From Geobacter sp. AOG2 (GTDB taxonomy: Bacteria; Desulfobacterota; Desulfuromonadia; Geobacterales; Pseudopelobacteraceae), in contig NZ_BLJA01000001.1 of NCBI RefSeq assembly GCF_019972295.1, positions 3,193,574 through 3,257,573 on the forward strand: 64,000 nucleotides of DNA, given 5' to 3'. Numbering within the stretch: position 1 is the first letter of the stretch; each line of letters starts with the position of its first letter. The position numbers and the translations under genes were made by a program. The notes below the pieces were generated by a model, which saw only the letters and a program-made list of their open reading frames with translations, did no database searches and was not told where the DNA came from. Shown here one piece after another: positions 1-64,000 of this stretch.

Positions 1-102
1 GACATCACTGGGATACCCCAGGAAAAGTTCATCGTGCTGATCAACGAGCTGGAACGCGACAACATCGGTGTGGGCAGGCAGTCGCTTTCGGGCTGGGGAT
101 AG
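1..102 (+). CDS. C-terminal fragment of a probable tautomerase-family protein
   Basis: The frame is open from base 1 to a TAG at 100-102 and gives 33 residues; the start lies outside the window. The tail reads IPQEKFIVLINELERDN followed by IGVGRQ, which resembles the end of 4-oxalocrotonate tautomerase-like small enzymes (a P-x-E-K-F-x-V-L-I-x-E block and a GVG turn). The catalytic Pro1 region is not visible, so the family call rests on this short tail. It is unrelated in direction to the minus-strand lepB that follows 14 bases later. Confidence 0.5.
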   Translation, partial: DITGIPQEKFIVLINELERDNIGVGRQSLSGWG

Positions 103-116
103 GGAAATAGCTCCCT

Positions 117-776
117 CTAATTGATTAATTGCCCGATGCTCCCCCAGCGCACCCGCCATGAATTCTGGTCCCATGACCAGTATTTGATGATCGCCTCGCC
201 TCTGATGTCGCTCTCCTTGATAAAACCCCAGAAGCGGCTGTCATAGGAACGGTCCCGGTTGTCCCCCATCATGAAGTAGGAGTTGGCCGGAACCGTGACC
301 GGGCCGAAATTGTCCCGCGGGTTCACCTCTTTGGGGAAGACCTCCGGGTCCTTGTGGACTTCGTGAGGGTTCCGGTAGGGCACCCCGTTCACGTACACTT
401 GTTTGTCCCGCTCCTGGATTACGTCACCCGGTACGCCGATTACCCGCTTGATGAAATCCTTGGAGCGGTCTTCCGGGAATTGGAAGACTATCACGTCGCC
501 ACGTTTCGGGTTGCGGATCTTCAAAACCCGGAGGTGAGTGAAGGGTATCCTGGTCCCGTAGATGAACTTGTTCACCAGGAGATGGTCGCCGATGGCCAAG
601 GTATCCTCCATGGAACCGGACGGGATCTTGTAGGCCTGCACCACAAAGGTTCTGATGATGAGCGCCAGGATGATCGCCCAGAAGATCGATTCGCCATACT
701 CGCGGAATTTGGACTTTCCTCTAACACTATTCTGCTCCACGGGAGGGGTTTCAGTTGACTCTGTCATGTACGGCAT
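117..776 (-). CDS. lepB: Signal peptidase I
   Basis: Membrane-bound serine protease that removes signal peptides from exported preproteins at the outer face of the inner membrane. The 219-residue protein has one N-terminal membrane segment (about residues 30-48), then the catalytic serine box PSGSM with Ser55, and the general-base lysine in FIKRVIGVPGD (Lys110). The GDNRDRSYDSR box follows near the C-terminus. This is the usual order for the S26A family, and the length suits a short bacterial LepB. An ATG at 767 also sits well behind the AAGGA ribosome site, so the protein may start three residues later. It is the last of four minus-strand genes (uppP, radC, tag, lepB), separated from tag by about 170 bases. 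Confidence 0.96.
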   Translation of the reverse strand: MPYMTESTETPPVEQNSVRGKSKFREYGESIFWAIILALIIRTFVVQAYKIPSGSMEDTLAIGDHLLVNKFIYGTRIPFTHLRVLKIRNPKRGDVIVFQFPEDRSKDFIKRVIGVPGDVIQERDKQVYVNGVPYRNPHEVHKDPEVFPKEVNPRDNFGPVTVPANSYFMMGDNRDRSYDSRFWGFIKESDIRGEAIIKYWSWDQNSWRVRWGSIGQLIN

Positions 777-945
777 CCTTTCCTCTCAACGCTGACGCGC
801 CGACTCCCTGCAAAGAGAGATCAGCGTGCCCATCTATAAAGACGCACTAATGCGGAAAAAGGTTGCAGAAAAAAGGGATGCCGGAGTGGCTCCCTGCCCG
901 GCTACCGCGTTATCGCGCGGCGGTTTGCGTTGAGTAGCCGTGCTG
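777..945 (-). other. Intergenic stretch upstream of lepB
   Basis: 169 bases between tag and lepB. The lepB ribosome-binding purine run (GAGAGGAAAGG on the minus strand) lies just before the start. No convincing terminator, repeat or sigma-54 site was found, so the lepB promoter remains unplaced. Confidence 0.3.
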
Positions 946-1551
946 TCATGCCTCTTGTTCCAATTCCCGCCAGCGAAAACAATCTACAGTGTGGTCGTTG
1001 ACCATGCCGACCGCCTGCATGTGGGCGTAGCAGATGGTCGTACCGACAAAACGGAAACCGCGGCGCTTCAGGTCGCGGCTCAGGGCATCCGACACCGTCG
1101 TGCTGGCCGGGACATCTTGCATGCTCTTCCAGGTATTCCGGACCGGCCTACCGTCCACAAAACTCCATTGGTAGGCAGCAAACGAACCGAACTCCTCCTG
1201 AACCTTCAGGAAGGCGCGGGCATTGGTTATGGTCGATGCAACTTTAAGACGGTTGCGGATGATACCGGGGTTGGCCAGCAACTCAGTCGTTTTCCTTTCA
1301 TCAAAACAGGCCACCATCTCGGGGTCGAACCCTGCAAAGGCGGCGCGGTATGCTTCCCGTTTACGCAGGATGGTAATCCAGGAGAGCCCGGCCTGGGCGC
1401 CTTCCAGCGTCAGGAACTCGAACAACAGCCGGTCATCGTACACCGGCACGCCCCATTCCCGGTCGTGATAGGCCTGGTAGAGCGGGTCGCTGCCGACCCA
1501 GGCACAGCGGGTTATGGCATCAGACACAACATATTCGCGTGGCACGTTCAC
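946..1551 (-). CDS. tag: DNA-3-methyladenine glycosylase I
   Basis: Base-excision repair enzyme that removes 3-methyladenine from alkylated DNA. The 201-residue protein shows the Tag signature: an N-terminal CAWVGSDPLYQAYHDREWG block, the catalytic-region LTLEGAQAGLSW, and a C-terminal NDHTVDCF. The first and last blocks supply the Cys/His residues that bind zinc in this family. The first in-frame start is GTG at 1551; a second GTG at 1545 is better spaced from AAGGAG and may be the real start. It lies between radC and lepB in the same direction, about 55 bases after radC. Confidence 0.95.
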   Translation of the reverse strand: MNVPREYVVSDAITRCAWVGSDPLYQAYHDREWGVPVYDDRLLFEFLTLEGAQAGLSWITILRKREAYRAAFAGFDPEMVACFDERKTTELLANPGIIRNRLKVASTITNARAFLKVQEEFGSFAAYQWSFVDGRPVRNTWKSMQDVPASTTVSDALSRDLKRRGFRFVGTTICYAHMQAVGMVNDHTVDCFRWRELEQEA

Positions 1552-1606
1552 TCCTTCAGTCGTTTGAATTGTCCCATCATTCCGTCAGCCGTCTCCCTTG
1601 ACCGGC

Positions 1607-2296
1607 CTACAGTAACCCCCGTTCCACGAAACTCACATACTCGCCATCGCCGACGATGATATGATCAAGTACCTTGATTCCCATGAGGTCTCCGGCCTCA
1701 CGCAGACGGCGGGTAACGGCGATGTCTTCCCCGCTGGGGACAGGGTCACCGGTGGGATGGTTATGGACCAGTATCAGTGACGCCGCTGATTCCTTGACGG
1801 CAGGGCTGAATACCTCGCGTGGGTGGACGATGCTCTGGTTGAGGGATCCTTCCGAGATCTGAACGCGGCGGATGATGCGATTTTTGCCGTCCAGAAGCAG
1901 CACCAGGAAATATTCCTTACGGCTGTCGCGGAATTCATGGTGGAAGTAGTCGAAGACCTGTTGGGGCGAGGTGAAGCGGTCGAAACTCTCGAGCTTGCGG
2001 GCCTGAAAGCGCGAAGCCAGCGTGAAGGCAGCTTTGACGCCGGCCGCCTTGGCCAATCCCATACCTTTGATGGCGGTGATCTCGGTGATGTCGGCGCTAC
2101 CCAGTTCACGCAGGTTGCTGCCGAAGTGGCCGATCAGTTCGCGCCCCAGGTCGATGGCGCTCTGGCCGGTGGTCGGGTCGCCGCTTCTGACGATGAGGGC
2201 TAGAAGTTCGGCGTCGGTCAGGCCGGCCGCCCCTTGTTTGAGCATTTTTTCCCGAGGACGTTCATCCTGGGGCCACCCCTTGATCCCGCCACCCAT
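1607..2296 (-). CDS. radC: RadC family JAB1/MPN-domain protein
   Basis: 229 residues. The N-terminal part carries a helix-hairpin-helix-like segment (AIKGMGLAKAAGVKAAF). The C-terminal MPN domain holds the metalloprotease-like JAMM motif HNHPTGDPVPSGED. The family is named for DNA repair but its biochemical role is unsettled, so only the family call is firm. I chose the ATG at 2296 because AGGGGAGA stands just upstream; the reading frame stays open to 2347 without a better start. uppP ends 47 bases upstream and a small CCCCTC/GAGGGG hairpin (2324-2338) lies in that gap. Confidence 0.93.
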   Translation of the reverse strand: MGGGIKGWPQDERPREKMLKQGAAGLTDAELLALIVRSGDPTTGQSAIDLGRELIGHFGSNLRELGSADITEITAIKGMGLAKAAGVKAAFTLASRFQARKLESFDRFTSPQQVFDYFHHEFRDSRKEYFLVLLLDGKNRIIRRVQISEGSLNQSIVHPREVFSPAVKESAASLILVHNHPTGDPVPSGEDIAVTRRLREAGDLMGIKVLDHIIVGDGEYVSFVERGLL

Positions 2297-2343
2297 GAAG
2301 TCTCCCCTTTTTTTCTGTAGTTCCCCCTCTTGGAGGGGAGGGT

Positions 2344-3156
2344 TCATTGCGCCATTATGAGGGAAATCACTGCACCGCCAGCCAGGAGGCGGTACCAGAC
2401 AAATAGTGCGAGACTTTTTTTATGGACCATGCGTAGCAGGAAGGCCACGCTGATGTAGCCGGTAACCGCCGAAACACCGATACCGACCAGCATGGGGAGG
2501 CCTTCACCGGCAGGGATGCCGTGTTTTGCGACGTGCAGCGTCTTGAGGAGAGCCGCTCCGGCTACTATGGGTAGTGAGAGCAAAAAGGAGAAGCGGGCCG
2601 CGCTCTCACGGGTAAAGCCCAACATCAGGCCGGCGGTGATGGTGATTCCCGAACGTGAGACGCCGGGGAGCAGCGCCAGGCATTGGAACAGGCCGATTGA
2701 AAGGGCATTGCCGGTTTTGACATCCCCCAGACCGTATCGTTTGCGACCCCAGTGGTCGGCAAGACCCAGGATGATGCCGAACACGATCAGGAAGATGGCG
2801 ATCAGCAAGGGGCTCTCCCGGAAAACATCCTCCACCGTTTGTTCGAAAAGCTTTCCGACGATACCTGCCGGTACCGTGGCGGCCAGGATGAGAAACGGTA
2901 GCCGTTTGGCCGAAGAGTCCAGTGATCGCGTCGCCAGTGCATCGACTGCACCTAGCACCAGTTGGATAATATCTCGGCGGAAGTAGGCCGCCAGAGCGAT
3001 CAGTGTGCCGAGATGCAGGGCCACATCGAAGGTCAGGCCCGATTCGGGCCATTTCAGAAACCAGGGGATCAGGATCAGGTGGGCGGAACTGCTGATGGGA
3101 AGAACTTCGGAAAATCCCTGCAAGGCACCGAGCACAACTGCATGAACCATATTCAT
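2344..3156 (-). CDS. uppP: Undecaprenyl-diphosphatase UppP (BacA family)
   Basis: Integral membrane phosphatase that recycles undecaprenyl diphosphate to the monophosphate lipid carrier used for peptidoglycan and other envelope polymers. The 270-residue protein is hydrophobic with about eight membrane spans and has both family motifs: SEVLPISSSAHLIL near the N-terminus and LLPGVSRSGITI in the middle. The ATG at 3156 follows AAAGGG; the longer open frame to 3246 adds a non-hydrophobic leader not seen in the family. radC follows in the same direction. A PHO-box-like sequence at 3274-3291 points toward this gene. Confidence 0.95.
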   Translation of the reverse strand: MNMVHAVVLGALQGFSEVLPISSSAHLILIPWFLKWPESGLTFDVALHLGTLIALAAYFRRDIIQLVLGAVDALATRSLDSSAKRLPFLILAATVPAGIVGKLFEQTVEDVFRESPLLIAIFLIVFGIILGLADHWGRKRYGLGDVKTGNALSIGLFQCLALLPGVSRSGITITAGLMLGFTRESAARFSFLLSLPIVAGAALLKTLHVAKHGIPAGEGLPMLVGIGVSAVTGYISVAFLLRMVHKKSLALFVWYRLLAGGAVISLIMAQ

Positions 3157-3273
3157 GAAGATCCCTTTCTGGCGGGAGGCAGGAGCCACAGCTTGTTTCC
3201 TGACTCCTAGTGAATTCAAGATACTGCAAGACCGGTTCAAAGGCAACCGCCTAAACAGTTGTGTGGCAGCAAG

Positions 3274-3291
3274 GTTACAGTCTTATGACAT
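3274..3291 (-). promoter_or_regulatory. PHO-box-like sequence between uppP and the phosphate transport genes
   Basis: Read on the minus strand the 18 bases are ATGTCATAAGACTGTAAC. This matches the enteric PhoB consensus CTGTCATAWAWCTGTCAY at 15 of 18 positions, with two TGT repeats 11 bases apart. It lies in the divergent gap between uppP (minus) and the DUF47-pit pair (plus). The orientation favours uppP, but the neighbours favour phosphate control of pit. No good -10 box is visible at the expected distance on the minus strand. Confidence 0.4.
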
Positions 3292-3376
3292 TTCTGTGGG
3301 AAGTCTGCGAAAAGTGTGGTATCAATGATAGGTTTTTTACCTTACTCGCAACGGTGCTACAAGGACGGGAGGCGGC

Positions 3377-3997
3377 ATGTTCGGATTGATCCCCAAGGAA
3401 GAGAAGTTCTTCCAGCTTTTTAAACAGATGACGGAGAACACTATAGAAGGCGCCAAGGCCCTCAAGGATATGCTCGACAATTTTGACGATCCTGCCACCA
3501 GCCAGCGCAGAATCAAGGATATCGAGCATAACGGCGACTCGCTCACCCACGAGATTATCCAGAAACTGAACAAAACCTTTGTTACCCCGTTCGACAGGGA
3601 GGATATCTATGCCCTGTCCGGCGCCCTGGACGACATCCTCGACCTGATCGACGCATCGGCCCAGCGGATCATCATGTATAATGTTGAGACCATACCCCAC
3701 GAGGCCAAGTCCCTTGGCTTCATCATCCTCCAGTCTTGTCAGGCCGTGGACAAAGCGGTCGCCATGCTTGGTAAACAGTCAAACGACCATATCTTCGAGG
3801 CGTGCGTTGATATCAACGCCTTGGAGAACGAGGCTGACCGGGTTTCCCGCGAGGCCATCAGCCGTTTGTTTGACGAGGAGAAGGATCCGATCCAATTGAT
3901 CAAATGGAAGGAAATTTTCGAAACGCTGGAAAAGGCCACCGATAAGTGCGAAGACGCCGCCAATATCCTTGAGAGCGTGGTGGTGAAAAATGCTTGA
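3377..3997 (+). CDS. DUF47 / PhoU-like accessory protein of the Pit phosphate transporter
   Basis: 206 residues, all helical by appearance, with no membrane segment. The start MFGLIPKEEKFFQLF and the repeated amphipathic helices are typical of the DUF47 (YkaA/TIGR00153) family, a PhoU-like group almost always encoded next to Pit transporters and thought to regulate them. GGGAGG precedes the ATG. The stop overlaps the pit start by eight bases, so the two are translationally coupled, which supports a shared role in phosphate uptake. Confidence 0.92.
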   Translation: MFGLIPKEEKFFQLFKQMTENTIEGAKALKDMLDNFDDPATSQRRIKDIEHNGDSLTHEIIQKLNKTFVTPFDREDIYALSGALDDILDLIDASAQRIIMYNVETIPHEAKSLGFIILQSCQAVDKAVAMLGKQSNDHIFEACVDINALENEADRVSREAISRLFDEEKDPIQLIKWKEIFETLEKATDKCEDAANILESVVVKNA

Positions 3998-4991
3998 TCC
4001 GGTCCTGGTGATGCTCTGCCTGGTCATCGTGGCGGCACTTCTGTTCGACTACATCAACGGCTTTCACGATACGGCCAATGCCATCGCAACCTGCGTTTCG
4101 ACCCGGGCGCTTTCTGTAAAGGCGGCCATCTGCATGGCCGCAATACTCAACTTCGCCGGTGCCATGATCTCCACCAAGGTGGCCTCCACCATCGGCAAGG
4201 GGATTGTGGACAGCGCCAACATCACCCAGATGGTTGTCCTGGCCGGTATCGCCGGCGCGATCATCTGGAACCTGATTACTTGGTATTACGGGCTCCCCTC
4301 CTCCTCATCCCATGCCATCATCGGTGGTCTCATGGGGTCGGTGTACGCCCATGCCGGCCTCGGCGCGCTCAAGTGGGACGGGCTGGAAAAGATCGTTCTC
4401 GCCCTCCTGATTTCACCCGTGCTGGGAACAATCGTTGGATTCATCTTCATGTTGTTCCTCTACCGCGTGTTTCGCAACAGCGCCCCCAGCGGGCTCAACA
4501 AGCATTTCCGCCGTTTGCAGGTCCTTTCGGCTGCCTTCATGGCCTTTTCCCACGGAACGGCTGATGCCCAGAAATCCATGGGAGTCATCACCATGGCGCT
4601 GGTCAGTTATGGTTTTCTGAAGACATTTGTGGTTCCGTGGGAGGTGATGGTGGCCTGCGCCACTGCCATGGCCTGTGGGACGGCCGTCGGCGGCTGGCGC
4701 ATCATCAAGACCGTGGGGCGTGATTTCGTCAAGCTCCAGCCGGTGCACGGCTTTTGCGTGGAGACCGCTTCGGCCGGGGTCATCCTGGGGGCATCGGCCC
4801 TAGGCATGCCCACCAGCACGACCCATGTCATCACATCGACAATTCTAGGTGTGGGGCTCTCCAAACGGCTCACGGCGGTCAACTGGAAGGTGGCCCAGCG
4901 TATTGTGCTGGCCTGGGTACTGACCATCCCCGCTTCGGGGTTGGTGGCCTATCTGACCTATCAGGTGCTGAATCCACTGCTCGGCAGGTAG
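3990..4991 (+). CDS. pit: Low-affinity inorganic phosphate transporter, Pit family
   Basis: Proton-coupled phosphate (metal-phosphate) symporter of the inner membrane. The 333-residue protein has about ten membrane spans and the two inverted PiT signatures: DYINGFHDTANAIAT near residue 20, and the C-terminal counterpart FSHGTADAQKSMGVI (about residue 185). GMPTSTTHVI follows later. It overlaps the DUF47 gene by eight bases. The transcript probably ends at the hairpin at 5026-5050. Confidence 0.95.
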   Translation: MLDPVLVMLCLVIVAALLFDYINGFHDTANAIATCVSTRALSVKAAICMAAILNFAGAMISTKVASTIGKGIVDSANITQMVVLAGIAGAIIWNLITWYYGLPSSSSHAIIGGLMGSVYAHAGLGALKWDGLEKIVLALLISPVLGTIVGFIFMLFLYRVFRNSAPSGLNKHFRRLQVLSAAFMAFSHGTADAQKSMGVITMALVSYGFLKTFVVPWEVMVACATAMACGTAVGGWRIIKTVGRDFVKLQPVHGFCVETASAGVILGASALGMPTSTTHVITSTILGVGLSKRLTAVNWKVAQRIVLAWVLTIPASGLVAYLTYQVLNPLLGR

Positions 4992-5025
4992 GGGCTATTT
5001 CCAAAGACGTATTGCCGCGTACAAA

Positions 5026-5050
5026 AAAGGCGGGCTTCCTGCCCGCCTTT
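5026..5050. terminator. Bidirectional rho-independent terminator between pit and the DUF2062 gene
   Basis: AAAGGCGGGC, loop TTCCT, GCCCGCCTTT: a 10-bp perfect stem flanked by an A run before and a T run after. It lies 35 bases after pit and 12 bases after the end of the convergent DUF2062 gene, so it can serve both. Confidence 0.9.
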
Positions 5051-5061
5051 AATTAGTTTTA

Positions 5062-5544
5062 TTACTCCAGATCCTCTCCAACTTCTTCCATCTCCCGTGT
5101 TATTTCTGCCATTGAGGCATCTCTCCGCCTGAATACGACCACCAGCCAGTAACAGGTGAAATAGGCGGCTACCGCCGCTACAAACCCGAGGATTGAACTT
5201 CCCAACAGCAGAGATTTGGCATAGGGTTTGAGGTGCTGCCATTCCAGCCCCTTGAGTGCCAGTTCATTAACAGGCTTTCCCCGTAGGAATCGGCCGAGCT
5301 TGTAGCTACACGCCAGGGTCGGCACCACGGTCAACGGGGTATTGATCCAGGCGCCGCTGATGCAGGTAAGCTTGTTGAGACGAAAAACGAAGGCTAATGC
5401 GATGGCCAGAGGGGTGTGGAGACCGAAGAAGGGGGTGAAGCTGATGAAGACGCCGACGGCAAAGCCGGCCGCAATGTGGGCGGGATGGCTATCCAGCGAC
5501 AGGATGGCCTTGAACCGCTGTATGAATTTTTCCTTATTGAACAT
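5062..5544 (-). CDS. DUF2062 domain membrane protein
   Basis: 160 residues with two to three hydrophobic segments. It contains the DUF2062 block VGVFISFTPFFGLHTPLAIALAF in two overlapping parts and GAWINTPLTVVPT. Members are inner-membrane proteins of unknown function, sometimes fused to glycosyltransferases. I place the start at the ATG at 5544 because GGAGAGAG precedes it; the frame is open to 5607. It shares the terminator at 5026-5050 with pit and is divergent from the SulP gene. Confidence 0.85.
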   Translation of the reverse strand: MFNKEKFIQRFKAILSLDSHPAHIAAGFAVGVFISFTPFFGLHTPLAIALAFVFRLNKLTCISGAWINTPLTVVPTLACSYKLGRFLRGKPVNELALKGLEWQHLKPYAKSLLLGSSILGFVAAVAAYFTCYWLVVVFRRRDASMAEITREMEEVGEDLE

Positions 5545-5639
5545 TCTCTCTCCAGATACGACTAACTCTAAAGCCTGCCTGCCGATCTTGTCAACTTTTC
5601 CGGTCATGTCGAACCAAAATAGTTGACATTTGACGTTTT

Positions 5640-5656
5640 ATCGTACTAGTACCGAT
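5640..5656. promoter_or_regulatory. Near-perfect palindrome ATCGTACTAGTACCGAT between DUF2062 gene and sulP
   Basis: The core GTACTAGTAC is a perfect 10-bp palindrome with partly matching flanks. TTGACA (5623-5628) lies just before it on the plus strand, but the matching -10 box is poor. It could be an operator for either divergent gene; no regulator gene is adjacent. Confidence 0.3.
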
Positions 5657-5783
5657 AGTATATTAAACATATTACAGCGGCTTTAACCTCCTGGTTGGAG
5701 ATCGGTGTCCCCTCGCGCTGAGACAGTAGCCGTGTCCCCCATTTTCATTGTAGAATCGGGAAAGGAATGGTTAGAAAGACATT

Positions 5784-7511
5784 ATGAAGCAAGCGAAGCA
5801 GAGCAAGCTGACAAAGTGGCTGCCCAAGTCTGTTCAGGTGCTTAAGGGCTATACACGGGCCGACCTCGCTGCCGACACAACCAGTGGGATCACGGTCGGC
5901 CTGGTAGCCCTGCCGCTGGCCATGGCCTTCGGCATCTCCTCCGGCGTCACGCCCCAGGCCGGCATTTACACGGCAGTCATCGCCGGTTTCCTGATCTCGG
6001 CACTGGGGGGCTCCCGGACACAGATCGGCGGCCCGACCGGGGCGTTCGTGGTAGTGATAGCTGCCATTATCGCCAAGCACGGTCTTTCCGGCCTGCTGAC
6101 GGTCACCATGATGGCTGGTGTCATCCTGGTGTTTCTGGGGCTAACCGGCCTGGGCAGTGCGGTCAAATTCATCCCCCGGCCGGTTGTGATCGGCTTTACC
6201 AACGGCATTGCCATTCTGATTGCCTCCACCCAGTTCAAGGATTTCCTGGGACTGCGGGTTGACGCCAAGGTGCCCAGCGAGTTCATCGAGCGGATGCGTT
6301 TCATTGCCGTGAATCTGAACAAGGCCGATTTGACCGCCATTGTGCTGGCCCTTGCGTCGCTGGCCGTGATCCTGATTGTGCCCCGTTTCACACGCCGCAT
6401 ACCCGGCTCGATAGTCGCCCTGTTGGCGGCCACAGCCTGTGTTGCCCTGTTGGGTATCCCAGTAGAAACCATCGGCAGCAAATTCGGCGGTATCCCCACC
6501 GGGCTGCCCCGCATGCAGATCCCTGAATTTCATCGCGAACTGATCCTGCCTCTGCTCCCATCAGCTCTGACCGTAGCGTTGTTGGCAGCCATCGAGAGCC
6601 TGCTTTCAGCGGTGGTGGCCGACTCCATGAGCGGCGACCGCCACAACTCCAATGTGGAACTGGTGGCCCAAGGGGTGGCCAACCTGACGGTTCCCCTGTT
6701 CGGCGGCATCCCGGTAACCGGCGCCATTGCCCGTACTGCCACCAACATCCGCTCCGGAGCGCGCTCCCCCATTTCAGGCATCATCCATGCTCTGACCCTG
6801 CTCTGCATCATCCTGTTTGCCGCGCCGTTGGCCAGATTCATCCCGCTCGGAACCCTGGCCGCAGTGCTCTTCGTGGTGTCCTACAACATGGGCGAGTGGC
6901 GAGAGATACCGATGATCCTGCGCCTCAACCGGAAAGAGATCTCCGTCTGGCTGATTACCTTCATCCTGACCGTGGTGGCCGATCTGACCATTGCCGTGGA
7001 GGTCGGCATGACCCTGGCGGCGCTCCTGTATATCTACCAGGTCTCGCGTACCACCGTGGTGGCGCCCCTGACGGCCGAGGCTATTGAGAAGGCCAAGGCC
7101 CACATCGTACAGGATCACAGTATCCCTCATTACGTCAGCATGTTCCACGTACAGGGGCCGCTTCTTTTCGGCGCTGCCGAGAAACTGTCCCGCATGGCCA
7201 ATTCAGTGGACCGTCTACAACCGGTCGTCATCCTGCGCTTACGCTACATGACCGCCATTGACGCCACCGGTTTGTACGCTATCGAGCAGTTCCACGAAAA
7301 GCTCCATGAATCGGGCAGAACGCTTATCCTGTGCGGTACGCGGGGCCAGCCCAAGAGACTGATCTACACCTCTAACCTGCCCAGACTGCTGGGTGCGCGT
7401 AATATACTGCCCAATATCCGCTCAGCTTTGCACCGGGCCGAGGATATCCACGAACAGTTCGGCGGGATCGGCGATGAAGCGGCCGCCGGGCTGGCGGAAG
7501 CCCCGGTATAG
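5784..7511 (+). CDS. SulP/SLC26 family inorganic anion transporter with STAS domain
   Basis: Inner-membrane anion transporter or channel of the SulP family; substrates include sulfate, bicarbonate or dicarboxylates and cannot be told apart here. The 575-residue protein has the typical N-terminal GITVGLVALPLAMAFGISSG block, about 12-14 membrane spans, and a cytoplasmic STAS domain from about residue 440. In that domain the usual phosphorylatable serine position reads TAIDATGLYAIEQF. No carbonic anhydrase or sulfate-assimilation gene is adjacent. The start ATG is preceded by only a weak AAGG-like site. A terminator follows at 7544-7577. Confidence 0.92.
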   Translation: MKQAKQSKLTKWLPKSVQVLKGYTRADLAADTTSGITVGLVALPLAMAFGISSGVTPQAGIYTAVIAGFLISALGGSRTQIGGPTGAFVVVIAAIIAKHGLSGLLTVTMMAGVILVFLGLTGLGSAVKFIPRPVVIGFTNGIAILIASTQFKDFLGLRVDAKVPSEFIERMRFIAVNLNKADLTAIVLALASLAVILIVPRFTRRIPGSIVALLAATACVALLGIPVETIGSKFGGIPTGLPRMQIPEFHRELILPLLPSALTVALLAAIESLLSAVVADSMSGDRHNSNVELVAQGVANLTVPLFGGIPVTGAIARTATNIRSGARSPISGIIHALTLLCIILFAAPLARFIPLGTLAAVLFVVSYNMGEWREIPMILRLNRKEISVWLITFILTVVADLTIAVEVGMTLAALLYIYQVSRTTVVAPLTAEAIEKAKAHIVQDHSIPHYVSMFHVQGPLLFGAAEKLSRMANSVDRLQPVVILRLRYMTAIDATGLYAIEQFHEKLHESGRTLILCGTRGQPKRLIYTSNLPRLLGARNILPNIRSALHRAEDIHEQFGGIGDEAAAGLAEAPV

Positions 7512-7543
7512 CGGCTGACCGTATTCAAAGGTAACAAAAGGTC

Positions 7544-7577
7544 AAAAGGCCGGCCCTCAATAGAGAGTCGGCCTTTT
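7544..7577. terminator. Terminator shared by sulP and the tusA-like gene
   Basis: AAAAGGCCG and CGGCCTTTT form a nine-base-pair stem around a 16-base loop, with T runs in both directions. It lies 33 bases after the sulP stop and 24 bases beyond the end of the convergent TusA-like gene. Confidence 0.8.
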
Positions 7578-7600
7578 GCGTGTGAAGGGTGTTAGGGGGA

Positions 7601-7825
7601 TCAGAACTTTATCTGAACCCGTTTTTTGCCGCCCCCTTCGTCCTTGACCCAGAGGAGGGTTTTTTTCGAGCGGGCGCACCATTCGCGGACATCGCTTTCA
7701 AATGTGGAACAGTCGGCGACGACTTCCAGGATATCGCCTGGTTTCATCTTAGTCGCCAGAATGCTGACCTTGAGGGTCGGCTGCGGGCATTTCATACCCA
7801 GGCAGTCAAGTGTTTGTGTAGCCAT
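7601..7825 (-). CDS. TusA/SirA/YeeD family sulfur-carrier-like protein
   Basis: Small cytoplasmic protein of 74 residues with the family signature CLGMKCPQPTLKV, where the first or second cysteine carries a persulfide. The rest has the usual alpha/beta pattern ending GGKKRVQIKF. Members transfer sulfur in tRNA thiolation, molybdenum cofactor or dissimilatory sulfur pathways; the specific role is not shown. The start ATG at 7825 follows a strong GGGAGG. It lies about 100 bases after mvhD in the same direction and could be the last gene of the hydrogenase transcript or separately expressed. Confidence 0.9.
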   Translation of the reverse strand: MATQTLDCLGMKCPQPTLKVSILATKMKPGDILEVVADCSTFESDVREWCARSKKTLLWVKDEGGGKKRVQIKF

Positions 7826-7923
7826 TGTTAACCTCCCTATGTGTGGTGTGATACCAAACCCCATTCAAGCGGGATATGCGGATTCGTCTGCGGGGTGGCT
7901 CGTGCTGCAACCTTTTTCTTTTC

Positions 7924-8394
7924 TTATCGTTCTGAATCAGTGCCGGCCAGCGCGCGAATGGAAGCTACGAAGTCGTTTGTCACCTGGGAAAACTTCTCTG
8001 CCTCCGCCGCGGAAACATAATCAAAATAGAAGCGCGCCGGATTAACCCCAAGCTGTGGCATCATACGCTCGAGAAGTTCGGCCCGGCAGAAGGCCCGCAG
8101 GTTACCCTCCTTGTAATGGCAGTCGCCCGGATGGCATGCAAGTACCATCACCCCGTCAGCGCCTTTCTGGAATGTCTCCAGGATCAGGGTCGGTTCGACC
8201 CGGCCGGAACACATGACGCGCACGACCGACAGCTCAGCGGGAACGGGAAGCTGGTTCATGCCGGTCTTGTCCGCTCCTGCATAGGAACACCAGTTGCAAA
8301 GAAATGCCACAATCCTGACCTCGGTCGGTGCACCGGCACTCATAACTTCTGCGGCAGGGTATGGCGCTCTGTCCGGCATGGTTTGGCAACTCAT
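7924..8394 (-). CDS. mvhD: F420-non-reducing (methyl-viologen-reducing) hydrogenase delta subunit
   Basis: 156-residue iron-sulfur protein of the MvhD/FlpD family that passes electrons between the hydrogenase MvhAG and HdrA. The cysteines of the 2Fe-2S site are seen in VAFLCNWCSYAGAD and RVMCSGRVEP, then in VLACHPGDCHYKEGN. It overlaps the end of hdrA by four bases (ATGA), so the two are translationally coupled. It is the most distal hydrogenase gene in the operon. Confidence 0.94.
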   Translation of the reverse strand: MSCQTMPDRAPYPAAEVMSAGAPTEVRIVAFLCNWCSYAGADKTGMNQLPVPAELSVVRVMCSGRVEPTLILETFQKGADGVMVLACHPGDCHYKEGNLRAFCRAELLERMMPQLGVNPARFYFDYVSAAEAEKFSQVTNDFVASIRALAGTDSER

Positions 8395-10328
8395 GATAAT
8401 ACCCCCTCAATCTCGGCGCGCAGCATGGCGCGGGAAAAACCCCGGGCCGTGATGGCACCGGCCGGACAGACCGCCACGCAGGTGCCGCAACCTCGGCAGA
8501 GAATGTCCGAAACGTCGGCCGTTTTTGCGACTTCATTCCAGGAGATGGCCTTATACGGGCAGACTCTGATGCAGCTCTTGCAGCCGGCGCATTGCTCCAC
8601 GTCCACGACAGCCACCTGGGGGTCTACGGCCAGATCGCGCCCCTCCACCAGTTCCGAGAGTGCAACGCCAGCCGCTGCGGTGCCCGAGGCGAAGGCCTCG
8701 CGGATGTCGCCCGGTCCGCGGCAGGTGCCGGCCAGGTAGATTCCCTTGAGCGGGCTGAGAAAGGAGCCGGAGAGGGCGTGGATGGGGGCGATGAAGCCGG
8801 CATCGTCCACGCCCAGTTCCAGAAGACGCGCCGTTTGCGCAGTTCCTTGGCTGGGAACCGTGGGTCCGCAGAGCACTATCATGTCGGCAGGGATCTGGGT
8901 GCCGCTCGATGCACAGGTGATGACCCGTCCGTTCGGCGTTTCGGCCACGGTCAGGTCCCCGAGCCCTCTGTAACGGATCACATGGCTGTGGTCATGGTTG
9001 AAGAGGCGGGCGGCGTTGACTCCGGCGACCACCTGCTCCCTGATCAGGCGGGTGACGGTCAGCCCTTCCCGCTTTGCCGCGGAGATATGGGCATATTTCA
9101 GGGCAGCCTGGCAACAGGTGCCGGAGCAGTAAGTGACGACGTCATCGAACGATCCTGCGCACTGCACGATGGCGAGGGAGGCAGGGGCGGAACCGTCCCC
9201 TTTGACGAGTTCGCCGCCGCTGGGGCCGGTCATGGCCAGCAACCGCTCGAAGGCATAGGCGGAGAAGACATTGTCCCGGCCTGCGAAAACGGGCGGGGAA
9301 ACCGGCAGTTCCTCGGCCCCGGTGGCCACAATGATGGCACCGACCTCCACCACACTATCGCGGATTGTGTCGTTGAAGTCAAGGGCACCCTCCACCGGGC
9401 ATTCGGCCAAGCAGGCGCCGCACTCCCGGCCGTTCAGCTTCAGGCAGTGGCCGGCATCCACGTGAGGAAGGTTGGGGAGCGCGCCGACAAACGGGCCATC
9501 TACGGCAGCCAGTTCACCGCCGCAGTTCCAGCGGTTTTCCCGTCGCACCGGGCAGACCGTGGCGCAGATCATGCAGCCGATACAGAGTTCAGGATTGATG
9601 TAGCGGGGTTGCTGACGCAGAGTTAGTTGCCAGTTGCCGAAGCTTCCTTTAACCTCGGTCACCTCCGTCAGGGTGAGGAGCTTGATGTGCTCGCTTTCCG
9701 GGCCGTGGAGCAGTTCGCCCATGCCCGGCTCAAGGAGGCAGGGGCCGCACTCCAGATTGGGGAATAGCTCTTCGAAGCGTACCGGCATACCGCCGAAAAA
9801 AGGCTCTTTTTCTATCAGCGTCACTATACGACCGGCGCGCGCCAGGGTCAGGGCGGCCTGAATACCCGCTGGCCCGGCTCCGATGACGGCAACGTCGGTC
9901 CGTACCGGGACATGGCGTTCCATGAGCGGCTGATGGTGGCCGACCCGCTGCAAGGCTGCTGTTATCAGGCGCGCCGCCTTGCGCGTCGCCTGGTCGGGAT
10001 CGGCGGTAACCCAGGCCACCTGCTCGCGGACGTTGATCATCTGGAGGTAATAGGGGTTAATACCGACAGCGGTCAGCAGGTTGCGGAACGTCCTTTCGTG
10101 CTCCCGCGGCGAACAGGCTGCCACCACGACCCGCTCCGGTCCCTGCTCCTTCAGCCAGGCGGCTAGTTTCTCCAGGTTGTCGGCACCGCAGGCCAGTTCA
10201 TCGGTCGTGACGACCGGTTTGTCCGGGTGTCCGGCCAACTGGGTTCGCACCTTTTCCCAATCGATCTTCTCGCTGATGATGCCGCTGCAGGTACACAGGA
10301 TTATGGCGGTTTTCGGTTGATGATTCAT
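8391..10328 (-). CDS. hdrA: Heterodisulfide reductase subunit A-like flavoprotein (HdrA)
   Basis: 645-residue iron-sulfur flavoprotein. An N-terminal CTCSGIISEKIDW segment is followed by a Rossmann FAD motif VIGAGPAGIQAALTLARAG (about residues 145-165). Two cysteine clusters lie in the middle (CIGCMICATVCPV and CGACLAECPV), and a C-terminal two-cluster ferredoxin domain holds CAGCKSCIRVCPY and CRGCGTCVAVCPA. In methanogens HdrA is the bifurcating subunit between MvhD and HdrBC. Here mvhD follows and mvhA/G precede, but no hdrB or hdrC is in the window, so its second acceptor is unknown. The ATG at 10328 overlaps the protease stop; the longer open frame upstream is out-of-gene sequence. Confidence 0.94.
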   Translation of the reverse strand: MNHQPKTAIILCTCSGIISEKIDWEKVRTQLAGHPDKPVVTTDELACGADNLEKLAAWLKEQGPERVVVAACSPREHERTFRNLLTAVGINPYYLQMINVREQVAWVTADPDQATRKAARLITAALQRVGHHQPLMERHVPVRTDVAVIGAGPAGIQAALTLARAGRIVTLIEKEPFFGGMPVRFEELFPNLECGPCLLEPGMGELLHGPESEHIKLLTLTEVTEVKGSFGNWQLTLRQQPRYINPELCIGCMICATVCPVRRENRWNCGGELAAVDGPFVGALPNLPHVDAGHCLKLNGRECGACLAECPVEGALDFNDTIRDSVVEVGAIIVATGAEELPVSPPVFAGRDNVFSAYAFERLLAMTGPSGGELVKGDGSAPASLAIVQCAGSFDDVVTYCSGTCCQAALKYAHISAAKREGLTVTRLIREQVVAGVNAARLFNHDHSHVIRYRGLGDLTVAETPNGRVITCASSGTQIPADMIVLCGPTVPSQGTAQTARLLELGVDDAGFIAPIHALSGSFLSPLKGIYLAGTCRGPGDIREAFASGTAAAGVALSELVEGRDLAVDPQVAVVDVEQCAGCKSCIRVCPYKAISWNEVAKTADVSDILCRGCGTCVAVCPAGAITARGFSRAMLRAEIEGVLS

Positions 10329-10801
10329 GGTGCCTCCGCGGGTGAACCCGCATGTCTCCGGGCGAGGATGGAGCGGACTGCGGTGCAGGCCCGCTGTACC
10401 GCAGTCTCGACCTCGGGAGTAAGAGCTTCGCTGAAAGTTGTGACATCCTTGGCGACCACGGCAACCAGGCTTATGTCCGTGTCGTCGGGGAGCGGCATCC
10501 CCATGGTGCGACCGATATCGAGCGCCTCGGTGAGACCGCAATCATGGCTACAGGCCGCGTTGTGCGAAGCACCTTCGATGCCGCTCACGACCACCTCGCC
10601 CGGAGAGAGGCCCTCGTCGAGCAACGCGTCGATGATGATGGCCCCTCGTGTACCGGACAACTCCTCCAACAGCAGTAGACCGCCCGCATGAGCCTCCACG
10701 AAACGGACGCCGGGATACTCCTCTCTGGCAAGTTCGCGGACGACCCGGGGCCCGACACTGTCATCGGTGAGAAACGGTGATCCCAGGCCGATGACCACCA
10801 T
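10325..10801 (-). CDS. Hydrogenase maturation endopeptidase for the Mvh large subunit
   Basis: 158-residue member of the HyaD/HybD/HoxW/FrcD family. These nickel-dependent proteases remove the C-terminal extension of the hydrogenase large subunit after NiFe insertion. The family start VIGLGSPFLTDDSVGPRVV contains the metal-binding acidic residue after the G-x-G-N/S-P-x-x-x-D pattern, and an acidic residue in IIIDALLDEG gives the second. It begins one base within the stop of mvhA and overlaps hdrA by four bases, so its target is very likely the adjacent MvhA, whose C-terminus after DPCCSCATH is 27 residues long. Confidence 0.92.
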   Translation of the reverse strand: MVVIGLGSPFLTDDSVGPRVVRELAREEYPGVRFVEAHAGGLLLLEELSGTRGAIIIDALLDEGLSPGEVVVSGIEGASHNAACSHDCGLTEALDIGRTMGMPLPDDTDISLVAVVAKDVTTFSEALTPEVETAVQRACTAVRSILARRHAGSPAEAP

Positions 10802-12294
10802 CAGCAGCCCCGGCTGATCCGGTCGAGAATGGTACCGACGCCTGCGCGGCGGATCGTGATTTCCAACGGTGCGGTGCCGATGGCGTGGGTGGCGCAGGAA
10901 CAGCAGGGATCATAAAGACGGAAGGCCATTTCAACCCTGTTAAGGATGCCGTCGTTGACTACACCATTGTGGATCAGACCCTTGGCGGCCTTGGCGATGG
11001 ACATGCCAATGGGGGCGTTGTTGTTGGTCGTTCCGACCACCAGATTGACACTGGTAAGGATGCCCCGCTCATCACAGCTGTAATGATGCGTAAGGGTCCC
11101 GCGTGGCGCCTCGACGGAACCGATGCCGACACCGGCGCGATATGAAACGATCTGCCGAACATTAGGGTCGCACAGCTCGGGGTGGTCGGCCAGTTCCTGC
11201 ATCCGTTCCGCCGCATAGAGGAGCTCGACCAGGCGCGCCCAGTGGGTGGCGAGCCGATGGTGTACCGGGCGATTGCGGCCGCCCGGACCGGTGCCGCGGC
11301 AGCCGAAGGCATCGAAGAACCTCTCGAACTCGGCCTGGGCGCGGGGTGTTGCCATCCGGTCGGCCACGTTAAGTCGTGCCAGGGGGGTTGCCTGGTAGAC
11401 GCCGCTCTCGGGGCCGTCCACGAACCCCTTCCAGCCGATCTTCTTCAGGTAGGGGAATTTGACGTAACTCCAGGGCTCCACATGTTCCGCGATATGGTCC
11501 AGGTACTTCTGGGGCCGGTAGCGGGTGAGCTCGTTGCCGGCCGGGTCGACGACCCGTATGGTGCCGTCGTAGAAGTTAGGTGCGTTATCGGCGTCCACTG
11601 TACCCATGGAATAGGTTTGGTGCGCGTAAAGATCACCCATTACCAAGTCTCGGTAGGCCTCGTTGCCCAAGACGATTTGGTGGAAGGTTTCCAAGGAGAA
11701 CAGGGCGAATTCGATGTTTTGCCGAGCAATCTGCCGGGCTTCTTCGGCAATCTCCGGGGTGACCGCAACGCTCCATCCTCCGGGCAAGGCGCCGCAGAGG
11801 TGAACGCCCCGGCCGCCAAGCTTTTTGATCAGTCCGTGATTACGCGCCCGGCAAGCAATGACTTCCTTGCCGGCATCCAGGCCGACTTTGCGAATCACAC
11901 CGAGGATATTTCGCTCTTCCTTGGGAGCGTCGGGCCCAACGATGAAATCGGGCCCGCCGAGGCAGTAGAAATGGGTGGTATGGTCGGTGACGAAAAACGC
12001 GCTGTAGATTAGCTCGCGGATTCGGACCGCTGCGGGGAGGCAGGGGGCTCCGAACATCTCGTCAAGAGCCTTGGCTGCGGCAATGTGGTGCGCTTCGGGA
12101 CATACCCCGCAGATGCGGTTGGTGATGTTGGGCATCTCCTCAGATTGTCGGCCGACGCAGAAGGACTCGAAGCCGCGCAGTTCGGGAACCTGAAAATAGG
12201 CTGAAACAACCTCGCCGGCGTCGTCAAGAAAGATCTCGATCCTGCCATGTCCCTCCAGGCGGGTGATGGGGTCAATGGTGATGCGCTGGTTCAT
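10801..12294 (-). CDS. mvhA: Group 3 [NiFe]-hydrogenase large subunit (MvhA-like)
   Basis: Catalytic subunit holding the NiFe centre; oxidises H2 in the cytoplasm. The 497-residue protein begins ITIDPITRLEGHGRIEI, has the first metal-ligand motif RICGVCPEAHH (about residue 62), and the second, DPCCSCATH, near the C-terminus. The His after the second motif is the expected cleavage site, leaving a 27-residue tail to be removed by the neighbouring protease. No signal peptide is present on it or on its small subunit, in contrast to Hyb. Four-base overlap with mvhG and one-base overlap with the protease show a tight operon. Confidence 0.95.
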   Translation of the reverse strand: MNQRITIDPITRLEGHGRIEIFLDDAGEVVSAYFQVPELRGFESFCVGRQSEEMPNITNRICGVCPEAHHIAAAKALDEMFGAPCLPAAVRIRELIYSAFFVTDHTTHFYCLGGPDFIVGPDAPKEERNILGVIRKVGLDAGKEVIACRARNHGLIKKLGGRGVHLCGALPGGWSVAVTPEIAEEARQIARQNIEFALFSLETFHQIVLGNEAYRDLVMGDLYAHQTYSMGTVDADNAPNFYDGTIRVVDPAGNELTRYRPQKYLDHIAEHVEPWSYVKFPYLKKIGWKGFVDGPESGVYQATPLARLNVADRMATPRAQAEFERFFDAFGCRGTGPGGRNRPVHHRLATHWARLVELLYAAERMQELADHPELCDPNVRQIVSYRAGVGIGSVEAPRGTLTHHYSCDERGILTSVNLVVGTTNNNAPIGMSIAKAAKGLIHNGVVNDGILNRVEMAFRLYDPCCSCATHAIGTAPLEITIRRAGVGTILDRISRGC

Positions 12295-13295
12295 TGGTCA
12301 ACCTCCGGGCTACGGTTGGCGACCGTGGCTGTTGCCAGATTGTAGCGATAGAAGGTGCCGAGCGGGTCCGCCACACCAGCAAGGGCGCCACGCAGATGGG
12401 CATGGATGTCGGCCTCCGCTTTGCCGCTGGACTCTCCGGGATCGACAACAGCGACAAGGGCCGACAACGCGGCTGCGCCAGGATCGGCATCCAGATCGAG
12501 CGCGCCATAACAGCCGGTACAGGGCATGGCGACGGCGGGGCAGAGGGCGCCGCAACCGCCATGGGTGGCTGTGCCGATGCAGGCAAATCCCTGTTCAGCC
12601 AGGCACCATCCTGCCTCGGGAAGTGCTTCGAAAGGGCGTACTAACCGGGCGGCCAAGGAACCGCGTTTTTCACGTTCACATTGGTCGCATACGGCTCGGG
12701 GCGTGCAACCGAGCAGCGTGCCGTTTCCCGGCAGGGGATTGCCTGAAGCGACGTGGCGGATAACGGCGACGATCTGTTCCGGTTCGGGCGGACAGCCCGG
12801 CATGGTGTAGTCAACCGTTACTGCCTCGTGCACGGCCAGCACCCGTTGCAGGAACGCCGGCAGTTCCAACTCACCGCCTGGTACGGCCGAGGTCGCTCCG
12901 GGAATTAGTCCCTGAATGTTATCGGTGCTTGCCGAGCCGCAGAAAACTGTTTCCAGCATGTGGCTGATGCCGTGCTGGTTGGCCAAGGCCGGGATACCAC
13001 CGCTGGCGGCGCAGGCACCGAAGGCGATAAATATTTGAGATTTGCAACGCAGGAGTTCGGCCATTTCCAGGTTTTCTTCCGTCCTCAGGGCGCCGTTAAA
13101 GAGAGTCAGGAAGATAGCTTTGTCAGGTAGGGCCTCGATGTCGGCACGCTTGGTATCCAGGAGGCAGGGGCAGAACATGAAGTCGAAATAGGCATCAATC
13201 TCAAGAAGCGCCTCGTTGATGTTTGCCAGGGCGATCTCGCAACCGCCGCAAGATGCGGCCCAGTACATGGCAAGTTTAGGTTTGAGGTTCGGCAT
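12291..13295 (-). CDS. mvhG: Group 3 [NiFe]-hydrogenase small subunit (MvhG-like)
   Basis: 334-residue electron-transfer subunit partnered with MvhA. The proximal 4Fe-4S ligands appear in ASCGGCEIALANI, FGACAASGGI and MPGCPPEPEQI. A C-terminal cysteine-rich ferredoxin-like part follows (CDQCERE, CIGTATHGGCGALCPA, MPCTGCYGALD), typical of MvhG/FrhG. There is no Tat signal, so the enzyme is cytoplasmic. GGAGG-like sequence precedes the start. The upstream chemoreceptor gene ends only 20 bases before it, so both are probably on one transcript. Confidence 0.95.
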   Translation of the reverse strand: MPNLKPKLAMYWAASCGGCEIALANINEALLEIDAYFDFMFCPCLLDTKRADIEALPDKAIFLTLFNGALRTEENLEMAELLRCKSQIFIAFGACAASGGIPALANQHGISHMLETVFCGSASTDNIQGLIPGATSAVPGGELELPAFLQRVLAVHEAVTVDYTMPGCPPEPEQIVAVIRHVASGNPLPGNGTLLGCTPRAVCDQCEREKRGSLAARLVRPFEALPEAGWCLAEQGFACIGTATHGGCGALCPAVAMPCTGCYGALDLDADPGAAALSALVAVVDPGESSGKAEADIHAHLRGALAGVADPLGTFYRYNLATATVANRSPEVDQ

Positions 13296-13315
13296 GACGC
13301 CTCCTTTTGTGATGG

Positions 13316-14299
13316 TCAGAGTCGGTCGGCGATGCCGCAGGCCTCATCGGCGGCCTCGGCGGTGGAGATAACGGCCCCGCTGATGGAGTTTATCGAATCA
13401 TGTATGGAACCGCATTCCTTGGCAAGTTTTTCGGCAACATGCGACAGGTTCTGGGATTGCTGCGCCACTGCCATGACTAGTGAATCCACCGACCGGGAAA
13501 CGGTCTCGGAACGGCTGGCCAGTTTCGTCGCACTTTGTATCACGGTCTGGGCGACCCGCATGCCTTCCGCAACTGTACTGTTAGTGGTCTTGATGATGGC
13601 GGTAACATCTTTCGTGCTGGCGTCGACATTCTCAGAAAGTCGCTTTACCTCATCCGCCACTACGGCGAACCCCCGTCCCGCCGTCCCGGCGCGGGCGGCC
13701 TCGATGGCGGCGTTGAGCGCCAGAAGGTTGGTCATGGAGGCAATATCGCTGATCACATCCACCATGCCGGAGATCTGTTCGGTGGCAGTGGAAATGGCGC
13801 GCATCGCCTCGTCGAGCTGCTGTGCACCGCCGGATGCCACGGATATCTCCGAGACCACGTCAGCCATACCGGACTTGGCCTGCTGTGCTTGGTTGACCAT
13901 GGTGTGCCCCGTGGCGGCGAGTTCTTCAAGACGCTGGCTCGAAGCCTCCAGGGTATCGGTATCTCCCAGCATGTTTGCGCTGATCTCGCAGACGATGCCG
14001 ACCGTTGTGGCCACTTGGTCTGATACCTGGATCATGGATTGCTTCAGGGGGGCAAGATCGACGGTCGGGGTGTGTACCGGTTGGCACTGCTCAACCGACA
14101 GGGAGGAGGTAAACTCATTGGTGGATTCTTCTGGGAGGCTTTCTCGTGGGGCGAGATAGATGTGTATGCTCGCGAGTGCCAGACCGGATACGATTGCAAC
14201 CCAGACGGAAAAGAATTGTGAAAAGAGAAGGACGGCTACAAAGGCGGCGATGCCGGAAACCCATTTGAGGGGGGGAAAGGCGAAACCGGTAAAAACCAT
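13316..14299 (-). CDS. Short membrane-anchored methyl-accepting chemotaxis protein, first gene of the mvh operon
   Basis: 327 residues. Two membrane segments within residues 1-50 are joined by a very short loop, so there is no periplasmic sensor. No recognisable HAMP follows; the coiled-coil starts soon after. The signalling tip is clear: [19 protein letters not shown], then [20 protein letters not shown] (about residues 182-220). There is no C-terminal CheR/CheB-binding pentapeptide. The gene stops 20 bases before mvhG in the same direction. A link between hydrogen metabolism and taxis or another CheA pathway is inferred from this position only. No che genes are in the window. Confidence 0.88.
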
Positions 14300-14580
14300 G
14301 ATCTGAGTATGCTCCCTTCACTTCAACTGAGAGTATGTGTTGATTTTGTGCAGGGGTTCAAAGTTTGTCGCCAATCGGCCTCATGCCGCGCGGGTGGGTC
14401 GAAGGAGCGGCGCGCGCGGCACAGTGTTAAGCTGTGTTGTTCAACTGCCCGTCGGGGGTGACGGTCCCAAGAGCCTTGGCGCAAGGATGCGCACAAATAA
14501 CATACGCCAGATCGGTAAAGCAACGGTGTATACATGGGTTGGAGGAATGCCGCCCAGTCCGTTCCCCGTGTTCTATATAA
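14300..14580 (-). promoter_or_regulatory. Leader region of the chemoreceptor-mvh operon, with inverted repeats
   Basis: 281 bases between hybP and the chemoreceptor gene hold no credible ORF. Two structures stand next to each other: an 8-bp inverted repeat GCCGCGCG/CGCGCGGC (14385-14392 and 14413-14420), and a dyad CACAG-N7-CTGTG (14420-14436). The first has no following T run and is a poor terminator. The dyad could be an operator. No sigma-54 site with correct GG-N10-GC spacing was found, so it is unclear whether mvh has its own promoter or is read through from hyb. Confidence 0.35.
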
Positions 14581-15063
14581 TCAACAACATTTTTCAACCG
14601 GTGTCCCGGATGCCACAATCTCGGCAACCAGCAGTTCGGCCAGTCCGGGGAGCTTTCCGGACAGTAGTGGCGAAAGCTCGGCACCGGCCTCATAGGATGC
14701 GGGGATGATACCGAACAGGGTGATCTTTTCGGGACAGCGGTCACGGATTTCGGAGAGCGCCAGTACCTCTTGGATGCCGATCTGGTGTGGCGACATCTTG
14801 ATCGGCAGCTTGCCCAGCATGAAGTCGTCTTTCTCGTAGCGATAGATATCCCCCGGCTCTCCCTTGGCTTCTATAACGTCCACCAGGAACACCTGGTCAG
14901 CGTCTTCAAGCATGTGGGAGACCATGATACCGAGCGTGCCGCCGTCGTACAAGGTTACCTCGGGCGGAAATACATAGTGTTTCTGCAGGTACTGGATAAA
15001 ATGGACCCCGAAGCCTTCATCGGAGAGGAGCAGGTTGCCGGCGCCAAAAATAAGGGTTTTCAT
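14581..15063 (-). CDS. hybP: Hydrogenase maturation endopeptidase for HybL
   Basis: 160-residue HybD/HyaD-family protease. It starts MKTLIFGAGNLLLSDEGFGVHF, with the family G-x-G-N-x-L-x-x-D-E pattern, and later DQVFLVDVIEAKGEPGDIYR and a conserved His in MSPHQIGIQEVL. It is the last gene of the hyb operon and should cleave the 15-residue tail of HybL after DPCIACAVH. The ATG at 15063 follows AAAGGAT; the frame continues upstream to 15159 through repeat-like intergenic sequence. It differs clearly from the second protease gene in the mvh operon, so each hydrogenase has its own. Confidence 0.93.
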   Translation of the reverse strand: MKTLIFGAGNLLLSDEGFGVHFIQYLQKHYVFPPEVTLYDGGTLGIMVSHMLEDADQVFLVDVIEAKGEPGDIYRYEKDDFMLGKLPIKMSPHQIGIQEVLALSEIRDRCPEKITLFGIIPASYEAGAELSPLLSGKLPGLAELLVAEIVASGTPVEKCC

Positions 15064-15084
15064 GAAGTATCCTTTTGCCATCGC

Positions 15085-15195
15085 TAAAGACACAAAGAGC
15101 ACAAAGGCTGCCGACAATAGTGAACAGTGGCTCGGCTTATTCGCTCCACCTCTCTTCACTATTGTCAGCGCCCTTTGCGCCTTTGTTGTGAGAGT
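15085..15195. repeat. Imperfect inverted repeat between hybL and hybP
   Basis: GACAATAGTGAA and TTCACTATTGTC form a perfect 12-bp inverted repeat. It is flanked by more loosely matching ACAAAG/CTTTG-rich arms, and the whole element spans about 110 bases. This is the only sizeable gap inside the hyb operon (145 bases). It resembles the intergenic palindromes rich in CACAAAGG-type words found in many deltaproteobacterial genomes. It could stabilise or split the transcript between hybL and hybP. Confidence 0.6.
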
Positions 15196-15208
15196 TGCAG
15201 GGTGATTG

Positions 15209-16888
15209 CTACATTACCTTAACGTTTGTGATCTCTTTCCCCTCCGGGTCGATGGTATGCACCGCGCAGGCGATGCAGGGGTCGAAGGAGTGGATGGTCC
15301 TCAACACCTCAAGCGGTTTGTCTGCCACGGCCACGGGATTGCCTACCAGCGAGGCTTCATACGGACCAAGTGCACCCTTGTCGTCACGCGGCGAGGCGTT
15401 CCAGGTCGAGGGGACAACCGCCTGGTAGTTCTTTATCTTGCGGTTTTCGATCACCATCCAGTGAGAAAGGGTGCCGCGCGGTGCTTCGTGGAAACCGACG
15501 CCCTTATATTCGCCTTTGGGTATTTCGGTGGGATTAGCATAGACCTTGTCGCCTTTACCCACGTTTTCCAGCAGCTTGTCCAGGTACTCCAGGGAGTAGT
15601 CGGCCATCAGGTGAGCGCGGATGGCCCGGGCGCCGAGGCGGCCCATGGTGGAGTGCAGGTCGTTCACGCCGACACCGATCTTGGCGCAGCTTGCATCCAC
15701 AAGCTTTTTGACTTTCTCGTTGCCGCCGGCATAGGCGGCAAACAGCTGAGCCGGCGGGCCGACCTGAACCGGTTTGCCGTCCAGACGGGGGGCCTTGCAC
15801 CAGGAGTATTTGCCGTTGTCCTGAAAATCGGTGTAATTGGGCTTGGTCTCGCCGTCCCAGGGGTGCAGGGTACTGTTTCCTTCATACCAAGCGTGGGATA
15901 CGTTTTCCTTGATGTTGGCTATCAGGTCCAGATCCTGATGGTTGGTGATGATGCGCGCCTTCTTGATGTCGCCGCCGTTGATGATGGCGCCCGGCAGGGC
16001 GAACTTCGTGTTCTTGGTATCTTCGGGCAACTCCGGCACGGCCAGGTAGTTTACCACGCCGCGGCCGTATTTGAACCACTCCTTGTAGATGGAGGCGATG
16101 GCTACCATGTCGGGATAGTAAACCTGCTGGACAAAATCGCGGGTTTCCGTCATCAGGGCTTTCAGAGCAGCAATTTTCTCCATGTTAAGGGTGGCCAGGT
16201 TTTCCATGTTGATGGCGGTCGCGACGCCGCCCACGCACAGGTTCTGGATGTGCGGGTTCTTGCCACCCAGAATGGCAATTGCCTGAGCGGCCTTACGCTG
16301 GTAATCCAGGGCCTTGAGGTAATGGGCGACCGCCATGAGGTTGGCCTCGGGCGGCAGTTTCATCGCTGGGTGCCCCCAGTAGCCGGAGGCAAAGATGCCG
16401 AGGCGACCTGTTTCAACGAAGGATTTCAGCTTCTGCTGGACGGCTTTGAATTCGGTTTCACTGTTGCCCGGCCAGTTGGAGATGGATTGGGCCAACTGGG
16501 CCGTCTTCTTGGGGTCGGCCTTGAGGGCCGAGACCACATCCACCCAGTCCAGTGCGGACAGGTGGTAGAAATGTACGATATGGTCCTGCACCGAATGCTG
16601 GGCCATGATGATGTTTCTGATATACTGGGCGTTCAGCGGTACATCCACCTTCAGGGCGTTCTCCACCGAGCGGATCGAGGAGATAGCGTGAACGGTGGTG
16701 CAGACGCCGCAGAAACGCTGGGCGTAAATCCAGGCATCCTGAGGTGGGCGATCTTTCAGGATGGTTTCAATACCTCGCCACATCTGGGCGGACGACCAAG
16801 CGTTGCTGACAGAGCCGCCGTTTACTTCAACATCGATTCTCAGGTGACCTTCGATGCGGGTGATCGGGTCAAGGGTAATGCGAGCCAT
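15209..16888 (-). CDS. hybL: Periplasmic uptake [NiFe]-hydrogenase large subunit
   Basis: 559-residue catalytic subunit of a group 1 membrane-associated uptake hydrogenase. It begins ITLDPITRIEGHLRIDV, carries the first ligand motif RFCGVCTTVHAISS (about residue 60), and ends with DPCIACAVH plus a 15-residue tail. That tail is the expected maturation cut for the adjacent HybP. It has no signal peptide of its own and should be co-exported with the Tat-signal-bearing HybS. hybB ends 66 bases upstream. Confidence 0.96.
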   Translation of the reverse strand: MARITLDPITRIEGHLRIDVEVNGGSVSNAWSSAQMWRGIETILKDRPPQDAWIYAQRFCGVCTTVHAISSIRSVENALKVDVPLNAQYIRNIIMAQHSVQDHIVHFYHLSALDWVDVVSALKADPKKTAQLAQSISNWPGNSETEFKAVQQKLKSFVETGRLGIFASGYWGHPAMKLPPEANLMAVAHYLKALDYQRKAAQAIAILGGKNPHIQNLCVGGVATAINMENLATLNMEKIAALKALMTETRDFVQQVYYPDMVAIASIYKEWFKYGRGVVNYLAVPELPEDTKNTKFALPGAIINGGDIKKARIITNHQDLDLIANIKENVSHAWYEGNSTLHPWDGETKPNYTDFQDNGKYSWCKAPRLDGKPVQVGPPAQLFAAYAGGNEKVKKLVDASCAKIGVGVNDLHSTMGRLGARAIRAHLMADYSLEYLDKLLENVGKGDKVYANPTEIPKGEYKGVGFHEAPRGTLSHWMVIENRKIKNYQAVVPSTWNASPRDDKGALGPYEASLVGNPVAVADKPLEVLRTIHSFDPCIACAVHTIDPEGKEITNVKVM

Positions 16889-16953
16889 GTATTTCCTCCG
16901 TTATCGGTTTTATTAACAATAATTCAACAGCGTATTGGTTTCTGCCTCGTTGT

Positions 16954-18258
16954 TCAGTGTTCCAAAGCCTTTTTTCCCACGGTGTGCTGATGTGCTTCCG
17001 CGAGTTGCTCGCGGGTATGCAGCTTCGGCAGAACCGGCAGTATCTTGACCAGTACCTGGTAGCCCAAGATCTCGAAGGCAACGATTCCGACCGTGATCAT
17101 CACCTCTGCGAGGGCCGGGAAGTAATGCCACCCCTTGCCGGGGTTGAAGCCGATCAGATAGACATTGAAGCGGTACAGGGCGCCGCCCAGTACGATCAAG
17201 GCGGCTGATACGAACAGCCAGCGGATGGATTCCCTTCTGCGCTTGCTGAACAGGAGCAGGGAGCCGCCGGCGATCAGGCAGAATTCCAGTAGGAAGAAGC
17301 GCGAGTAAAAGTCAAAGGAAACTGCTTTGGCCAGTTGCCCGCGCCAAGCCAAGTCTCCGATGACGACGCTGAGCCAGATGACTGTCAGCCAAGGGATGAT
17401 CCGTGCCAATCCTGAAAGTTCCTTGGTTTCAAAGGGGCGCTTGAAGGCGTAACACGAGAGGACCGACTCCAGGATGGCGATGGAGTAGCCGATATACATG
17501 CAGTTGATGAGGAACAACAACGGCAGAAAACCGGTATGCCACAGCGGATGCAGTTTGGTCGAAGCGATCAGCAAAAGCGAGCCGAGGGACGACTGGTGCA
17601 TGGTCGGCAGGGTGATACCCAAAACAATGATGAATATCAGTATTTTGTCGAGCCGGGGACGAGCCCAGGCTGCCAACTCCTTGACCTTGTCGAGCCGGTC
17701 GCCGATCCGCTCGGGCCGTTCCATGCCCAAGCGTGAGTACACCCGGTCCAGCAGATGCTGCAAGGTCTTCCACTCGGTCTTTTCCAGCGTCGTCAGAATG
17801 GCGGGTAGAAACTCCATGATCAGGACCGTCGTGTAAGCCATGACGCATACGGCCACTTCGAACATGGCCGAGTTGGCCTGCCACTTGGAGGGGACGAAAA
17901 AATTGTAGGCGTTCCAGGGGCGCCCAACGTCCACCATGACCGAGAAGCCAGCCAGCCCATAACCGAACATGCTGGTCAGGATGGCGGAACGAATCATGGG
18001 ATGATAATGCATACGGTTTCTGATATAGACCAGGATTGCCATAGCGTAGCCGCCGCAAGCGATGGCTGTGCCGGTGGCGACGTCGTAGGTAATCCAGATT
18101 CCCCAGGGGTAGCCGTCGCTCATGTTCGAGACCGCGCCGATCCCCTTTACAAAACGGAGAAGAATCAGCGCAAACCCGATCAGGGTCAGGGTCAGGAGGA
18201 CTATGAACGAGGGAGTCAGTATCTTCGCATCGTGTTTCTGGTACTCATCGTGTCCCAT
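16954..18258 (-). CDS. hybB: Hydrogenase integral membrane subunit, NrfD/PsrC-like
   Basis: 434 residues with about ten membrane spans; the polytopic subunit that hands electrons from HybA to menaquinone in Hyb-type hydrogenases. The N-terminal GHDEYQKHDAKILTPSF block and the spacing of conserved charged residues between spans fit the HybB branch of NrfD proteins. It carries no haem motif. Its ATG shares one base with the hybA stop (TGATG) behind GGGGGAG, so the two are translationally coupled. Confidence 0.94.
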   Translation of the reverse strand: MGHDEYQKHDAKILTPSFIVLLTLTLIGFALILLRFVKGIGAVSNMSDGYPWGIWITYDVATGTAIACGGYAMAILVYIRNRMHYHPMIRSAILTSMFGYGLAGFSVMVDVGRPWNAYNFFVPSKWQANSAMFEVAVCVMAYTTVLIMEFLPAILTTLEKTEWKTLQHLLDRVYSRLGMERPERIGDRLDKVKELAAWARPRLDKILIFIIVLGITLPTMHQSSLGSLLLIASTKLHPLWHTGFLPLLFLINCMYIGYSIAILESVLSCYAFKRPFETKELSGLARIIPWLTVIWLSVVIGDLAWRGQLAKAVSFDFYSRFFLLEFCLIAGGSLLLFSKRRRESIRWLFVSAALIVLGGALYRFNVYLIGFNPGKGWHYFPALAEVMITVGIVAFEILGYQVLVKILPVLPKLHTREQLAEAHQHTVGKKALEH

Positions 18259-19199
18259 CAGTGGTCTCCCCCCTCGTCGGTTTTTGTATCATGCTCTTTC
18301 TCCGCTTCGCCGTGCCCCTTCATGTTTTTAACCGCGATGAAGCAGAGCGTACTGTAGAGCGCAACTGGGGCGATGAAACCCTTGTAGATGGTATGCTGGA
18401 TCTTTTCGGAGAATTCGGCAGGCGCATCCTCCTTTAGGGTCGGCAGGCCAAGCTTGTTGAACTGCATGCTGGCGAGATAGAGGTGGTTGGTGCCACCCAC
18501 TTCGTGCGCGCCATAAATGTGGTTGATGTACTTGCCCGGATTTTCCCGCAGCCGCTTTTCAGCTTCTTCCAGCAGATCTTTCCGTTTGCCGAACATGATC
18601 GCACCGGCCGGGCATACTTCGGCGCATGCGCTGATTCCTTTCTTCGGCAGGTTGGTGTTTTTGCACAGGTCACATTTAACGATCTGGGGGATCGCCTTCT
18701 CCCACTGGAATTTGGGGATGTTGAACGCGCAGGCCACCTGGCAGTAGCGGCAACCGATGCAGGTGTTCTTGTTGTAGTCCACGATGCCGGTTTCCGGATC
18801 ACGCGTCATGGCGGCAACCGGGCAGACCGAAACGCAGGAGGGTTTCTGACAGTGCATACAGGAGTATTTGACGTAGGACCACTCCTGCTCCGACTGTTTG
18901 AAGAGCTTGATCAGGGTACGAGTGCTGCCTGATAGATCCTCCGGGGCATCCCACAGGCCGTCGGTGTCAAACTTGGCGCGCTCGTAGGAAAGGCTGCCGT
19001 AGTCGCCGTTTACCCGCTTGCAGGCCGACATGCAGGCCTTGCAGCCGACGCACTTGGTGGCGTCGTACAGCATGCCGATGGTTTCATTGTTGATCTTATG
19101 CCCCTCGTTGGCCGAGGCCTTCTTACCAGCCAGCAGGGCTGCGCCGGTGGCACCCATGATTTTGAGGAACTGGCGTCTACTCGGTTTTGCCATGATCAT
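18258..19199 (-). CDS. hybA: Hydrogenase ferredoxin-like electron-transfer subunit with Tat signal
   Basis: 313 residues. The N-terminus has the twin-arginine motif SRRQFLK and a hydrophobic stretch, so it is exported folded. Four 4Fe-4S cysteine groups follow: CVGCKACMSACKR, CMHCQKPSCVSVCPV, CIGCRYCQVACAF and CDLC with CAEVCPAG. One C-terminal membrane segment (FIAPVALYSTLCFIAV) anchors it. It should link HybS to HybB. It starts inside the end of hybS; ATGs at 19199 and 19193 are both possible. Confidence 0.95.
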   Translation of the reverse strand: MIMAKPSRRQFLKIMGATGAALLAGKKASANEGHKINNETIGMLYDATKCVGCKACMSACKRVNGDYGSLSYERAKFDTDGLWDAPEDLSGSTRTLIKLFKQSEQEWSYVKYSCMHCQKPSCVSVCPVAAMTRDPETGIVDYNKNTCIGCRYCQVACAFNIPKFQWEKAIPQIVKCDLCKNTNLPKKGISACAEVCPAGAIMFGKRKDLLEEAEKRLRENPGKYINHIYGAHEVGGTNHLYLASMQFNKLGLPTLKEDAPAEFSEKIQHTIYKGFIAPVALYSTLCFIAVKNMKGHGEAEKEHDTKTDEGGDH

Positions 19200-20289
19200 C
19201 TCCCTTCTCCGGGCCGTCCGGCAGTTTCTTGGCCATCATGACGCCCGCACCGATGGCTGCGCCGGCAGCCAGGCCGATGACGCCGGTGGTCAGAGGATCA
19301 GGGCCTTTGCCCTTTTCCTTCAGGTCGATCGGTGCATAACTGTCGAACGGCGTTGGTTCGTGAATCTGAACCTTGTCGGCGATAGCGGTCTTGAACAGCA
19401 GGTCCGGCTCGGTGCAGCCAATGCAGGGATGACCTATGGAAACCGGCCAGGCGCCCACATCATTGAAGCGCAGCACCGAACAGTTGGCATAGGTGGCCGG
19501 TCCCTTGCAACCCAGCTTGTAGAGGCAGTAACCCTGGCTGTGCCCTTCGTCGCCGAAGGCGCGGGCGAAACGACCGGCATCGAAGTGAGGACGACGCTCG
19601 CAGTGTTCATGGATTCTGCGGCCGAAAGCAAATTTGGGACGGCCCATCTGATCCAGTTCGGGCAGTTTTTTGAACGTTACATAGTAGAGGACGGTTGAAA
19701 GGAAGTTGTAAGGGTTGGGTGGGCAGCCGGGAATGTTGATGATCGGCTTGTCCTTGACGATGTCGCGGACCCCTACGGCCCCGGTGGGGTTGGGGCCGAC
19801 GGACTGGATACCGCCGTAGCTGGCGCAGGTGCCCATCGAGATGATGGCGGCAGCGCCCTCGGCGGCATGCTTCAGCGAATCCAGGGATGTTTTACCGTGA
19901 ACCTTGCAGTAGATGCCGTTGTCCTTGGTGGGGATGGCGCCCTCTACGACCAGGATATAATTTCCTTTGTTGGCCAACATGGAATCAGTCAAGGATTTTT
20001 CGGCCTGGAAGCCGGAACCGACCATGAGGGTCTCATGATAGTCAAGGGAGATCATGTCAAGGATCAAGTTGGAAACGGTCGGATGCGTCGAACGCAAAAG
20101 CGATTCCGAACAACCGGTACACTCCTGGAAGTGGAGCCATATCACTGCTGGCCTGTTGTCGCTCTTCTGGGCCGCTTGGGCAACTTTGGTAACCATCCCG
20201 TAGGGAAGTCCCAACATGGCCGATACGGTCATGCAGGTCTTCATGAAGTCTCGACGGGTAACGCCGGGGAAAAGGCCCTTTTCTGTCAT
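19177..20289 (-). CDS. hybS: Periplasmic uptake [NiFe]-hydrogenase small subunit with Tat signal
   Basis: 370 residues. The Tat signal TRRDFMKTCMTVSAMLGLP is followed by cluster ligands in ECTGCSESLLRS, MGTCASYGGI, PGCPPNPYN, and the medial/distal group with HPCIGCTEPDL. A C-terminal membrane segment (about residues 330-350, GVIGLAAGAAIGAGVMM) anchors the dimer at the periplasmic face. I chose the ATG at 20289 because GGAGGA stands six bases upstream; the longer open frame has no family similarity. It is the first gene of the operon and lies about 60 bases downstream of a consensus sigma-54 promoter. Confidence 0.96.
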   Translation of the reverse strand: MTEKGLFPGVTRRDFMKTCMTVSAMLGLPYGMVTKVAQAAQKSDNRPAVIWLHFQECTGCSESLLRSTHPTVSNLILDMISLDYHETLMVGSGFQAEKSLTDSMLANKGNYILVVEGAIPTKDNGIYCKVHGKTSLDSLKHAAEGAAAIISMGTCASYGGIQSVGPNPTGAVGVRDIVKDKPIINIPGCPPNPYNFLSTVLYYVTFKKLPELDQMGRPKFAFGRRIHEHCERRPHFDAGRFARAFGDEGHSQGYCLYKLGCKGPATYANCSVLRFNDVGAWPVSIGHPCIGCTEPDLLFKTAIADKVQIHEPTPFDSYAPIDLKEKGKGPDPLTTGVIGLAAGAAIGAGVMMAKKLPDGPEKGDDHGKTE

Positions 20290-20348
20290 TGCATCCTCCG
20301 CTGTCATGTACTTGAGTATGTGGCTGGTTAAAAACCTTGTAGTATACG

Positions 20349-20363
20349 GCAACAGGCGTGCCA
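20349..20363 (-). promoter_or_regulatory. Sigma-54 (-24/-12) promoter of the hyb operon
   Basis: On the minus strand the sequence is TGGCACGCCTGTTGC, an exact fit to TGGCAC-N5-TTGC with the required GG-N10-GC spacing. Transcription would begin near 20337, giving a leader of about 48 bases before hybS. The divergently encoded protein at 20646 is a sigma-54 activator with a GAFTGA loop, which makes it the obvious candidate regulator. Confidence 0.9.
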
Positions 20364-20453
20364 ATCTGGTGTTTCTGGGGCGCTTGTTACAACTGCGCGT
20401 AATTATTGAAGGAGATGCGCTCAATACCGAGCGGGTAGACGCCAAAACAAAAC

Positions 20454-20462
20454 AACGGTTGC
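20454..20462. promoter_or_regulatory. Candidate upstream activator site for the hyb promoter
   Basis: CAACGGTTG is a palindrome set in a loosely symmetrical A-rich/T-rich context, about 115-125 bases upstream of the predicted start. That is a usual distance for a sigma-54 enhancer. A second imperfect dyad, GCGCTTGTTACAACTGCGC, lies at 20380-20398 but is closer than enhancers usually are. Neither is confirmed. Confidence 0.3.
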
Positions 20463-20513
20463 GTCTTTTTGCTACATGATGTATCTTTTTGTCCAGGTAG
20501 TCCCCTCCTGCTC

Positions 20514-20533
20514 CCCCTTTGTTCTCAAAGGGG
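20514..20533. other. CCCCTTTG/CAAAGGGG hairpin in the leader of the regulator gene
   Basis: A perfect 8-bp inverted repeat with loop TTCT, in the divergent gap 110 bases before the regulator start. There is no U run long enough for a strong terminator in either direction. The remaining bases of this 356-base gap show no ORF. Confidence 0.45.
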
Positions 20534-20645
20534 AAAAGTAAAGTCTCCCGTGCACAAAGAAGAGATTGCAGGGTTTGTTTTCCCGCTGGTTCATGGGGGA
20601 GACCAGAGGGGAGCCGGCGCCATTCCGGAACGAGGAGCACGTGTA

Positions 20646-22016
20646 ATGCCAAGTGTGTTTGTATGTGATGATGAAGCGGATATTCTTCGCTATCTCGATA
20701 AGCTTTTGAGTGCGAACGGCTACCGTGTTGAGACCTTCTTGCGCGGTAACGAACTTTTAAAGCGTGTAAAAGCTCCGGGTGCCGTGGAGTGCGACGTGAT
20801 CCTGCAGGATGTACGCATGCCCGACATGGACGGTCTTCAGGTTCTCAAGCATCTCCGCAGTGAGCGCCCGGAGGTGCCGGTGGTCATCATGACGGCGCAC
20901 GGTACGATTGACGATGCGGTTCAGGCTATCAAACTGGGAGCTTATGACTATATCACCAAGCCTTTTCCAAAAGAGAAGCTGCTGACGGTTCTTGACCGAC
21001 TGCTCGACCACCACCGGTTGGCCAATGAAAACCTCATGCTGCGCAAGGAACTGCAACGGGGGACCGGCCGTTCCGAAACCATGATCTTCAGAAGCGCCCG
21101 TTTCCGTGAGGTGTACGACCTGACCTTGCAGGTCGCCTCCAGCGATGCTAACATCCTGATTCTGGGAGAGTCGGGCACCGGTAAGGAACTTATCGCCAGC
21201 ACCATCCACGCCAACAGCCCGCGGGCCGGCAAACCATTTGTCTCCCTGAACTGCGCCGCTCTCTCGGATACCCTTCTGGAAAGCCAGCTTTTCGGACATG
21301 TGCGCGGCGCCTTCACCGGTGCGGTGATCAACCAGAAAGGGCTGGTGGAGGAGGCAGATGGCGGGACGCTTTTTCTGGATGAGATCGGCGATGTCAGTCC
21401 GACGGTTCAGGCCAAGTTACTGCGAGTGATTCAGGAAAAGGACTTCATTGCCGTCGGTTCTACCCGGCCCCGCAAGGTGGATGTGCGTTTCGTCGCCGCC
21501 ACCAACAAGGACCTGGCGAACGAGGTTCGGGATGGACGTTTTCGTGAGGATCTTTATTACCGTCTGAACGTTATCACTGTCAACCTGCCCTCCCTGCGTG
21601 AGCGGCGTGAGGATATAGAGCCGCTGGCGCGCCATTTCCTGAATATCTATACCGCAAAGATGAAGAAAGAGGTCCGCGATTTCGAGGATGAAGCGCTGAC
21701 AATGCTGCAGGACTACGACTGGCCGGGTAATGTGCGCGAGTTGGAGAACGTTATGGAGCGTGCCGTCATTTTGGCCCGTTCCAATACCATCACCGCTGCC
21801 CTGCTTCCTATCGGGAGGAGGCGTGAAACAGCGACAGCTCCCCATGGTGCGCCTCCTCTGGTGGCACTGGATGAGGTGGAGCGGCAACATATCAAGGCAG
21901 TATTGAAGCGGACCGGTTTCCACAAGAGCCGTACGGCCGAGATTCTCGGTATATCCCGCAAGACACTGGACCGTAAGATCGTCGAATTCGGCCTGAGTGC
22001 CGGCCGGGCCGAATGA
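20646..22016 (+). CDS. Sigma-54-dependent response regulator (NtrC family), probable hydrogenase activator
   Basis: 456 residues. The receiver domain (about 1-120) has the phospho-acceptor in DVILQDVRMPDMDG (about Asp52). The AAA+ domain (about 140-375) has Walker A GESGTGKELIA, the sigma-54 contact loop GAFTGA, and Walker B GGTLFLDEIGD. A Fis-type helix-turn-helix closes the protein (KSRTAEILGISRKTLDRKI). The start at 20646 is preceded by GAGGAG. It is divergent from hybS with its -24/-12 promoter and followed after 34 bases by a histidine kinase. Control of hyb is inferred from this arrangement, by analogy with HupR/HoxA. Confidence 0.94.
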   Translation: MPSVFVCDDEADILRYLDKLLSANGYRVETFLRGNELLKRVKAPGAVECDVILQDVRMPDMDGLQVLKHLRSERPEVPVVIMTAHGTIDDAVQAIKLGAYDYITKPFPKEKLLTVLDRLLDHHRLANENLMLRKELQRGTGRSETMIFRSARFREVYDLTLQVASSDANILILGESGTGKELIASTIHANSPRAGKPFVSLNCAALSDTLLESQLFGHVRGAFTGAVINQKGLVEEADGGTLFLDEIGDVSPTVQAKLLRVIQEKDFIAVGSTRPRKVDVRFVAATNKDLANEVRDGRFREDLYYRLNVITVNLPSLRERREDIEPLARHFLNIYTAKMKKEVRDFEDEALTMLQDYDWPGNVRELENVMERAVILARSNTITAALLPIGRRRETATAPHGAPPLVALDEVERQHIKAVLKRTGFHKSRTAEILGISRKTLDRKIVEFGLSAGRAE

Positions 22017-22050
22017 TGGTGGACATTGGTTCCTGGCGACGCAAGACTTC

Positions 22051-24084
22051 ATGAAGTTCCTGCTCACCTCCATACGCTTCAAGCTGACGGTGGGCACCAT
22101 GGTGCCGCTGGTGGCGGCCATCGCCGTTTGCTGGGTGGTCGGCTCCTCGATCATTATCACGCGCTTCCTCAGTGAAGCCCAACAAACGGTGGAAACCAAC
22201 CTGAGCTCGGCCAATGAGATCTTTCTCGGGGAATTGGTGCGTCTGAGCGACGTCATCCGCCTGGCTGGCCTGTCTCCGGAGCTGTCAGCCGCCCTGCGCG
22301 ACAACGAAGGCCCCTCTGCCGCTCTCCCGCTCCAATCCATACTCAGGAACGACCGCCTCAGCTTCCTGACTCTGGTGGACCGTTACGGTTTTGTTCGTTA
22401 TCGGGCCGCCAACCCCGGCAGTACTGGCGATACGCTCAAAGCTGAAAAGATCATCTCCGATGCTGCCAAGGGGATCGTCTGCAGCGGTATCGCCCTGTTG
22501 CCGTCCGAACAGGTTGCGCGTGAAAATCCGCAATTGCCCTCACAGTTGAATATCCCTATCATGCCGACACCCCTTTCCCGGGTCTACACGAAACGGGTCG
22601 AAAACCGCGGGCTGTTCCTGGTTACCGCTGCGCCGGTCATGGCTTCCGACGGTTCCGTTGCCGGCGTGGTCTACGGGGGCATGCTGCTGAATGGCGACAA
22701 CAAACTTGTAGACCGAATCACACGGGTTATCTTTCAGCCTCGTGAGAGCACCGGCCAACCGACCGGCAGTGCGACGATCTTTCTGGATGATGTGCGCATA
22801 GCCACCAGCGTGATGGACGAAAAAGGCGAACGGGCTATAGGAAGCATGATGTCCGCCGAGGTCTATAGTGCCATCAGCCGGGGCGAAAAATGGAACGGTA
22901 AGGCATTTGTCCTCGACAAATGGAATTTTACCGCCTATGAACCGCTCAGGGACTACCGCGGCGCTGTGGTCGGGGCTCTCTACGTGGGGACGCCGGAACA
23001 GCCGTATGCCGAGCTTCGTTCCCAGATCAACATCATCTTTTCCGGGGTCCTTATCCTCGTTACCCTGTTCGGCGTACCGCTTTCGGCCTGGCTTGGTTCC
23101 AAGATGGCCCGCCCGATCAAGGCTCTCGAAGAGGGGGCTCGCAGAATCGCAGCCGGTGAAAAGTTATCCGACATTACGGTGGACAGTCATGACGAGATCG
23201 CCTCGCTGGCCTCCGAGTTCAATGTCATGAAGCATCGGTTGATGGAGCGGGAACGTGAAATCCTGGGACTCAACCACACGCTGGAAGAAAAGGTGACCGA
23301 ACGGACCACCCAACTTGAGGAGAAAAACGAACAGCTGTTGCTGGCCCAGAAGGACTTAGCCCAGGCTGAGCGTCTGGCGGCCATAGGACTTCTGGCCTCC
23401 GGCGTGGCCCACGAGATCAATAATCCTCTGGCCATCATCCGGGGGAACGTGGAACTCCTGGAGATGAACAATGGTGGCGGTGATCACGGCCCCGAGGAAC
23501 TCGACACCATCATGCGCCAAGTCGCTCGGATCGAGCGAATCGTCAAGAATCTGCGAGCATTTTCGCGCAGTAGCACCAAACAGCTTAGCCGGTTTTCCCT
23601 GGGGGAGGTTCTGGAGGATATCCTGGACCAGGTTGGGCACCAGGTATCTCTTGATCCCTATACCGTGACGCGCGATTACCGGGGAAAAGAGATCGTGATC
23701 GAGGCTGACGAAGACCAACTGCGTCAGGTCTTCACCAATCTGATAGTGAACGGCCTGCAGGCCATGGAGGGGGGCGGTACGCTCTTCGTGGATATCGGTG
23801 CAGACCCGGAAGACGGACTGTGCAGGATAGCAGTGGCGGATACCGGCCCGGGAATCGACGAGGAGCAGTTGGAGAAACTGTTTTCTCCCTTCTATACTAC
23901 CAAACCCCAAGGGACCGGCCTGGGACTGGCGGTATCCTACGGTATCGTCAGGGATCACGGTGGCGAGATCGAAGTTTTGAGCGAACCGGGCCAGGGTACG
24001 ATCTTCAGCGTGATCCTGCCTCTTCGACAGACCTCTGAACAGCAAGAGCTACAGGTGGAGAAGGATAAAGATATTATCGCGTAA
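22051..24084 (+). CDS. Membrane sensor histidine kinase, partner of the sigma-54 regulator
   Basis: 677 residues. A first membrane span lies at about 13-35. A large extracytoplasmic Cache-like sensor follows, then a second span at about 325-345 (IIFSGVLILVTLFGVPLSAW), HAMP and a coiled coil. The HisKA phospho-acceptor lies in GVAHEINNPLAIIRGN. The ATPase domain has N box RQVFTNLIVNGLQAM, G1 DTGPGID, F box FSPFYTT and G2 GTGLGLA. It should phosphorylate the regulator upstream. The ligand is unknown. There is no hydrogenase-like H2 sensor gene nearby, so the signal may be redox- or metabolite-related rather than H2 itself. The ribosome site is weak; an upstream GTG at 21997 is an alternative. 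Confidence 0.92.
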   Translation: MKFLLTSIRFKLTVGTMVPLVAAIAVCWVVGSSIIITRFLSEAQQTVETNLSSANEIFLGELVRLSDVIRLAGLSPELSAALRDNEGPSAALPLQSILRNDRLSFLTLVDRYGFVRYRAANPGSTGDTLKAEKIISDAAKGIVCSGIALLPSEQVARENPQLPSQLNIPIMPTPLSRVYTKRVENRGLFLVTAAPVMASDGSVAGVVYGGMLLNGDNKLVDRITRVIFQPRESTGQPTGSATIFLDDVRIATSVMDEKGERAIGSMMSAEVYSAISRGEKWNGKAFVLDKWNFTAYEPLRDYRGAVVGALYVGTPEQPYAELRSQINIIFSGVLILVTLFGVPLSAWLGSKMARPIKALEEGARRIAAGEKLSDITVDSHDEIASLASEFNVMKHRLMEREREILGLNHTLEEKVTERTTQLEEKNEQLLLAQKDLAQAERLAAIGLLASGVAHEINNPLAIIRGNVELLEMNNGGGDHGPEELDTIMRQVARIERIVKNLRAFSRSSTKQLSRFSLGEVLEDILDQVGHQVSLDPYTVTRDYRGKEIVIEADEDQLRQVFTNLIVNGLQAMEGGGTLFVDIGADPEDGLCRIAVADTGPGIDEEQLEKLFSPFYTTKPQGTGLGLAVSYGIVRDHGGEIEVLSEPGQGTIFSVILPLRQTSEQQELQVEKDKDIIA

Positions 24085-24101
24085 AAGGAGCGCTATCGTC
24101 T

Positions 24102-24290
24102 ATGCATGACCTGTTACCAGATGGAGAAGACCTGAGACGCGCTGTCAAGTGGATCGCCGGTCACCTTCAGGAAAACCCCGAGCTGCGGCTTCCTCCGCTC
24201 ATCCAGGAGGCGGTCTTCAAATTCGACCTCTCCCCCAGGGATGCCGACTTTCTGATCGACCTCTACCGTAGGGATAAAGGGAAAGAGTGA
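24102..24290 (+). CDS. Small conserved-looking protein of unknown function downstream of the kinase
   Basis: 62 residues, charged and probably helical, with no cysteine pair, signal peptide or membrane span (core RAVKWIAGHLQENPEL). AAGGAG stands 11 bases before the ATG and it starts 17 bases after the kinase stop in the same direction, so it is probably part of the regulatory transcript. I do not recognise a family. It might be a small accessory of the two-component system, but nothing in the sequence shows this. Confidence 0.6.
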   Translation: MHDLLPDGEDLRRAVKWIAGHLQENPELRLPPLIQEAVFKFDLSPRDADFLIDLYRRDKGKE

Positions 24291-24318
24291 CAGCCTGGAA
24301 TTCGCCAAGGAGATTGAT

Positions 24319-24954
24319 ATGCTTGAAATCCTCCCCCTGTTTGGCATCGCAGGTGCCATAACGGTCGGCGCCATAAGCCCCGGACCGAGTTTCCTCATGG
24401 TTGCCCGTACCGCCGTGGCCTCGTCGCGTTCTGCCGGCTTGGCGGCTGCCCTCGGCATGGGGGTCGGCGGAGTTTTTTTCGCTGTAGCGGCGTTGGCAGG
24501 CCTTCAGGCGGTTTTCGTGGCTGTTCCGGGCGTGTATCTGGCATTGAAGGCTATGGGCGGGCTTTACCTTGTCTATCTTGGCTGCCGGATATGGAAAGGA
24601 GCCAGCCAGCCGCTTGCGTTTCAATCCGAAGCATCCGAACCCAAAAAACGGAACGCCAGGCGTTCTTTTGCAATGGCTCTCGGCACACAAGTCAGCAACC
24701 CGAAAGCGGCGATTGTGTACGCGAGTGTCTTTGCCGCCTTCCTGCCCCAGAACTTTCCGCTGTCTCTCTCCACGGTTACGGTTGTGGTCATTTTTATGAT
24801 CGAAGCGGGCTGGTATGCCCTGGTAGCCGTGGCCCTTTCGTCTGCCGGGCCACGTGCCGCCTATCTGCGGTACAAGGCCTGGATAGACCGTTCGGCAGGA
24901 GGGGTCATGACCATTTTGGGGGTTAAACTGGTCGCCTCCACCCGGCAGGTCTAA
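24319..24954 (+). CDS. LysE/RhtB family amino-acid exporter
   Basis: 211-residue inner-membrane protein with about six spans. The family start GAITVGAISPGPSFLMVART is present, and so is the conserved SNPKAAIVYASVFAAFLP segment before span four. The substrate (basic amino acids, homoserine/threonine or others) cannot be deduced. It begins 28 bases after the 62-residue ORF. It may be on the same transcript but has no functional link to hydrogenases. Confidence 0.92.
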   Translation: MLEILPLFGIAGAITVGAISPGPSFLMVARTAVASSRSAGLAAALGMGVGGVFFAVAALAGLQAVFVAVPGVYLALKAMGGLYLVYLGCRIWKGASQPLAFQSEASEPKKRNARRSFAMALGTQVSNPKAAIVYASVFAAFLPQNFPLSLSTVTVVVIFMIEAGWYALVAVALSSAGPRAAYLRYKAWIDRSAGGVMTILGVKLVASTRQV

Positions 24955-25040
24955 TTGGCTCGGGGACGGTCATTCTTCCAGCAGTCGGGCCGGGGCTGTC
25001 GCCGAACTCAAACATCAGGCATGAAAAAAGGGGGCATCGT

Positions 25041-25727
25041 ATGGCTATAACACTTGCGTTCGACGTCTATGGAACCCTCATCGATACCCATGGCGTCATT
25101 GTTGCCCTGGAAAAGCATGTCGGTGACAGAGCCTCTGAATTTTCACGTACGTGGCGTGAGAAGCAACTGGAATATTCATTTCGGCGGGGGCTGATGCAGA
25201 ATTATGAGAATTTTGCCGTCTGCACCGCCAATGCTCTCGATTACACGAGTTCATTTTTTCGGGTCCCATTCAGTCACGAGGACAAACAGGTGCTTTTGGA
25301 GGCATATAGCGTCTTACCGGCGTTCGCCGATGTGGAAGAAGGGTTGGCTCGTGCACGGGAATCCGGTTTCAGGATTTTCGCGTTTTCCAACGGCAGTGCC
25401 GTTGCGGTGGAGGGGTTGCTGAAGAATGCCGGTATCAAAGACTACTTTTTAGGGGTGGTGAGCGTCGATGAAATGAAGTCGTTTAAACCAAATCCTGCTG
25501 TCTATAGCCATTTTTTGCGGAGGGCCGGTGCCATAGGGTCGAATGCCTGGCTGGTGTCGAGCAATCCGTTCGACGTGATCGGGGCAATCTCCTCCGGGAT
25601 GCGGGCTGCATGGGTCAAACGCTCGCCGGATGCGGTGTTCGATCCATGGGGGATCGAGCCGACGGTAACGGTCAATAGCCTTTTGGACCTTGCAGAGCAA
25701 ATCAGTCGGGAACACGGAGAGAGCTAA
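25041..25727 (+). CDS. HAD superfamily hydrolase, haloacid dehalogenase type II-like
   Basis: 228 residues with the L-2-haloacid dehalogenase layout. The nucleophile is Asp8 in LAFDVYGTLID, motif II is FAFSNGS, the lysine lies in MKSFKPNP, and the acidic motif is SSNPFDVIGA. The helical cap between residues 15 and 95 is the size usual for that class. The true substrate may be a small organic phosphate or a 2-haloacid. GGGGG-rich sequence precedes the ATG. It converges with the ABC exporter operon; a GC-only hairpin (GGGGGCC G GGCCCCC, about 25737-25751) separates them. Confidence 0.88.
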   Translation: MAITLAFDVYGTLIDTHGVIVALEKHVGDRASEFSRTWREKQLEYSFRRGLMQNYENFAVCTANALDYTSSFFRVPFSHEDKQVLLEAYSVLPAFADVEEGLARARESGFRIFAFSNGSAVAVEGLLKNAGIKDYFLGVVSVDEMKSFKPNPAVYSHFLRRAGAIGSNAWLVSSNPFDVIGAISSGMRAAWVKRSPDAVFDPWGIEPTVTVNSLLDLAEQISREHGES

Positions 25728-25752
25728 CAAACGCAAGGGGGCCGGGCCCCCC

Positions 25753-26880
25753 CTATCCCACCGTTTTTTTGAATCGTCCAACCGCCACCAGCAGCACGGT
25801 CAGCCCAATGGCCCCCAGGGCAGCCAATTCCCGCCAGAGTACCGTGATCCCCACCCCCTTGAGAAAGATGGAACGCAGGATGATCATGAAGTAACGCAGG
25901 GGATTGATCAGAGTGATGTACTGCACTGCAACCGGCATGTTGTCGATGGGGAACGAGAAGCCGGAGAGCAGCATGCAGGGAAAGATAACGAAAAAGGCGG
26001 TCATCATGGCCTGTTGCTGAGTGCTGCTGACTGTAGAGATCAAGAGCCCCGCCCCCAGAGAACTCATGAGGAATAGGCCGGTACTGAAGGCCAGCAGCCC
26101 CAGGCTCCCCCGGATGGGGATATCGAACCAGCGTACTGCCACGAAGGCAACAATGATCACATTGGCGTAACCCATCAGGATGAAGGGGATGGTCTTCCCG
26201 AGGATGAACTCCCCTTTGGTGATAGGCGTGACTATTACCTGTTCGATAGTGCCGATCTCCTTCTCCCGCACCACGGCCATGCTGGAGAGGAGCATGGTCA
26301 CCACCATAACCAGCATGGCGATGACCGCCGGTACGAAATAGACCCGGCTCTCCAGGTTGGGGTTGAACCAGGCCCGGGAGCGTAGCACCACCCCCTCCGG
26401 CCGGGCGGCAACCCCGTTGCGGGCTAGTCGGCCTGTCAGCTCTTCCGTGTTGTAGGCGCTGATGATCGAAGAGGCGTAACCCAATACGATTCCAGCCGAG
26501 TTGGCGTCGCTGCCGTCCAGAATCAGGGCCAGTGGAGCCGTACCCTCCTTCCTCAGACGTCCTTCGAAGCCGTGGTCAAAAACCAGGACCGCCCGCACCT
26601 GGCCACGATCCAGCAGGTACCGGATACGGCCCTCGTCCGTGACTCGTTCGGTGATATCGAAGTACCCGGAGCGCTGGAACCGTTCCACGATCGTCCGGCT
26701 CTCGCGGCTGTTATCCCGGTCCAGTACGGCGGTACGGCTGTTGCGCACATCGGTGTTGACCGCATAGCCGAAGACCACCACCTGGAATACCGGGAAGACG
26801 AAGATCACGAACCTAGTGCGCGGGTCCCGCAGCACCTGGATAAACTCCTTTATGAGCATGGCCTTCAGCCGTTCGAACAT
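25753..26880 (-). CDS. ABC-2 type exporter permease (distal)
   Basis: 375 residues. One N-terminal membrane segment (RFVIFVFPVFQVVVFGYAV), a large extracytoplasmic domain of about 150 residues, then five spans in the C-terminal half with the block REKEIGTIEQVIVTPI. This is the YbhS/YbhR-type drug and ion exporter layout. It is the last gene of a HlyD-ATPase-permease-permease operon. The ATG at 26880 follows AAGGGA; the open frame runs upstream into the palindromic repeat at 26896-27015, which is not part of the gene. Confidence 0.92.
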   Translation of the reverse strand: MFERLKAMLIKEFIQVLRDPRTRFVIFVFPVFQVVVFGYAVNTDVRNSRTAVLDRDNSRESRTIVERFQRSGYFDITERVTDEGRIRYLLDRGQVRAVLVFDHGFEGRLRKEGTAPLALILDGSDANSAGIVLGYASSIISAYNTEELTGRLARNGVAARPEGVVLRSRAWFNPNLESRVYFVPAVIAMLVMVVTMLLSSMAVVREKEIGTIEQVIVTPITKGEFILGKTIPFILMGYANVIIVAFVAVRWFDIPIRGSLGLLAFSTGLFLMSSLGAGLLISTVSSTQQQAMMTAFFVIFPCMLLSGFSFPIDNMPVAVQYITLINPLRYFMIILRSIFLKGVGITVLWRELAALGAIGLTVLLVAVGRFKKTVG

Positions 26881-26895
26881 GCGATGTTCCCTTGC

Positions 26896-27015
26896 AGGTT
26901 GTTGAAAAACAGCCATTTCGCCGCATCCTCGAAAACCACTTCGTGCGATGTAGCGCTGCTACGCCTTCTCGTGGTTTTCTGCGGGTGCGGCGATCTGACT
27001 ATTTTTGGACAACCT
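26896..27015. repeat. Palindromic element, family A copy 1
   Basis: 120 bases bounded by AGGTTGTTGAAAAACAG and its imperfect inverse CTATTTTTGGACAACCT. Nested inside is a second perfect inverted repeat GAAAACCAC/GTGGTTTTC and a core GTAGCGCTGCTAC, so the whole element can fold as one long hairpin. It separates the two permease genes of the ABC operon. Related copies lie at 45451-45571 and 53654-53756. Confidence 0.9.
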
Positions 27016-27079
27016 GAAAAATAAATCGATCTTTCTCCTGAAGATTCTCACCGCCAGAGTCTCTCATCCCTCAACTTTT

Positions 27080-28231
27080 TCAATCGATTTTCTTTTTGAA
27101 CTTCTTCACCGCCAAGGTCAGCACCGCCACGCCGAAGAAGGCCAGTACCAGCACCTGGGGGGCCAGTTCCCGGATACCCGCATCCTTGAGATAGATACCG
27201 CGCAGGATGTGGACGAAATGGCGCGCCGTGACCACGTTGGTGACGATCTGGATCACCTGGGGCATGTTGTCGATGGGGAACATGAACCCGGAGAGCAGGA
27301 AGGCCGGCAGCATGGTGGTCACCAGGGCGAATTGACTGGCCAGGAGTTGGCTTTTGACCAGGATGCTGATCAGTATCCCCAAGGCCAGCGCCCCCACCAA
27401 AAAAAACAGGGACAGGGCGAACAAGAGCGCCAGATTTCCTCTGAAAGGCACGCCGAAGACAAAGTATCCTACCAGCACACATAGGATCAGGTCGATGATC
27501 CCGATCATGAAGTAGGGGAGTAGTTTGCCGGCAATAATCTCTCCGCCGGAGAGCGGCGTGGCGATAAGCTGTTCCATGGTGCCGGTCTCCCATTCCCGCG
27601 CCACGGTCAGGGAGGTGAGCAGGGCCGCGATAACCATCATGATCACCGCTATCAGGCCGGGGAAGATGTAATAGCGCGACACCAGGTCGGTGTTGAACCA
27701 GACTCGGGGCCGTAGGTCCACCGGTGCTGGTGTCGGGGAGCGGCCGGCACGGTTAAGGCGTTGCACCATGATCTCGGCCGAGAAAGCACGGGCCACCGTT
27801 TCTGCATAGGCCAGCACGATGGTGGCAGTGTTGGCATCGCTGCCGTCCAGAATAGCCTGAACATCGGCCCGCCCGTGCCCCGCCAGGGTGCGGTTGAAGT
27901 CTACCGGCACCACCAGGGCGATGATGGCGCGGCGGCTGTCGATGGCGCGCTCTATCTCGCCGTAGGACGAGGCCCGCTCCACAAGCTGGAAGTAACGGGA
28001 GGAGGAGAAGTGGGTCACGAAATCCCTGCTGGCCGCCGTGTCGCTCCGGTCCCACACAGCCAGCTTAACCTTTTCGATGTCCAGATTGAGGGCGTAGCCG
28101 AACAAAAACAGCATGAGCATAGGGATGGCGAGGCCCATGATCAGGCTGCGGGGGTCGCGCATCAGGTGCAGGCTCTCTTTGCGGGCCACGGCCCAGGTCC
28201 GGCGCATTTTTATGGCGATGCGGCCAGTCAT
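27080..28231 (-). CDS. ABC-2 type exporter permease (proximal)
   Basis: 383 residues, paralogous to the permease at 25753. It has an N-terminal span (SLIMGLAIPMLMLFLFGYAL), an extracytoplasmic domain containing AILDGSDANTATIVLAYAE, then five spans preceded by REWETGTMEQLIATPL. The ATG at 28231 overlaps the ATPase stop (ATGA) behind AAGGGAGA. The two permeases probably form a heterodimer with the fused ATPase upstream. Confidence 0.93.
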   Translation of the reverse strand: MTGRIAIKMRRTWAVARKESLHLMRDPRSLIMGLAIPMLMLFLFGYALNLDIEKVKLAVWDRSDTAASRDFVTHFSSSRYFQLVERASSYGEIERAIDSRRAIIALVVPVDFNRTLAGHGRADVQAILDGSDANTATIVLAYAETVARAFSAEIMVQRLNRAGRSPTPAPVDLRPRVWFNTDLVSRYYIFPGLIAVIMMVIAALLTSLTVAREWETGTMEQLIATPLSGGEIIAGKLLPYFMIGIIDLILCVLVGYFVFGVPFRGNLALLFALSLFFLVGALALGILISILVKSQLLASQFALVTTMLPAFLLSGFMFPIDNMPQVIQIVTNVVTARHFVHILRGIYLKDAGIRELAPQVLVLAFFGVAVLTLAVKKFKKKID

Positions 28232-30156
28232 GTGTTCTCCCTTTGCAGTCGGCTCGATCCTTCGGCCCGGTCCCGCGCCTCGATCAGGGAAACAAACACA
28301 TCCTCCAGGGAGGGGAGCACCCTGCGTAAGCGCACCTGCTTGGCCAGAGGGGATGAAGCCAGGGCCGTTTCGGTGGCTGCGCCATCCTCGGTTACCACGT
28401 GGGCGCCACGACCGAACAGGGCCGCATGGCGTACGCCGGGGAGCCGCTCCAGTTCCTCCAGCAGATCCTGGGGGCGTTCGCAGGCCGCTTCCAGAACCTC
28501 TTCGGCCATGTGTCCCTGCTTCAATTCCGACGGGCTCCCCAGAGCCACCAGTTCTCCCCGATAGATCATGGCCAGGCGGTCGCAGTATTCGGCCTCGTCC
28601 ATGTAATGGGTGGTGACGAATACGGTCACGCCGCCCGCTGCCAGCCGGTTGATCAGATCCCAGAAGGAACGGCGGCTGATGGGGTCCACCCCCGAGGTTG
28701 GCTCGTCCAGGAAGATCACAGGCGGTTCGTGCAGCATGGCGCATCCCAGGGCCAGGCGCTGCTTCCAGCCGCCGGAGAGTTCGCCCGCCTTGGAATGGCG
28801 CCGCTCTTCCAATCCGGCCATGGCGATCACCCACTGCGCCCGTTGCATCAGCTTTTTAGGGGGGATGCGGTAGATACCGCCGTAAAAGGCGATATTTTCC
28901 TCCACGGTCAGGTCTTCGTACAGGGAGAATTTTTGGCTCATGTAGCCGATCCGCGTCTTGATCAGTTCAGGTTGATGCAGGACATCACAGCCGGCTACCC
29001 GTCCTTCGCCGGCACTCGGTTCCAGGATGCCGCACAGCATGCGGATGGTGGTGGATTTGCCGGCGCCGTTGGGGCCGAGGAAGCCGAAGATCTCCCCCTG
29101 GGCCACCTCCAGGTCGATGGCATTGACGGCAGTGAAGTCGCCGAAGCGGCGGGTCAGACCCCGTACCGACACGGCCGGTTCCCCGGTTACCTTTTCCAGT
29201 GGAGGTTCGGATGGGGCGGGAGAGGATGGTCCCGGTTGCTGTCCATCCGCGCCGCCGATCATAGCTACGAAGACATCCTCCAGAGTCGGTTCGACCTGCT
29301 CCAGGGCCTGCAATTCCATGCAGAACTGCCGGAACAGTTCGCGCAATTCCCGGTCGGTCTGCTCCGGCGCATCGCTGGTCAGGTGGAGCCGGTCGCCAAA
29401 CAGGGAGACGGCGAGATCGGGGCGTTCCCGCCGCAACATCTGGGACGCGGCGCGTGCATCCGGAGTTACCAGTTCCAGAACGCTCCCGCGGGTCAGTCGT
29501 CGTAGGGCGGTTGGTTTGTCACAGGCCAGCAGGCGCCCTTTGTGGATCAGGCCGACCCGGTGGCAGCGGTCCGCCTCGTCCAGGTAGGCGGTGGCCACGA
29601 AGATGGTCACCCCCTCCCGCAACAGGCCGTAGAGGATGCGCCAGAAGTCCCGGCGCGAAACCGGATCGACGCCGTTGGTCGGTTCATCCAGAAAAAGCAC
29701 CTTGGGGGTGTGGATCAGGGCGCAGGCCAGTCCCAGCTTCTGCTTCATGCCGCCGGAAAGATTGGCGGCCTTGCGGTCCCGGAACGGGGCGAGGTTGCTG
29801 AAGGCGAGCAGGTGCTCGGTCCGCTCCTGCCGTTCGCGGCGCGCCACGCCGAAGATGTCGGCGTAGAAACGGATATTCTCCGCCACGGTCAGATCGGGGT
29901 ACAGGCCGAAACGCTGACTCATGTAACCGATCTCGCCGCGCACCGGTTCAAGGTCTCGGCAGGGATAGTCCAGCACCCGGGCATCCCCGGAGCTTGGGTC
30001 CATCACGCCGGTCAGCATGCGGATGGTGGTGGTCTTGCCGGCACCGTCCGAGCCCACCAGCCCGAACAACTCCCCGGGAGCCACGGAAAGGGTCAGGCCG
30101 TCTACGGCGGTCAGGCCGCCGAAACGGCGGGTGAGCTCTGTGGCTACAACGGTCAT
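28228..30156 (-). CDS. ABC exporter ATP-binding protein with two fused nucleotide-binding domains
   Basis: 642 residues with two complete ATPase domains. Domain 1 (about 1-300) has Walker A GSDGAGKTT, signature LSGGMKQKLGLA and Walker B VLFLDEPTNGVDP. Domain 2 (about 335-640) has Walker A GPNGAGKST, signature LSGGWKQRLALG and VIFLDEPTSGVDP. This is the YbhF layout, in which one chain supplies both ATPases for two different permeases. The gap to the HlyD gene is 62 bases, and the stop overlaps the next permease by four bases. Confidence 0.95.
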   Translation of the reverse strand: MTVVATELTRRFGGLTAVDGLTLSVAPGELFGLVGSDGAGKTTTIRMLTGVMDPSSGDARVLDYPCRDLEPVRGEIGYMSQRFGLYPDLTVAENIRFYADIFGVARRERQERTEHLLAFSNLAPFRDRKAANLSGGMKQKLGLACALIHTPKVLFLDEPTNGVDPVSRRDFWRILYGLLREGVTIFVATAYLDEADRCHRVGLIHKGRLLACDKPTALRRLTRGSVLELVTPDARAASQMLRRERPDLAVSLFGDRLHLTSDAPEQTDRELRELFRQFCMELQALEQVEPTLEDVFVAMIGGADGQQPGPSSPAPSEPPLEKVTGEPAVSVRGLTRRFGDFTAVNAIDLEVAQGEIFGFLGPNGAGKSTTIRMLCGILEPSAGEGRVAGCDVLHQPELIKTRIGYMSQKFSLYEDLTVEENIAFYGGIYRIPPKKLMQRAQWVIAMAGLEERRHSKAGELSGGWKQRLALGCAMLHEPPVIFLDEPTSGVDPISRRSFWDLINRLAAGGVTVFVTTHYMDEAEYCDRLAMIYRGELVALGSPSELKQGHMAEEVLEAACERPQDLLEELERLPGVRHAALFGRGAHVVTEDGAATETALASSPLAKQVRLRRVLPSLEDVFVSLIEARDRAEGSSRLQRENT

Positions 30157-30218
30157 ATCGTTTTACCTTGCACCATAACAATCTGAAAGAGCACGGGCAT
30201 TCGATGCCGGCAGCGTGA

Positions 30219-31235
30219 TCAATGAGTGCTCCCTTGGGGCGAGCCCTTCTGACTTCCCGTCTCGATCACCGCATCGGCCGGCATGCCCGGCTTCAGTTCC
30301 ATCCTGGGGTTGGACAGGGTTATTTTGATGCGGTAGACCAGTTTGACCCGCTCCTTCTCTGTCTGGACGTTTTTAGGGGTGAATTCCGCCTCGGGCGAGA
30401 TGAAGGACACCGTCCCCTCGAAGAGGCGTCCCGGCCAAGTGTCCACGGTGACGCGTGCCCGCTGCCCAACCTTGACCCGCCCCATCTCGGATTCCGGAAT
30501 ATAGGCCCGCAGCCAGACATCGTCCATTTTTCCGATGGTGACGACCGGAGCGCCCACGGCCAACATCTCCCCCTGCTCGGCATGTTTGGCCAGAACCAGC
30601 CCGCTTAGAGGTGCAGAGAGCATGCTCTGGGAAAGGCGCGTTTCGGTCAGGGCCAACCCAGCCTCGGCTGCTTCAACTTGCGACTTTGCCTGTCGCACCG
30701 CATCCGGCCGGGGCCCGATTCGCAGTAGTTTCAGGTGCTGCTCTGCCTCACGCACCGCGGCCGCCGAGGCGTCGCGCCCGGCTCGGGCGGCATCTAGGTC
30801 CTTCTGGGGGATAACGTCACGTTTGAAGAGCGCTTCGGAGCGGATGGCATCCTTTTTCAAACGTTCCGCCTCGGCCTTCATCCGCACCAGGACCGCCTCG
30901 GCCTGGGCGATCTCCTCGCGGCGGCTACCGGCCCGCAGGTCGGCCAGGGCCGCCTGGGCCGAACGCTTTTCAGCCGCCCGGACGTTTTTGTCCTCTCTCA
31001 GTTCGTCATCCTCCAGACGCGCCACCAACTGGCCGGCTGTGACCATCTCACCCTCATCAACCAGGCGCTGGGCCAAGCGGCCACCGACCTTGAACGACAG
31101 CTCGACCGTGGTAACCTCTATTGTCCCCGAAACCTTGAGAACTCCCGTCTCTGCCGGTCTGCGGCACATGACGAGGAATGCCGTCAGGGCAAGTGCCGTG
31201 ACAATAGTGGCGCCGATAATTATCCTTTTCTGCAT
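30219..31235 (-). CDS. HlyD-family periplasmic adaptor (membrane fusion protein)
   Basis: 338 residues. An uncleaved N-terminal membrane anchor (about 5-22) is followed by a lipoyl half-motif, a long coiled-coil hairpin (about 85-180, rich in Ala, Glu, Arg and Lys) and the second lipoyl/beta-barrel part (LVLAKHAEQGEMLAVGAPVV). This matches YbhG, the adaptor of the YbhFSR exporter. It should bridge the inner-membrane transporter to an outer-membrane TolC-like channel, which is not encoded here. The ATG at 31235 follows GGGAGG. It is the first gene of the operon; no TetR-type repressor gene is next to it. Confidence 0.92.
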   Translation of the reverse strand: MQKRIIIGATIVTALALTAFLVMCRRPAETGVLKVSGTIEVTTVELSFKVGGRLAQRLVDEGEMVTAGQLVARLEDDELREDKNVRAAEKRSAQAALADLRAGSRREEIAQAEAVLVRMKAEAERLKKDAIRSEALFKRDVIPQKDLDAARAGRDASAAAVREAEQHLKLLRIGPRPDAVRQAKSQVEAAEAGLALTETRLSQSMLSAPLSGLVLAKHAEQGEMLAVGAPVVTIGKMDDVWLRAYIPESEMGRVKVGQRARVTVDTWPGRLFEGTVSFISPEAEFTPKNVQTEKERVKLVYRIKITLSNPRMELKPGMPADAVIETGSQKGSPQGSTH

Positions 31236-31288
31236 TGAGGGGCCTCCCGGGAATTGCCACACTGAGACATGTTTTTAAGTATATCACA

Positions 31289-31339
31289 GGGGCAGGCAAT
31301 GGCACTTGCCCCGTCACGGTAAAGGCGGCCACGGCCGCC
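31289..31339 (-). terminator. Tandem hairpins after the metallopeptidase gene
   Basis: Two stems lie between the metallopeptidase stop and the HlyD start: GGCGGCC/GGCCGCC (about 31325-31340) and a GGGGCA/TTGCCCC pair (about 31291-31316). The T run after the first stem on the minus strand is only three bases, so termination may be incomplete. Confidence 0.45.
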
Positions 31340-31374
31340 TCTTTTGTTATCCCGTAACCCTTGTTGCGGTGCTC

Positions 31375-33441
31375 TCACGCGGTTCGGGCCTGAATGATCC
31401 TCTTCCACCGCCGTCGTACCGGGATGTACAGGCTTGTTGCCAATAGCAATGCGACGCCCATCATCATCGGGTGGGCAACGGCCATGACAATCGGCGTCAG
31501 AAGTAACCGCGTGAGAGCGCGAAGTACCTCATGGCGGGCGATAATGCCTGCCAGTGGTGGACTGAAACGATAATAGAACGCCACAAAGGCCCGGCCGGGG
31601 GCGTTGGTCAGCAGGTAATGGTCGCGGAAGTCGCGTAACACCCGGACCTGGGGGTGAAGGTAGCTGCCGTATGCCGCTGTGGCGATGAAACAGCCACCAC
31701 CGCCGCCGGATGAGGAAGCTGTAGCCGCAGGTACGGTGACGTTTGCCACTTGCGAAGCCGGTCCAGTAAGCCCGGCCGATTTGATGGGCATTACCGAATA
31801 GTAATAGGTGTGATCCACAACAATGGCGCTGTCGACAAAGGAGGTCGCCGATACTTCATTGTAGAGGGAAAGGGATGTGGAAGAGGTCGCCGAGCGGTAT
31901 ATTTGGTAGCTTGTTGCCCCGGCGACCGCCGACCATGACAAGGTGACCGATGCCGGTGCGCTGGAAGGAGTAGCCGACTGGATTGTTGTTCCCGGCAGGG
32001 CATACGCGATTTGGGTTCCGTCGCTGCTGAATCCGGCAAAAAGGTTGTCGTTGCCGGTGGTGTTTGCAAGCAGGAGCACGACCTCGTCGGCGGTGTTGAA
32101 AGCGGGGACCGTTATGAGATTGTTGCCGGTACCGGGGATGAATGAGCTCGTGCCGGTCCCTGTCTTGCGGAAAGCGACGGCCGAAATACCGGCATCGGCG
32201 GTGAGGGTAATGGTTAATGTCGCGGGTGAAGCGGCTGGCGGCAGTATGCGGAAGAATGCGAACGAGTAGTGCGGCAAGGTTGTGGACGGCGAGGGGATAG
32301 AGGCAACCGTTATCGGGTAGGCACTGAATTCCCCTGCCATGGTTGGGGATGGAATCAGCACGGTCTCCGATTGATGGGTAGTCCAGGCACCGGTGTACAG
32401 CTTGCCGGCATAGCCGAGAAAATCCGTGCCCAGGCTTGAACCGTCCGCTTGTAACAGCGTGTCGATTATGGGCAGCATGGGGATGTCGCCCCCGGATGGC
32501 GTTGTTGTCGCCAGGCGTTCCCAGAAACTACGCACGATGCTTTGCCCGCCATGTGCTTCGGCAAGATGTCGGTTGAACAGCCAGCGGCCGTACCCGCCGC
32601 CTGTGGAGATGTTGGGGGCGATATTGAGGCTCAAGTTCGTATTCAGCAGTGATGCGCTGAGGTACGCATAAAGCTGGTTGACGCCATCGTATAATTCGTC
32701 CTCGTACCAGGTGGAGGTTGCCTCGGCATACCAGACATCAAAAAAGAAGTTGTAACCGTATTGGATGGCATGGTGATATTCGTGGGCAGCAGTGATCTGG
32801 AGGCTTTGCAGAGGAGTGTATATCAGCGGATGAAAGACGGTACTGGTGAAATCCTTGTCGATTTCGATGTAGCTTCCGTAGGCATTGGCGAAACCTGTGG
32901 AGGGTGCAGAAGAAGTTGATGTCGTTTGCCCGTATATTTTCAGCGAAGCCAGGCTGCGCAGATAGATGTTGTAGGGGGTGCCTGGCGGCGGGTGGTAGCC
33001 GTAAACGGTCATGTAGTGCGAATAAACGTTTTCGAAGGTGTCAGCCACGGTCTGAACCCATGAGGTCACGCTATAGCCGGTTGCCGGCGTGGGGACGTCG
33101 CTGCCCGATGTTGCGTAGTGGATCAGGAAGTGTCCGCTGCTGGAGAGGAGGGTTGCCTCGCCCGTCAGAGTCGGCGCGGCAAGCTGTTTGGCAAGGACCA
33201 CCTGGGTTGCCGCTTCCAATTGGCTCCAATCCCGGCTGAGCCCGTGCTTGAGCGGAGTTCCACATTGGGCGGTCCCGGCTGTTTCCGCCGTCGTGGACAG
33301 GAGCGCTTTCTCCATGGCGCTACCGGCCTGTTCGCCGAATGCGGCCAGATAATAGTCGTCAAGTTGCCCGGCATATCCCGGCAGGGTGAGGCCAAGTGCG
33401 CAAACAAGCGCGACGGCGAGCCTCCTGAGCCAGCTTTCCAT
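31375..33441 (-). CDS. Secreted MXAN_6640-like putative metallopeptidase with fibronectin-type domain and CFI-box C-terminus
   Basis: 688 residues. A signal peptide (about 1-24, ending PGYAG) precedes a catalytic region with the zinc motif HEYHH (in [14 protein letters not shown], about residue 220) and a downstream Glu in [13 protein letters not shown] fibronectin-III-like domain follows (about 480-570), then a Gly run and the [10 protein letters not shown] box. The C-terminal region continues with [20 protein letters not shown], one or two membrane segments and an Arg-rich tail (RRRWKR). This tail is the CFI-box-CTERM pattern of exported proteins in this lineage, probably a sorting or anchoring signal. 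It overlaps the stop of the small exported protein upstream by one base. Substrate unknown. Confidence 0.82.
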
Positions 33442-33953
33442 CAGTCCACCATCCTTTTGCCCACGCGTAATGCAATGAGCGATGTTTGATCTTTTTCCAC
33501 GCGAACTTCCCTGGCAAGTGGCCCGTCTCCGACGACATAACGTCCCGGAGGGAGCACGGCGGTGAAATAGCCCTGTTCGTCGGTTTGCACGGTTGTTACG
33601 ACACCGTTGTTCGATGAGATGGGCAGGCGCATGGTGGGGCTGGCCAGGTATCCGGCGCCTTCGGTCAGCTTTCCGCCCGAAGTCCGGACGTAGCAGATTC
33701 CGGCCACGACACCCGTGCCTGCCGGCAGAATGGCCGCTTCGATCTTTGCGGTATGCGTCAGTATTACCGGCCGGGCACCGTCACGCACCGCCACAAAGCC
33801 CTTTCCGTCTGTTGTCTGGCCGGCGACGAAGCGGCTACCGTCGAAATGGTAATAATTCCAGGCGTCCCCCCGGCGTTTCGAGGATGCTACGGCAGCAGCG
33901 CACAGGAACAGGCAGACAACTACGGCAAGTATGAGGTTGAAACCGGCGGACAT
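33441..33953 (-). CDS. Small exported protein with carboxypeptidase-regulatory-like fold, partner of the metallopeptidase
   Basis: 170 residues. A signal peptide (about 1-24, [19 protein letters not shown]) is followed by beta-rich sequence. The C-terminal half, [20 protein letters not shown], looks like the end of a transthyretin-like or carboxypeptidase regulatory domain. Stop and start of the next gene share a base (TGATG), so the two are co-translated. It may be a chaperone, inhibitor or cell-surface partner of the peptidase; none of these is shown directly. Confidence 0.7.
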
Positions 33954-34050
33954 GGGGTGACTCCCCGGAACCTGAAATTTCGAAAAATTGAGTTATTGTG
34001 CAGCAAGTCGCGTGCACGAGTCAAACGGAATGAAGCCGGACTATCTTTGC

Positions 34051-34079
34051 TTGACAAAACAAACACATATTTATAAATT
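34051..34079 (+). promoter_or_regulatory. Sigma-70-type promoter of metK
   Basis: TTGACA at 34051-34056, a 17-base AT-rich spacer, and TAAATT at 34074-34079 (an alternative TATAAA starts at 34072). The predicted leader is about 90 bases. I looked for a SAM riboswitch in this leader and saw no convincing match. Confidence 0.65.
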
Positions 34080-34177
34080 AAGAAGTTCATTACCCACGAT
34101 TTTACCGGTTTTTCGGTTACCCGGCTCTTAAGCGCCTTGCATACAGCATCATTGACACCAGAGAGGAGTTCCGTTTC

Positions 34178-35344
<1,167 letters not shown>

Positions 35345-35396
35345 GCGTCCCAGCCGCACAGCATTGCATACATCCTGCCGAATGGATGGACAAGGC

Positions 35397-35424
35397 CGGG
35401 GCGGTTGCAAAACCGCCCCGTTTT
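35397..35424 (+). terminator. Rho-independent terminator of metK
   Basis: CGGGGCGGTT, loop GCAA, AACCGCCCCG, then TTTTG. The 10-bp perfect stem begins 53 bases after the metK stop. Confidence 0.92.
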
Positions 35425-35564
35425 GTTACCCAGTGTCCCATGCGGCCAGTCGCGGAAATTGCGAGCTTGAACTAACCGTTCGGGATACGAGCTATATCCT
35501 CGCTGTTGACAAAACGGTGGTATGGAAATTAGTATACTGCGAATATATATCAGAGGAGATTTGC

Positions 35565-36653
35565 ATGGCACAAGGGTATAAGGTAGCAGTCCTGCCGGGC
35601 GACGGCATCGGACCGGAGGTGATGGCCGAGGCGTTGCGGGTACTGGACGCCGTTGAGAAGAAATACCAGGTAACCTTCGAACGGACCCACGCCAACGTGG
35701 GCGGGGCCGGCATCGACAACGAGGGCAAAGCCCTGCCCGAGACAACGGTGAACATCTGCAAGTCCAGTGATGCCATCCTGTTTGGGTCGGTGGGGGGGCC
35801 AAAGTGGGAAACCCTGCCGCCCGACGAACAGCCGGAGCGCGGGGCGCTGCTCCCCCTGCGCAAGATCTTCGGCCTCTATGCCAACCTGCGGCCGGCCATT
35901 ATCTTCCCGTCCCTTACCGGCGCATCGTCGCTCAAGGAGGAGGTCATCGCGGGCGGTTTCAACGTCCTGGTCATTCGCGAGCTGACCGGCGGCATCTACT
36001 TCTCCCAGCCCAAGGGTATCGAGGGGAGCGGCCGGGACCGTATCGGTGTGGACACCATGCGCTACTCCGTGCCGGAGATCGAGCGCATTACCCATGTGGC
36101 CTTTCAGGCAGCCCGCAAGCGGGGCAAAAAGGTCTGTTCCATCGACAAGGCCAACGTTCTCTCCAGCTCGGTATTGTGGCGCGAGATCGTCACGACCATT
36201 GCCAGGGAGTACCCGGACGTGGAGCTGTCCCATATGTACGTGGACAACGCCGCCATGCAACTGGTGCGCTGGCCCAAACAGTTCGACGTGATCCTGTGTG
36301 AGAACATGTTCGGCGATATTCTCTCCGACGAGGCTGCCATGCTGACCGGCTCTCTGGGCATGCTGCCGTCTGCGTCCCTGGCCGAGGGCACCTTCGGCAT
36401 GTATGAGCCGTCCGGCGGCTCGGCCCCGGATATCGCCGGCCAGGGGATCGCCAACCCCATCGCCCAGATCCTTTCGGCGGGTATGATGCTTCGCTTCTCC
36501 TTCGGCATGGTCGAAGCATCCGACGCCATCGACAACGCCGTGGCCAAGATCCTGGACCAGGGTTTCCGCACCCGTGACATCTATCAGAATAAACCGGGGG
36601 AAAAACTGGTGAACACGAAAGAGATCGGCGACGCGATCATCGCGGCATTATAG
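35565..36653 (+). CDS. leuB: 3-isopropylmalate dehydrogenase
   Basis: NAD-dependent oxidative decarboxylation step of leucine synthesis. The 362-residue protein shows [11 protein letters not shown] at the start, [20 protein letters not shown] for substrate binding, and the metal-binding segment [18 protein letters not shown] (about residue 245). The real start is the ATG at 35565 behind GAGGAG; the open frame upstream back to 35274 overlaps metK and its terminator and is spurious. asd follows 31 bases later, probably on the same transcript. leuC and leuD are not in the window. Confidence 0.96.
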
Positions 36654-36684
36654 AAATCCAACTCACTCGGAAAAGGAACAGACT

Positions 36685-37785
36685 ATGAAAGTCGGAATCG
36701 TCGGTTGGCGCGGTATGGTCGGTTCGGTCCTCATGCAGCGGATGCAGGAGGAGGGTGATTTCACCATTGGTATCGAGCCGGTGTTCTTCTCTACGTCCCA
36801 GGCCGGGCAGCCGGCCCCCATGAACGCCGGCAGCCTCAAGAGTGCCGACGATATCGCCGAGTTGAAGAAGCTCGACGTCATCCTCACCTGCCAGGGGGGC
36901 GACTACACCAAGGCGGTTCACCCGCAACTGCGCAAAGAGGGGTGGAACGGCTATTGGATTGACGCGGCCAGCACCCTGCGCATGGAACCGGAAGCGGTCA
37001 TCATTCTCGACCCGGTCAACCGCAACGTCATCGATGCAGCCTTGGCCAAGGGACAAAAAGACTTCATCGGCGGTAACTGCACCGTCAGCCTGATGCTGAT
37101 GGGGCTGGGGGGGCTGTTCCGTGCCGGGTTGGTGGAATGGCTCTCCTCCATGACCTACCAGGCGGCCTCCGGCGCAGGCGCCCCCAACATGCGTGAACTG
37201 CTCGCTCAGAAGGGCGTTCTGCACGACTCGGTCGCGCACCTGCTCAAGGACCCCTCGTCGGCCATACTGGAGATCGATCGGAAGGTGACCGCCACCCTCC
37301 GTAGCGATGTCATGCCCAAGAAGGAGTTCGGCTACCCCTTGGCCGGGAGCGTGCTCCCCTGGATCGATCGGGAGGTGGAGGATGGCCAGAGCCGCGAGGA
37401 ATGGAAAGGGTTTGCCGAGACCAACAAGATTCTGGGCACGACCACGCCGATCCCGGTGGACGGCATCTGCGTACGGGTCGGTGCCATGCGCTGCCACAGT
37501 CAGGGATTGACCATCAAGCTCACGCAGGACGTGCCGTTGGCCGACATCGAACAGTTGATCGCCAACGACAACCAGTGGGCCAAGCTGGTGCCCAACACCA
37601 AGGCCGACACCCTGGCCCAACTTACCCCGGCTGCGGTCTCCGGCACCCTTATGGTTCCGGTCGGCCGGGTGCGCAAGATGAAGATGGGACCCCAGTACCT
37701 GCAGGCCTTCACCTGCGGCGACCAACTCCTGTGGGGTGCGGCGGAACCGTTGCGGCGCATGTTGAGAATCCTTGTTGAGAAGTAA
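36685..37785 (+). CDS. asd: Aspartate-semialdehyde dehydrogenase
   Basis: NADPH-dependent reduction of aspartyl phosphate for lysine, threonine, methionine and diaminopimelate synthesis. The 366-residue protein has the nucleotide motif [14 protein letters not shown], the catalytic Cys in [15 protein letters not shown] (about Cys133), and [15 protein letters not shown] with the active-site His. The long enteric-type variety (about 366 residues) is represented, not the shorter USG-1-like form. It forms a pair with leuB. A palindromic element begins six bases after its stop. Confidence 0.96.
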
Positions 37786-37790
37786 TGAAT

Positions 37791-37910
37791 GAGAACGTGT
37801 CTTTTGCGCAATCTCCGTGTAAGTTTTCGGGCTCCCGCCTGCGACATAGCCTTGCTACGTCTCGGCGTGCCCCCCCGGCAGCCTTGACCTTGCGTAAAAT
37901 CACGTTCTTT
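37791..37910. repeat. Palindromic element, family B
   Basis: 120 bases with inverted ends: GAGAACGTGTCTTTTGCGCAA on the left (counted here as about 20 bases) and TTGCGTAAAATCACGTTCTT on the right. The core TAGCCTTGCTACGTCTC closely resembles the core of family A elements (TAGCGCTGCTACGTCTC at 45451-45571), though the ends differ. It lies directly after asd, before the U32 gene, and contains no ORF. Only one copy is in the window. Confidence 0.8.
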
Positions 37911-37967
37911 AGGTAAGATCCGGAGCGCCTCTCTCGTGGGGGCGCTTTCTCATTTGAAAAGGTTGCC

Positions 37968-40340
37968 ATGAACTCAGTAGTGAACAAACCCGAACTCCTG
38001 GCCCCGGCCGGGTCGTTGGAATCCTTCTTCGCCGCCATGGAAAAGGGGGCTGATGCGGTCTATGCCGGGCTGCGCGACTTCTCCGCCCGAGCCCGGGCCA
38101 AGAACTTCACCATGGGCCAGATGGAACGGATGCTGGCCTATGCCCACGCCCACGGCCGGAAGATCTACATCACCCTCAACACCCTGGTGAAGGAGAAGGA
38201 ATTGCCACAACTGGTGGAGACCCTGGCCGCCCTGGCGGGGATGCGGGTGGACGGAGTGATCCTCCAGGACCTGGCCGTGGCCCGGCTGATTCGCCGTCAC
38301 TTCCCCACCATACCGCTCCACGCCTCGACCCAGATGACCATTCACAACACGGCCGGCGTCAAGATGCTGGAAGATTTGGGATTTCAGCGGGCGGTACTGG
38401 CCCGCGAACTGGCCCTGGACGAGGTGGCGGCCATTGCCGCGGCCACGTCGGTGGAGATTGAGACCTTTGTCCACGGCGCCCTTTGTTTTTCCGTCTCGGG
38501 GCAGTGCTTCTTCTCCTCTTATCTGGGGGGGCACAGCGGCAACCGGGGGCGCTGCGCCCAACCCTGCCGCCGCCTGTATAACCATCGCGGCAAAGAGGGG
38601 CATTACTTTTCCACCAGTGACCTGTCGGCCATCGACATGCTGCCGGAACTGGCCAAGGCCGGGGTGAAATCCCTCAAGATAGAGGGGCGCATGAAATCGG
38701 CCGAGTACGTGGCCAGCGTGGTCGAGGCCTACCGACTGGTCCTGGATGCGCCGGAGCGGTCCCGCAAGGAAGCGCTGGGCACTGCCAAAGAGGTCCTGAA
38801 ATATTCCTTCGGCCGTACCCCGACCAAAGGCTTTCTTGCCTCCCAACAGCCGGACGACATCGCCAACCCCTGGCAGAAGGGGGGGACCGGTCGTTTCGTC
38901 GGCCAGATCAAGGGAGTTAAGGGCAACCGCTTGACCTTCGAGAGTCGTGACCCTTTGTTCGTGGGGGATCGGCTGCGAGCCCAGCCCAAGAGCGATATGG
39001 CCGGTCAGGCTTGGACCGTGCGTGAGCTATTCGTGGGTCGCAAGAAGGTGATGGAGGCTCGCGCGGGCAGCGTGGTGGAAGTGGAAACCCCCTTCCGTTT
39101 CAGTGTCGGGGACTCGGTCTATAAAGTCTCCTCCCGCGAGGCCTTCACCCTGAGCGAGAATGCCTGCCTGCGGCGGCTGGAGTCGGTGCAGCGGGATAAG
39201 GTGCCGTGTCGGCTGCGGGTCGCTCTGCATGACGGTGTCATGCATATAGACGCCGAGGCCGGTGGGTTGAAGCACCCATTCCAATTTCCCCTCGGCCCGT
39301 TGGAGCCGGCCCGTAGCGGAGACATGCAGTCAGTGCTCCATGGGCAGTTTGCCAGGACCGGCGAGACACCCTTCCTGCTGGAATCCTTGGAGGCTCCCGA
39401 TTTCCCGGTGGTGTTGATACCGTCGGCCATCTTTAAGGAGGTGCGGCGGCAGTTTTATCGACAGTTGGACGAGGTTCTCTCCACGGGCTTCCGTGAGCGG
39501 GTCACTGCATCTCGTACGGCGGCCTTGGGCGATGTGGCGGAGTTTCGCGCAGGCCCCGTTACTACCGGCCCCAAGGAGGTCCTGGCGGTGGTCATGGATC
39601 AACCCAAGGATTGGCGTTTCCCACTGCAAAGCGGTGCCGATACCACGATTCTGCCGCTCTCCAGGGCGGCCATCCACCAACTCCCCGGAACGATTCCCCG
39701 CATGCGCGGCTATGAGGAGCGCGTAATTTGGCAGCTCCCCTTCATAATCTTCGACCGGGATATGCAACTGTATCGCGACACCTTGCGCCAACTGCACCAG
39801 GCCGGATTCCGGAATTTCGAGGCTGCCAATCTCTCCCATTTCCTTCTTCTGAAAGGGTTGGCGGGCGTGCGCATCTCCACCTGGCACCGCTGCTTTTCCC
39901 TCAACAGCCAGGCCTTGGCCGCCTGGCGGGAGTTGGGAGCTGAGACATGCACCCTCTATATCGAGGACGACGCCGCCAACCTGACAGACCTTTTGGCCGC
40001 CCGGGTCAACGTGGAGCGCAGGGTTATTGCCTATGCGCCATTGTCGGTCATGACCACCAAGATCCGCATCAAGGATGTGCACAGCAACATTCCGCTTCAC
40101 TCGGACCGGGGAGAAGCGTATAGTGTCACCAGCCGGGACGGCCTCCAGACTATCTCTGCCGCCACTCCTTTTTCCCTGACCGCCCGCCACAGCGAACTGC
40201 GCCGCGCGGGGTGTTGTTCCTATGTGATCGATCTGCGCCAGGCGCCGAGGGAGAGCTGGAACGAAATTTTGGCGGCCTTCAAGGCGGGGCGCGAGATACC
40301 TGGTACGACGGAGTTCAATTACGCTACGGAATTAGTATGA
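37968..40340 (+). CDS. U32 family peptidase, long form
   Basis: 790 residues. The N-terminal half has the U32 start PELLAPAGSLESFFAAM and the family signature FVHGALCFSVSGQCFFSS, with further cysteines in RGRCAQPCRRLY (about residues 165-205), probably an iron-sulfur or metal site. The C-terminal half matches the long U32 type with a DUF3656-like region. Relatives include RlhA (23S rRNA hydroxylation) and collagenase-like proteins, so peptidase activity is not assured. It overlaps the SNase-like gene by four bases (ATGA). Confidence 0.92.
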   Translation: MNSVVNKPELLAPAGSLESFFAAMEKGADAVYAGLRDFSARARAKNFTMGQMERMLAYAHAHGRKIYITLNTLVKEKELPQLVETLAALAGMRVDGVILQDLAVARLIRRHFPTIPLHASTQMTIHNTAGVKMLEDLGFQRAVLARELALDEVAAIAAATSVEIETFVHGALCFSVSGQCFFSSYLGGHSGNRGRCAQPCRRLYNHRGKEGHYFSTSDLSAIDMLPELAKAGVKSLKIEGRMKSAEYVASVVEAYRLVLDAPERSRKEALGTAKEVLKYSFGRTPTKGFLASQQPDDIANPWQKGGTGRFVGQIKGVKGNRLTFESRDPLFVGDRLRAQPKSDMAGQAWTVRELFVGRKKVMEARAGSVVEVETPFRFSVGDSVYKVSSREAFTLSENACLRRLESVQRDKVPCRLRVALHDGVMHIDAEAGGLKHPFQFPLGPLEPARSGDMQSVLHGQFARTGETPFLLESLEAPDFPVVLIPSAIFKEVRRQFYRQLDEVLSTGFRERVTASRTAALGDVAEFRAGPVTTGPKEVLAVVMDQPKDWRFPLQSGADTTILPLSRAAIHQLPGTIPRMRGYEERVIWQLPFIIFDRDMQLYRDTLRQLHQAGFRNFEAANLSHFLLLKGLAGVRISTWHRCFSLNSQALAAWRELGAETCTLYIEDDAANLTDLLAARVNVERRVIAYAPLSVMTTKIRIKDVHSNIPLHSDRGEAYSVTSRDGLQTISAATPFSLTARHSELRRAGCCSYVIDLRQAPRESWNEILAAFKAGREIPGTTEFNYATELV

Positions 40341-40873
40341 TTTTGATGAAGACCTTTCTCACGGTATCAGCGCTGCTCCTACTGATCGTTGCCGATGCCC
40401 GTGCGGAGCGCATCATCGCAGGGATGGTGCGGGGGGTCTACGACGGCGACACGGTGTTGCTGGCCACCCGGGAGGATAGCCGGCTCAAGGTGCGTTTGTA
40501 CGGCATCGATGCCCCTGAGACCGCCAAACCTGACAGTCCCGGACAACCCTTCGGAGAGATCTCCCGGCGGACCCTGATGTACAAGATCATGGGTCGCCAA
40601 GTCTCCGCGGAGGTTATGGATGTGGACCAATACCACCGCACGGTGGCGGTTATCCTGTATACCGGCCGGGACATCAACCGCGAAATGGTGGCTGAGGGGA
40701 TGGCCTGGGCCTATCGACAATATCTGCAAGGACCTTACGCCTCTGAGTATATCGGCGTGGAGGAGATGGCCCGTGCCCGGCACAAGGGGCTCTGGCGGGA
40801 CGCCAACCCGCTGCCTCCCTGGGAGTTCCGCCATGCCCAGGAGATCGGTGGCAAGCGCCGCGGCCGTCGTTAG
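40337..40873 (+). CDS. Exported staphylococcal-nuclease-like (SNase) protein
   Basis: 178 residues. A signal peptide (about 1-24) is followed by a complete SNase fold: VYDGDTVLLATRED, the first catalytic Arg in VRLYGIDAPE, and the second Arg in DQYHRTVAVILYTGRDINRE. It probably cleaves nucleic acid in the periplasm or outside, with calcium as the family cofactor. ATG codons at 40337 and 40346 are both possible; the first overlaps the U32 stop. The Hyf-like cluster starts 63 bases later. No functional link is evident. Confidence 0.9.
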   Translation: MILMKTFLTVSALLLLIVADARAERIIAGMVRGVYDGDTVLLATREDSRLKVRLYGIDAPETAKPDSPGQPFGEISRRTLMYKIMGRQVSAEVMDVDQYHRTVAVILYTGRDINREMVAEGMAWAYRQYLQGPYASEYIGVEEMARARHKGLWRDANPLPPWEFRHAQEIGGKRRGRR

Positions 40874-40935
40874 TGTCCCGTGCGGTGGATTGTCCGTACA
40901 AAAAAACAGCATCACAACGGGAGGAACACATACGG

Positions 40936-41844
40936 GTGATTGATCTCCTGATCCATCTCGTTCTGGTCATCCTCATGCCCCCCCTGCTGCCGGGAGTGAT
41001 CAATCGTACCAAGGCCGCCTTTGCGGGCCGTACCGGTGCGCCGCTGCTCCAGCCATATTTTGATCTGTTTCGACTGCTGCGCAAGGGCACGGTCTTCAGC
41101 CGCACCACCACCTGGATCTTCCGGGCCGGCCCCGTCGTGAGTCTGGCTGCCACCCTGGTCGCCGCGCTGTTTATCCCTCTTGGCTACCACCCCCCCCCGC
41201 TCTCATTCAACGGCGACATGATCCTGTTTGTATACCTGTTGGCCTTGGGACGCTTCTTTACCGTTGCCGCAGCCCTGGACACCGGCTCCAGCTTCGAAGG
41301 GATGGGTGCCGCCCGCGAGGTGAGCTTTTCCTGCCTGGCCGAACCGGTGGTGCTGATCACCCTCCTTGTGCTGTCACGCCTGTCCGGGTCCCTCTCCCTG
41401 TCTGGAATCCTGACCCACAGCTCAGCAACTCTCTGGCTGACCTCCGGGGCTTCCCTGGTCATGTTGGTGGCCGGGCTGTTCATGGTGCTTCTGGCGGAAA
41501 ACTGCCGGATTCCCTTCGACGATCCAACGACCCACCTGGAACTGACCATGATCCACGAGGTGCTGGTGCTGGACCACAGCGGTCCCGCTTTCGGTATGAT
41601 TACCTATGGCGCGGCGCTCAAACTCTATGTCCTCTCCGCCCTCTTCCTGCATGTGGCCCTGCCCTTGCGCGATGCCAACCCTTACCTCGATTGGGTTGTT
41701 TTCGTGGTGTCCATGATTCTTCTGGCGGTTGCCATCGGCGTGGTGGAATCGTGCATGGCCCGCCTCCGCTTGACGCGCGTGCCTCAGATGCTCCTGGCGG
41801 CCTGTGTCATGTCGGCTTTTGCCATGGTCCTGGTGCTGAGGTGA
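40936..41844 (+). CDS. Complex I/Hyf-type membrane subunit H homologue (HyfC/EhrB-like)
   Basis: 302 residues with about eight membrane spans, related to NuoH/HycD/HyfC. Conserved loops include LLQPYFDLFRLLRKG after span one, AALDTGSSFEGMGAAREVSF, and the acidic stretch ENCRIPFDDPTTHLELTMIH before span six. In complex I this subunit forms the quinone/proton channel junction with the hydrophilic arm. I set the GTG at 40936 as start because GGGAGG lies upstream and the longer frame adds no hydrophobic sequence. First of four linked genes; no NuoL/HyfB homologue precedes it. Confidence 0.88.
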   Translation: MIDLLIHLVLVILMPPLLPGVINRTKAAFAGRTGAPLLQPYFDLFRLLRKGTVFSRTTTWIFRAGPVVSLAATLVAALFIPLGYHPPPLSFNGDMILFVYLLALGRFFTVAAALDTGSSFEGMGAAREVSFSCLAEPVVLITLLVLSRLSGSLSLSGILTHSSATLWLTSGASLVMLVAGLFMVLLAENCRIPFDDPTTHLELTMIHEVLVLDHSGPAFGMITYGAALKLYVLSALFLHVALPLRDANPYLDWVVFVVSMILLAVAIGVVESCMARLRLTRVPQMLLAACVMSAFAMVLVLR

Positions 41845-41848
41845 AGTC

Positions 41849-42493
41849 ATGAATTCCTTTGCCGACCAATTGCTGGTGCTGGTGCTGCTAATCAATATCC
41901 TCATCCTGGGAACCCACCGGGCCCGCGTCGCCATCCGCGCCATTGCCCTCCAGGGTATCGTCCTGGGAACCATGCCGCTGTTCATCCACCCGGTACAAGG
42001 ACATATCCTGCTGATTACCCTGTTTGTCGTGCTGGCAAAGGGGCTCTGTATCCCCTGGCTGCTTTTCGGTGCTCTCAGCAAGATCGAATTCAGCGAAGAC
42101 CTGCAGCCCTTTCTCGGTTATGCCGGGAATGTCATCGCCGGGGCCGTGGCAACCCTTCTGGCTTTCGTCTTCGCCACACGGCTCCCCCTGGCGCCCCATC
42201 ACCAGCAACTATTGACCGTGCCGGCAGCGCTGGCCACCATTCTGGCAGGGTTCATCGCTCTTGCCAGTCGCCGCAAGGCCCTCAACCAGGTAATCGGCTA
42301 TCTGCTGCTGGAGAACGGAATATTTATCTTCGGTCTGCTCCTGACCGAAGCCGTGCCGTTGATGGTAGAGGCGGGTGCGCTCCTGGACCTGATCGCCGGC
42401 ATCTTCGTCATGGGGATCATCATCAACCAGATCAGTCGCGAATTTTCATCCATCGACACCAGCCGCATGACCGCCCTGCGGGAGGAGGAGTAA
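41849..42493 (+). CDS. HyfE-like membrane subunit
   Basis: 214 residues with six or seven membrane spans, the same size as E. coli HyfE. It contains ASRRKALNQVIGYLLLENGI, a segment that resembles the NuoK-related glutamate-bearing region of HyfE. It starts four bases after the previous stop and shares a base with the next start. It is one of the proton-translocating membrane components in Hyf/Ech-related complexes. Confidence 0.85.
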   Translation: MNSFADQLLVLVLLINILILGTHRARVAIRAIALQGIVLGTMPLFIHPVQGHILLITLFVVLAKGLCIPWLLFGALSKIEFSEDLQPFLGYAGNVIAGAVATLLAFVFATRLPLAPHHQQLLTVPAALATILAGFIALASRRKALNQVIGYLLLENGIFIFGLLLTEAVPLMVEAGALLDLIAGIFVMGIIINQISREFSSIDTSRMTALREEE

Positions 42494-43932
42494 TGACGCT
42501 GTTTACCCTCCTGGTCCTTATCCCGGTGACGGGCGCCCTGATCGCCTGGCTGATTCCCTCCAACGAGAAACGTCCCTGGGTGATGCCAGCTGTGGCCTGT
42601 CTGCATCTGATACTTGTTGTGGTCATCATAGCCGTGCCGCCGCCCCAGTCCCGCAACGAATGGATCGATCTGGACGCCATAGGCAAGTTGTTCCTGCTCG
42701 AGGTGTCTGCACTGTTCGCGGCCTGCGCCTTCTATTCGGTCAGTTACCTGCACTATCGCCGGGAACGGAACAACCGGGTGCTCTGCATGGGGATGCAGGT
42801 CTGTCTCGCGGCCATGTCCCTGGCGGCGGGGGTCCATCATATGGGGCTGTTATGGCTAGCCATCGAGACCACCACCCTTTCCATGGCACCCTTGGTCTAC
42901 TTTAACCGCAATGCCCGTTCCATCGAAGCGACCTGGAAGTACATGCTGATCTGCTCCATCGGCATCGCTCTGGCGCTGCTGGGCATCTTCTTTCTGGCCT
43001 ATTCCACGGTTGTGGCCGGGCTCCCTCCGTCACTTCTATTGGAGCCGCTTCAGAGCTATGCGCCCCGTTTACCGATTGGGTGGCTCAATGCCGCCTTTGT
43101 CTTTCTGCTGGTGGGGTACGGCACCAAGATGGGGCTGGCGCCGCTGCACACCTGGAAACCGGATGCCTACGGTGAGGCGCCGGGCCTGGTGGGGGCCATG
43201 CTGGCCGGGGGGCTGGCAAATTGTGGTTTTATCGGATTGATCCGTATCTACCAGATATGCATGGCTTCGGGCAATGTGCATTTTTACCGGGCGGCGTTGG
43301 TTGGGGCTGGGCTTCTGTCGCTCTTCACGGCGGCGGCTTTTCTGGTGCACCAAACCGACTTCAAGCGCATGCTGGCCTATTCCAGCGTCGAGCACATGGG
43401 CTTGTTTGCCGTGGCGTTGGGGTTGGGGGGCAAGGCGCTCTACGGAGCCATGCTACACCTGATCGGCAACGGCTTGGCCAAGGGGGTACTTTTCCTTGCG
43501 GCCGGCAACATCCACCGGGCCTTTGCCTCCAAAAGCCGGGACAGCGCCCGTGGCGCCTTAAGGCGCGCGCCCTGGAGCGGGGCCCTGTTCCTGGCCGGTT
43601 TTTTCGCTATGACCGGCTCGCCTCCCTTCCTCATCTTCTCCAGTGAATACTCCTTTTTTGCCGCCGCGTTCACCCAAGGACACCCACTCGTGGGGGGGCT
43701 GCTGGCGCTGCTGCTGATGGTGGCCTTCCTCGGGATGGCAATGACCGTGCTGCCGGTGGTCTTCGGCGAGCCTCCCAAAAACCGGGAACGGACCAGATAC
43801 CATGATAAGGCCCTGCTGGTCGTCCCGCCGCTGGCGCTTTTGACTATCTTGGGGGTGGTGGGGATCTGGCTGCCACAGCCGCTGTACAAGCTCGTGAATG
43901 CCGCTGCGGCACTTCTGGAGGTGGCCCGGTGA
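42493..43932 (+). CDS. HyfF-like proton-translocating antiporter subunit (NuoM/NuoN/Mrp family)
   Basis: 479 residues, about 14 membrane spans. Family features are the broken-helix region with conserved Glu and Lys (SIEATWKYMLICSIG), KMGLAPLHTWKPDAYGEAPG and TDFKRMLAYSSVEHMG. These charged residues are the pump residues of NuoL/M/N. It overlaps the stop of the previous gene by one base and the next start by four. It is the only antiporter-like subunit in the cluster; related complexes have two or three. Confidence 0.88.
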   Translation: MTLFTLLVLIPVTGALIAWLIPSNEKRPWVMPAVACLHLILVVVIIAVPPPQSRNEWIDLDAIGKLFLLEVSALFAACAFYSVSYLHYRRERNNRVLCMGMQVCLAAMSLAAGVHHMGLLWLAIETTTLSMAPLVYFNRNARSIEATWKYMLICSIGIALALLGIFFLAYSTVVAGLPPSLLLEPLQSYAPRLPIGWLNAAFVFLLVGYGTKMGLAPLHTWKPDAYGEAPGLVGAMLAGGLANCGFIGLIRIYQICMASGNVHFYRAALVGAGLLSLFTAAAFLVHQTDFKRMLAYSSVEHMGLFAVALGLGGKALYGAMLHLIGNGLAKGVLFLAAGNIHRAFASKSRDSARGALRRAPWSGALFLAGFFAMTGSPPFLIFSSEYSFFAAAFTQGHPLVGGLLALLLMVAFLGMAMTVLPVVFGEPPKNRERTRYHDKALLVVPPLALLTILGVVGIWLPQPLYKLVNAAAALLEVAR

Positions 43933-45449
43933 GTAGCGATGGTATTCTCAAGACATTTGCCAACGGCCAAATCGTCCGTGTCAAGGATGTACCGGAGATA
44001 GCGCTGGAGGCATTTCTTCAGGAGATTGTGGACCTGACGGGGTTGGGATGGCGCATAGCCTCCTACTTCGGCGTGCCGGAACGGGAAGGGGTCGCCCTGT
44101 GGTGTATTCTTGCGGGTAGCCAGGAGCGTCTGGGCGTGTTTCGCTCGTGGGTGGAGGAACGCCTGCCGAGCATTACCTCCGCTTGTCCCGAAGCGCACCT
44201 GTTTGAACGGGAGATCGCCGAGCAGTGCGGCATCCCGGTGGACGACCACCCCTGGTTCAAACCGGTGCGTTACCAGCGGTCATTCGACCGGACCCGTGAC
44301 GCTTGGGGACGGGGAAAGGATGAGCCGATTCTCCCCGCCGTAGGAGATTTCTACCGCATCAGCGGGGAGGAGGCTCACGAGGTCGCCGTGGGACCGGTGC
44401 ATGCTGGCATTATCGAGCCGGGGCATTTTCGCTTCCAGTGCCACGGCGAGACGGTTTTCCATCTGGAGATCGCCCTGGGGTACCAGTGCCGGGGCATTGA
44501 ACAGGCGCTAATCGGCGGCCCCCAGGCCGCCACCATGGCGCAGATGGAAACAATCGCCGGAGATACCACCATCGGCCATGCCACGGCCTATGCCATGATC
44601 CGGGAAGGATTGACTGGTACAGAGCCGCCGCCCCAGGCCGAGACCGTCCGATCGGTTGCCTTGGAACTGGAACGGCTGGCCAACCATTGCGGCGACATGG
44701 GGGCACTGGCCGGAGATGTGGGCTTTCTGCCGACCATGTCTTTCTGTGGCAGGATCCGGGGGGATTTTCTCAACATGACCGCCTTGTTATGCGGCAGCCG
44801 TTTCGGTAGAGGGCTGGTGCGGCCCGGCGGTACCTACTTCGGTTGTGCGCCGAGTCAGACGGCGGAATTGGCAAAACGTCTGGAGGAGGCGCGCAAGGAC
44901 TACGATGGGGCGGTGAAGCTGATGTGGGATTCCCCCTCGGTCATGGAGCGCCTTGAAAAGACCGGTCGGGTCGGCAGCGACGACGCCCTGGCCCTCGGGC
45001 TGGTTGGCCCGGCAGCCAGGGCCTGCGGCATCGTGCGGGATGTGCGCCATGACCACCCCTACGGTCTCTACCGGTCGTTTCACCCGTCGGTGTGTGTGGA
45101 ACCGGGGGGGGATGTGCTGGCCCGCGCCTTGGTCCGCTGGAAGGAATCGGAAGTCTCCATGGAGTTCGCGCTTGATCGGCTTGGTTCGCTGCCCGGAGGG
45201 GCATGCATGTCGGCCAGCGGAGAGATGGAGAAGGAACACCTGGCGGTGGCGTTGGTCGAGGGGTGGCGCGGCGAGGTGTGCCACGTGGCTATCACCGATG
45301 GGGGTGGGAAATTTCTCCGCTACAAGGTCAAGGACGCCTCGTTCCATAACTGGTCCGGCTTGGCCCTGGCCTTGCGCAACGGTCGGATATCCGATTTTCC
45401 ACTCTGCAACAAGAGCTTCAATCTCTCCTACTGCGGGTTTGATCTCTAG
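43929..45449 (+). CDS. HyfG/EhrL-like large subunit lacking NiFe ligands
   Basis: 506 residues. The N-terminal third resembles NuoC (about 1-110, REIAEQCGIPVDDHPWFKPV); the rest resembles the hydrogenase/NuoD large subunit (FRFQCHGETVFHLEIALGYQ). Where a NiFe protein has R-x-C-G-x-C, this one reads METIAGDTTIGHATAYAM. At the C-terminus the D-P-C-x-x-C-x-x-R site is replaced by SFNLSYCGFDL and then the stop. It therefore cannot bind NiFe in the known way and needs no maturation protease. It matches the Ehr (energy-converting hydrogenase-related) idea. The partner small subunit (NuoB/HyfI) is not in the window. Confidence 0.87.
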   Translation: MSSDGILKTFANGQIVRVKDVPEIALEAFLQEIVDLTGLGWRIASYFGVPEREGVALWCILAGSQERLGVFRSWVEERLPSITSACPEAHLFEREIAEQCGIPVDDHPWFKPVRYQRSFDRTRDAWGRGKDEPILPAVGDFYRISGEEAHEVAVGPVHAGIIEPGHFRFQCHGETVFHLEIALGYQCRGIEQALIGGPQAATMAQMETIAGDTTIGHATAYAMIREGLTGTEPPPQAETVRSVALELERLANHCGDMGALAGDVGFLPTMSFCGRIRGDFLNMTALLCGSRFGRGLVRPGGTYFGCAPSQTAELAKRLEEARKDYDGAVKLMWDSPSVMERLEKTGRVGSDDALALGLVGPAARACGIVRDVRHDHPYGLYRSFHPSVCVEPGGDVLARALVRWKESEVSMEFALDRLGSLPGGACMSASGEMEKEHLAVALVEGWRGEVCHVAITDGGGKFLRYKVKDASFHNWSGLALALRNGRISDFPLCNKSFNLSYCGFDL

Positions 45450-45450
45450 C

Positions 45451-45571
45451 AGGTTGTTGAAAAACACCCATCTCGCCGCCATCCTCGAAAGCCGCCTTGT
45501 GCGGCGTAGCGCTGCTACGTCTCCGCGGGGCTTTCTGCGGGTGCGACGACCTGACTATTTTTGAACAACCT
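45451..45571. repeat. Palindromic element, family A copy 2
   Basis: 121 bases starting with AGGTTGTTGAAAAAC and ending CTATTTTTGAACAACCT, with core GCGTAGCGCTGCTACGTC. It begins one base after the TAG of the HyfG-like gene and fills the gap to the convergent transglutaminase gene. A second short A-G-G-T-T-T-T-T-C-T-A-C-A-A-C-C-T copy of the ends follows directly (45570-45588). Confidence 0.9.
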
Positions 45572-45589
45572 AGGTTTTTCTACAACCTC

Positions 45590-47035
45590 TTAGTACATGG
45601 TCTCCAGCACCTTGATGTGGATCCTGCCGATGATGGCGACGATCGGCGCCATGTCCTCCGGTAGATGCCCTTCCAGCAGCTTCAGGTGAGTCGGGTCAGC
45701 CGGCACTTGGTCGTAGGTCGGATCAACGGCCACCCATCGACCATTCAGCAGGCTCTCGGCCCAGCTATGATAGAGGAACCCTTTGCCGTCCAGATAAACC
45801 AGCCCCGATACGAAACGGGTCGGGATGCCGGCCGCCCGGGCCAGTGCCGTGTAGAGACGAGCATGGGTCTGGCAGTTGCCGGTGCGGGATTTGAGGCTGG
45901 CAACAGCCCCCCCCCCATCCTCTACTGTGTCGCGCATCCAGTCCGATGTCCATGATACCAGGGCCTTGACGATCTCCTGAGGTTCTTTCCTGCCGTCCGC
46001 AACGTCCTTGGCCTTGGCGACAATCTCCGGCGCATCTGACTCGATTTTCTCTGCCGGCTTCAGGTAGTTCTCACGGCTAACAGACTCTTTGGCTTGGGCC
46101 GTCTTTGCAACCGCCTGTCCCGTTTTGACTATGATCCTGCCTTCGCCGCCCCTCTCCACGGTCTGTCCCCCCTCCTGCAGGAGCGGCAGGCTATCGTTCC
46201 AACCGCTGATTTCCACGCTGAGGCCGGTCAGTTTCTTGGAATCAGCGATGGGCGGTTCGGCCCGCACCAGACTGAAATCATAGATCAGATCCTTCTTGGC
46301 CAGCGCCACGCCACCCACGAACGAACCGAGTTGCTTGGGGTCTTCGGCCCTGGTGATCACCAGGCCCTCGCGTACCGATTCCAAGAGCGTATTACCCTTG
46401 TCGTCCACCCAGATATCGTTGTTGACGAAGGGGTACAGGTTGTTGCGCAGCTTGAGGGCCGGTTGGGAATCGGGTGTTTTTCCCTCCCCCAGAACACTGA
46501 TTCTGACTTCCTTCACCTTGACCTCTTCCGGGTCAAAGGACAAGATGGTATAGGATCTGCCGGTGGAGACGTCATGCATCAGGGGATAGAGATTGAGAGC
46601 CGGTCCGGGGTAGACCTCGCCTTTGCATTTGAGCTGTTTCTCCGTAGTTTTGCCGTTGATCACGCTTTTTATGCGGATGATGTTGCCACTGACCCTGCCG
46701 GAGATGCGTGAGGCGGTACCGTTGATAGCCTGCTCCACCTCGAAGGAGCGAAGTGCGAGACTTTTTCCCACCAGATAGGTTTCCCGCGTCGCCGACTCCT
46801 TGGAAAATCCCATGACTTTCATGCGCGTGCTTCCGTCACCCTCCATCAGGTAGCCGTCGGGGGTTTCGGAGATTACCTGGCGATAGAAGCCGACCCGTTC
46901 GTTATCCACGTAGATCCCGAACCAACGTTCCGAAAGCGGCGGCTTGTCCAGTTTCTTGAACAGGGCGGCTGTGGCCGGGAATGCAGCGGACAGGGTGAGG
47001 ATTATGACAATAAGTGCACGGAGAATAATTCTCAT
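45590..47035 (-). CDS. Exported transglutaminase-like protein
   Basis: 481 residues. A signal peptide (about 1-23) is followed by a long beta-rich N-terminal region of unknown fold. The transglutaminase-like core lies in the last 130 residues: Cys in RTGNCQTHARLYTALARAAG, His in GFLYHSWAESLLNGRW and Asp in VAVDPTYDQVPAD form the catalytic triad of this papain-like superfamily. Bacterial members are often proteases or amidases of the envelope. It stands alone; the upstream neighbour is 238 bases away. It converges with the HyfG-like gene. Confidence 0.85.
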   Translation of the reverse strand: MRIILRALIVIILTLSAAFPATAALFKKLDKPPLSERWFGIYVDNERVGFYRQVISETPDGYLMEGDGSTRMKVMGFSKESATRETYLVGKSLALRSFEVEQAINGTASRISGRVSGNIIRIKSVINGKTTEKQLKCKGEVYPGPALNLYPLMHDVSTGRSYTILSFDPEEVKVKEVRISVLGEGKTPDSQPALKLRNNLYPFVNNDIWVDDKGNTLLESVREGLVITRAEDPKQLGSFVGGVALAKKDLIYDFSLVRAEPPIADSKKLTGLSVEISGWNDSLPLLQEGGQTVERGGEGRIIVKTGQAVAKTAQAKESVSRENYLKPAEKIESDAPEIVAKAKDVADGRKEPQEIVKALVSWTSDWMRDTVEDGGGAVASLKSRTGNCQTHARLYTALARAAGIPTRFVSGLVYLDGKGFLYHSWAESLLNGRWVAVDPTYDQVPADPTHLKLLEGHLPEDMAPIVAIIGRIHIKVLETMY

Positions 47036-47273
47036 GAATACTCCTTTTGAAGAGACGGGTGCCGGTTGCTACGCTCAGGAGTGACGGGTGGTTTGTGACC
47101 CGGGTTGCAACGAAAGGCATAATCGGCGCAGGATATGAATAAAAGACGGAAGAAATTTCCAATTGGTTACAACAGACTCACCAGATCGTTATAAAGTGTA
47201 TTTCCATTCTCGTGCCCCTGTTAATTTGCGGTGATTTTTAGCGCATTCCACGTCTATCAGGTGACGAAAAAGG
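47036..47273 (-). other. Intergenic region upstream of the transglutaminase-like gene
   Basis: 238 bases. AAAGGAG precedes the transglutaminase start. I compared it by eye with the c-di-GMP/cGAMP GEMM riboswitch pattern common in Geobacter and found no match. No repeat or terminator is evident. Confidence 0.3.
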
Positions 47274-47480
47274 TCATTCGGTGAAAAAAGGGGTTTTCTC
47301 GGCTTCTGGATGTGGTTCGGTGCTCTTCAGCCGGCATTGATCCGTGGCAGTACCGCCGTCTTTTTCAGCATTGGTCTGGCGCACCAGCGTGGCTGCACAG
47401 GCCAGCAACTCATCCCTGCCCGCAGGGGTCAACCTGCGGTATTCAGCGACCAGTCGTTGTTCATCGAGTGTAAGATCCAT
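47274..47480 (-). CDS. Small hypothetical protein
   Basis: 68 residues, cytoplasmic. The N-terminal helix pair (LDEQRLVAEYRRLTPAGRDE) resembles the short linker/helix found after XRE-type helix-turn-helix domains (Y-R-x-L-x-x-x-G-R-x-E-L-L). The DNA-binding part is absent; the C-terminal half is low-complexity and charged. A clear AAGGAG stands at good distance before the ATG, which is the main support that it is a gene. It might be a remnant of a longer regulator. Confidence 0.5.
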   Translation of the reverse strand: MDLTLDEQRLVAEYRRLTPAGRDELLACAATLVRQTNAEKDGGTATDQCRLKSTEPHPEAEKTPFFTE

Positions 47481-47569
47481 ATAACTGTTCTCCTTCTGAT
47501 CGTGTCAGGTGTGCTGTACGGGGGTTGTGGCATGGCGTGCCGTTTTGACAGACACTGAGCGAAGTCCAC

Positions 47570-48496
47570 TCAAGGGGCGGGGGTGAGGTATTCCACCCGG
47601 TTTCGACCATTGGCCTTGGCCCGGTAGAGTGCGTCGTCGGCCATCTTGATGAAGGTGTCAACTGTTGTACCGTCGGGTGTCGGCAGTGTGGCGATACCCA
47701 TGCTGACGGTAATTGACAGGGGAGCCAGCGCCCCGTTGAATTTGGTCGCCTGGACTGATTGGCGAACACGCTCGGCAACGAACAGCGCCTCCTTAAGCAT
47801 AGCATCCGGCAAGAGGGCGACGAATTCTTCGCCGCCGTAGCGGGCGGCGATGTCGTAACTGCGGAGTTCCTTCTGGAGTTGGAGTGCCACCTTGTTCAGC
47901 ACCACATCGCCCTGCAGGTGGCCGTAGGTATCGTTGACCTTTTTGAAGTGGTCGATGTCGAGGATGATCAGGGAGAGGTTCCCCCCTTTGCGGAGGCTGC
48001 GCTGGAATTCCTTTTCCAGGGCCTCCATCAAGTAACGGCGGTTGAAGAGGCCGGTCAGATGGTCGGTGTTGGACAGCTCCAGCAGAAGCTCATTGGTTCG
48101 CTTGAGATCGTCCTGCAGGTGTTTGATTTTGAGGTGGATCTTGACCCGCGCCACCAGTTCTTCGGGGTCGAAAGGTTTCGTGATATAGTCGCTGGCGCCT
48201 TGTTCGAGCCCCTTGATCTTTAAATCCCGATCATTCATTCCGGTCAGTATGATGACCGGCACATCCTGCAGATCGGGGCGCGCCTTGATCATATTCAGGA
48301 ATTTGAAGCCATCGATGCGGGGCATCTCCAGATCGCAGAGAATAACGTCCACCGGGGATGAAAGCAGTTTCTTGAACCCCTCCAAGCCATCGTCGGCTTC
48401 GTGATAGCGTGCGAAAAGCTCATGCGATTCAAGTGTATGGATGATGCGCTCGCGGACAGTATCCGAATCGTCTATGATCAAAACGCTGTTGGACAT
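47570..48496 (-). CDS. Response regulator with GGDEF diguanylate cyclase domain
   Basis: 308 residues in the PleD/WspR style. The receiver domain (about 1-120) has the phospho-acceptor in DVILCDLEMPRIDG and Lys in DYITKPFDPEE. The GGDEF domain follows after a short coil (about 140-305), with DIDHFKKVNDTYGHLQGD and the active loop YGGEEFVALLPD. The product inhibition site RSYD lies five residues before GGEEF, so the enzyme should make cyclic di-GMP and be feedback-inhibited. The ATG at 48496 is taken in preference to a TTG 12 codons upstream. It starts 10 bases after the NUDIX gene stop, so it is at the end of that transcript. Confidence 0.93.
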   Translation of the reverse strand: MSNSVLIIDDSDTVRERIIHTLESHELFARYHEADDGLEGFKKLLSSPVDVILCDLEMPRIDGFKFLNMIKARPDLQDVPVIILTGMNDRDLKIKGLEQGASDYITKPFDPEELVARVKIHLKIKHLQDDLKRTNELLLELSNTDHLTGLFNRRYLMEALEKEFQRSLRKGGNLSLIILDIDHFKKVNDTYGHLQGDVVLNKVALQLQKELRSYDIAARYGGEEFVALLPDAMLKEALFVAERVRQSVQATKFNGALAPLSITVSMGIATLPTPDGTTVDTFIKMADDALYRAKANGRNRVEYLTPAP

Positions 48497-48506
48497 GTGG
48501 CTATAT

Positions 48507-49073
48507 TTACCCCAATTCGTCGGCAAACACAATTTCTAAAAATTGAGCCAGAATAGCCGCGGTCAAGCCCCAGATATCATCCCCGCGGAAATCGTAGTGG
48601 CGCACCATGAAGGATTGTCCCTGCCACTGGCGCGGCTCCATGCGCAGGACCGCGGGATCGAGGAAATGGGTGACCGGCGCTTCGATGATGCGTTCGATCT
48701 CACCAGGGTTGACGGCGTAAGGGTAGTCGTCCGGAATGAGGCCAACGAGGGGGGTCACCAGATAATGATGGATGGAGTAGAAATCATCCAGGCTACCCAG
48801 AATCTCCACTTGGGAGGGAGGGATGCCGACCTCCTCCCAGGTTTCGCGCAGGGCTCCCTGTTCCGGTTCTTCCTCTGGGTTGAGAGCGCCGCCGGGAAAC
48901 GATATCTCTCCGCTATGGTGCAGCAGGTGGCCGGTCCGCTTGGTAAAGAGCAAGTGATAGTCGCCATTGCGCAGGAAGAGCGGCAGTAATACCGCGGCAG
49001 GTACCGGCCCGGCCTCCATGGCCCTGCGGCTACGGGCCGCCAGGGCTGCGCGTGCGCGCTCCGGCAGGTCCAT
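48507..49073 (-). CDS. NUDIX hydrolase, CoA pyrophosphatase (NudL)-like
   Basis: 188 residues. The full Nudix box is present: GGALNPEEEPEQGALRETWE followed by EVGI (about residues 62-85). The preceding segment LLHHSGEISFPGG is the extra UPF0035 signature of coenzyme-A diphosphatases. It begins directly after rpe (stop and start adjacent) and runs to 10 bases before the GGDEF gene. Confidence 0.9.
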   Translation of the reverse strand: MDLPERARAALAARSRRAMEAGPVPAAVLLPLFLRNGDYHLLFTKRTGHLLHHSGEISFPGGALNPEEEPEQGALRETWEEVGIPPSQVEILGSLDDFYSIHHYLVTPLVGLIPDDYPYAVNPGEIERIIEAPVTHFLDPAVLRMEPRQWQGQSFMVRHYDFRGDDIWGLTAAILAQFLEIVFADELG

Positions 49074-49739
49074 CTAAAGAAGCGGTTCCCTGGTCAGGCG
49101 CTTCATCTCGGCAATGGTGGCGGCGTAGTCAGGGCTGCCGAATACGGCGCTGCCGGCCACGAAGACATCAGCGCCGGCATGGGCGATGCGGGCGATATTG
49201 GAGGTCTTGACGCCGCCGTCCACCTCAAGTTCAGCCTCGCCGCCTCGCCGGTCGAGCATGCCGCGCAGGGCCTGGATCTTGGGCAGGCACGCCTCGATGA
49301 AACTCTGGCCGCCGAAACCGGGGTTGACGGTCATCAACAGTACCAGATCCAGGTCGGCAATCACATACTCCAGAACATTGAGCGGCGTGGCGGGGTTGAG
49401 GGACACGCCGGCCTTTTTGCCCAAGGACCGGATCAACTGCACGGTGCGGTGCAGATGGTGGACCGCCTCGGCATGCACCACGATGATGTCGGCCCCGGCG
49501 GCGGCGAAGTCCGGGATGTAGTGGTCGGGGTTTTCGATCATCAAGTGCACGTCCAGCGGCAGGCTGGTCACCCGGCGTGCCGCCTCCACAATCAGCGGGC
49601 CGATGGTGATATTGGGGACAAAGTGGCCGTCCATGACGTCGATATGGATGTAGTCTGCACCGGCAGCCTCCACGGCGCGGATTTCGTCGCCGAGGCGGGA
49701 AAAGTCGGCCGAGAGGATGGATGGGGCGATTTTTTTCAT
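49074..49739 (-). CDS. rpe: Ribulose-phosphate 3-epimerase
   Basis: 221 residues. TIM-barrel enzyme of the pentose phosphate pathway interconverting ribulose-5-phosphate and xylulose-5-phosphate. It has the start [19 protein letters not shown], the metal-binding [13 protein letters not shown], and the phosphate loop [13 protein letters not shown]. The ATG at 49739 is the family start; the longer frame to 49784 lies in a repeat-containing gap. It follows rsmB after about 150 bases. Confidence 0.96.
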
Positions 49740-49763
49740 AGGTAAAACTCCGGATTCATTTTT

Positions 49764-49877
49764 GCCACGGAACCTCAGAGACACAGGCGGGAAGCCAAAA
49801 AAGGATTAGGGGGTGATTATCCGATCGGCCCTGCTGTGTCGCCTTGTCTGTTCTCTATGTTCCCGTGCCTCCGTGGC
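49764..49877. repeat. Inverted repeat between rsmB and rpe
   Basis: GCCACGGA at 49764-49771 and TCCGTGGC at 49870-49877 form perfect outer arms. The flanking words CTCAGAGACACAG and TTCTCTATGTTCCCGTGC match more loosely. The type GCCACGGAGGCAC... is a common intergenic palindrome in this group. The element fills the gap between two genes of one operon. Confidence 0.6.
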
Positions 49878-49890
49878 GGATTTTTTATGA

Positions 49891-51249
49891 CTATGACTTT
49901 CGCAGCCGCGCCGCGAAGAAACCGTCCATGCCGTGGCGGTGGGGCCAGGCGCGGAACATCCCCGCGGCAGTGAAAAGTTCCCGATAGTTCGGAAAAAGTT
50001 CGTTCAGGTTTTCTAGCACATAATTGGGGTGGCGTGAAAGGAAATCCTGCACCACCTCTTCGTTCTCCTCCCGGGAGGTGGAACAGGTGGAATAGATGAG
50101 AGTCCCGCCGTCTTTTACCATGGTCGCCGTATTGGCGCACATGGCCTTCTGGGCGGCGGCAAGCCGCAGGATGTCGTCCGGCGTGAGCCGCCACTTGGCC
50201 TCAGGGTTGCGGCGGATGACCCCCAGGCCGGAACAAGGGGCGTCCAGAAGGACCCGGTCGAAGGTCCCTGTGGGCAATGTCTCGGGGCGGTGCAGGTCGG
50301 CGGTGGCGACGGCAAGACAGTCGATGCCCAGTCGTTGGGCCGCCTCCCGGACCACCGGAAGCTTGGCGCGGGATATGTCTGTGGCCAGCAGTTCGCCGCG
50401 GTTTGCCAGCAACTGTGCCAGGTGAGTCGCCTTGCCTCCGGGGGCGGCGCAGCAGTCCAACACCCGTTCCCCGGGCTGCGGGTCCAGGAGCAGTGCAACC
50501 ATCTGGGACGCCTCGTCCTGCACGGCGAACAGGCCCTCCCGGTAGCCGGGCAGGGTGGGGAGCTGGTGTCTCCCCTCCACCTGGATGCCGTGAGGGGAGT
50601 GAGCGCAGGGGGTCGCGGACACACCACTCTCGGTGAAAAGGCGGAGCAACTCGTCCCGCGTCGTCCGCAGGGTATTGGCACGCAATGTTAGAGGTGGCTG
50701 CCGGGACGACGCCTCGGCCAAGGCCTCCGCTTCCGGGAGATCGAGTTGGTCGAGCCACTGGGTAACGAGCCATTCCGGCTGGGAGTGCCGGGCGGCAATG
50801 GAGGCGCCCGGGTTTGAGGCGGGATCGGGAAAGGTGAGATCGTTCTTGCGGCGCAGGTAATTGCGCAGCACGGCGTTGATCAGGCCGCCGGCTCGCGGGA
50901 CCAACTCCTTGGCCAGGTTGACCGACTCGTTGACGGCGGCGGATTCGGGTATCCGGTCCAGGCAGGCAAGTTGGTACAGCCCCAGGCGCAGGATCGTCAG
51001 GGCCTGGGGCTGGAGCGTGTCAAGGGGCTTGTCGAGGAGTTGCGCCAGGATGTGGTCGAGGCTGCCCCGGCGGCGGAGCACGCCAAAGACCAACTCCGGG
51101 AACAGTCCCCTGTCCGGTCCGGTCAGGTGGCCTTTCTCCAGTTCTCGGTCGATGAGCCGGTCGGCGAAGCCCCCCTCCTTGGCAATGCGGAGCAAGACCT
51201 GGCAGGCAGATTGACGGGGGTTTGCGGTGACGGTAACCCGGCCGCTCAA
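49891..51249 (-). CDS. rsmB: 16S rRNA (cytosine-967-C5)-methyltransferase
   Basis: 452 residues. An N-terminal NusB-like helical domain (about 1-140) is followed by a SAM-dependent methyltransferase with [37 protein letters not shown] and the catalytic [15 protein letters not shown]. This combination defines RsmB (Sun/Fmu). It overlaps htpX by four bases upstream (ATGA) and stands before rpe, an order often found in Geobacter. Confidence 0.95.
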
Positions 51250-52100
51250 AAGCTGTGTGTCCGCGACATGTCCTGCAAGCGCGCCACCCGCTCGGTGATG
51301 GGCGGATGGGTGGAGAAGAGCGTCATCAGGCCGCCGCCGGTCAGGGGATTGACGATGAACATATGGGCCGTGGCCGCATTGCTCTCCATGGGGATACGTT
51401 GGTTGGCCATTTCCAGTTTTTGCAGGGCGCTGGCCAGGGAGAGCGGGTTGCCGGAGATGCTTGCTCCGCCGGCATCGGCGCCGAATTCCCGCGACCGGGA
51501 GATGGCCATCTGCACCAACATGGCAGCAATGGGGGCCAGGATAGCCATGAAGAGCATGCCGAAGACGCCGCCCCCCTCGTCGTCATCCCGTCGGCCGCCG
51601 CCGAAGATGGCAGCCCATTGGGCCATCTGGGCCAGGTAGGTGATCGCCCCGGCAAAGGTGGCAGCAATGGAGGAGATGAGGATGTCCCGGTTCTTGACGT
51701 GGGTCAGTTCATGGGCCATGACGCCGGCCAGTTCATCATCCCCCAGAATGCGCATGATGCCGGTGGTGGCGGCTACGGCGGCATGTTCCGGATTGCGGCC
51801 GGTGGCAAAGGCGTTTGGGGTGTCGGAATCGATCAGGTACACCTTGGGCATGGGTAGGTTGGCTCGCTGGGCCAAGCGGCGTACGATCCCGTAAAAACGC
51901 GGGTCATCCGTCTCTTCGATCTGGCGGGCGCCGTACATGGAGAGAACCATCTTGTCCGAAAACCAGTAGGAGAAGAAGTTCATTCCGGCAGCCAGCAGAA
52001 AGGCCATGGTCATGCCGCCCCTTCCCCCCAATGCCCCCCCGATGGTCACCAGGAGGACGGTCAGAAGTCCCATGAGAAAGGTGGTTTTCAACATATTCAT
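51246..52100 (-). CDS. htpX: HtpX membrane zinc metalloprotease
   Basis: 284 residues. Two N-terminal membrane spans are followed by the zinc motif [12 protein letters not shown] (about residue 126), two more spans after it, and the third ligand Glu in [14 protein letters not shown]. HtpX degrades damaged membrane proteins together with FtsH. GCGAGG precedes the ATG at 52100. It is the first gene of the htpX-rsmB-rpe-NUDIX-GGDEF set and is divergent from ndk. Confidence 0.95.
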
Positions 52101-52218
52101 CTGAGTACCTCGCAACGTTCATAGATAGGCAGGTCAATCTTGTCTAACTTATAATAATCATTGCCGCTGAAAAGCGCAAGGGGAGGGCGGTCGCGGGCGG
52201 CCTAACAGGCTAAAAAAC

Positions 52219-52248
52219 TTGACAAGTGCGCTGCGGCGATGCTATCTA
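52219..52248 (+). promoter_or_regulatory. Promoter of ndk
   Basis: TTGACA at 52219-52224, 18-base spacer and TATCTA at 52243-52248 preceded by TGC (extended -10). The leader to the ATG is about 28 bases. The same GATGCTATCTA -10 block occurs at the promoter at 57281. Confidence 0.7.
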
Positions 52249-52283
52249 ACCAATTCACATTTTTGAGACTATCGGAGGAGACA

Positions 52284-52697
52284 ATGGAACGTACATTTGC
52301 CATCATCAAGCCGGATGCCGTTGAGCGCAAGCTGGCCGGAAAAATTCTGGACAGGATCGAGGCCAACGGCTTCGCGATTCGCGGCATGAAGAAGATCAAG
52401 ATGACCCGTGAGCAGGCTGAAGGCTTCTACTATGTGCACAAGGAGCGCCCCTTCTTCAACGACCTGTGCGCCTTCATGTCCCGCAGCCCGGTGATCGTGC
52501 TCTGCCTGGAGAAGGAAAACGCCATTGCCGACTGGCGTACCCTGATGGGCGCCACCAACCCGGCCAATGCCGAGGCTGGCACCATCCGCAAGGATTTCGC
52601 CATCAACATCGAGGAAAACTCGGCCCACGGTTCCGATGCGCCCGAAACGGCCGCCTTCGAGATCCCTTACTTCTTCAACGCGTTTGAACTGGTGTAA
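52284..52697 (+). CDS. ndk: Nucleoside diphosphate kinase
   Basis: 137 residues. Transfers the terminal phosphate from ATP to nucleoside diphosphates via a phosphohistidine. [19 protein letters not shown] at the start and the active-site His in [16 protein letters not shown] (about His115) are diagnostic. Start at 52284 behind CGGAGGAG; the frame is open upstream but no other start is in place. Monocistronic, with its own promoter and terminator. Confidence 0.97.
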
Positions 52698-52721
52698 GTC
52701 CCCTTTCCCCTGAAGCAGTTG

Positions 52722-52751
52722 AAAAAGGCCCTTCGTTTGAAGGGCCTTTTT
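52722..52751. terminator. Terminator shared by ndk and miaA
   Basis: AAAAAGGCCCTT, loop CGTTTG, AAGGGCCTTTTT: a 12-bp perfect stem with A and T runs on both sides. It is 24 bases after the ndk stop and two bases beyond the end of the convergent miaA gene. Confidence 0.93.
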
Positions 52752-52753
52752 CG

Positions 52754-53797
52754 TTACCGATGCTCCCATATCATTTTTTGCGCCTCGGCCAGTGGATCAC
52801 CCGCCCCGTCCACCCAGTGGATGACCACCCCATTTTTCTCCATCCTGCGAAACCAAGTTTCCTGGCGCTTGGCAAAGTCGTGAATGGCGCTGTTCAGCTT
52901 CTGAAAAAGGTCGTTCCGCGTCAGTTCCCCCCGCAAAAAAGCGCCCACGAAACGGTACTCCAGACCGTAGTAATCCAGACGCTCCCAGGCGATTCCCCCA
53001 TCGTGGAGTCGTTGGACCTCCTCGACCATGCCGCCGGCCAGCCTTTGTCTGAGACGCTCCGTTATCCTGCGCCGCAATTCGGACCGCTCCCAGCGGATGC
53101 CGATCACCAGGGGCCGGATAGAGGGGAGCGGCTCCGGTTCCGTGTGCCTCACCTGTTCGTGGCGGGCGATCTCGATGGCGCGGATGGTGCGTTGCCGGTC
53201 CCCCAGATCGGTGCTGTTGTGCTGTCCCGGCCGCAGGCCCCGCAGCAGGTCCGCCAGTTCGGTGTCGCTCCTGGCGGCCAACTCCGCCCGCAGGGCTTCG
53301 TCCTCGGGCACCTCCACCAACCGGTAACCACGCAGGGCCGCGTCCAGGTACATGCCGGTGCCGCCGCACAAAAGCGGCAGGCGGCCGCGGGCGGTGATCC
53401 CCTCGAACGCCTCGATGTACAGGCGCTGGAAGGCGAACACGCTGAACTCCTGGCCGGCGTCCAGGATATCGATCAGGTGACAGGGGATTGCGCCGTACTC
53501 GTGCAGGTCCTTGCCGGAGCCGATATCCATGCCGCGGAATACCTGGCGCGAGTCGGCCGAGATGATCTCGCCGTTCAACTCCCCGGCCAGGGCCACGGCC
53601 AGCCGGGTCTTGCCCGAGGCGGTGGGGCCTAAGATGGTGAGGAGGTTGAAGGCGGGTTGTTGAAAAACAGCCGTCTCGCCGCCGTCCTCAAAAGTCTTTT
53701 CGTGCGTCCTCAGGGCCTTTTCCGGATACGACGATCTGGCCATTTTTGAACAACCTGGGCTTTTCGATAGGTTGCTGGGGAAAGGGGCGTCAGTCAT
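52754..53797 (-). CDS. miaA: tRNA dimethylallyltransferase with a repeat-derived N-terminal extension
   Basis: 347 residues in the open frame. Adds a dimethylallyl group to A37 of tRNAs reading UNN codons. The core has [17 protein letters not shown] (here about residues 55-70), [18 protein letters not shown] and the later [13 protein letters not shown]. In other MiaA proteins the P-loop lies within about 15 residues of the start. Here about 48 residues precede it, and residues 15-48 are encoded by a family A palindromic element. No in-frame ATG, GTG or TTG stands between the repeat and the P-loop. The ATG at 53797 overlaps the uvrC stop and has GGAGG upstream, so translation probably runs through the element. 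Confidence 0.93.
53654..53756. repeat. Palindromic element, family A copy 3, inside the 5' end of miaA
   Basis: 103 bases, GGGTTGTTGAAAAACAG to CCATTTTTGAACAACCT; the end inverted repeats are intact and the middle is shorter than in the other two copies (the GTAGC core is lost). It is wholly inside the miaA reading frame with no stop in that frame. Confidence 0.88.
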
Positions 53798-55640
53798 TAG
53801 GTGGGTCCTCCCCGTGCAGCCCCGCGAAAACCGTGGCGGCGACGGCCCGGTTCATCCCCGCCACCCCGGCGATCTCCTCCACGCTCGCCTCCTTGAGCCG
53901 TTGCAGGCTGCCGAAGTGTTTGAGCAGGGCGGTGCGCCGCTTGGCGCCGATGCCGGGGATCTGTTCGATACCCGAGGCGACCCCCTCCTTGCCGCGCAGG
54001 GTGCGGTGGTAGCCGATGGCAAAGCGGTGGGCCTCGTCGCGGATGGCCGCCAGAAGCAGCAGCGGGGCCGAGTTCTGGCGCAGCACCACCGGGTTCTTGC
54101 GCCCCGGCAGGAAGACCCGCTCGTCGCTCTTGCTGATGGTGGCCGACTCCGCGTCCCGTTCGGTGCGGCTCTTGGCCAGGGACACCAGGTCGAAGCGTCC
54201 GGCCAGTCCCAATCCGGTTACGATCTCCAGGGCCGCGTTCAACTGGCCGATGCCGCCGTCCACCACCACCAGGTCCGGGAGCCCCTCCTTGGCCACCTTC
54301 TCCTCGCGGAACCGGCGGGAGAAGACCTCGGCCATCATGGCGAAGTCGTCCTGCCCCTGCACGTCGCGGATGCGATAGCGGCGGTAACGGGCCTTGTCGG
54401 CCCTGCCCCCGGAGAAGACGACGCCGCTCCCCACGGAGTGTCGGCCCTGGATGGTGGAGATGTCGTAACACTCGATCCGCTGCGGGATGCGCGCCAGGTG
54501 CAGGCGCTGCCGCAACTCCTCCAGCACCGCTTCGGCCGATGCGGTGGCCTCGTCCCGCTCGCGCAGGGCGGCCGCGGCATTCTTGCCGGCCATCTCCACC
54601 AGCTCCCGTTTGACGCCCCGCTGGGGTCGGACAATGATGACCTTTTTCCCCCTGGCCTCGCCCATCAGTTCTGCCAAGGCTCCAGCCTCCTCGATCTCCA
54701 GCGGCAGCAGGATCTCTGCCGGGATGAAGGCCTCGCCGCCGTAGAACTGGTGCAGGAACGAGGCTACCCCCTCGGCGTCGTCCAATTCCCAGGTCAGGCT
54801 GAACAGGCGGCTGCCGATCAGCACCCCGCCCCGGATGAACAGGAGCGCCACCTCCAGCCGCTTCCCGTCGCGGAAATACCCCACCACATCGCTGTCCCCG
54901 CCGTCCCGCATAACCACCTTCTGTTTTTCCACCGTGACCTCGATGGAGCGCAGCAGGTTGCGCCAGCGGGCCGCCTCTTCGTAGCGCAACGACTCGGCAG
55001 CCTGGGCCATGCGCCGTTTGAATTCCGCCACCAACTGCTTGCCTTTTCCTTCAAGGAACAGGGCGGCACCCTCCACGAGGGCGGCGTAGTCGGCAGCCGA
55101 AATCAGTCCGTGGCAGGGGGCGCTGCATTGGCCGATCTGGTGGTAGAGGCAGGGGCGCTTGCGGGCCTTGCAGGCCTTGAGCGGGTAGTGGCGCAGCGGA
55201 AACATGCGGGTGATCTGGCGCAGCACCTCACGGGCCGCCGAGGCCGATGAATAGGGGCCGAAGTAGCGGGCGCCGTCACGGGGCACCTTGCGCACGATAC
55301 TGAAACGGGGGAACTCCTCCCGCGGGTCGAGGCGCAGGGAAAAGTAGGTCTTGTCGTCTTTCAGGTCCAGGTTGTAGCGGGGATGGTGCTGCTTGATGAG
55401 GGTGTTCTCCAGGAGCAGGGCCTCTTTTTCGGTGTCGGTCAGCATTACCTCGATGTCGACTACCTTGGCCACCAGGAATTTGACGTGGTAGCGCCCATCT
55501 CCGGTCGCGCCGAAATAGGTGCGCACCCGCTGGCGCAGGTTGCGGGCCTTGCCCACGTAGATGATCTCACCTTTGCCGTCGCGCATCAGGTACACGCCGG
55601 GCGAGGTGGGCAGTTGCCGTATCTTGTCTTCCAGGCTCAT
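53790..55640 (-). CDS. uvrC: Excinuclease ABC subunit C
   Basis: 616 residues. Makes both incisions in nucleotide excision repair. It has the GIY-YIG domain ([20 protein letters not shown], about 12-90), a UVR domain near residue 205, the RNase-H-like second nuclease ([18 protein letters not shown]), and a C-terminal helix-hairpin-helix pair ([18 protein letters not shown]). The ribosome site is weak. ATG at 55640 matches the usual family start; 55646 and 55691 are in frame. The stop overlaps the miaA start. Confidence 0.95.
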
Positions 55641-55796
55641 GGGCATAATAGTACCGGCATACGTGATGAATGCAAAGCCCAACTTTTGCATCAGTGCTGC
55701 TTAATTTATATGCAAATGCCTAAATAAAGTGCATGTTATTTTCGGGCAGGTGATGCGTGTTTTAATTATAACGAGGTGTTACGCCTGAAAAAGGTT

Positions 55797-55811
55797 TGGC
55801 AATATTTTTGC
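55797..55811 (+). promoter_or_regulatory. Sigma-54 (-24/-12) promoter upstream of amt
   Basis: TGGCAATATTTTTGC with GG at 55798-55799 and GC at 55810-55811, exactly ten bases between. The predicted start is near 55823, about 168 bases before the amt ATG. Ammonium transporters are commonly under nitrogen-responsive sigma-54 control, which supports the reading. No NtrC-like gene is adjacent. Confidence 0.8.
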
Positions 55812-55898
55812 TTACATCAATAGGTTTTGTCCAATGGCGGGCAAAACATACTGGATCGCATCCGCAGGTGTTCAAAAAGGCGGCAAACGGGTTGGAGC

Positions 55899-55946
55899 GG
55901 CTTGTCCGTGTGATAAGCCCTTCGCCGCGGCCACGGACGATGAGCC
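55899..55946 (+). other. Stem-loop in the amt leader
   Basis: GTCCGTG (55904-55910) pairs with CACGGAC (55932-55938), and outer GGCT with AGCC (55899-55902 and 55943-55946). The loop is 21 bases and has a GCC..GGC pair. It lies inside the 168-base untranslated leader predicted from the sigma-54 promoter. It might be a regulatory RNA structure; no U run follows. The rest of the gap 55641-55990 shows no real ORF; the open frame before amt is an upstream extension. Confidence 0.35.
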
Positions 55947-55990
55947 TGGCGGGTACGGGCGGTAACAGATTACCAACGGGGGTAGTGTGT

Positions 55991-57211
55991 ATGGAGACCA
56001 TGTCAACGGTGACTGGCCTGAAGAGTAGCGGCGATGTGCTTTTTCTGATGTTGGGGGCGGTGATGGTCTTTGCCATGCACGCCGGGTTTGCCTTCCTCGA
56101 GGTGGGCACGGTGCGTAAGAAGAACCAGGTCAACGCCTTTGTCAAGATCCTCACCGACTGGTCGGTCTCGACAGTCGTCTATTTCGTGGTCGGTTTCCCG
56201 ATCGCCTACGGCATCTCCTTTCTGAAACCGGTGGAAGATTTGCTGGGCAAGACCCAGGGCTATGATCTGGTGCATTACTTCTTTCTGCTCTGTTTTGCCG
56301 CCTGTATCCCGGCCATCATTTCCGGCGGCATTGCGGAACGGGCCAAGTTCTGGCCGCAGGTGACCGCGGGGGCGATCTTTGCCGGGCTCTCCTACCCCCT
56401 GTTCGAATCGTTCATCTGGGGCAAGAACAGTTCTCTGCTGCAAGGAATCTTCAAAAATATCGGCGGGGCCGAGTTCCACGATTATGCCGGATCGGTGGTG
56501 GTGCATTCCATCGGCGGCTGGATCGCCCTGCCGGCCGTGATCGTGCTCGGACCGCGCATGGGGCGCTATATCCATGGCAAATCCCATGCGTTGCCGATCA
56601 GCAGCATCCCCTTTCTGGCGCTGGGCTCCTGGATACTGGCAGTGGGGTGGTTCGGCTTCAACGTGATGAGCGCCGGCAACCTGGAAAAGATCTCCGGCCT
56701 GGTGGCCGTCAATTCCCTGATGGCCATGGTGGGTGGCGTGCTGGCCGCCCTGGTGGCGGGCAGGAACGACCCCGGTTTTGTACACAACGGGGCTCTGGCC
56801 GGTTTGATCGCCGTGTGTGCGGGGAGCGATATCATGCACCCCCTGGCCTCCTTCGTGGTGGGATGCGTAGCCTCGGTGATCTTCGTCTACGGTTTTCACT
56901 ACGAGCAGGAAATTCTGAAGATCGACGACGTCCTGGGCGTCTGGCCGCTGCATGGGGTGATCGGTTCATGGGGCGGCATCGCTGCCGGTATTTTTGGCCA
57001 AAAGGCCTTGGGCGGCATGGGCGGAGTAACCTTTGTCTCCCAACTCGTCGGGACCCTTTCGGCCATCATCTTCGCCCTGGTCAGCGGCTTTGTGGTCTAT
57101 GGAATCCTCAGTAAGTCGGTGGGCATCCGCCTTAGCCCGGATCAGGAATTTGCCGGTGCCGACCTGGCTATCCACAAGATCGGTGCCTATCCCGAGGATC
57201 ATGTCCGTTGA
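55991..57211 (+). CDS. amt: Ammonium transporter, Amt family
   Basis: 406 residues with eleven membrane spans. Conducts ammonium/ammonia across the inner membrane. The Phe gate is not placed exactly, but both pore histidines are visible: VVHSIGGWIALPAVIVLGP (about His170) and WPLHGVIGSWGGIAAG (about His320). The family block FAFLEVGTVRKKNQVN lies near the start. The start at 55991 or the ATG at 56000 fits the family; a weak GGGGG precedes it. No glnK/glnB gene is adjacent, which is unusual since amt is often paired with glnK. Confidence 0.93.
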   Translation: METMSTVTGLKSSGDVLFLMLGAVMVFAMHAGFAFLEVGTVRKKNQVNAFVKILTDWSVSTVVYFVVGFPIAYGISFLKPVEDLLGKTQGYDLVHYFFLLCFAACIPAIISGGIAERAKFWPQVTAGAIFAGLSYPLFESFIWGKNSSLLQGIFKNIGGAEFHDYAGSVVVHSIGGWIALPAVIVLGPRMGRYIHGKSHALPISSIPFLALGSWILAVGWFGFNVMSAGNLEKISGLVAVNSLMAMVGGVLAALVAGRNDPGFVHNGALAGLIAVCAGSDIMHPLASFVVGCVASVIFVYGFHYEQEILKIDDVLGVWPLHGVIGSWGGIAAGIFGQKALGGMGGVTFVSQLVGTLSAIIFALVSGFVVYGILSKSVGIRLSPDQEFAGADLAIHKIGAYPEDHVR

Positions 57212-57280
57212 CCGAGTTGAAGGCATTCGGCTTTCTGTCGCAACGGGCCGCCTAACACATGGAAATAACCTTTTCTTTCG

Positions 57281-57309
57281 TTGACAAGGCCACGGAGAGA
57301 TGCTATCTA
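57281..57309 (+). promoter_or_regulatory. Promoter of the coiled-coil envelope gene
   Basis: TTGACA (57281-57286), 17-base spacer, TATCTA (57304-57309) preceded by TGC. The -10 neighbourhood GATGCTATCTA is identical to that of ndk, suggesting a shared house-keeping promoter type. Leader about 70 bases. Confidence 0.65.
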
Positions 57310-57386
57310 GAAGGCATTTTACCTGACATTTCGCAGCTCTCCGTGCGCCATCGTATCGCGTGTCGGCCAAGAAGAGGTTACTTGCC

Positions 57387-60300
57387 GTGATTTTAATGAA
57401 ATTTTGCCGCAATATTTTGTTTCGGTATCTCCTCGTAGTGGCAATTATTTCATCTCTCGTTGTCCCTCCCGCATTTTGTCAGGAAACCGAAGACTCCCAG
57501 ATTTTCATGTCGGGCTTCAACGCCTACCAGCAGAAGAATTATGCCAGCGCCATCAAGAGGATGAACGAGGTACTGCAAAAGTACCCCGACTCCCCCCTGC
57601 GTGATATGGCCATCTTCTGGCTTGCCCGCTCCTATTTCAAAAACGGCGACCAGCAGGATGCCGCCCGCTATATGTCCCAGTTTGCCAAGGAGTACCCCGA
57701 TAATCCTTTGAGGGCGACTGTGGAGGATGAACTGCTCGCGTTAACAGCCCGCTACGATAAAGGAGAGAAGTTACCGGCCGGCGAAGCGCCAGCCAAGCAG
57801 GCGCAAGCCCCGAAAGTTAAACCGGAACCGGAACAGCTTACCAAACAGCAGGCTGAGAAGGAACGCCTCGCCAAGCAGCAGGCCGATCAGGAGCGTCAGA
57901 CTGCCGAGAAGGCCGAGCAGGAACAGCAAGCGAGGGAGCAGGCCGCGAAGGCCGAGCTTGCCAAGCAGCAGGCCGAAAAAGACCGTCTCGCCAAACTGAA
58001 GGCCGAGCAGGAACGCCTAGCCGCAGAAAAGGCCGAACAGGAGCGCTTGGCGAAAGAGCAGGCGGCCAAGGAGCAACTTGCCAAGCAGCAGGCTGAAAAG
58101 GAACGCCTCGCCAAACAACAGGCCGACCAGGAGCGTCAGGCCAGCGATAAGGTTGAACAAGAACAGCAGGCCAAGCAGCAGGCCGCGAAGGCTGAGCTTG
58201 CCAAACAGCAGGCCGAAAAAGACCGTCTCGCCAAACTGAAGGCCGAGCAGGAACGCCTGGCCGCAGAAAAGGCCGAACAGGAGCGCTTGGCGAAGGAACA
58301 GGCGGCCAAGGAGCAGCTTGCCAAGCAGCAGGCTGAAAAGGAACGCCTCGCCAAACAACAGGCCGACCAGGAGCGTCAGGCCAGCGATAAGGTTGAACAA
58401 GAACAGCAGGCCAAGCAGCAGGCCGCGAAGGCCGAGCTTGCCAAACAACGGGCTGAACAGGAGCGCCTTGCCAAACTGAGGGCCGAGCAGGAACGTTTGG
58501 CAGTTGAAAAGGCTGATCTGGAGCGATTGGCGAAGGAACAGGCGGCCAAAGAACAGTTTGCTAAACAACGGGCTGAAAAGGAGCACCTTGCCAAGCAACA
58601 GGCCGACCAGGAGCGTATTGCCGCCGAGCAGGCTGAACAGGAAAAGTTGGCACAACAGCAAGGCGCTCAGAAACAGGCCTTCCAGGAAAAACAGGCGGCC
58701 GAACAGGCCGAAATAATGCGCCTTGCGCGGGAAAAGGCTGAACAAAAACGGCTAGCCATTCTCAAGGAGGAAGAAGAGAGCAAGGCCGCCGAGCAGGCTA
58801 CCCAGCAGCGCAGGGTGGCCGTGCAGGCCGAGCGTGAACTCCTGGCGAAACGGAAGGCAGAAGAAGAGCGTGCCGCTGCCGAGGCAGCGGCTGCCGTCGA
58901 AGCGGGCAGGGCAGAGCAACGGCAGGTGGCCGCCAAGGCGGAAGAAGAGCGCCAGGCCAAGAACCGTCTGGTAGAGGAAAAAACGCGTGCCGAGAAGGCA
59001 ATGCTGCGCGAAAAGGCCATCGCCCAGTATAAATCGATCATCGAGAACTATCCCGGTAGCAGTGCTGCCGTTACGGCAGCCGCCAAGCTGAAGGGGCTTG
59101 GGGTTGCGGTTGCCCTGCCGCCCCAGGCCGCTCCGGTTGAGCGCCAGGAGAACGCGCAGGTACTGAGGTTCGAAGTGGGGCAGTACGTCGGCTTCGAGTT
59201 TAACCTTCTGGCCCAGCCCAAGGCATACGAAGTTGCGCAACGAACCAGCATCCCGTTCGAGGTCATCAATCGCGGTAACGGCAGTGATTCTTTCAGCCTG
59301 GAATCCGCCTTCCCGGCTGAATTCAGGGCCGGGTTCGCTGCCGCCGGAGCCCCGGAAAAGAGCATCAGGGAAACGCCGAAACTAGCTCCCGGCGAGGTGT
59401 TCAGGGGAGTTATCAGCTTTGAGATTCCCCCTGCCAGTATCGACGGCCTGAAGATCACGTATCCCGTCAAGGCGGCTTCAACCCTCATGACCGAAGCGAG
59501 CCAGTCGCGAGAGGTTGCCATGACCGCCTCGGCCCCGCTTCTGCGGGCCGTGTTGAAGGCGGATAAAACTCACCTCTTGCCTGGCGGACAGGTCGCCTAC
59601 CGCATTGTCGTCCTCAACATCGGGACCATGGCCGCCAAGGATGTTACCCTCAACTTGAATTATCCCCCACAACTTGAACCGCTGGATTATTCCGCTACCG
59701 GGTTCAAACAGGGTATGAAGTCCGTAATGATCAGCGATGGACTGCATATTAAGTCTGGCGAAAGCAGGGAGTTCAGCGTCGCCTTCCGCCTGAAGGACGA
59801 TTCCTTGGCCGGCCAGGAATTGATCACCCGGGCGGAGTTGGTTAATAACCCGCTCAAGACCACGGCGGCCTTTGTCTCGAATGTAGCCTACATCGACCCG
59901 CAGCACGGCGTCGCGATCCGTACGGCCGCTGAAGAGCGGTTGGTAGTCATTCCGGGACAGACCACCACAATCCCGTTCGTCGTGACCAATACCGGCAACG
60001 TGAGCGAAAAATATCGGATTGCGGCCAACCTGAAGTCACCACAGGAGACGGTGGTCATCTATCATGATATCAACCGTGACGGCATTCGCCAGGCGAATGA
60101 GCCGGCGATCACCGAGATCGGTCCGCTGGCTCCCAAGGAAGAGGCCGCCGTCATTGTGGAGGTCAAGACCCCGAGGAGCGTCAATGACGGGACGGAAGGC
60201 AACGTGCAGCTCAGCCTCACACCCGAGGGCGATACGACCCGCACGGCTTTTGCCTCTGCCCACCTCTTCTATTCGCGTCCGGTGCTGAAGATGGCCATCG

Positions 60301-60614
60301 CTGCCCGCGATGGCCGCCTAAAACCGGGAGAGGTTGCATCTTTCGATCTGACCATCACCAACGGCGGCTCCAACTTGGCCCGGATCGTGGAACTCCAGAG
60401 TACCTGGCCCGAGCAGCTCGAGTTGATTGGCGCCGATCCTTCCAACAGTTCCGTTTCCAACGGGAATATCCTCTGGAAGTTCAAGGAACTGGGCGCCGGA
60501 GAAAAGAAGGCAATCAAGGTTTCGTTCAGGGTCAGGCACGGTATCGGGGTCGGGACGAATATTCAGGTCAAGAATATCCTGACTTATGAAGATCAACTGG
60601 GGAACAGGTACTGA
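57387..60614 (+). CDS. Large exported TPR / coiled-coil protein with internal repeats and DUF11-like domains
   Basis: About 1,075 residues. A signal peptide (about 10-38, ending PPAFCQ) is followed by a YbgF/TPR-like unit (residues about 40-110, FMSGFNAYQQKNYASAIKRM). A very long Ala/Glu/Gln/Lys/Arg coiled coil (about 140-540) is built from ten-residue repeats grouped in 80-residue blocks. The C-terminal half (about 590-1075) consists of beta-rich DUF11/NEW3-like repeats (VNRGNGSDSFSLE, VTNTGNVSEKYRIAANL). The GTG at 57387 follows AAGAGG at nine bases; an ATG at 57396 is the alternative. It is co-transcribed with the LysM protein that starts one base after its stop. Probable role: a stiff periplasmic or surface spanning protein. 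Not recognised as a named family. Confidence 0.8.
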   Translation: MILMKFCRNILFRYLLVVAIISSLVVPPAFCQETEDSQIFMSGFNAYQQKNYASAIKRMNEVLQKYPDSPLRDMAIFWLARSYFKNGDQQDAARYMSQFAKEYPDNPLRATVEDELLALTARYDKGEKLPAGEAPAKQAQAPKVKPEPEQLTKQQAEKERLAKQQADQERQTAEKAEQEQQAREQAAKAELAKQQAEKDRLAKLKAEQERLAAEKAEQERLAKEQAAKEQLAKQQAEKERLAKQQADQERQASDKVEQEQQAKQQAAKAELAKQQAEKDRLAKLKAEQERLAAEKAEQERLAKEQAAKEQLAKQQAEKERLAKQQADQERQASDKVEQEQQAKQQAAKAELAKQRAEQERLAKLRAEQERLAVEKADLERLAKEQAAKEQFAKQRAEKEHLAKQQADQERIAAEQAEQEKLAQQQGAQKQAFQEKQAAEQAEIMRLAREKAEQKRLAILKEEEESKAAEQATQQRRVAVQAERELLAKRKAEEERAAAEAAAAVEAGRAEQRQVAAKAEEERQAKNRLVEEKTRAEKAMLREKAIAQYKSIIENYPGSSAAVTAAAKLKGLGVAVALPPQAAPVERQENAQVLRFEVGQYVGFEFNLLAQPKAYEVAQRTSIPFEVINRGNGSDSFSLESAFPAEFRAGFAAAGAPEKSIRETPKLAPGEVFRGVISFEIPPASIDGLKITYPVKAASTLMTEASQSREVAMTASAPLLRAVLKADKTHLLPGGQVAYRIVVLNIGTMAAKDVTLNLNYPPQLEPLDYSATGFKQGMKSVMISDGLHIKSGESREFSVAFRLKDDSLAGQELITRAELVNNPLKTTAAFVSNVAYIDPQHGVAIRTAAEERLVVIPGQTTTIPFVVTNTGNVSEKYRIAANLKSPQETVVIYHDINRDGIRQANEPAITEIGPLAPKEEAAVIVEVKTPRSVNDGTEGNVQLSLTPEGDTTRTAFASAHLFYSRPVLKMAIAARDGRLKPGEVASFDLTITNGGSNLARIVELQSTWPEQLELIGADPSNSSVSNGNILWKFKELGAGEKKAIKVSFRVRHGIGVGTNIQVKNILTYEDQLGNRY
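57841..58680 (+). repeat. 240-bp tandem repeats encoding 80-residue coiled-coil blocks
   Basis: Units at 57841-58080, 58081-58320 and 58321-58560 with a partial fourth to 58680. The first 120 bases of units two and three differ at one position. The unit itself consists of eight 30-bp (ten-residue) words of the type LAKQQAEKER. Near-identity at DNA level points to recent duplication or gene conversion and makes the copy number likely to vary between strains. Confidence 0.95.
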
Positions 60615-60615
60615 C

Positions 60616-61455
60616 ATGGCACGATGTCCATGGAAAACTGCTGCTGCAGCGTTGATTTTTTTGCTGGTCGTGCCGGCGTGGGGTGAACAGCAATACCTCT
60701 ATTCGCCCAAGCCTGCCGGTCCGGAGGAACAGAGCCAGGGAAAGGACGGCATACTTGTCCGCGAGGTACCGGTGGAGAAAGGGGATACGCTTTCCGGAAT
60801 TTCACGCCGGTTCAGCGGTCATGGCTCCTACTACCCCCAAATATTGCTCTTCAATGATGTGAAAGACCCTAATCTTATCTATGCCGGCTCAACCCTCAGG
60901 GTTCCGGTCGGCAAGGGACGGGAGGCGGGAACCTCCGAGGCAGTTCCGGCCCCATCGACCGGGAAAAAGGCCGGCCGGCATACCAGGATGAAGAAGGTGT
61001 CCCGCCCTGTTCAGGCCGCACCGTCCGCTGTGGTGCCGTCAAGGCGCAAACAGCAGCCGGTAACCGGCAAGGCTCATTCCGGCTACGATTCAATGGAGCT
61101 TTCCCCCAGTGACCTGAAACGGCTTGAAGTCGGGCGTGAGAAGAAGACGGCGGTTCGGAAAAAGACCGCGCCTGAAGGGCATAAGCGTGCTGCTGGTGGA
61201 GGGGAGAAGGTAAAACAGCCGTTTGGCGGGGAGCGTGTGACGAAAAGTGCGCCAGCGGCACCAGTTCCGGCGGCAACGGGTGAGGAGGCCAGCCAGAAGC
61301 TGTTCGCCCAAGCTGTCAAGGCCTATCGTCAGGATGACTTTCGCTCGGCCTTGGACCTGTTCGACCGTTTTTTGACAATGAACCCCGGCTCATCTCTGGC
61401 AGCTGACGCCAGCCTCTACAAGGCGGAATGTTATCTGAAACTCTCCAACCAGTAA
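60616..61455 (+). CDS. Exported LysM protein with C-terminal TPR-like unit
   Basis: 279 residues. A signal peptide (about 1-24, LIFLLVVPAWGEQ) precedes a LysM domain (about 50-105, EVPVEKGDTLSGISRRFSG ... LIYAGSTLRVPVG) that should bind peptidoglycan. A long basic, Pro/Ala/Lys-rich linker and a C-terminal TPR-like pair (LFAQAVKAYRQDDFRSALDL) follow. It begins one base after the TGA of the coiled-coil gene. It probably tethers or partners that protein at the cell wall; the TPR of both proteins are alike. Confidence 0.85.
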   Translation: MARCPWKTAAAALIFLLVVPAWGEQQYLYSPKPAGPEEQSQGKDGILVREVPVEKGDTLSGISRRFSGHGSYYPQILLFNDVKDPNLIYAGSTLRVPVGKGREAGTSEAVPAPSTGKKAGRHTRMKKVSRPVQAAPSAVVPSRRKQQPVTGKAHSGYDSMELSPSDLKRLEVGREKKTAVRKKTAPEGHKRAAGGGEKVKQPFGGERVTKSAPAAPVPAATGEEASQKLFAQAVKAYRQDDFRSALDLFDRFLTMNPGSSLAADASLYKAECYLKLSNQ

Positions 61456-61479
61456 CAGCGAGTGCAGTCAGAATACACA

Positions 61480-61516
61480 AACAGCCTCCGGCTCCCTGCC
61501 GGCGGCTGTTCCTTTT
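61480..61516 (+). terminator. Terminator after the LysM gene
   Basis: AACAGCC-TCCGGC and GCCGGC-GGCTGTT form a stem of about 12 bp with loop TCCCT, followed by CCTTTTTG. It closes the coiled-coil/LysM transcript and lies about 50 bases before the end of the convergent pseudo-receiver gene. Confidence 0.85.
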
Positions 61517-61563
61517 TGCAGCACATTATCTCTTTACCCCCAAATACGCTGGCACGATCTTGT

Positions 61564-62964
61564 CTACTGCCACGTCATAACAAAGGCTCGCAGTCGACCG
61601 CCCTTCTCGTCACGGTAATAGACTACCTTGATGTTATCGGCTATGCGGCCGCGCTGGACCTCGTAGCCGTCCTTCTTCTCGGATGATTCGAGGACAAAGG
61701 CAGGCTTTTTGGCCACCTGTCGGAGTACGCCCTTCATGAATGATTCGGGCACGCCCTGCCCGCCGCGGTCGATAACCTGGATGGCCTTGATGGACTCCTT
61801 TTCGCGGAACACCTTGAACTCGGTGACCTGCCCCTTGTAGCGCTCCCAGCCCGGATTGGCGACGCTGTATTGTTTGTCCTTGGCGTAACGGGGGATGAAA
61901 TCCGGCAATCTGCTGGGACGTTGTGCTGTCTGGGGCGGGGAGGCTGCTTCCGTGCGGCTGCGGTTTCCCGCGATGTCGGACAGGACTGCTTTGTCGCTCA
62001 ATTGTGCCGTAGAATCCTCTCCTGCCTTGGAGGCTGCGGGAACAACCGGCTTCGGCGTAACGGCAGCCGGGGACTGTACTGTGGCGGCCGGTTTTGCCTG
62101 TTGTACGGCAGGGGGAGTTATGATGGAAACCGGTTTCTGTTCGTTTTTGCGGTTCTGGATGACCGTAACAACCACGGCGGCGATCAGGACCGGCGCCAGC
62201 CAGAGCAGGAAGGAAGAACGCCTGGAGAGCTTTTTTTCCGGTTCGATCATCTCAAGGTGTTCCACGTCCCACCCAGAAAAGGACTGTCGAGCGGGCTCCG
62301 CAGGCAGATCCGGCTCCTGCATGCTCTCTACGGCGCTATCGAAGGAGCTGGTAAACTCCGAGTAGACCTTAATACGTGAGCGGGGGGCATAGGTGATGCC
62401 CTGATCCACCAGTGACGGCTCCGCCGGAGAGGGCGGGGGCGGGGCGATGGTCAGGATGTCCAGAATGGGCGCCGGTACCAGCTCGGGCTCTGCGGCCGGT
62501 TCTTCGTTTGGTGCCATAACCGGCTGCGCCGGGGTAGCGGCGGAGGTTGCAACGATATCCTCCACCGCCAGGGCTGCTTCCAAACTGCTGCGGCCTTTCT
62601 GGGGAATGAGGGTGGCAATCGTGCGCCGGACGGCATCCAAGAGATTCTTTTCGTCCAGCGAGGTATCGATGTGCCCCTGATAGAGTTTGATGGTCTCTTC
62701 GCTGACCTGGGAAGGGGTGCAGAGCAGCACGAAGCGGCTACGCTTCCTGCCGAGCTGCTTTTTGAGGTGCATCAGCAGGATGTCGGCGGAAAGTCCGGAG
62801 AGATGGGTCTGGACAAAAACCATGGCCGGCTTTCGGGCGAGCAACTCTTCGCCACCCTTTTCAAGGCTGGATGCCGTGCGTAGCGTGATGCCCTTGTCGT
62901 CCGCGAGCCGGTTGAAGATCTTTCTGAGACGCGGTACATCGGTTATCAGCAGCAGGTCGGTCAC
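61564..62964 (-). CDS. Membrane-anchored protein with degenerate receiver domain
   Basis: 466 residues. The N-terminal 125 residues look like a response-regulator receiver fold (TDLLLITDVPRLRKIFNRL), but the phospho-acceptor Asp is replaced: PAMVFVQTHLSGLSADIL has Gln where Asp is expected. A Pro/Ala-rich linker, one membrane segment (about 258-280, SSFLLWLAPVLIAAVVVTVI), a second Pro/Ala linker and a C-terminal domain of about 115 residues with no known match follow (WERYKGQVTEFKVFREKES). The cytoplasmic pseudo-receiver would thus be joined to an outside domain. The GTG at 62964 follows AGGAGGGG; a TTG at 62988 opens the frame. It is divergent from glcD. Confidence 0.75.
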   Translation of the reverse strand: MTDLLLITDVPRLRKIFNRLADDKGITLRTASSLEKGGEELLARKPAMVFVQTHLSGLSADILLMHLKKQLGRKRSRFVLLCTPSQVSEETIKLYQGHIDTSLDEKNLLDAVRRTIATLIPQKGRSSLEAALAVEDIVATSAATPAQPVMAPNEEPAAEPELVPAPILDILTIAPPPPSPAEPSLVDQGITYAPRSRIKVYSEFTSSFDSAVESMQEPDLPAEPARQSFSGWDVEHLEMIEPEKKLSRRSSFLLWLAPVLIAAVVVTVIQNRKNEQKPVSIITPPAVQQAKPAATVQSPAAVTPKPVVPAASKAGEDSTAQLSDKAVLSDIAGNRSRTEAASPPQTAQRPSRLPDFIPRYAKDKQYSVANPGWERYKGQVTEFKVFREKESIKAIQVIDRGGQGVPESFMKGVLRQVAKKPAFVLESSEKKDGYEVQRGRIADNIKVVYYRDEKGGRLRAFVMTWQ

Positions 62965-63125
62965 GTGTGGTCCCCTCCTAAAAATCAATGGAGTTTATTC
63001 TACGGCATGAAGTATGCGTAATCAACAGGATTTATTGGCTGTACCGCCGTAAATGGGCCTTGCGCCGGAGAGGGGTAATCATGTATCGTAGACCCTGCAA
63101 TGAACTAAATCCGAAAGGTATTCAG

Positions 63126-64000
63126 ATGCTCGATTCACGGATTCTCGGCGAACTCGCTGCCATAGTGGGGACGGACAATGTCTTGACCGAAAAACAGGAT
63201 ATGCTTTGTTACTCCTACGATGCCACCCAGATGGAATTTCTGCCGTCGGCGGTTGTTCATCCTGCAAATGCAGCGGAGGTTTCCGCCGTGCTCGAACTGG
63301 CCAACCGTGAAGGCTTCCCGGTGTTTCCCCGCGGAGCCGGCAGCGGGTTCTCGGGCGGCGCGCTTCCCAAGGCGGGCGGCATTGTGCTGGTCACCACCCG
63401 CATGAACCGCATCCTGCGTATCGACACCGAGAACCTGATCGCCGAGGTGGAGCCGGGGGTCGTCACGGAGCTGTTCCAGCAGGAGGTGGAGAAATTCGGC
63501 CTGTTCTACCCGCCTGACCCGGCCTCCCTCAAGTTTTCCACCCTGGGGGGAAACGTGGCTGAGAACGCCGGTGGGCCGCGGGCCGTGAAATACGGCTGCA
63601 CCAAGGATTTCGTCATGGGGTTGGAGGTCGTCCTGCCGACCGGCGCCATCATCCGCACCGGCGGAGAAACCTACAAGGGGGTGGTCGGTTACGATATGAC
63701 CAAGCTTCTATGTGGTAGTGAGGGCACTCTCGGGATCATAACCCGCATTATTTTCAAGCTGCTCCCCTTTCCCGACGCCAAAAAAACGATGCTGACCATC
63801 TTCGATTCCATCGATGGGGCCGCCAAGGCTGTTTCAGCCATTATCGGCGGCAAGATCATTCCCACCACGCTGGAATTCATGGATCATGCCACTTTGCAAT
63901 GCGTCGAGCGTCGTTTCAACCTGGGAATCCCTCCCGAGGGGCGTGCCGTGCTGCTGATTGAGGTGGACGGGGACCGGGATTTGGTCGAAAAACAGGCCGG
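63126..64000 (+). CDS. glcD: FAD-linked 2-hydroxyacid dehydrogenase (GlcD-like), partial at window end
   Basis: 291 residues visible, running off the window. The FAD-binding PCMH fold is clear: VFPRGAGSGFSGGALP, VEPGVVTELFQQEVEKFGLF, FSTLGGNVAENAGGPRAVKYG and GSEGTLGIITRIIFKL. This fits the glycolate/lactate dehydrogenase catalytic subunit family. D-lactate dehydrogenase or another 2-hydroxyacid is equally possible; the Fe-S partner would lie downstream. AAAGG precedes the ATG at 63126. About 160 bases separate it from the divergent pseudo-receiver gene. Confidence 0.92.
   Translation, partial: MLDSRILGELAAIVGTDNVLTEKQDMLCYSYDATQMEFLPSAVVHPANAAEVSAVLELANREGFPVFPRGAGSGFSGGALPKAGGIVLVTTRMNRILRIDTENLIAEVEPGVVTELFQQEVEKFGLFYPPDPASLKFSTLGGNVAENAGGPRAVKYGCTKDFVMGLEVVLPTGAIIRTGGETYKGVVGYDMTKLLCGSEGTLGIITRIIFKLLPFPDAKKTMLTIFDSIDGAAKAVSAIIGGKIIPTTLEFMDHATLQCVERRFNLGIPPEGRAVLLIEVDGDRDLVEKQA

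What the first reader, a model, noticed from the sequence alone, without database searches (positions are those of the whole stretch)
40936..45449. Minimal Ehr/Hyf-like membrane complex without NiFe ligands, small subunit or NuoL homologue
Four genes only: HyfC-, HyfE-, HyfF- and HyfG-like. The large subunit has METIAGDTTIG in place of R-x-C-G-x-C and SFNLSYCGFDL in place of D-P-C-x-x-C, so it cannot hold NiFe. No NuoB/HyfI, NuoI/HyfH or HyfB homologue is near; an SNase gene and a repeat flank it. If complete as it stands, it is a proton-moving module with no visible electron path. If not, its parts are split in the genome.
Basis: partly seen in the sequence, partly recalled or inferred. Interest (0 to 1): 0.66.

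Follow-up and report, generated by a model that had tools for sequence, protein, structure and literature searches.

The report
Scattered genes of one membrane pump
Four genes that look like an incomplete proton pump with no electron path appear to be the core of a complete six-part complex; the two missing parts are encoded at two distant places on the same chromosome, and related bacteria tend to keep or lose the pieces together.

Summary
The four genes are real and intact: ehrB, ehrC, ehrD and ehrL of the known Ehr ("Ech-hydrogenase-related") family. The 3.92-Mb single-contig genome encodes EhrA (HyfB-like, 661 aa) beside rho, 0.43 Mb away, and EhrS (a HycF-HycG fusion with cluster cysteines) overlapping an amylase-like gene at 0.49 Mb.

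The three-site layout is old. Twelve of 141 genomes of the order carry own-type pieces, always apart where seen. ehrA lies beside rho in 11 of 11 and ehrS beside the amylase-like gene in 11 of 11; ehrBCDL has two homes. Three genomes in two genera have the sites without any piece; two keep decayed ehrS ends. The flank tree suggests three separate joint losses. All six genes show purifying selection (dN/dS 0.07-0.30). The "degenerate" EhrL site is a conserved family motif.

Likely mechanism (inferred): a donor feeds EhrS clusters, an unknown acceptor is reduced at the EhrS-EhrL interface, EhrB/D/A move ions. A new gene layout of a known kind of complex.

The parts
40936..41844 (+). ehrB (HyfC/NuoH-like), 302 aa
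   Evidence: PF00146 1.6e-35; 302 aa in 18 of 18 genomes compared; most of the motif AENCRIPFDDPTTHLELTMIHEV invariant in those 18
41849..42493 (+). ehrC (HyfE-like), 214 aa
   Evidence: NF008556 hydrogenase 4 membrane subunit 1.3e-22, below its curated cut-off
42493..43932 (+). ehrD (HyfF-like antiporter-type subunit), 479 aa
   Evidence: NF005044 hydrogenase 4 subunit F 1.8e-88, below its curated cut-off; PF00361 1.1e-40; Glu, Lys and His of the antiporter-type motifs invariant in 18 of 18 (their role is recalled)
43929..45449 (+). ehrL (HyfG/HycE-like large subunit, NuoC+NuoD type) without NiFe ligands, 506 aa
   Evidence: PF00346 2.9e-35; best solved relative E. coli FHL subunit 5, 7z0s_E, 4.7e-42; conserved AGD(T) and NKSFNLSYCGFDL motifs
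40337..40873 (+). SNase-family gene just upstream; host neighbour, not taken as a subunit
   Evidence: PF00565 3.8e-26; still present where ehrBCDL is absent: G117, G118, G121, G116
37968..40340 (+). U32 peptidase gene, host neighbour
   Evidence: PF01136 4.8e-77; U32-SNase-ehrBCDL order in G114, G115, G073, G074, G139 as in this window
45450..45575 (+). dispersed 126-bp repeat after ehrL, at least 40 copies in the genome
   Evidence: 40 matches scored and listed of 167 first-look candidates; same place in G114 at 95% identity, interrupted in G115
45590..47035 (-). transglutaminase-like gene, right-hand host neighbour
   Evidence: PF01841 4.3e-20; follows SNase directly where ehrBCDL is missing in G117, G118 and G116

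Best explanation
The window cluster is the ehrBCDL core of a six-subunit Ehr complex. Its NuoL/HyfB-type subunit EhrA and its iron-sulfur subunit EhrS are encoded at two other chromosomal sites: EhrA at genome 3,668,911-3,670,896 (-) between glyQ and rho, EhrS at about 489,750-490,505 (+) overlapping the end of an amylase-like gene. Shown: all six genes exist, are open, conserved and under purifying selection, and the three pieces tend to be present or absent together in relatives. Inferred: the six proteins assemble into one complex I-like machine. Electrons enter EhrS through its N-terminal ferredoxin-like domain and reach its NuoB-type cluster. An unknown acceptor is then reduced at the EhrS-EhrL interface, where NiFe sits in hydrogenases, and the energy is passed through EhrB to the antiporter-like EhrD and EhrA, which move ions. 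My guess for donor and acceptor is reduced ferredoxin and menaquinone or another small oxidant (about even odds between the last two).
For: Orphan EhrA: hydrogenase 4 subunit B model 1.8e-166, below its curated cut-off. Orphan EhrS: residues 11-103 match FHL subunit 6 (2.2e-14) and 115-251 FHL subunit 7 (1.4e-31). PF00146 occurs three times in the genome, this one and two at the complex I-type loci. Own-type pieces: EhrL in 10 of 141 genomes (69% identity or more; all other rows 62% or less), EhrS in 11 of 141 (81% or more; other listed rows 73% or less), EhrA in 11 of 141 (62% or more; other listed rows 53% or less), union 12 genomes in five genera. Sites are syntenic. No piece at the same three sites in G117, G118 and G121; decayed ehrS ends in G117 and G118. 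On the flank-protein tree G117 lies with the carriers G114 and G115, apart from G118+G116 and from G121. Own-type sequences form one clade in 6 of 6 gene trees. dN/dS 0.067-0.299 over 35 comparisons. Cluster cysteines and antiporter-type residues kept. In 13 of 13 more distant loci (EhrL 51-54% identity) ehrS follows ehrL.
Against: No protein, expression or assembly data for this organism. Four of the 12 genomes lack one own-type piece: G120 and G072 lack EhrL, G070 EhrS, G073 EhrA (its only EhrA-like gene there is the 37% one). All four are drafts (52-92% complete), and G120 also lacks U32, so gaps are likely but not proven. G116 could be checked at two sites only (rho not found). No remnant of ehrA or ehrBCDL was seen in the genomes without them, and none of any piece in G121, so loss in G121 is inferred from the tree. 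In NCBIfam the EhrS second half matches NuoB models best, not a hydrogenase model. Donor and acceptor are guesses. The first EhrS ferredoxin motif is poorly conserved in relatives. The EhrL model was too poor to use.
Confidence: 0.87

Rival explanations
1. One reading: EhrBCDL works alone as a four-subunit proton-moving module with no electron path.
For: The four genes stand in one operon-like run, are found as a block in two genomic homes (U32-SNase site and dapF site), and no partner gene is linked.
Against: EhrA and EhrS of the matching type are in the same genome and are missing together with BCDL at the inspected sites of G117, G118 and G121. EhrL keeps its family motifs.
Confidence: 0.04
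2. A decaying operon: the complex was broken by rearrangement and the pieces are on their way out.
For: The pieces are absent from some relatives, with visible ehrS decay in G117 and G118; repeats lie after ehrL and after the ehrS-MoxR pair. PMC13194489 (two passages seen) calls Ehr nonfunctional in G. sulfurreducens KN400 and its mutations relaxed selection.
Against: No internal stop in any of the Ehr ORFs extracted; dN/dS 0.07-0.30; the layout is shared by several genera; the repeat is at the same place in G114, so it does not mark a recent break.
Confidence: 0.05
3. The orphan EhrA and EhrS serve other complexes (for example complex I or a hydrogenase), and their joint presence with ehrBCDL is shared ancestry only.
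For: They are hundreds of kilobases away and each keeps its own neighbours; the genome has other NuoB- and NuoL-type genes; the NuoB half of EhrS matches NuoB models best in NCBIfam.
Against: Joint absence at unlinked sites; best NCBIfam match of EhrA is hydrogenase 4 subunit B and of the EhrS ferredoxin half an FHL iron-sulfur subunit; the best solved match of the NuoB half is FHL subunit 7; ehrA lies directly beside ehrBCDL at the rho site in G001 and G003.
Confidence: 0.04

Closest known systems
Ehr (Ech-hydrogenase-related complex) of Geobacter sulfurreducens, GSU0739-0745
   Same: Same subunit kinds: NuoL-like EhrA-1, HyfE-like EhrC, large EhrL, small EhrS (names from PMC7894505 and PMC8691401, passages seen); ehrA-2 and ehrB are named in PMC13194489, which also says the complex lacks the NiFe centre (passages). 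The name EhrD is recalled.
   Different: There the genes carry consecutive locus numbers; here they are at three unlinked sites, with one EhrA match at E 1e-70. The G. sulfurreducens sequences themselves were not fetched by name.
Formate hydrogenlyase 1 of E. coli (and hydrogenase-4)
   Same: Closest solved relatives of EhrL and EhrS: 7z0s chains E, G and F; membrane subunits match hydrogenase-4 models.
   Different: No NiFe cysteines; HycF- and HycG-like parts fused in EhrS; genes split. Formate dehydrogenase was not looked for.
Respiratory complex I core (NuoB, C, D, H, K, L/M)
   Same: Shared families PF00346, PF00146, PF00361, PF01058.
   Different: Positions aligned with Nqo4 His38 and Tyr87 are Ile162 and Gly211 in EhrL (alignment; the role of those residues is recalled).
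Mbh and Mbs of Pyrococcus furiosus (6cfw, 6u8y; organism recalled)
   Same: EhrL and EhrS match chains of both entries.
   Different: No residue-by-residue comparison of active sites was made.

Membership tests
Ehr complex | HycE/HyfG-type large subunit without the NiFe-binding cysteine motifs | tested here: met
Ehr complex | Membrane arm with NuoH-, HyfE-, HyfF- and HyfB-type subunits | tested here: met
   Three in the window; HyfB type (EhrA) elsewhere in the genome
Ehr complex | NuoB/HycG-type small subunit with cluster cysteines | tested here: met
   Orphan EhrS; cysteines of GGC-x-x-C, GAC and PGCPP invariant in 19 of 19
Ehr complex | All subunit genes in one cluster (usual, not defining) | tested here: not met
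   Three unlinked sites; of 120 strong EhrL copies 97 have an EhrS start within 8 kb and 23 do not
Ehr complex | The six proteins assemble | not testable with these tools
   Needs purification
Group 4 [NiFe] hydrogenase | R-x-C-G-x-C and D-P-C-x-x-C ligand motifs (recalled) | tested here: not met
   TIAGDT and NLSYCG in their place
Complex I | Quinone-site His and Tyr of the 49-kDa subunit (recalled: Nqo4 His38, Tyr87) | tested here: not met
   Ile162 and Gly211 in the phmmer alignment with 2fug_4; a small gap shift could change the His match
Mbs/Mbx | Partial set of the four cysteines in the large subunit (recalled) | not tested
   No residue-level comparison with 6u8y_L was made

The most novel reading that the evidence does not exclude
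Ehr is a third kind of complex I-like ion pump: neither hydrogenase nor quinone reductase. The conserved EhrL motifs (AGDT, and the C-terminal NLSYCGxDL) form a new substrate pocket next to the terminal EhrS cluster for a small soluble oxidant. In the Oryzomonas group the genes were scattered in steps (ehrS, then ehrBCDL, with ehrA left at the ancestral rho site) while selection kept the machine whole.
Probability: 0.3. Interest if true: 0.75.

Novelty: new variant of a known kind. Interest (0 to 1): 0.52.

Why it matters
EhrL relatives are in most genomes examined of this order, yet the papers seen give no known reaction; one treats the complex as nonfunctional (PMC13194489, passages). Genes scattered to three sites, kept under purifying selection and missing together in three relatives, are good genetic evidence that Ehr is a working unit. 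The layout also gives clean targets: ehrA and ehrS are separate from ehrBCDL, so each part can be deleted without touching the others. For annotation it warns that a complex may look incomplete at one locus and yet be whole.

Tried and rejected
Structure: AlphaFold2 of EhrL on 16 sequences gave mean pLDDT 57.2, with the site regions (132-213, 470-506) below 50; I searched no fold library with it. Promoters: a crude sigma-54-like pattern gave two loose matches before ehrB of G000, one before ehrB of G114 and none before three ehrA and one ehrS, so no sign of shared control (one pattern, six stretches). Repeat as breakpoint: rejected because the same repeat stands after ehrL in G114. Literature: the listing counted three uses of 'ehr' in PMC2700814, but the find in its main text gave none for 'Ehr' or even 'hydrogenase', so that text could not be used. 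Apparent splits at contig ends (for example G119, where ehrL ends about 200 bases from the contig end) were not counted as dispersal. The support values that the script printed for EhrA, EhrD and EhrS (0.853, 0.887, 0.880) were shifted by re-rooting; the tree strings in the same output give 1.000 (A, B, C, D, L) and 0.999 (S) for the branch that separates the own type. Names rho, glyQ, dapF, mobA and mobB were first given by recall and then checked with Pfam; leuB, asd, purA, hisZ, prfA and other flank names are recall only.
Full report
What is there. Window 40936-45449 (+) holds four packed intact genes: ehrB, ehrC, ehrD, ehrL. EhrL aligns with E. coli formate hydrogenlyase subunit 5 over residues 78-501 (7z0s_E, E 4.7e-42).

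The missing subunits. The genome is one contig of 3,921,258 bases with the window at 3,193,574-3,257,573. PF00361 has eight matches: three at each of two complex I-type loci, ehrD, and one orphan. The orphan is a 661-aa HyfB-type protein at L023:9911-11896 (-), genome 3,668,911-3,670,896 (hydrogenase 4 subunit B model 1.8e-166, under its curated cut-off). PF01058 has eight matches; one is an orphan at L028:5750-6505 (+), genome 489,750-490,505. Its first part matches FHL subunit 6 and its second FHL subunit 7, so it is a HycF-HycG fusion; in NCBIfam the second part matches NuoB models best. PF00146 occurs three times. So the genome encodes one whole set of Ehr subunits, at three places.

How general is it. 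In 141 genomes of the order, EhrL at E 1e-40 or better is in 120, EhrS at 1e-25 or better in 130, EhrA at 1e-70 or better in 122; these thresholds also admit other complexes. Of 120 strong EhrL copies, in 117 genomes, 97 have an EhrS start within 8 kb and 23 do not (hand-typed positions). The 23 are: 10 of the own type; 4 of one genus of another family (G001-G004); and 9 others (G061, G091, G079, G103, G119, G045, G005, G016, G127), several of them at contig ends. G103 looks like a further true ehrS split: no EhrS match in the nearly 6 kb downstream of its ehrL, and an EhrS on another contig. In the 13 more distant loci L142-L154 (EhrL 51-54% identity; seven titled Desulfobulbaceae, Desulfocapsaceae or Desulfoarculaceae, the order of the others not checked) ehrS follows ehrL in 13 of 13, and an EhrA match lies in the same locus in 12 of 13, the exception being a 5-kb contig. 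Linked genes are therefore the likely ancestral state.

The own type. Identities fall in two groups with a gap: EhrL 69% or more against 62% or less (full list); EhrS 81% or more against 73% or less, and EhrA 62% or more against 53% or less (listed rows; weaker rows of both were not listed). Own-type EhrL is in G000, G114, G115, G073, G074, G066, G067, G069, G139, G070; EhrS in G000, G114, G115, G073, G072, G074, G069, G139, G067, G120, G066; EhrA in G000, G114, G115, G074, G072, G070, G067, G066, G120, G069, G139. That is 12 genomes, eight of which have all three. In each the pieces seen are on different contigs or hundreds of kilobases apart. The four with one piece unseen are drafts of 52% (G070), 66% (G073), 74% (G072) and 92% (G120) completeness; G120 also lacks U32, and the EhrA-like gene seen in G073 is a 37% one, not own-type.

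Synteny. ehrA lies next to rho in 11 of 11 own-type loci (10, this genome; rho and glyQ by Pfam). ehrS follows the amylase-like gene (PF00128) in 11 of 11 (9, this genome, G072). ehrBCDL follows U32-SNase in G114, G115, G073, G074 and G139 as here, and lies next to dapF in G066, G067 and G069; G070 was not viewed on that side. In G001 and G003 (another family) ehrA-B-C-D-L stands next to rho, and in G052 two ehrA copies, BCDL and ehrS do. So the rho side is probably the old home and ehrA the piece left there. In G001 and G003 ehrS is elsewhere, in a run with mobA- and mobB-like genes. The order of moves is inferred.

Joint absence. G117 (same genus, one contig, 99% complete), G118 (same genus, 88%) and G121 (same family, one contig, 99%) have glyQ-rho without ehrA, the amylase-like gene without an intact ehrS, and U32-SNase without ehrBCDL. 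These genomes were chosen for inspection because searches showed no own-type piece in them. G116 lacks ehrS and ehrBCDL at those sites; its rho was not found. In G117 and G118 the last about 85-110 bases of ehrS survive as decayed sequence. The matching first bases largely overlap the amylase-like gene and prove little by themselves. No remnant of ehrA or ehrBCDL, and none of any piece in G121, was found. In a tree of nine flanking proteins G117 groups with G114 and G115 (support 1.000) and G118 with G116 (1.000), while G121 pairs with G120 (0.998) (FastTree, patchy data for G070 and G072). Three separate joint losses are the simplest reading. G118 carries another, linked Ehr of the 60% type; G117 and G121 show no EhrL or EhrA at the thresholds used.

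Selection and trees. dN/dS by the Nei-Gojobori method, my own script, is 0.067-0.299 in 35 gene-pair comparisons. For all six proteins the own type is one clade (FastTree, 18-19 sequences). Key residues of the antiporter-type motifs in EhrA and EhrD, much of the EhrB loop, and the NuoB-type cluster cysteines of EhrS are invariant in the 18 or 19 sequences compared. The first ferredoxin motif of EhrS is not, and the linked Ehr copy of G066 has largely lost it.

Repeat. The 126-bp element after ehrL has at least 40 copies in the genome (40 scored of 167 candidates). A copy at 91% identity lies after the MoxR-like gene downstream of ehrS. It is at the same place after ehrL in G114, so it is not evidence of a recent break. 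Whether such elements drove the old moves is open.

Mechanism. Shown: subunits, motifs, joint inheritance. Inferred: assembly, electron path EhrS to EhrL, coupling to ions. Positions aligned with the NiFe cysteines and with the Nqo4 quinone residues are different and, in Ehr, conserved, so the site probably has its own ligand. Prior reports seen: Ehr was more abundant in formate-grown G. sulfurreducens than in hydrogen-containing conditions (PMC7894505, passages); formate dehydrogenase suggested as partner in lineages sibling to the Cyanobacteria (PMC6349859, passages); function unknown in comammox Nitrospira (PMC10284858, passages); called nonfunctional in KN400 (PMC13194489, passages). I saw no report of Ehr genes at separate sites in the listings or in the passages read; these searches cover only the held open-licence library. 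The papers that first described Ehr (Coppi 2005; Marreiros 2013, both recalled, the first also cited) did not appear in the listings and were not read.

Noticed in passing
L025:8975-11416 and 11536-11949 (genome about 3.542 Mb) against genome 3,266,328-3,273,988: The second complex I also looks split: nuoA and a fused nuoBCD (Pfam) on the - strand about 270 kb from NuoH- and NuoL/M/N-type genes; copies of the 126-bp repeat flank nuoBCD.
   Followed up: partly
window 7924-20652: Run of genes on the - strand with two [NiFe] hydrogenases (large subunits 10801-12294 and 15209-16888, PF00374), an Hdr-like protein and maturation-protease-like genes, next to a sigma-54-type regulator and a sensor kinase (the last four named by recall).
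   Followed up: partly
L121:7506-9417 (G003) and L136 (G001): In another family ehrS stands in a run with mobA- and mobB-like molybdenum-cofactor genes, a possible hint at a molybdenum enzyme as partner.
   Followed up: partly
window 45450-45575, 26895-27015, 53655-53759; L028:7381-7506: 126-bp repeat family with a partial match to its own reverse complement, at least 40 copies in the genome; ORFs starting inside some copies begin MAVFQQP.
   Followed up: partly
19 genomes, for example G116:C80 and G075:C107: A more distant EhrL-like type (35-38% identity) occurs in 19 genomes, in several with a NuoB-type or HyfB-type match close by.
   Followed up: no
L129:11959-15478 (G073): Right after own-type ehrL, G073 has a further set of weak EhrA-, EhrB- and EhrC-like matches (37, 32 and 27%), perhaps another antiporter-type complex.
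   Followed up: no
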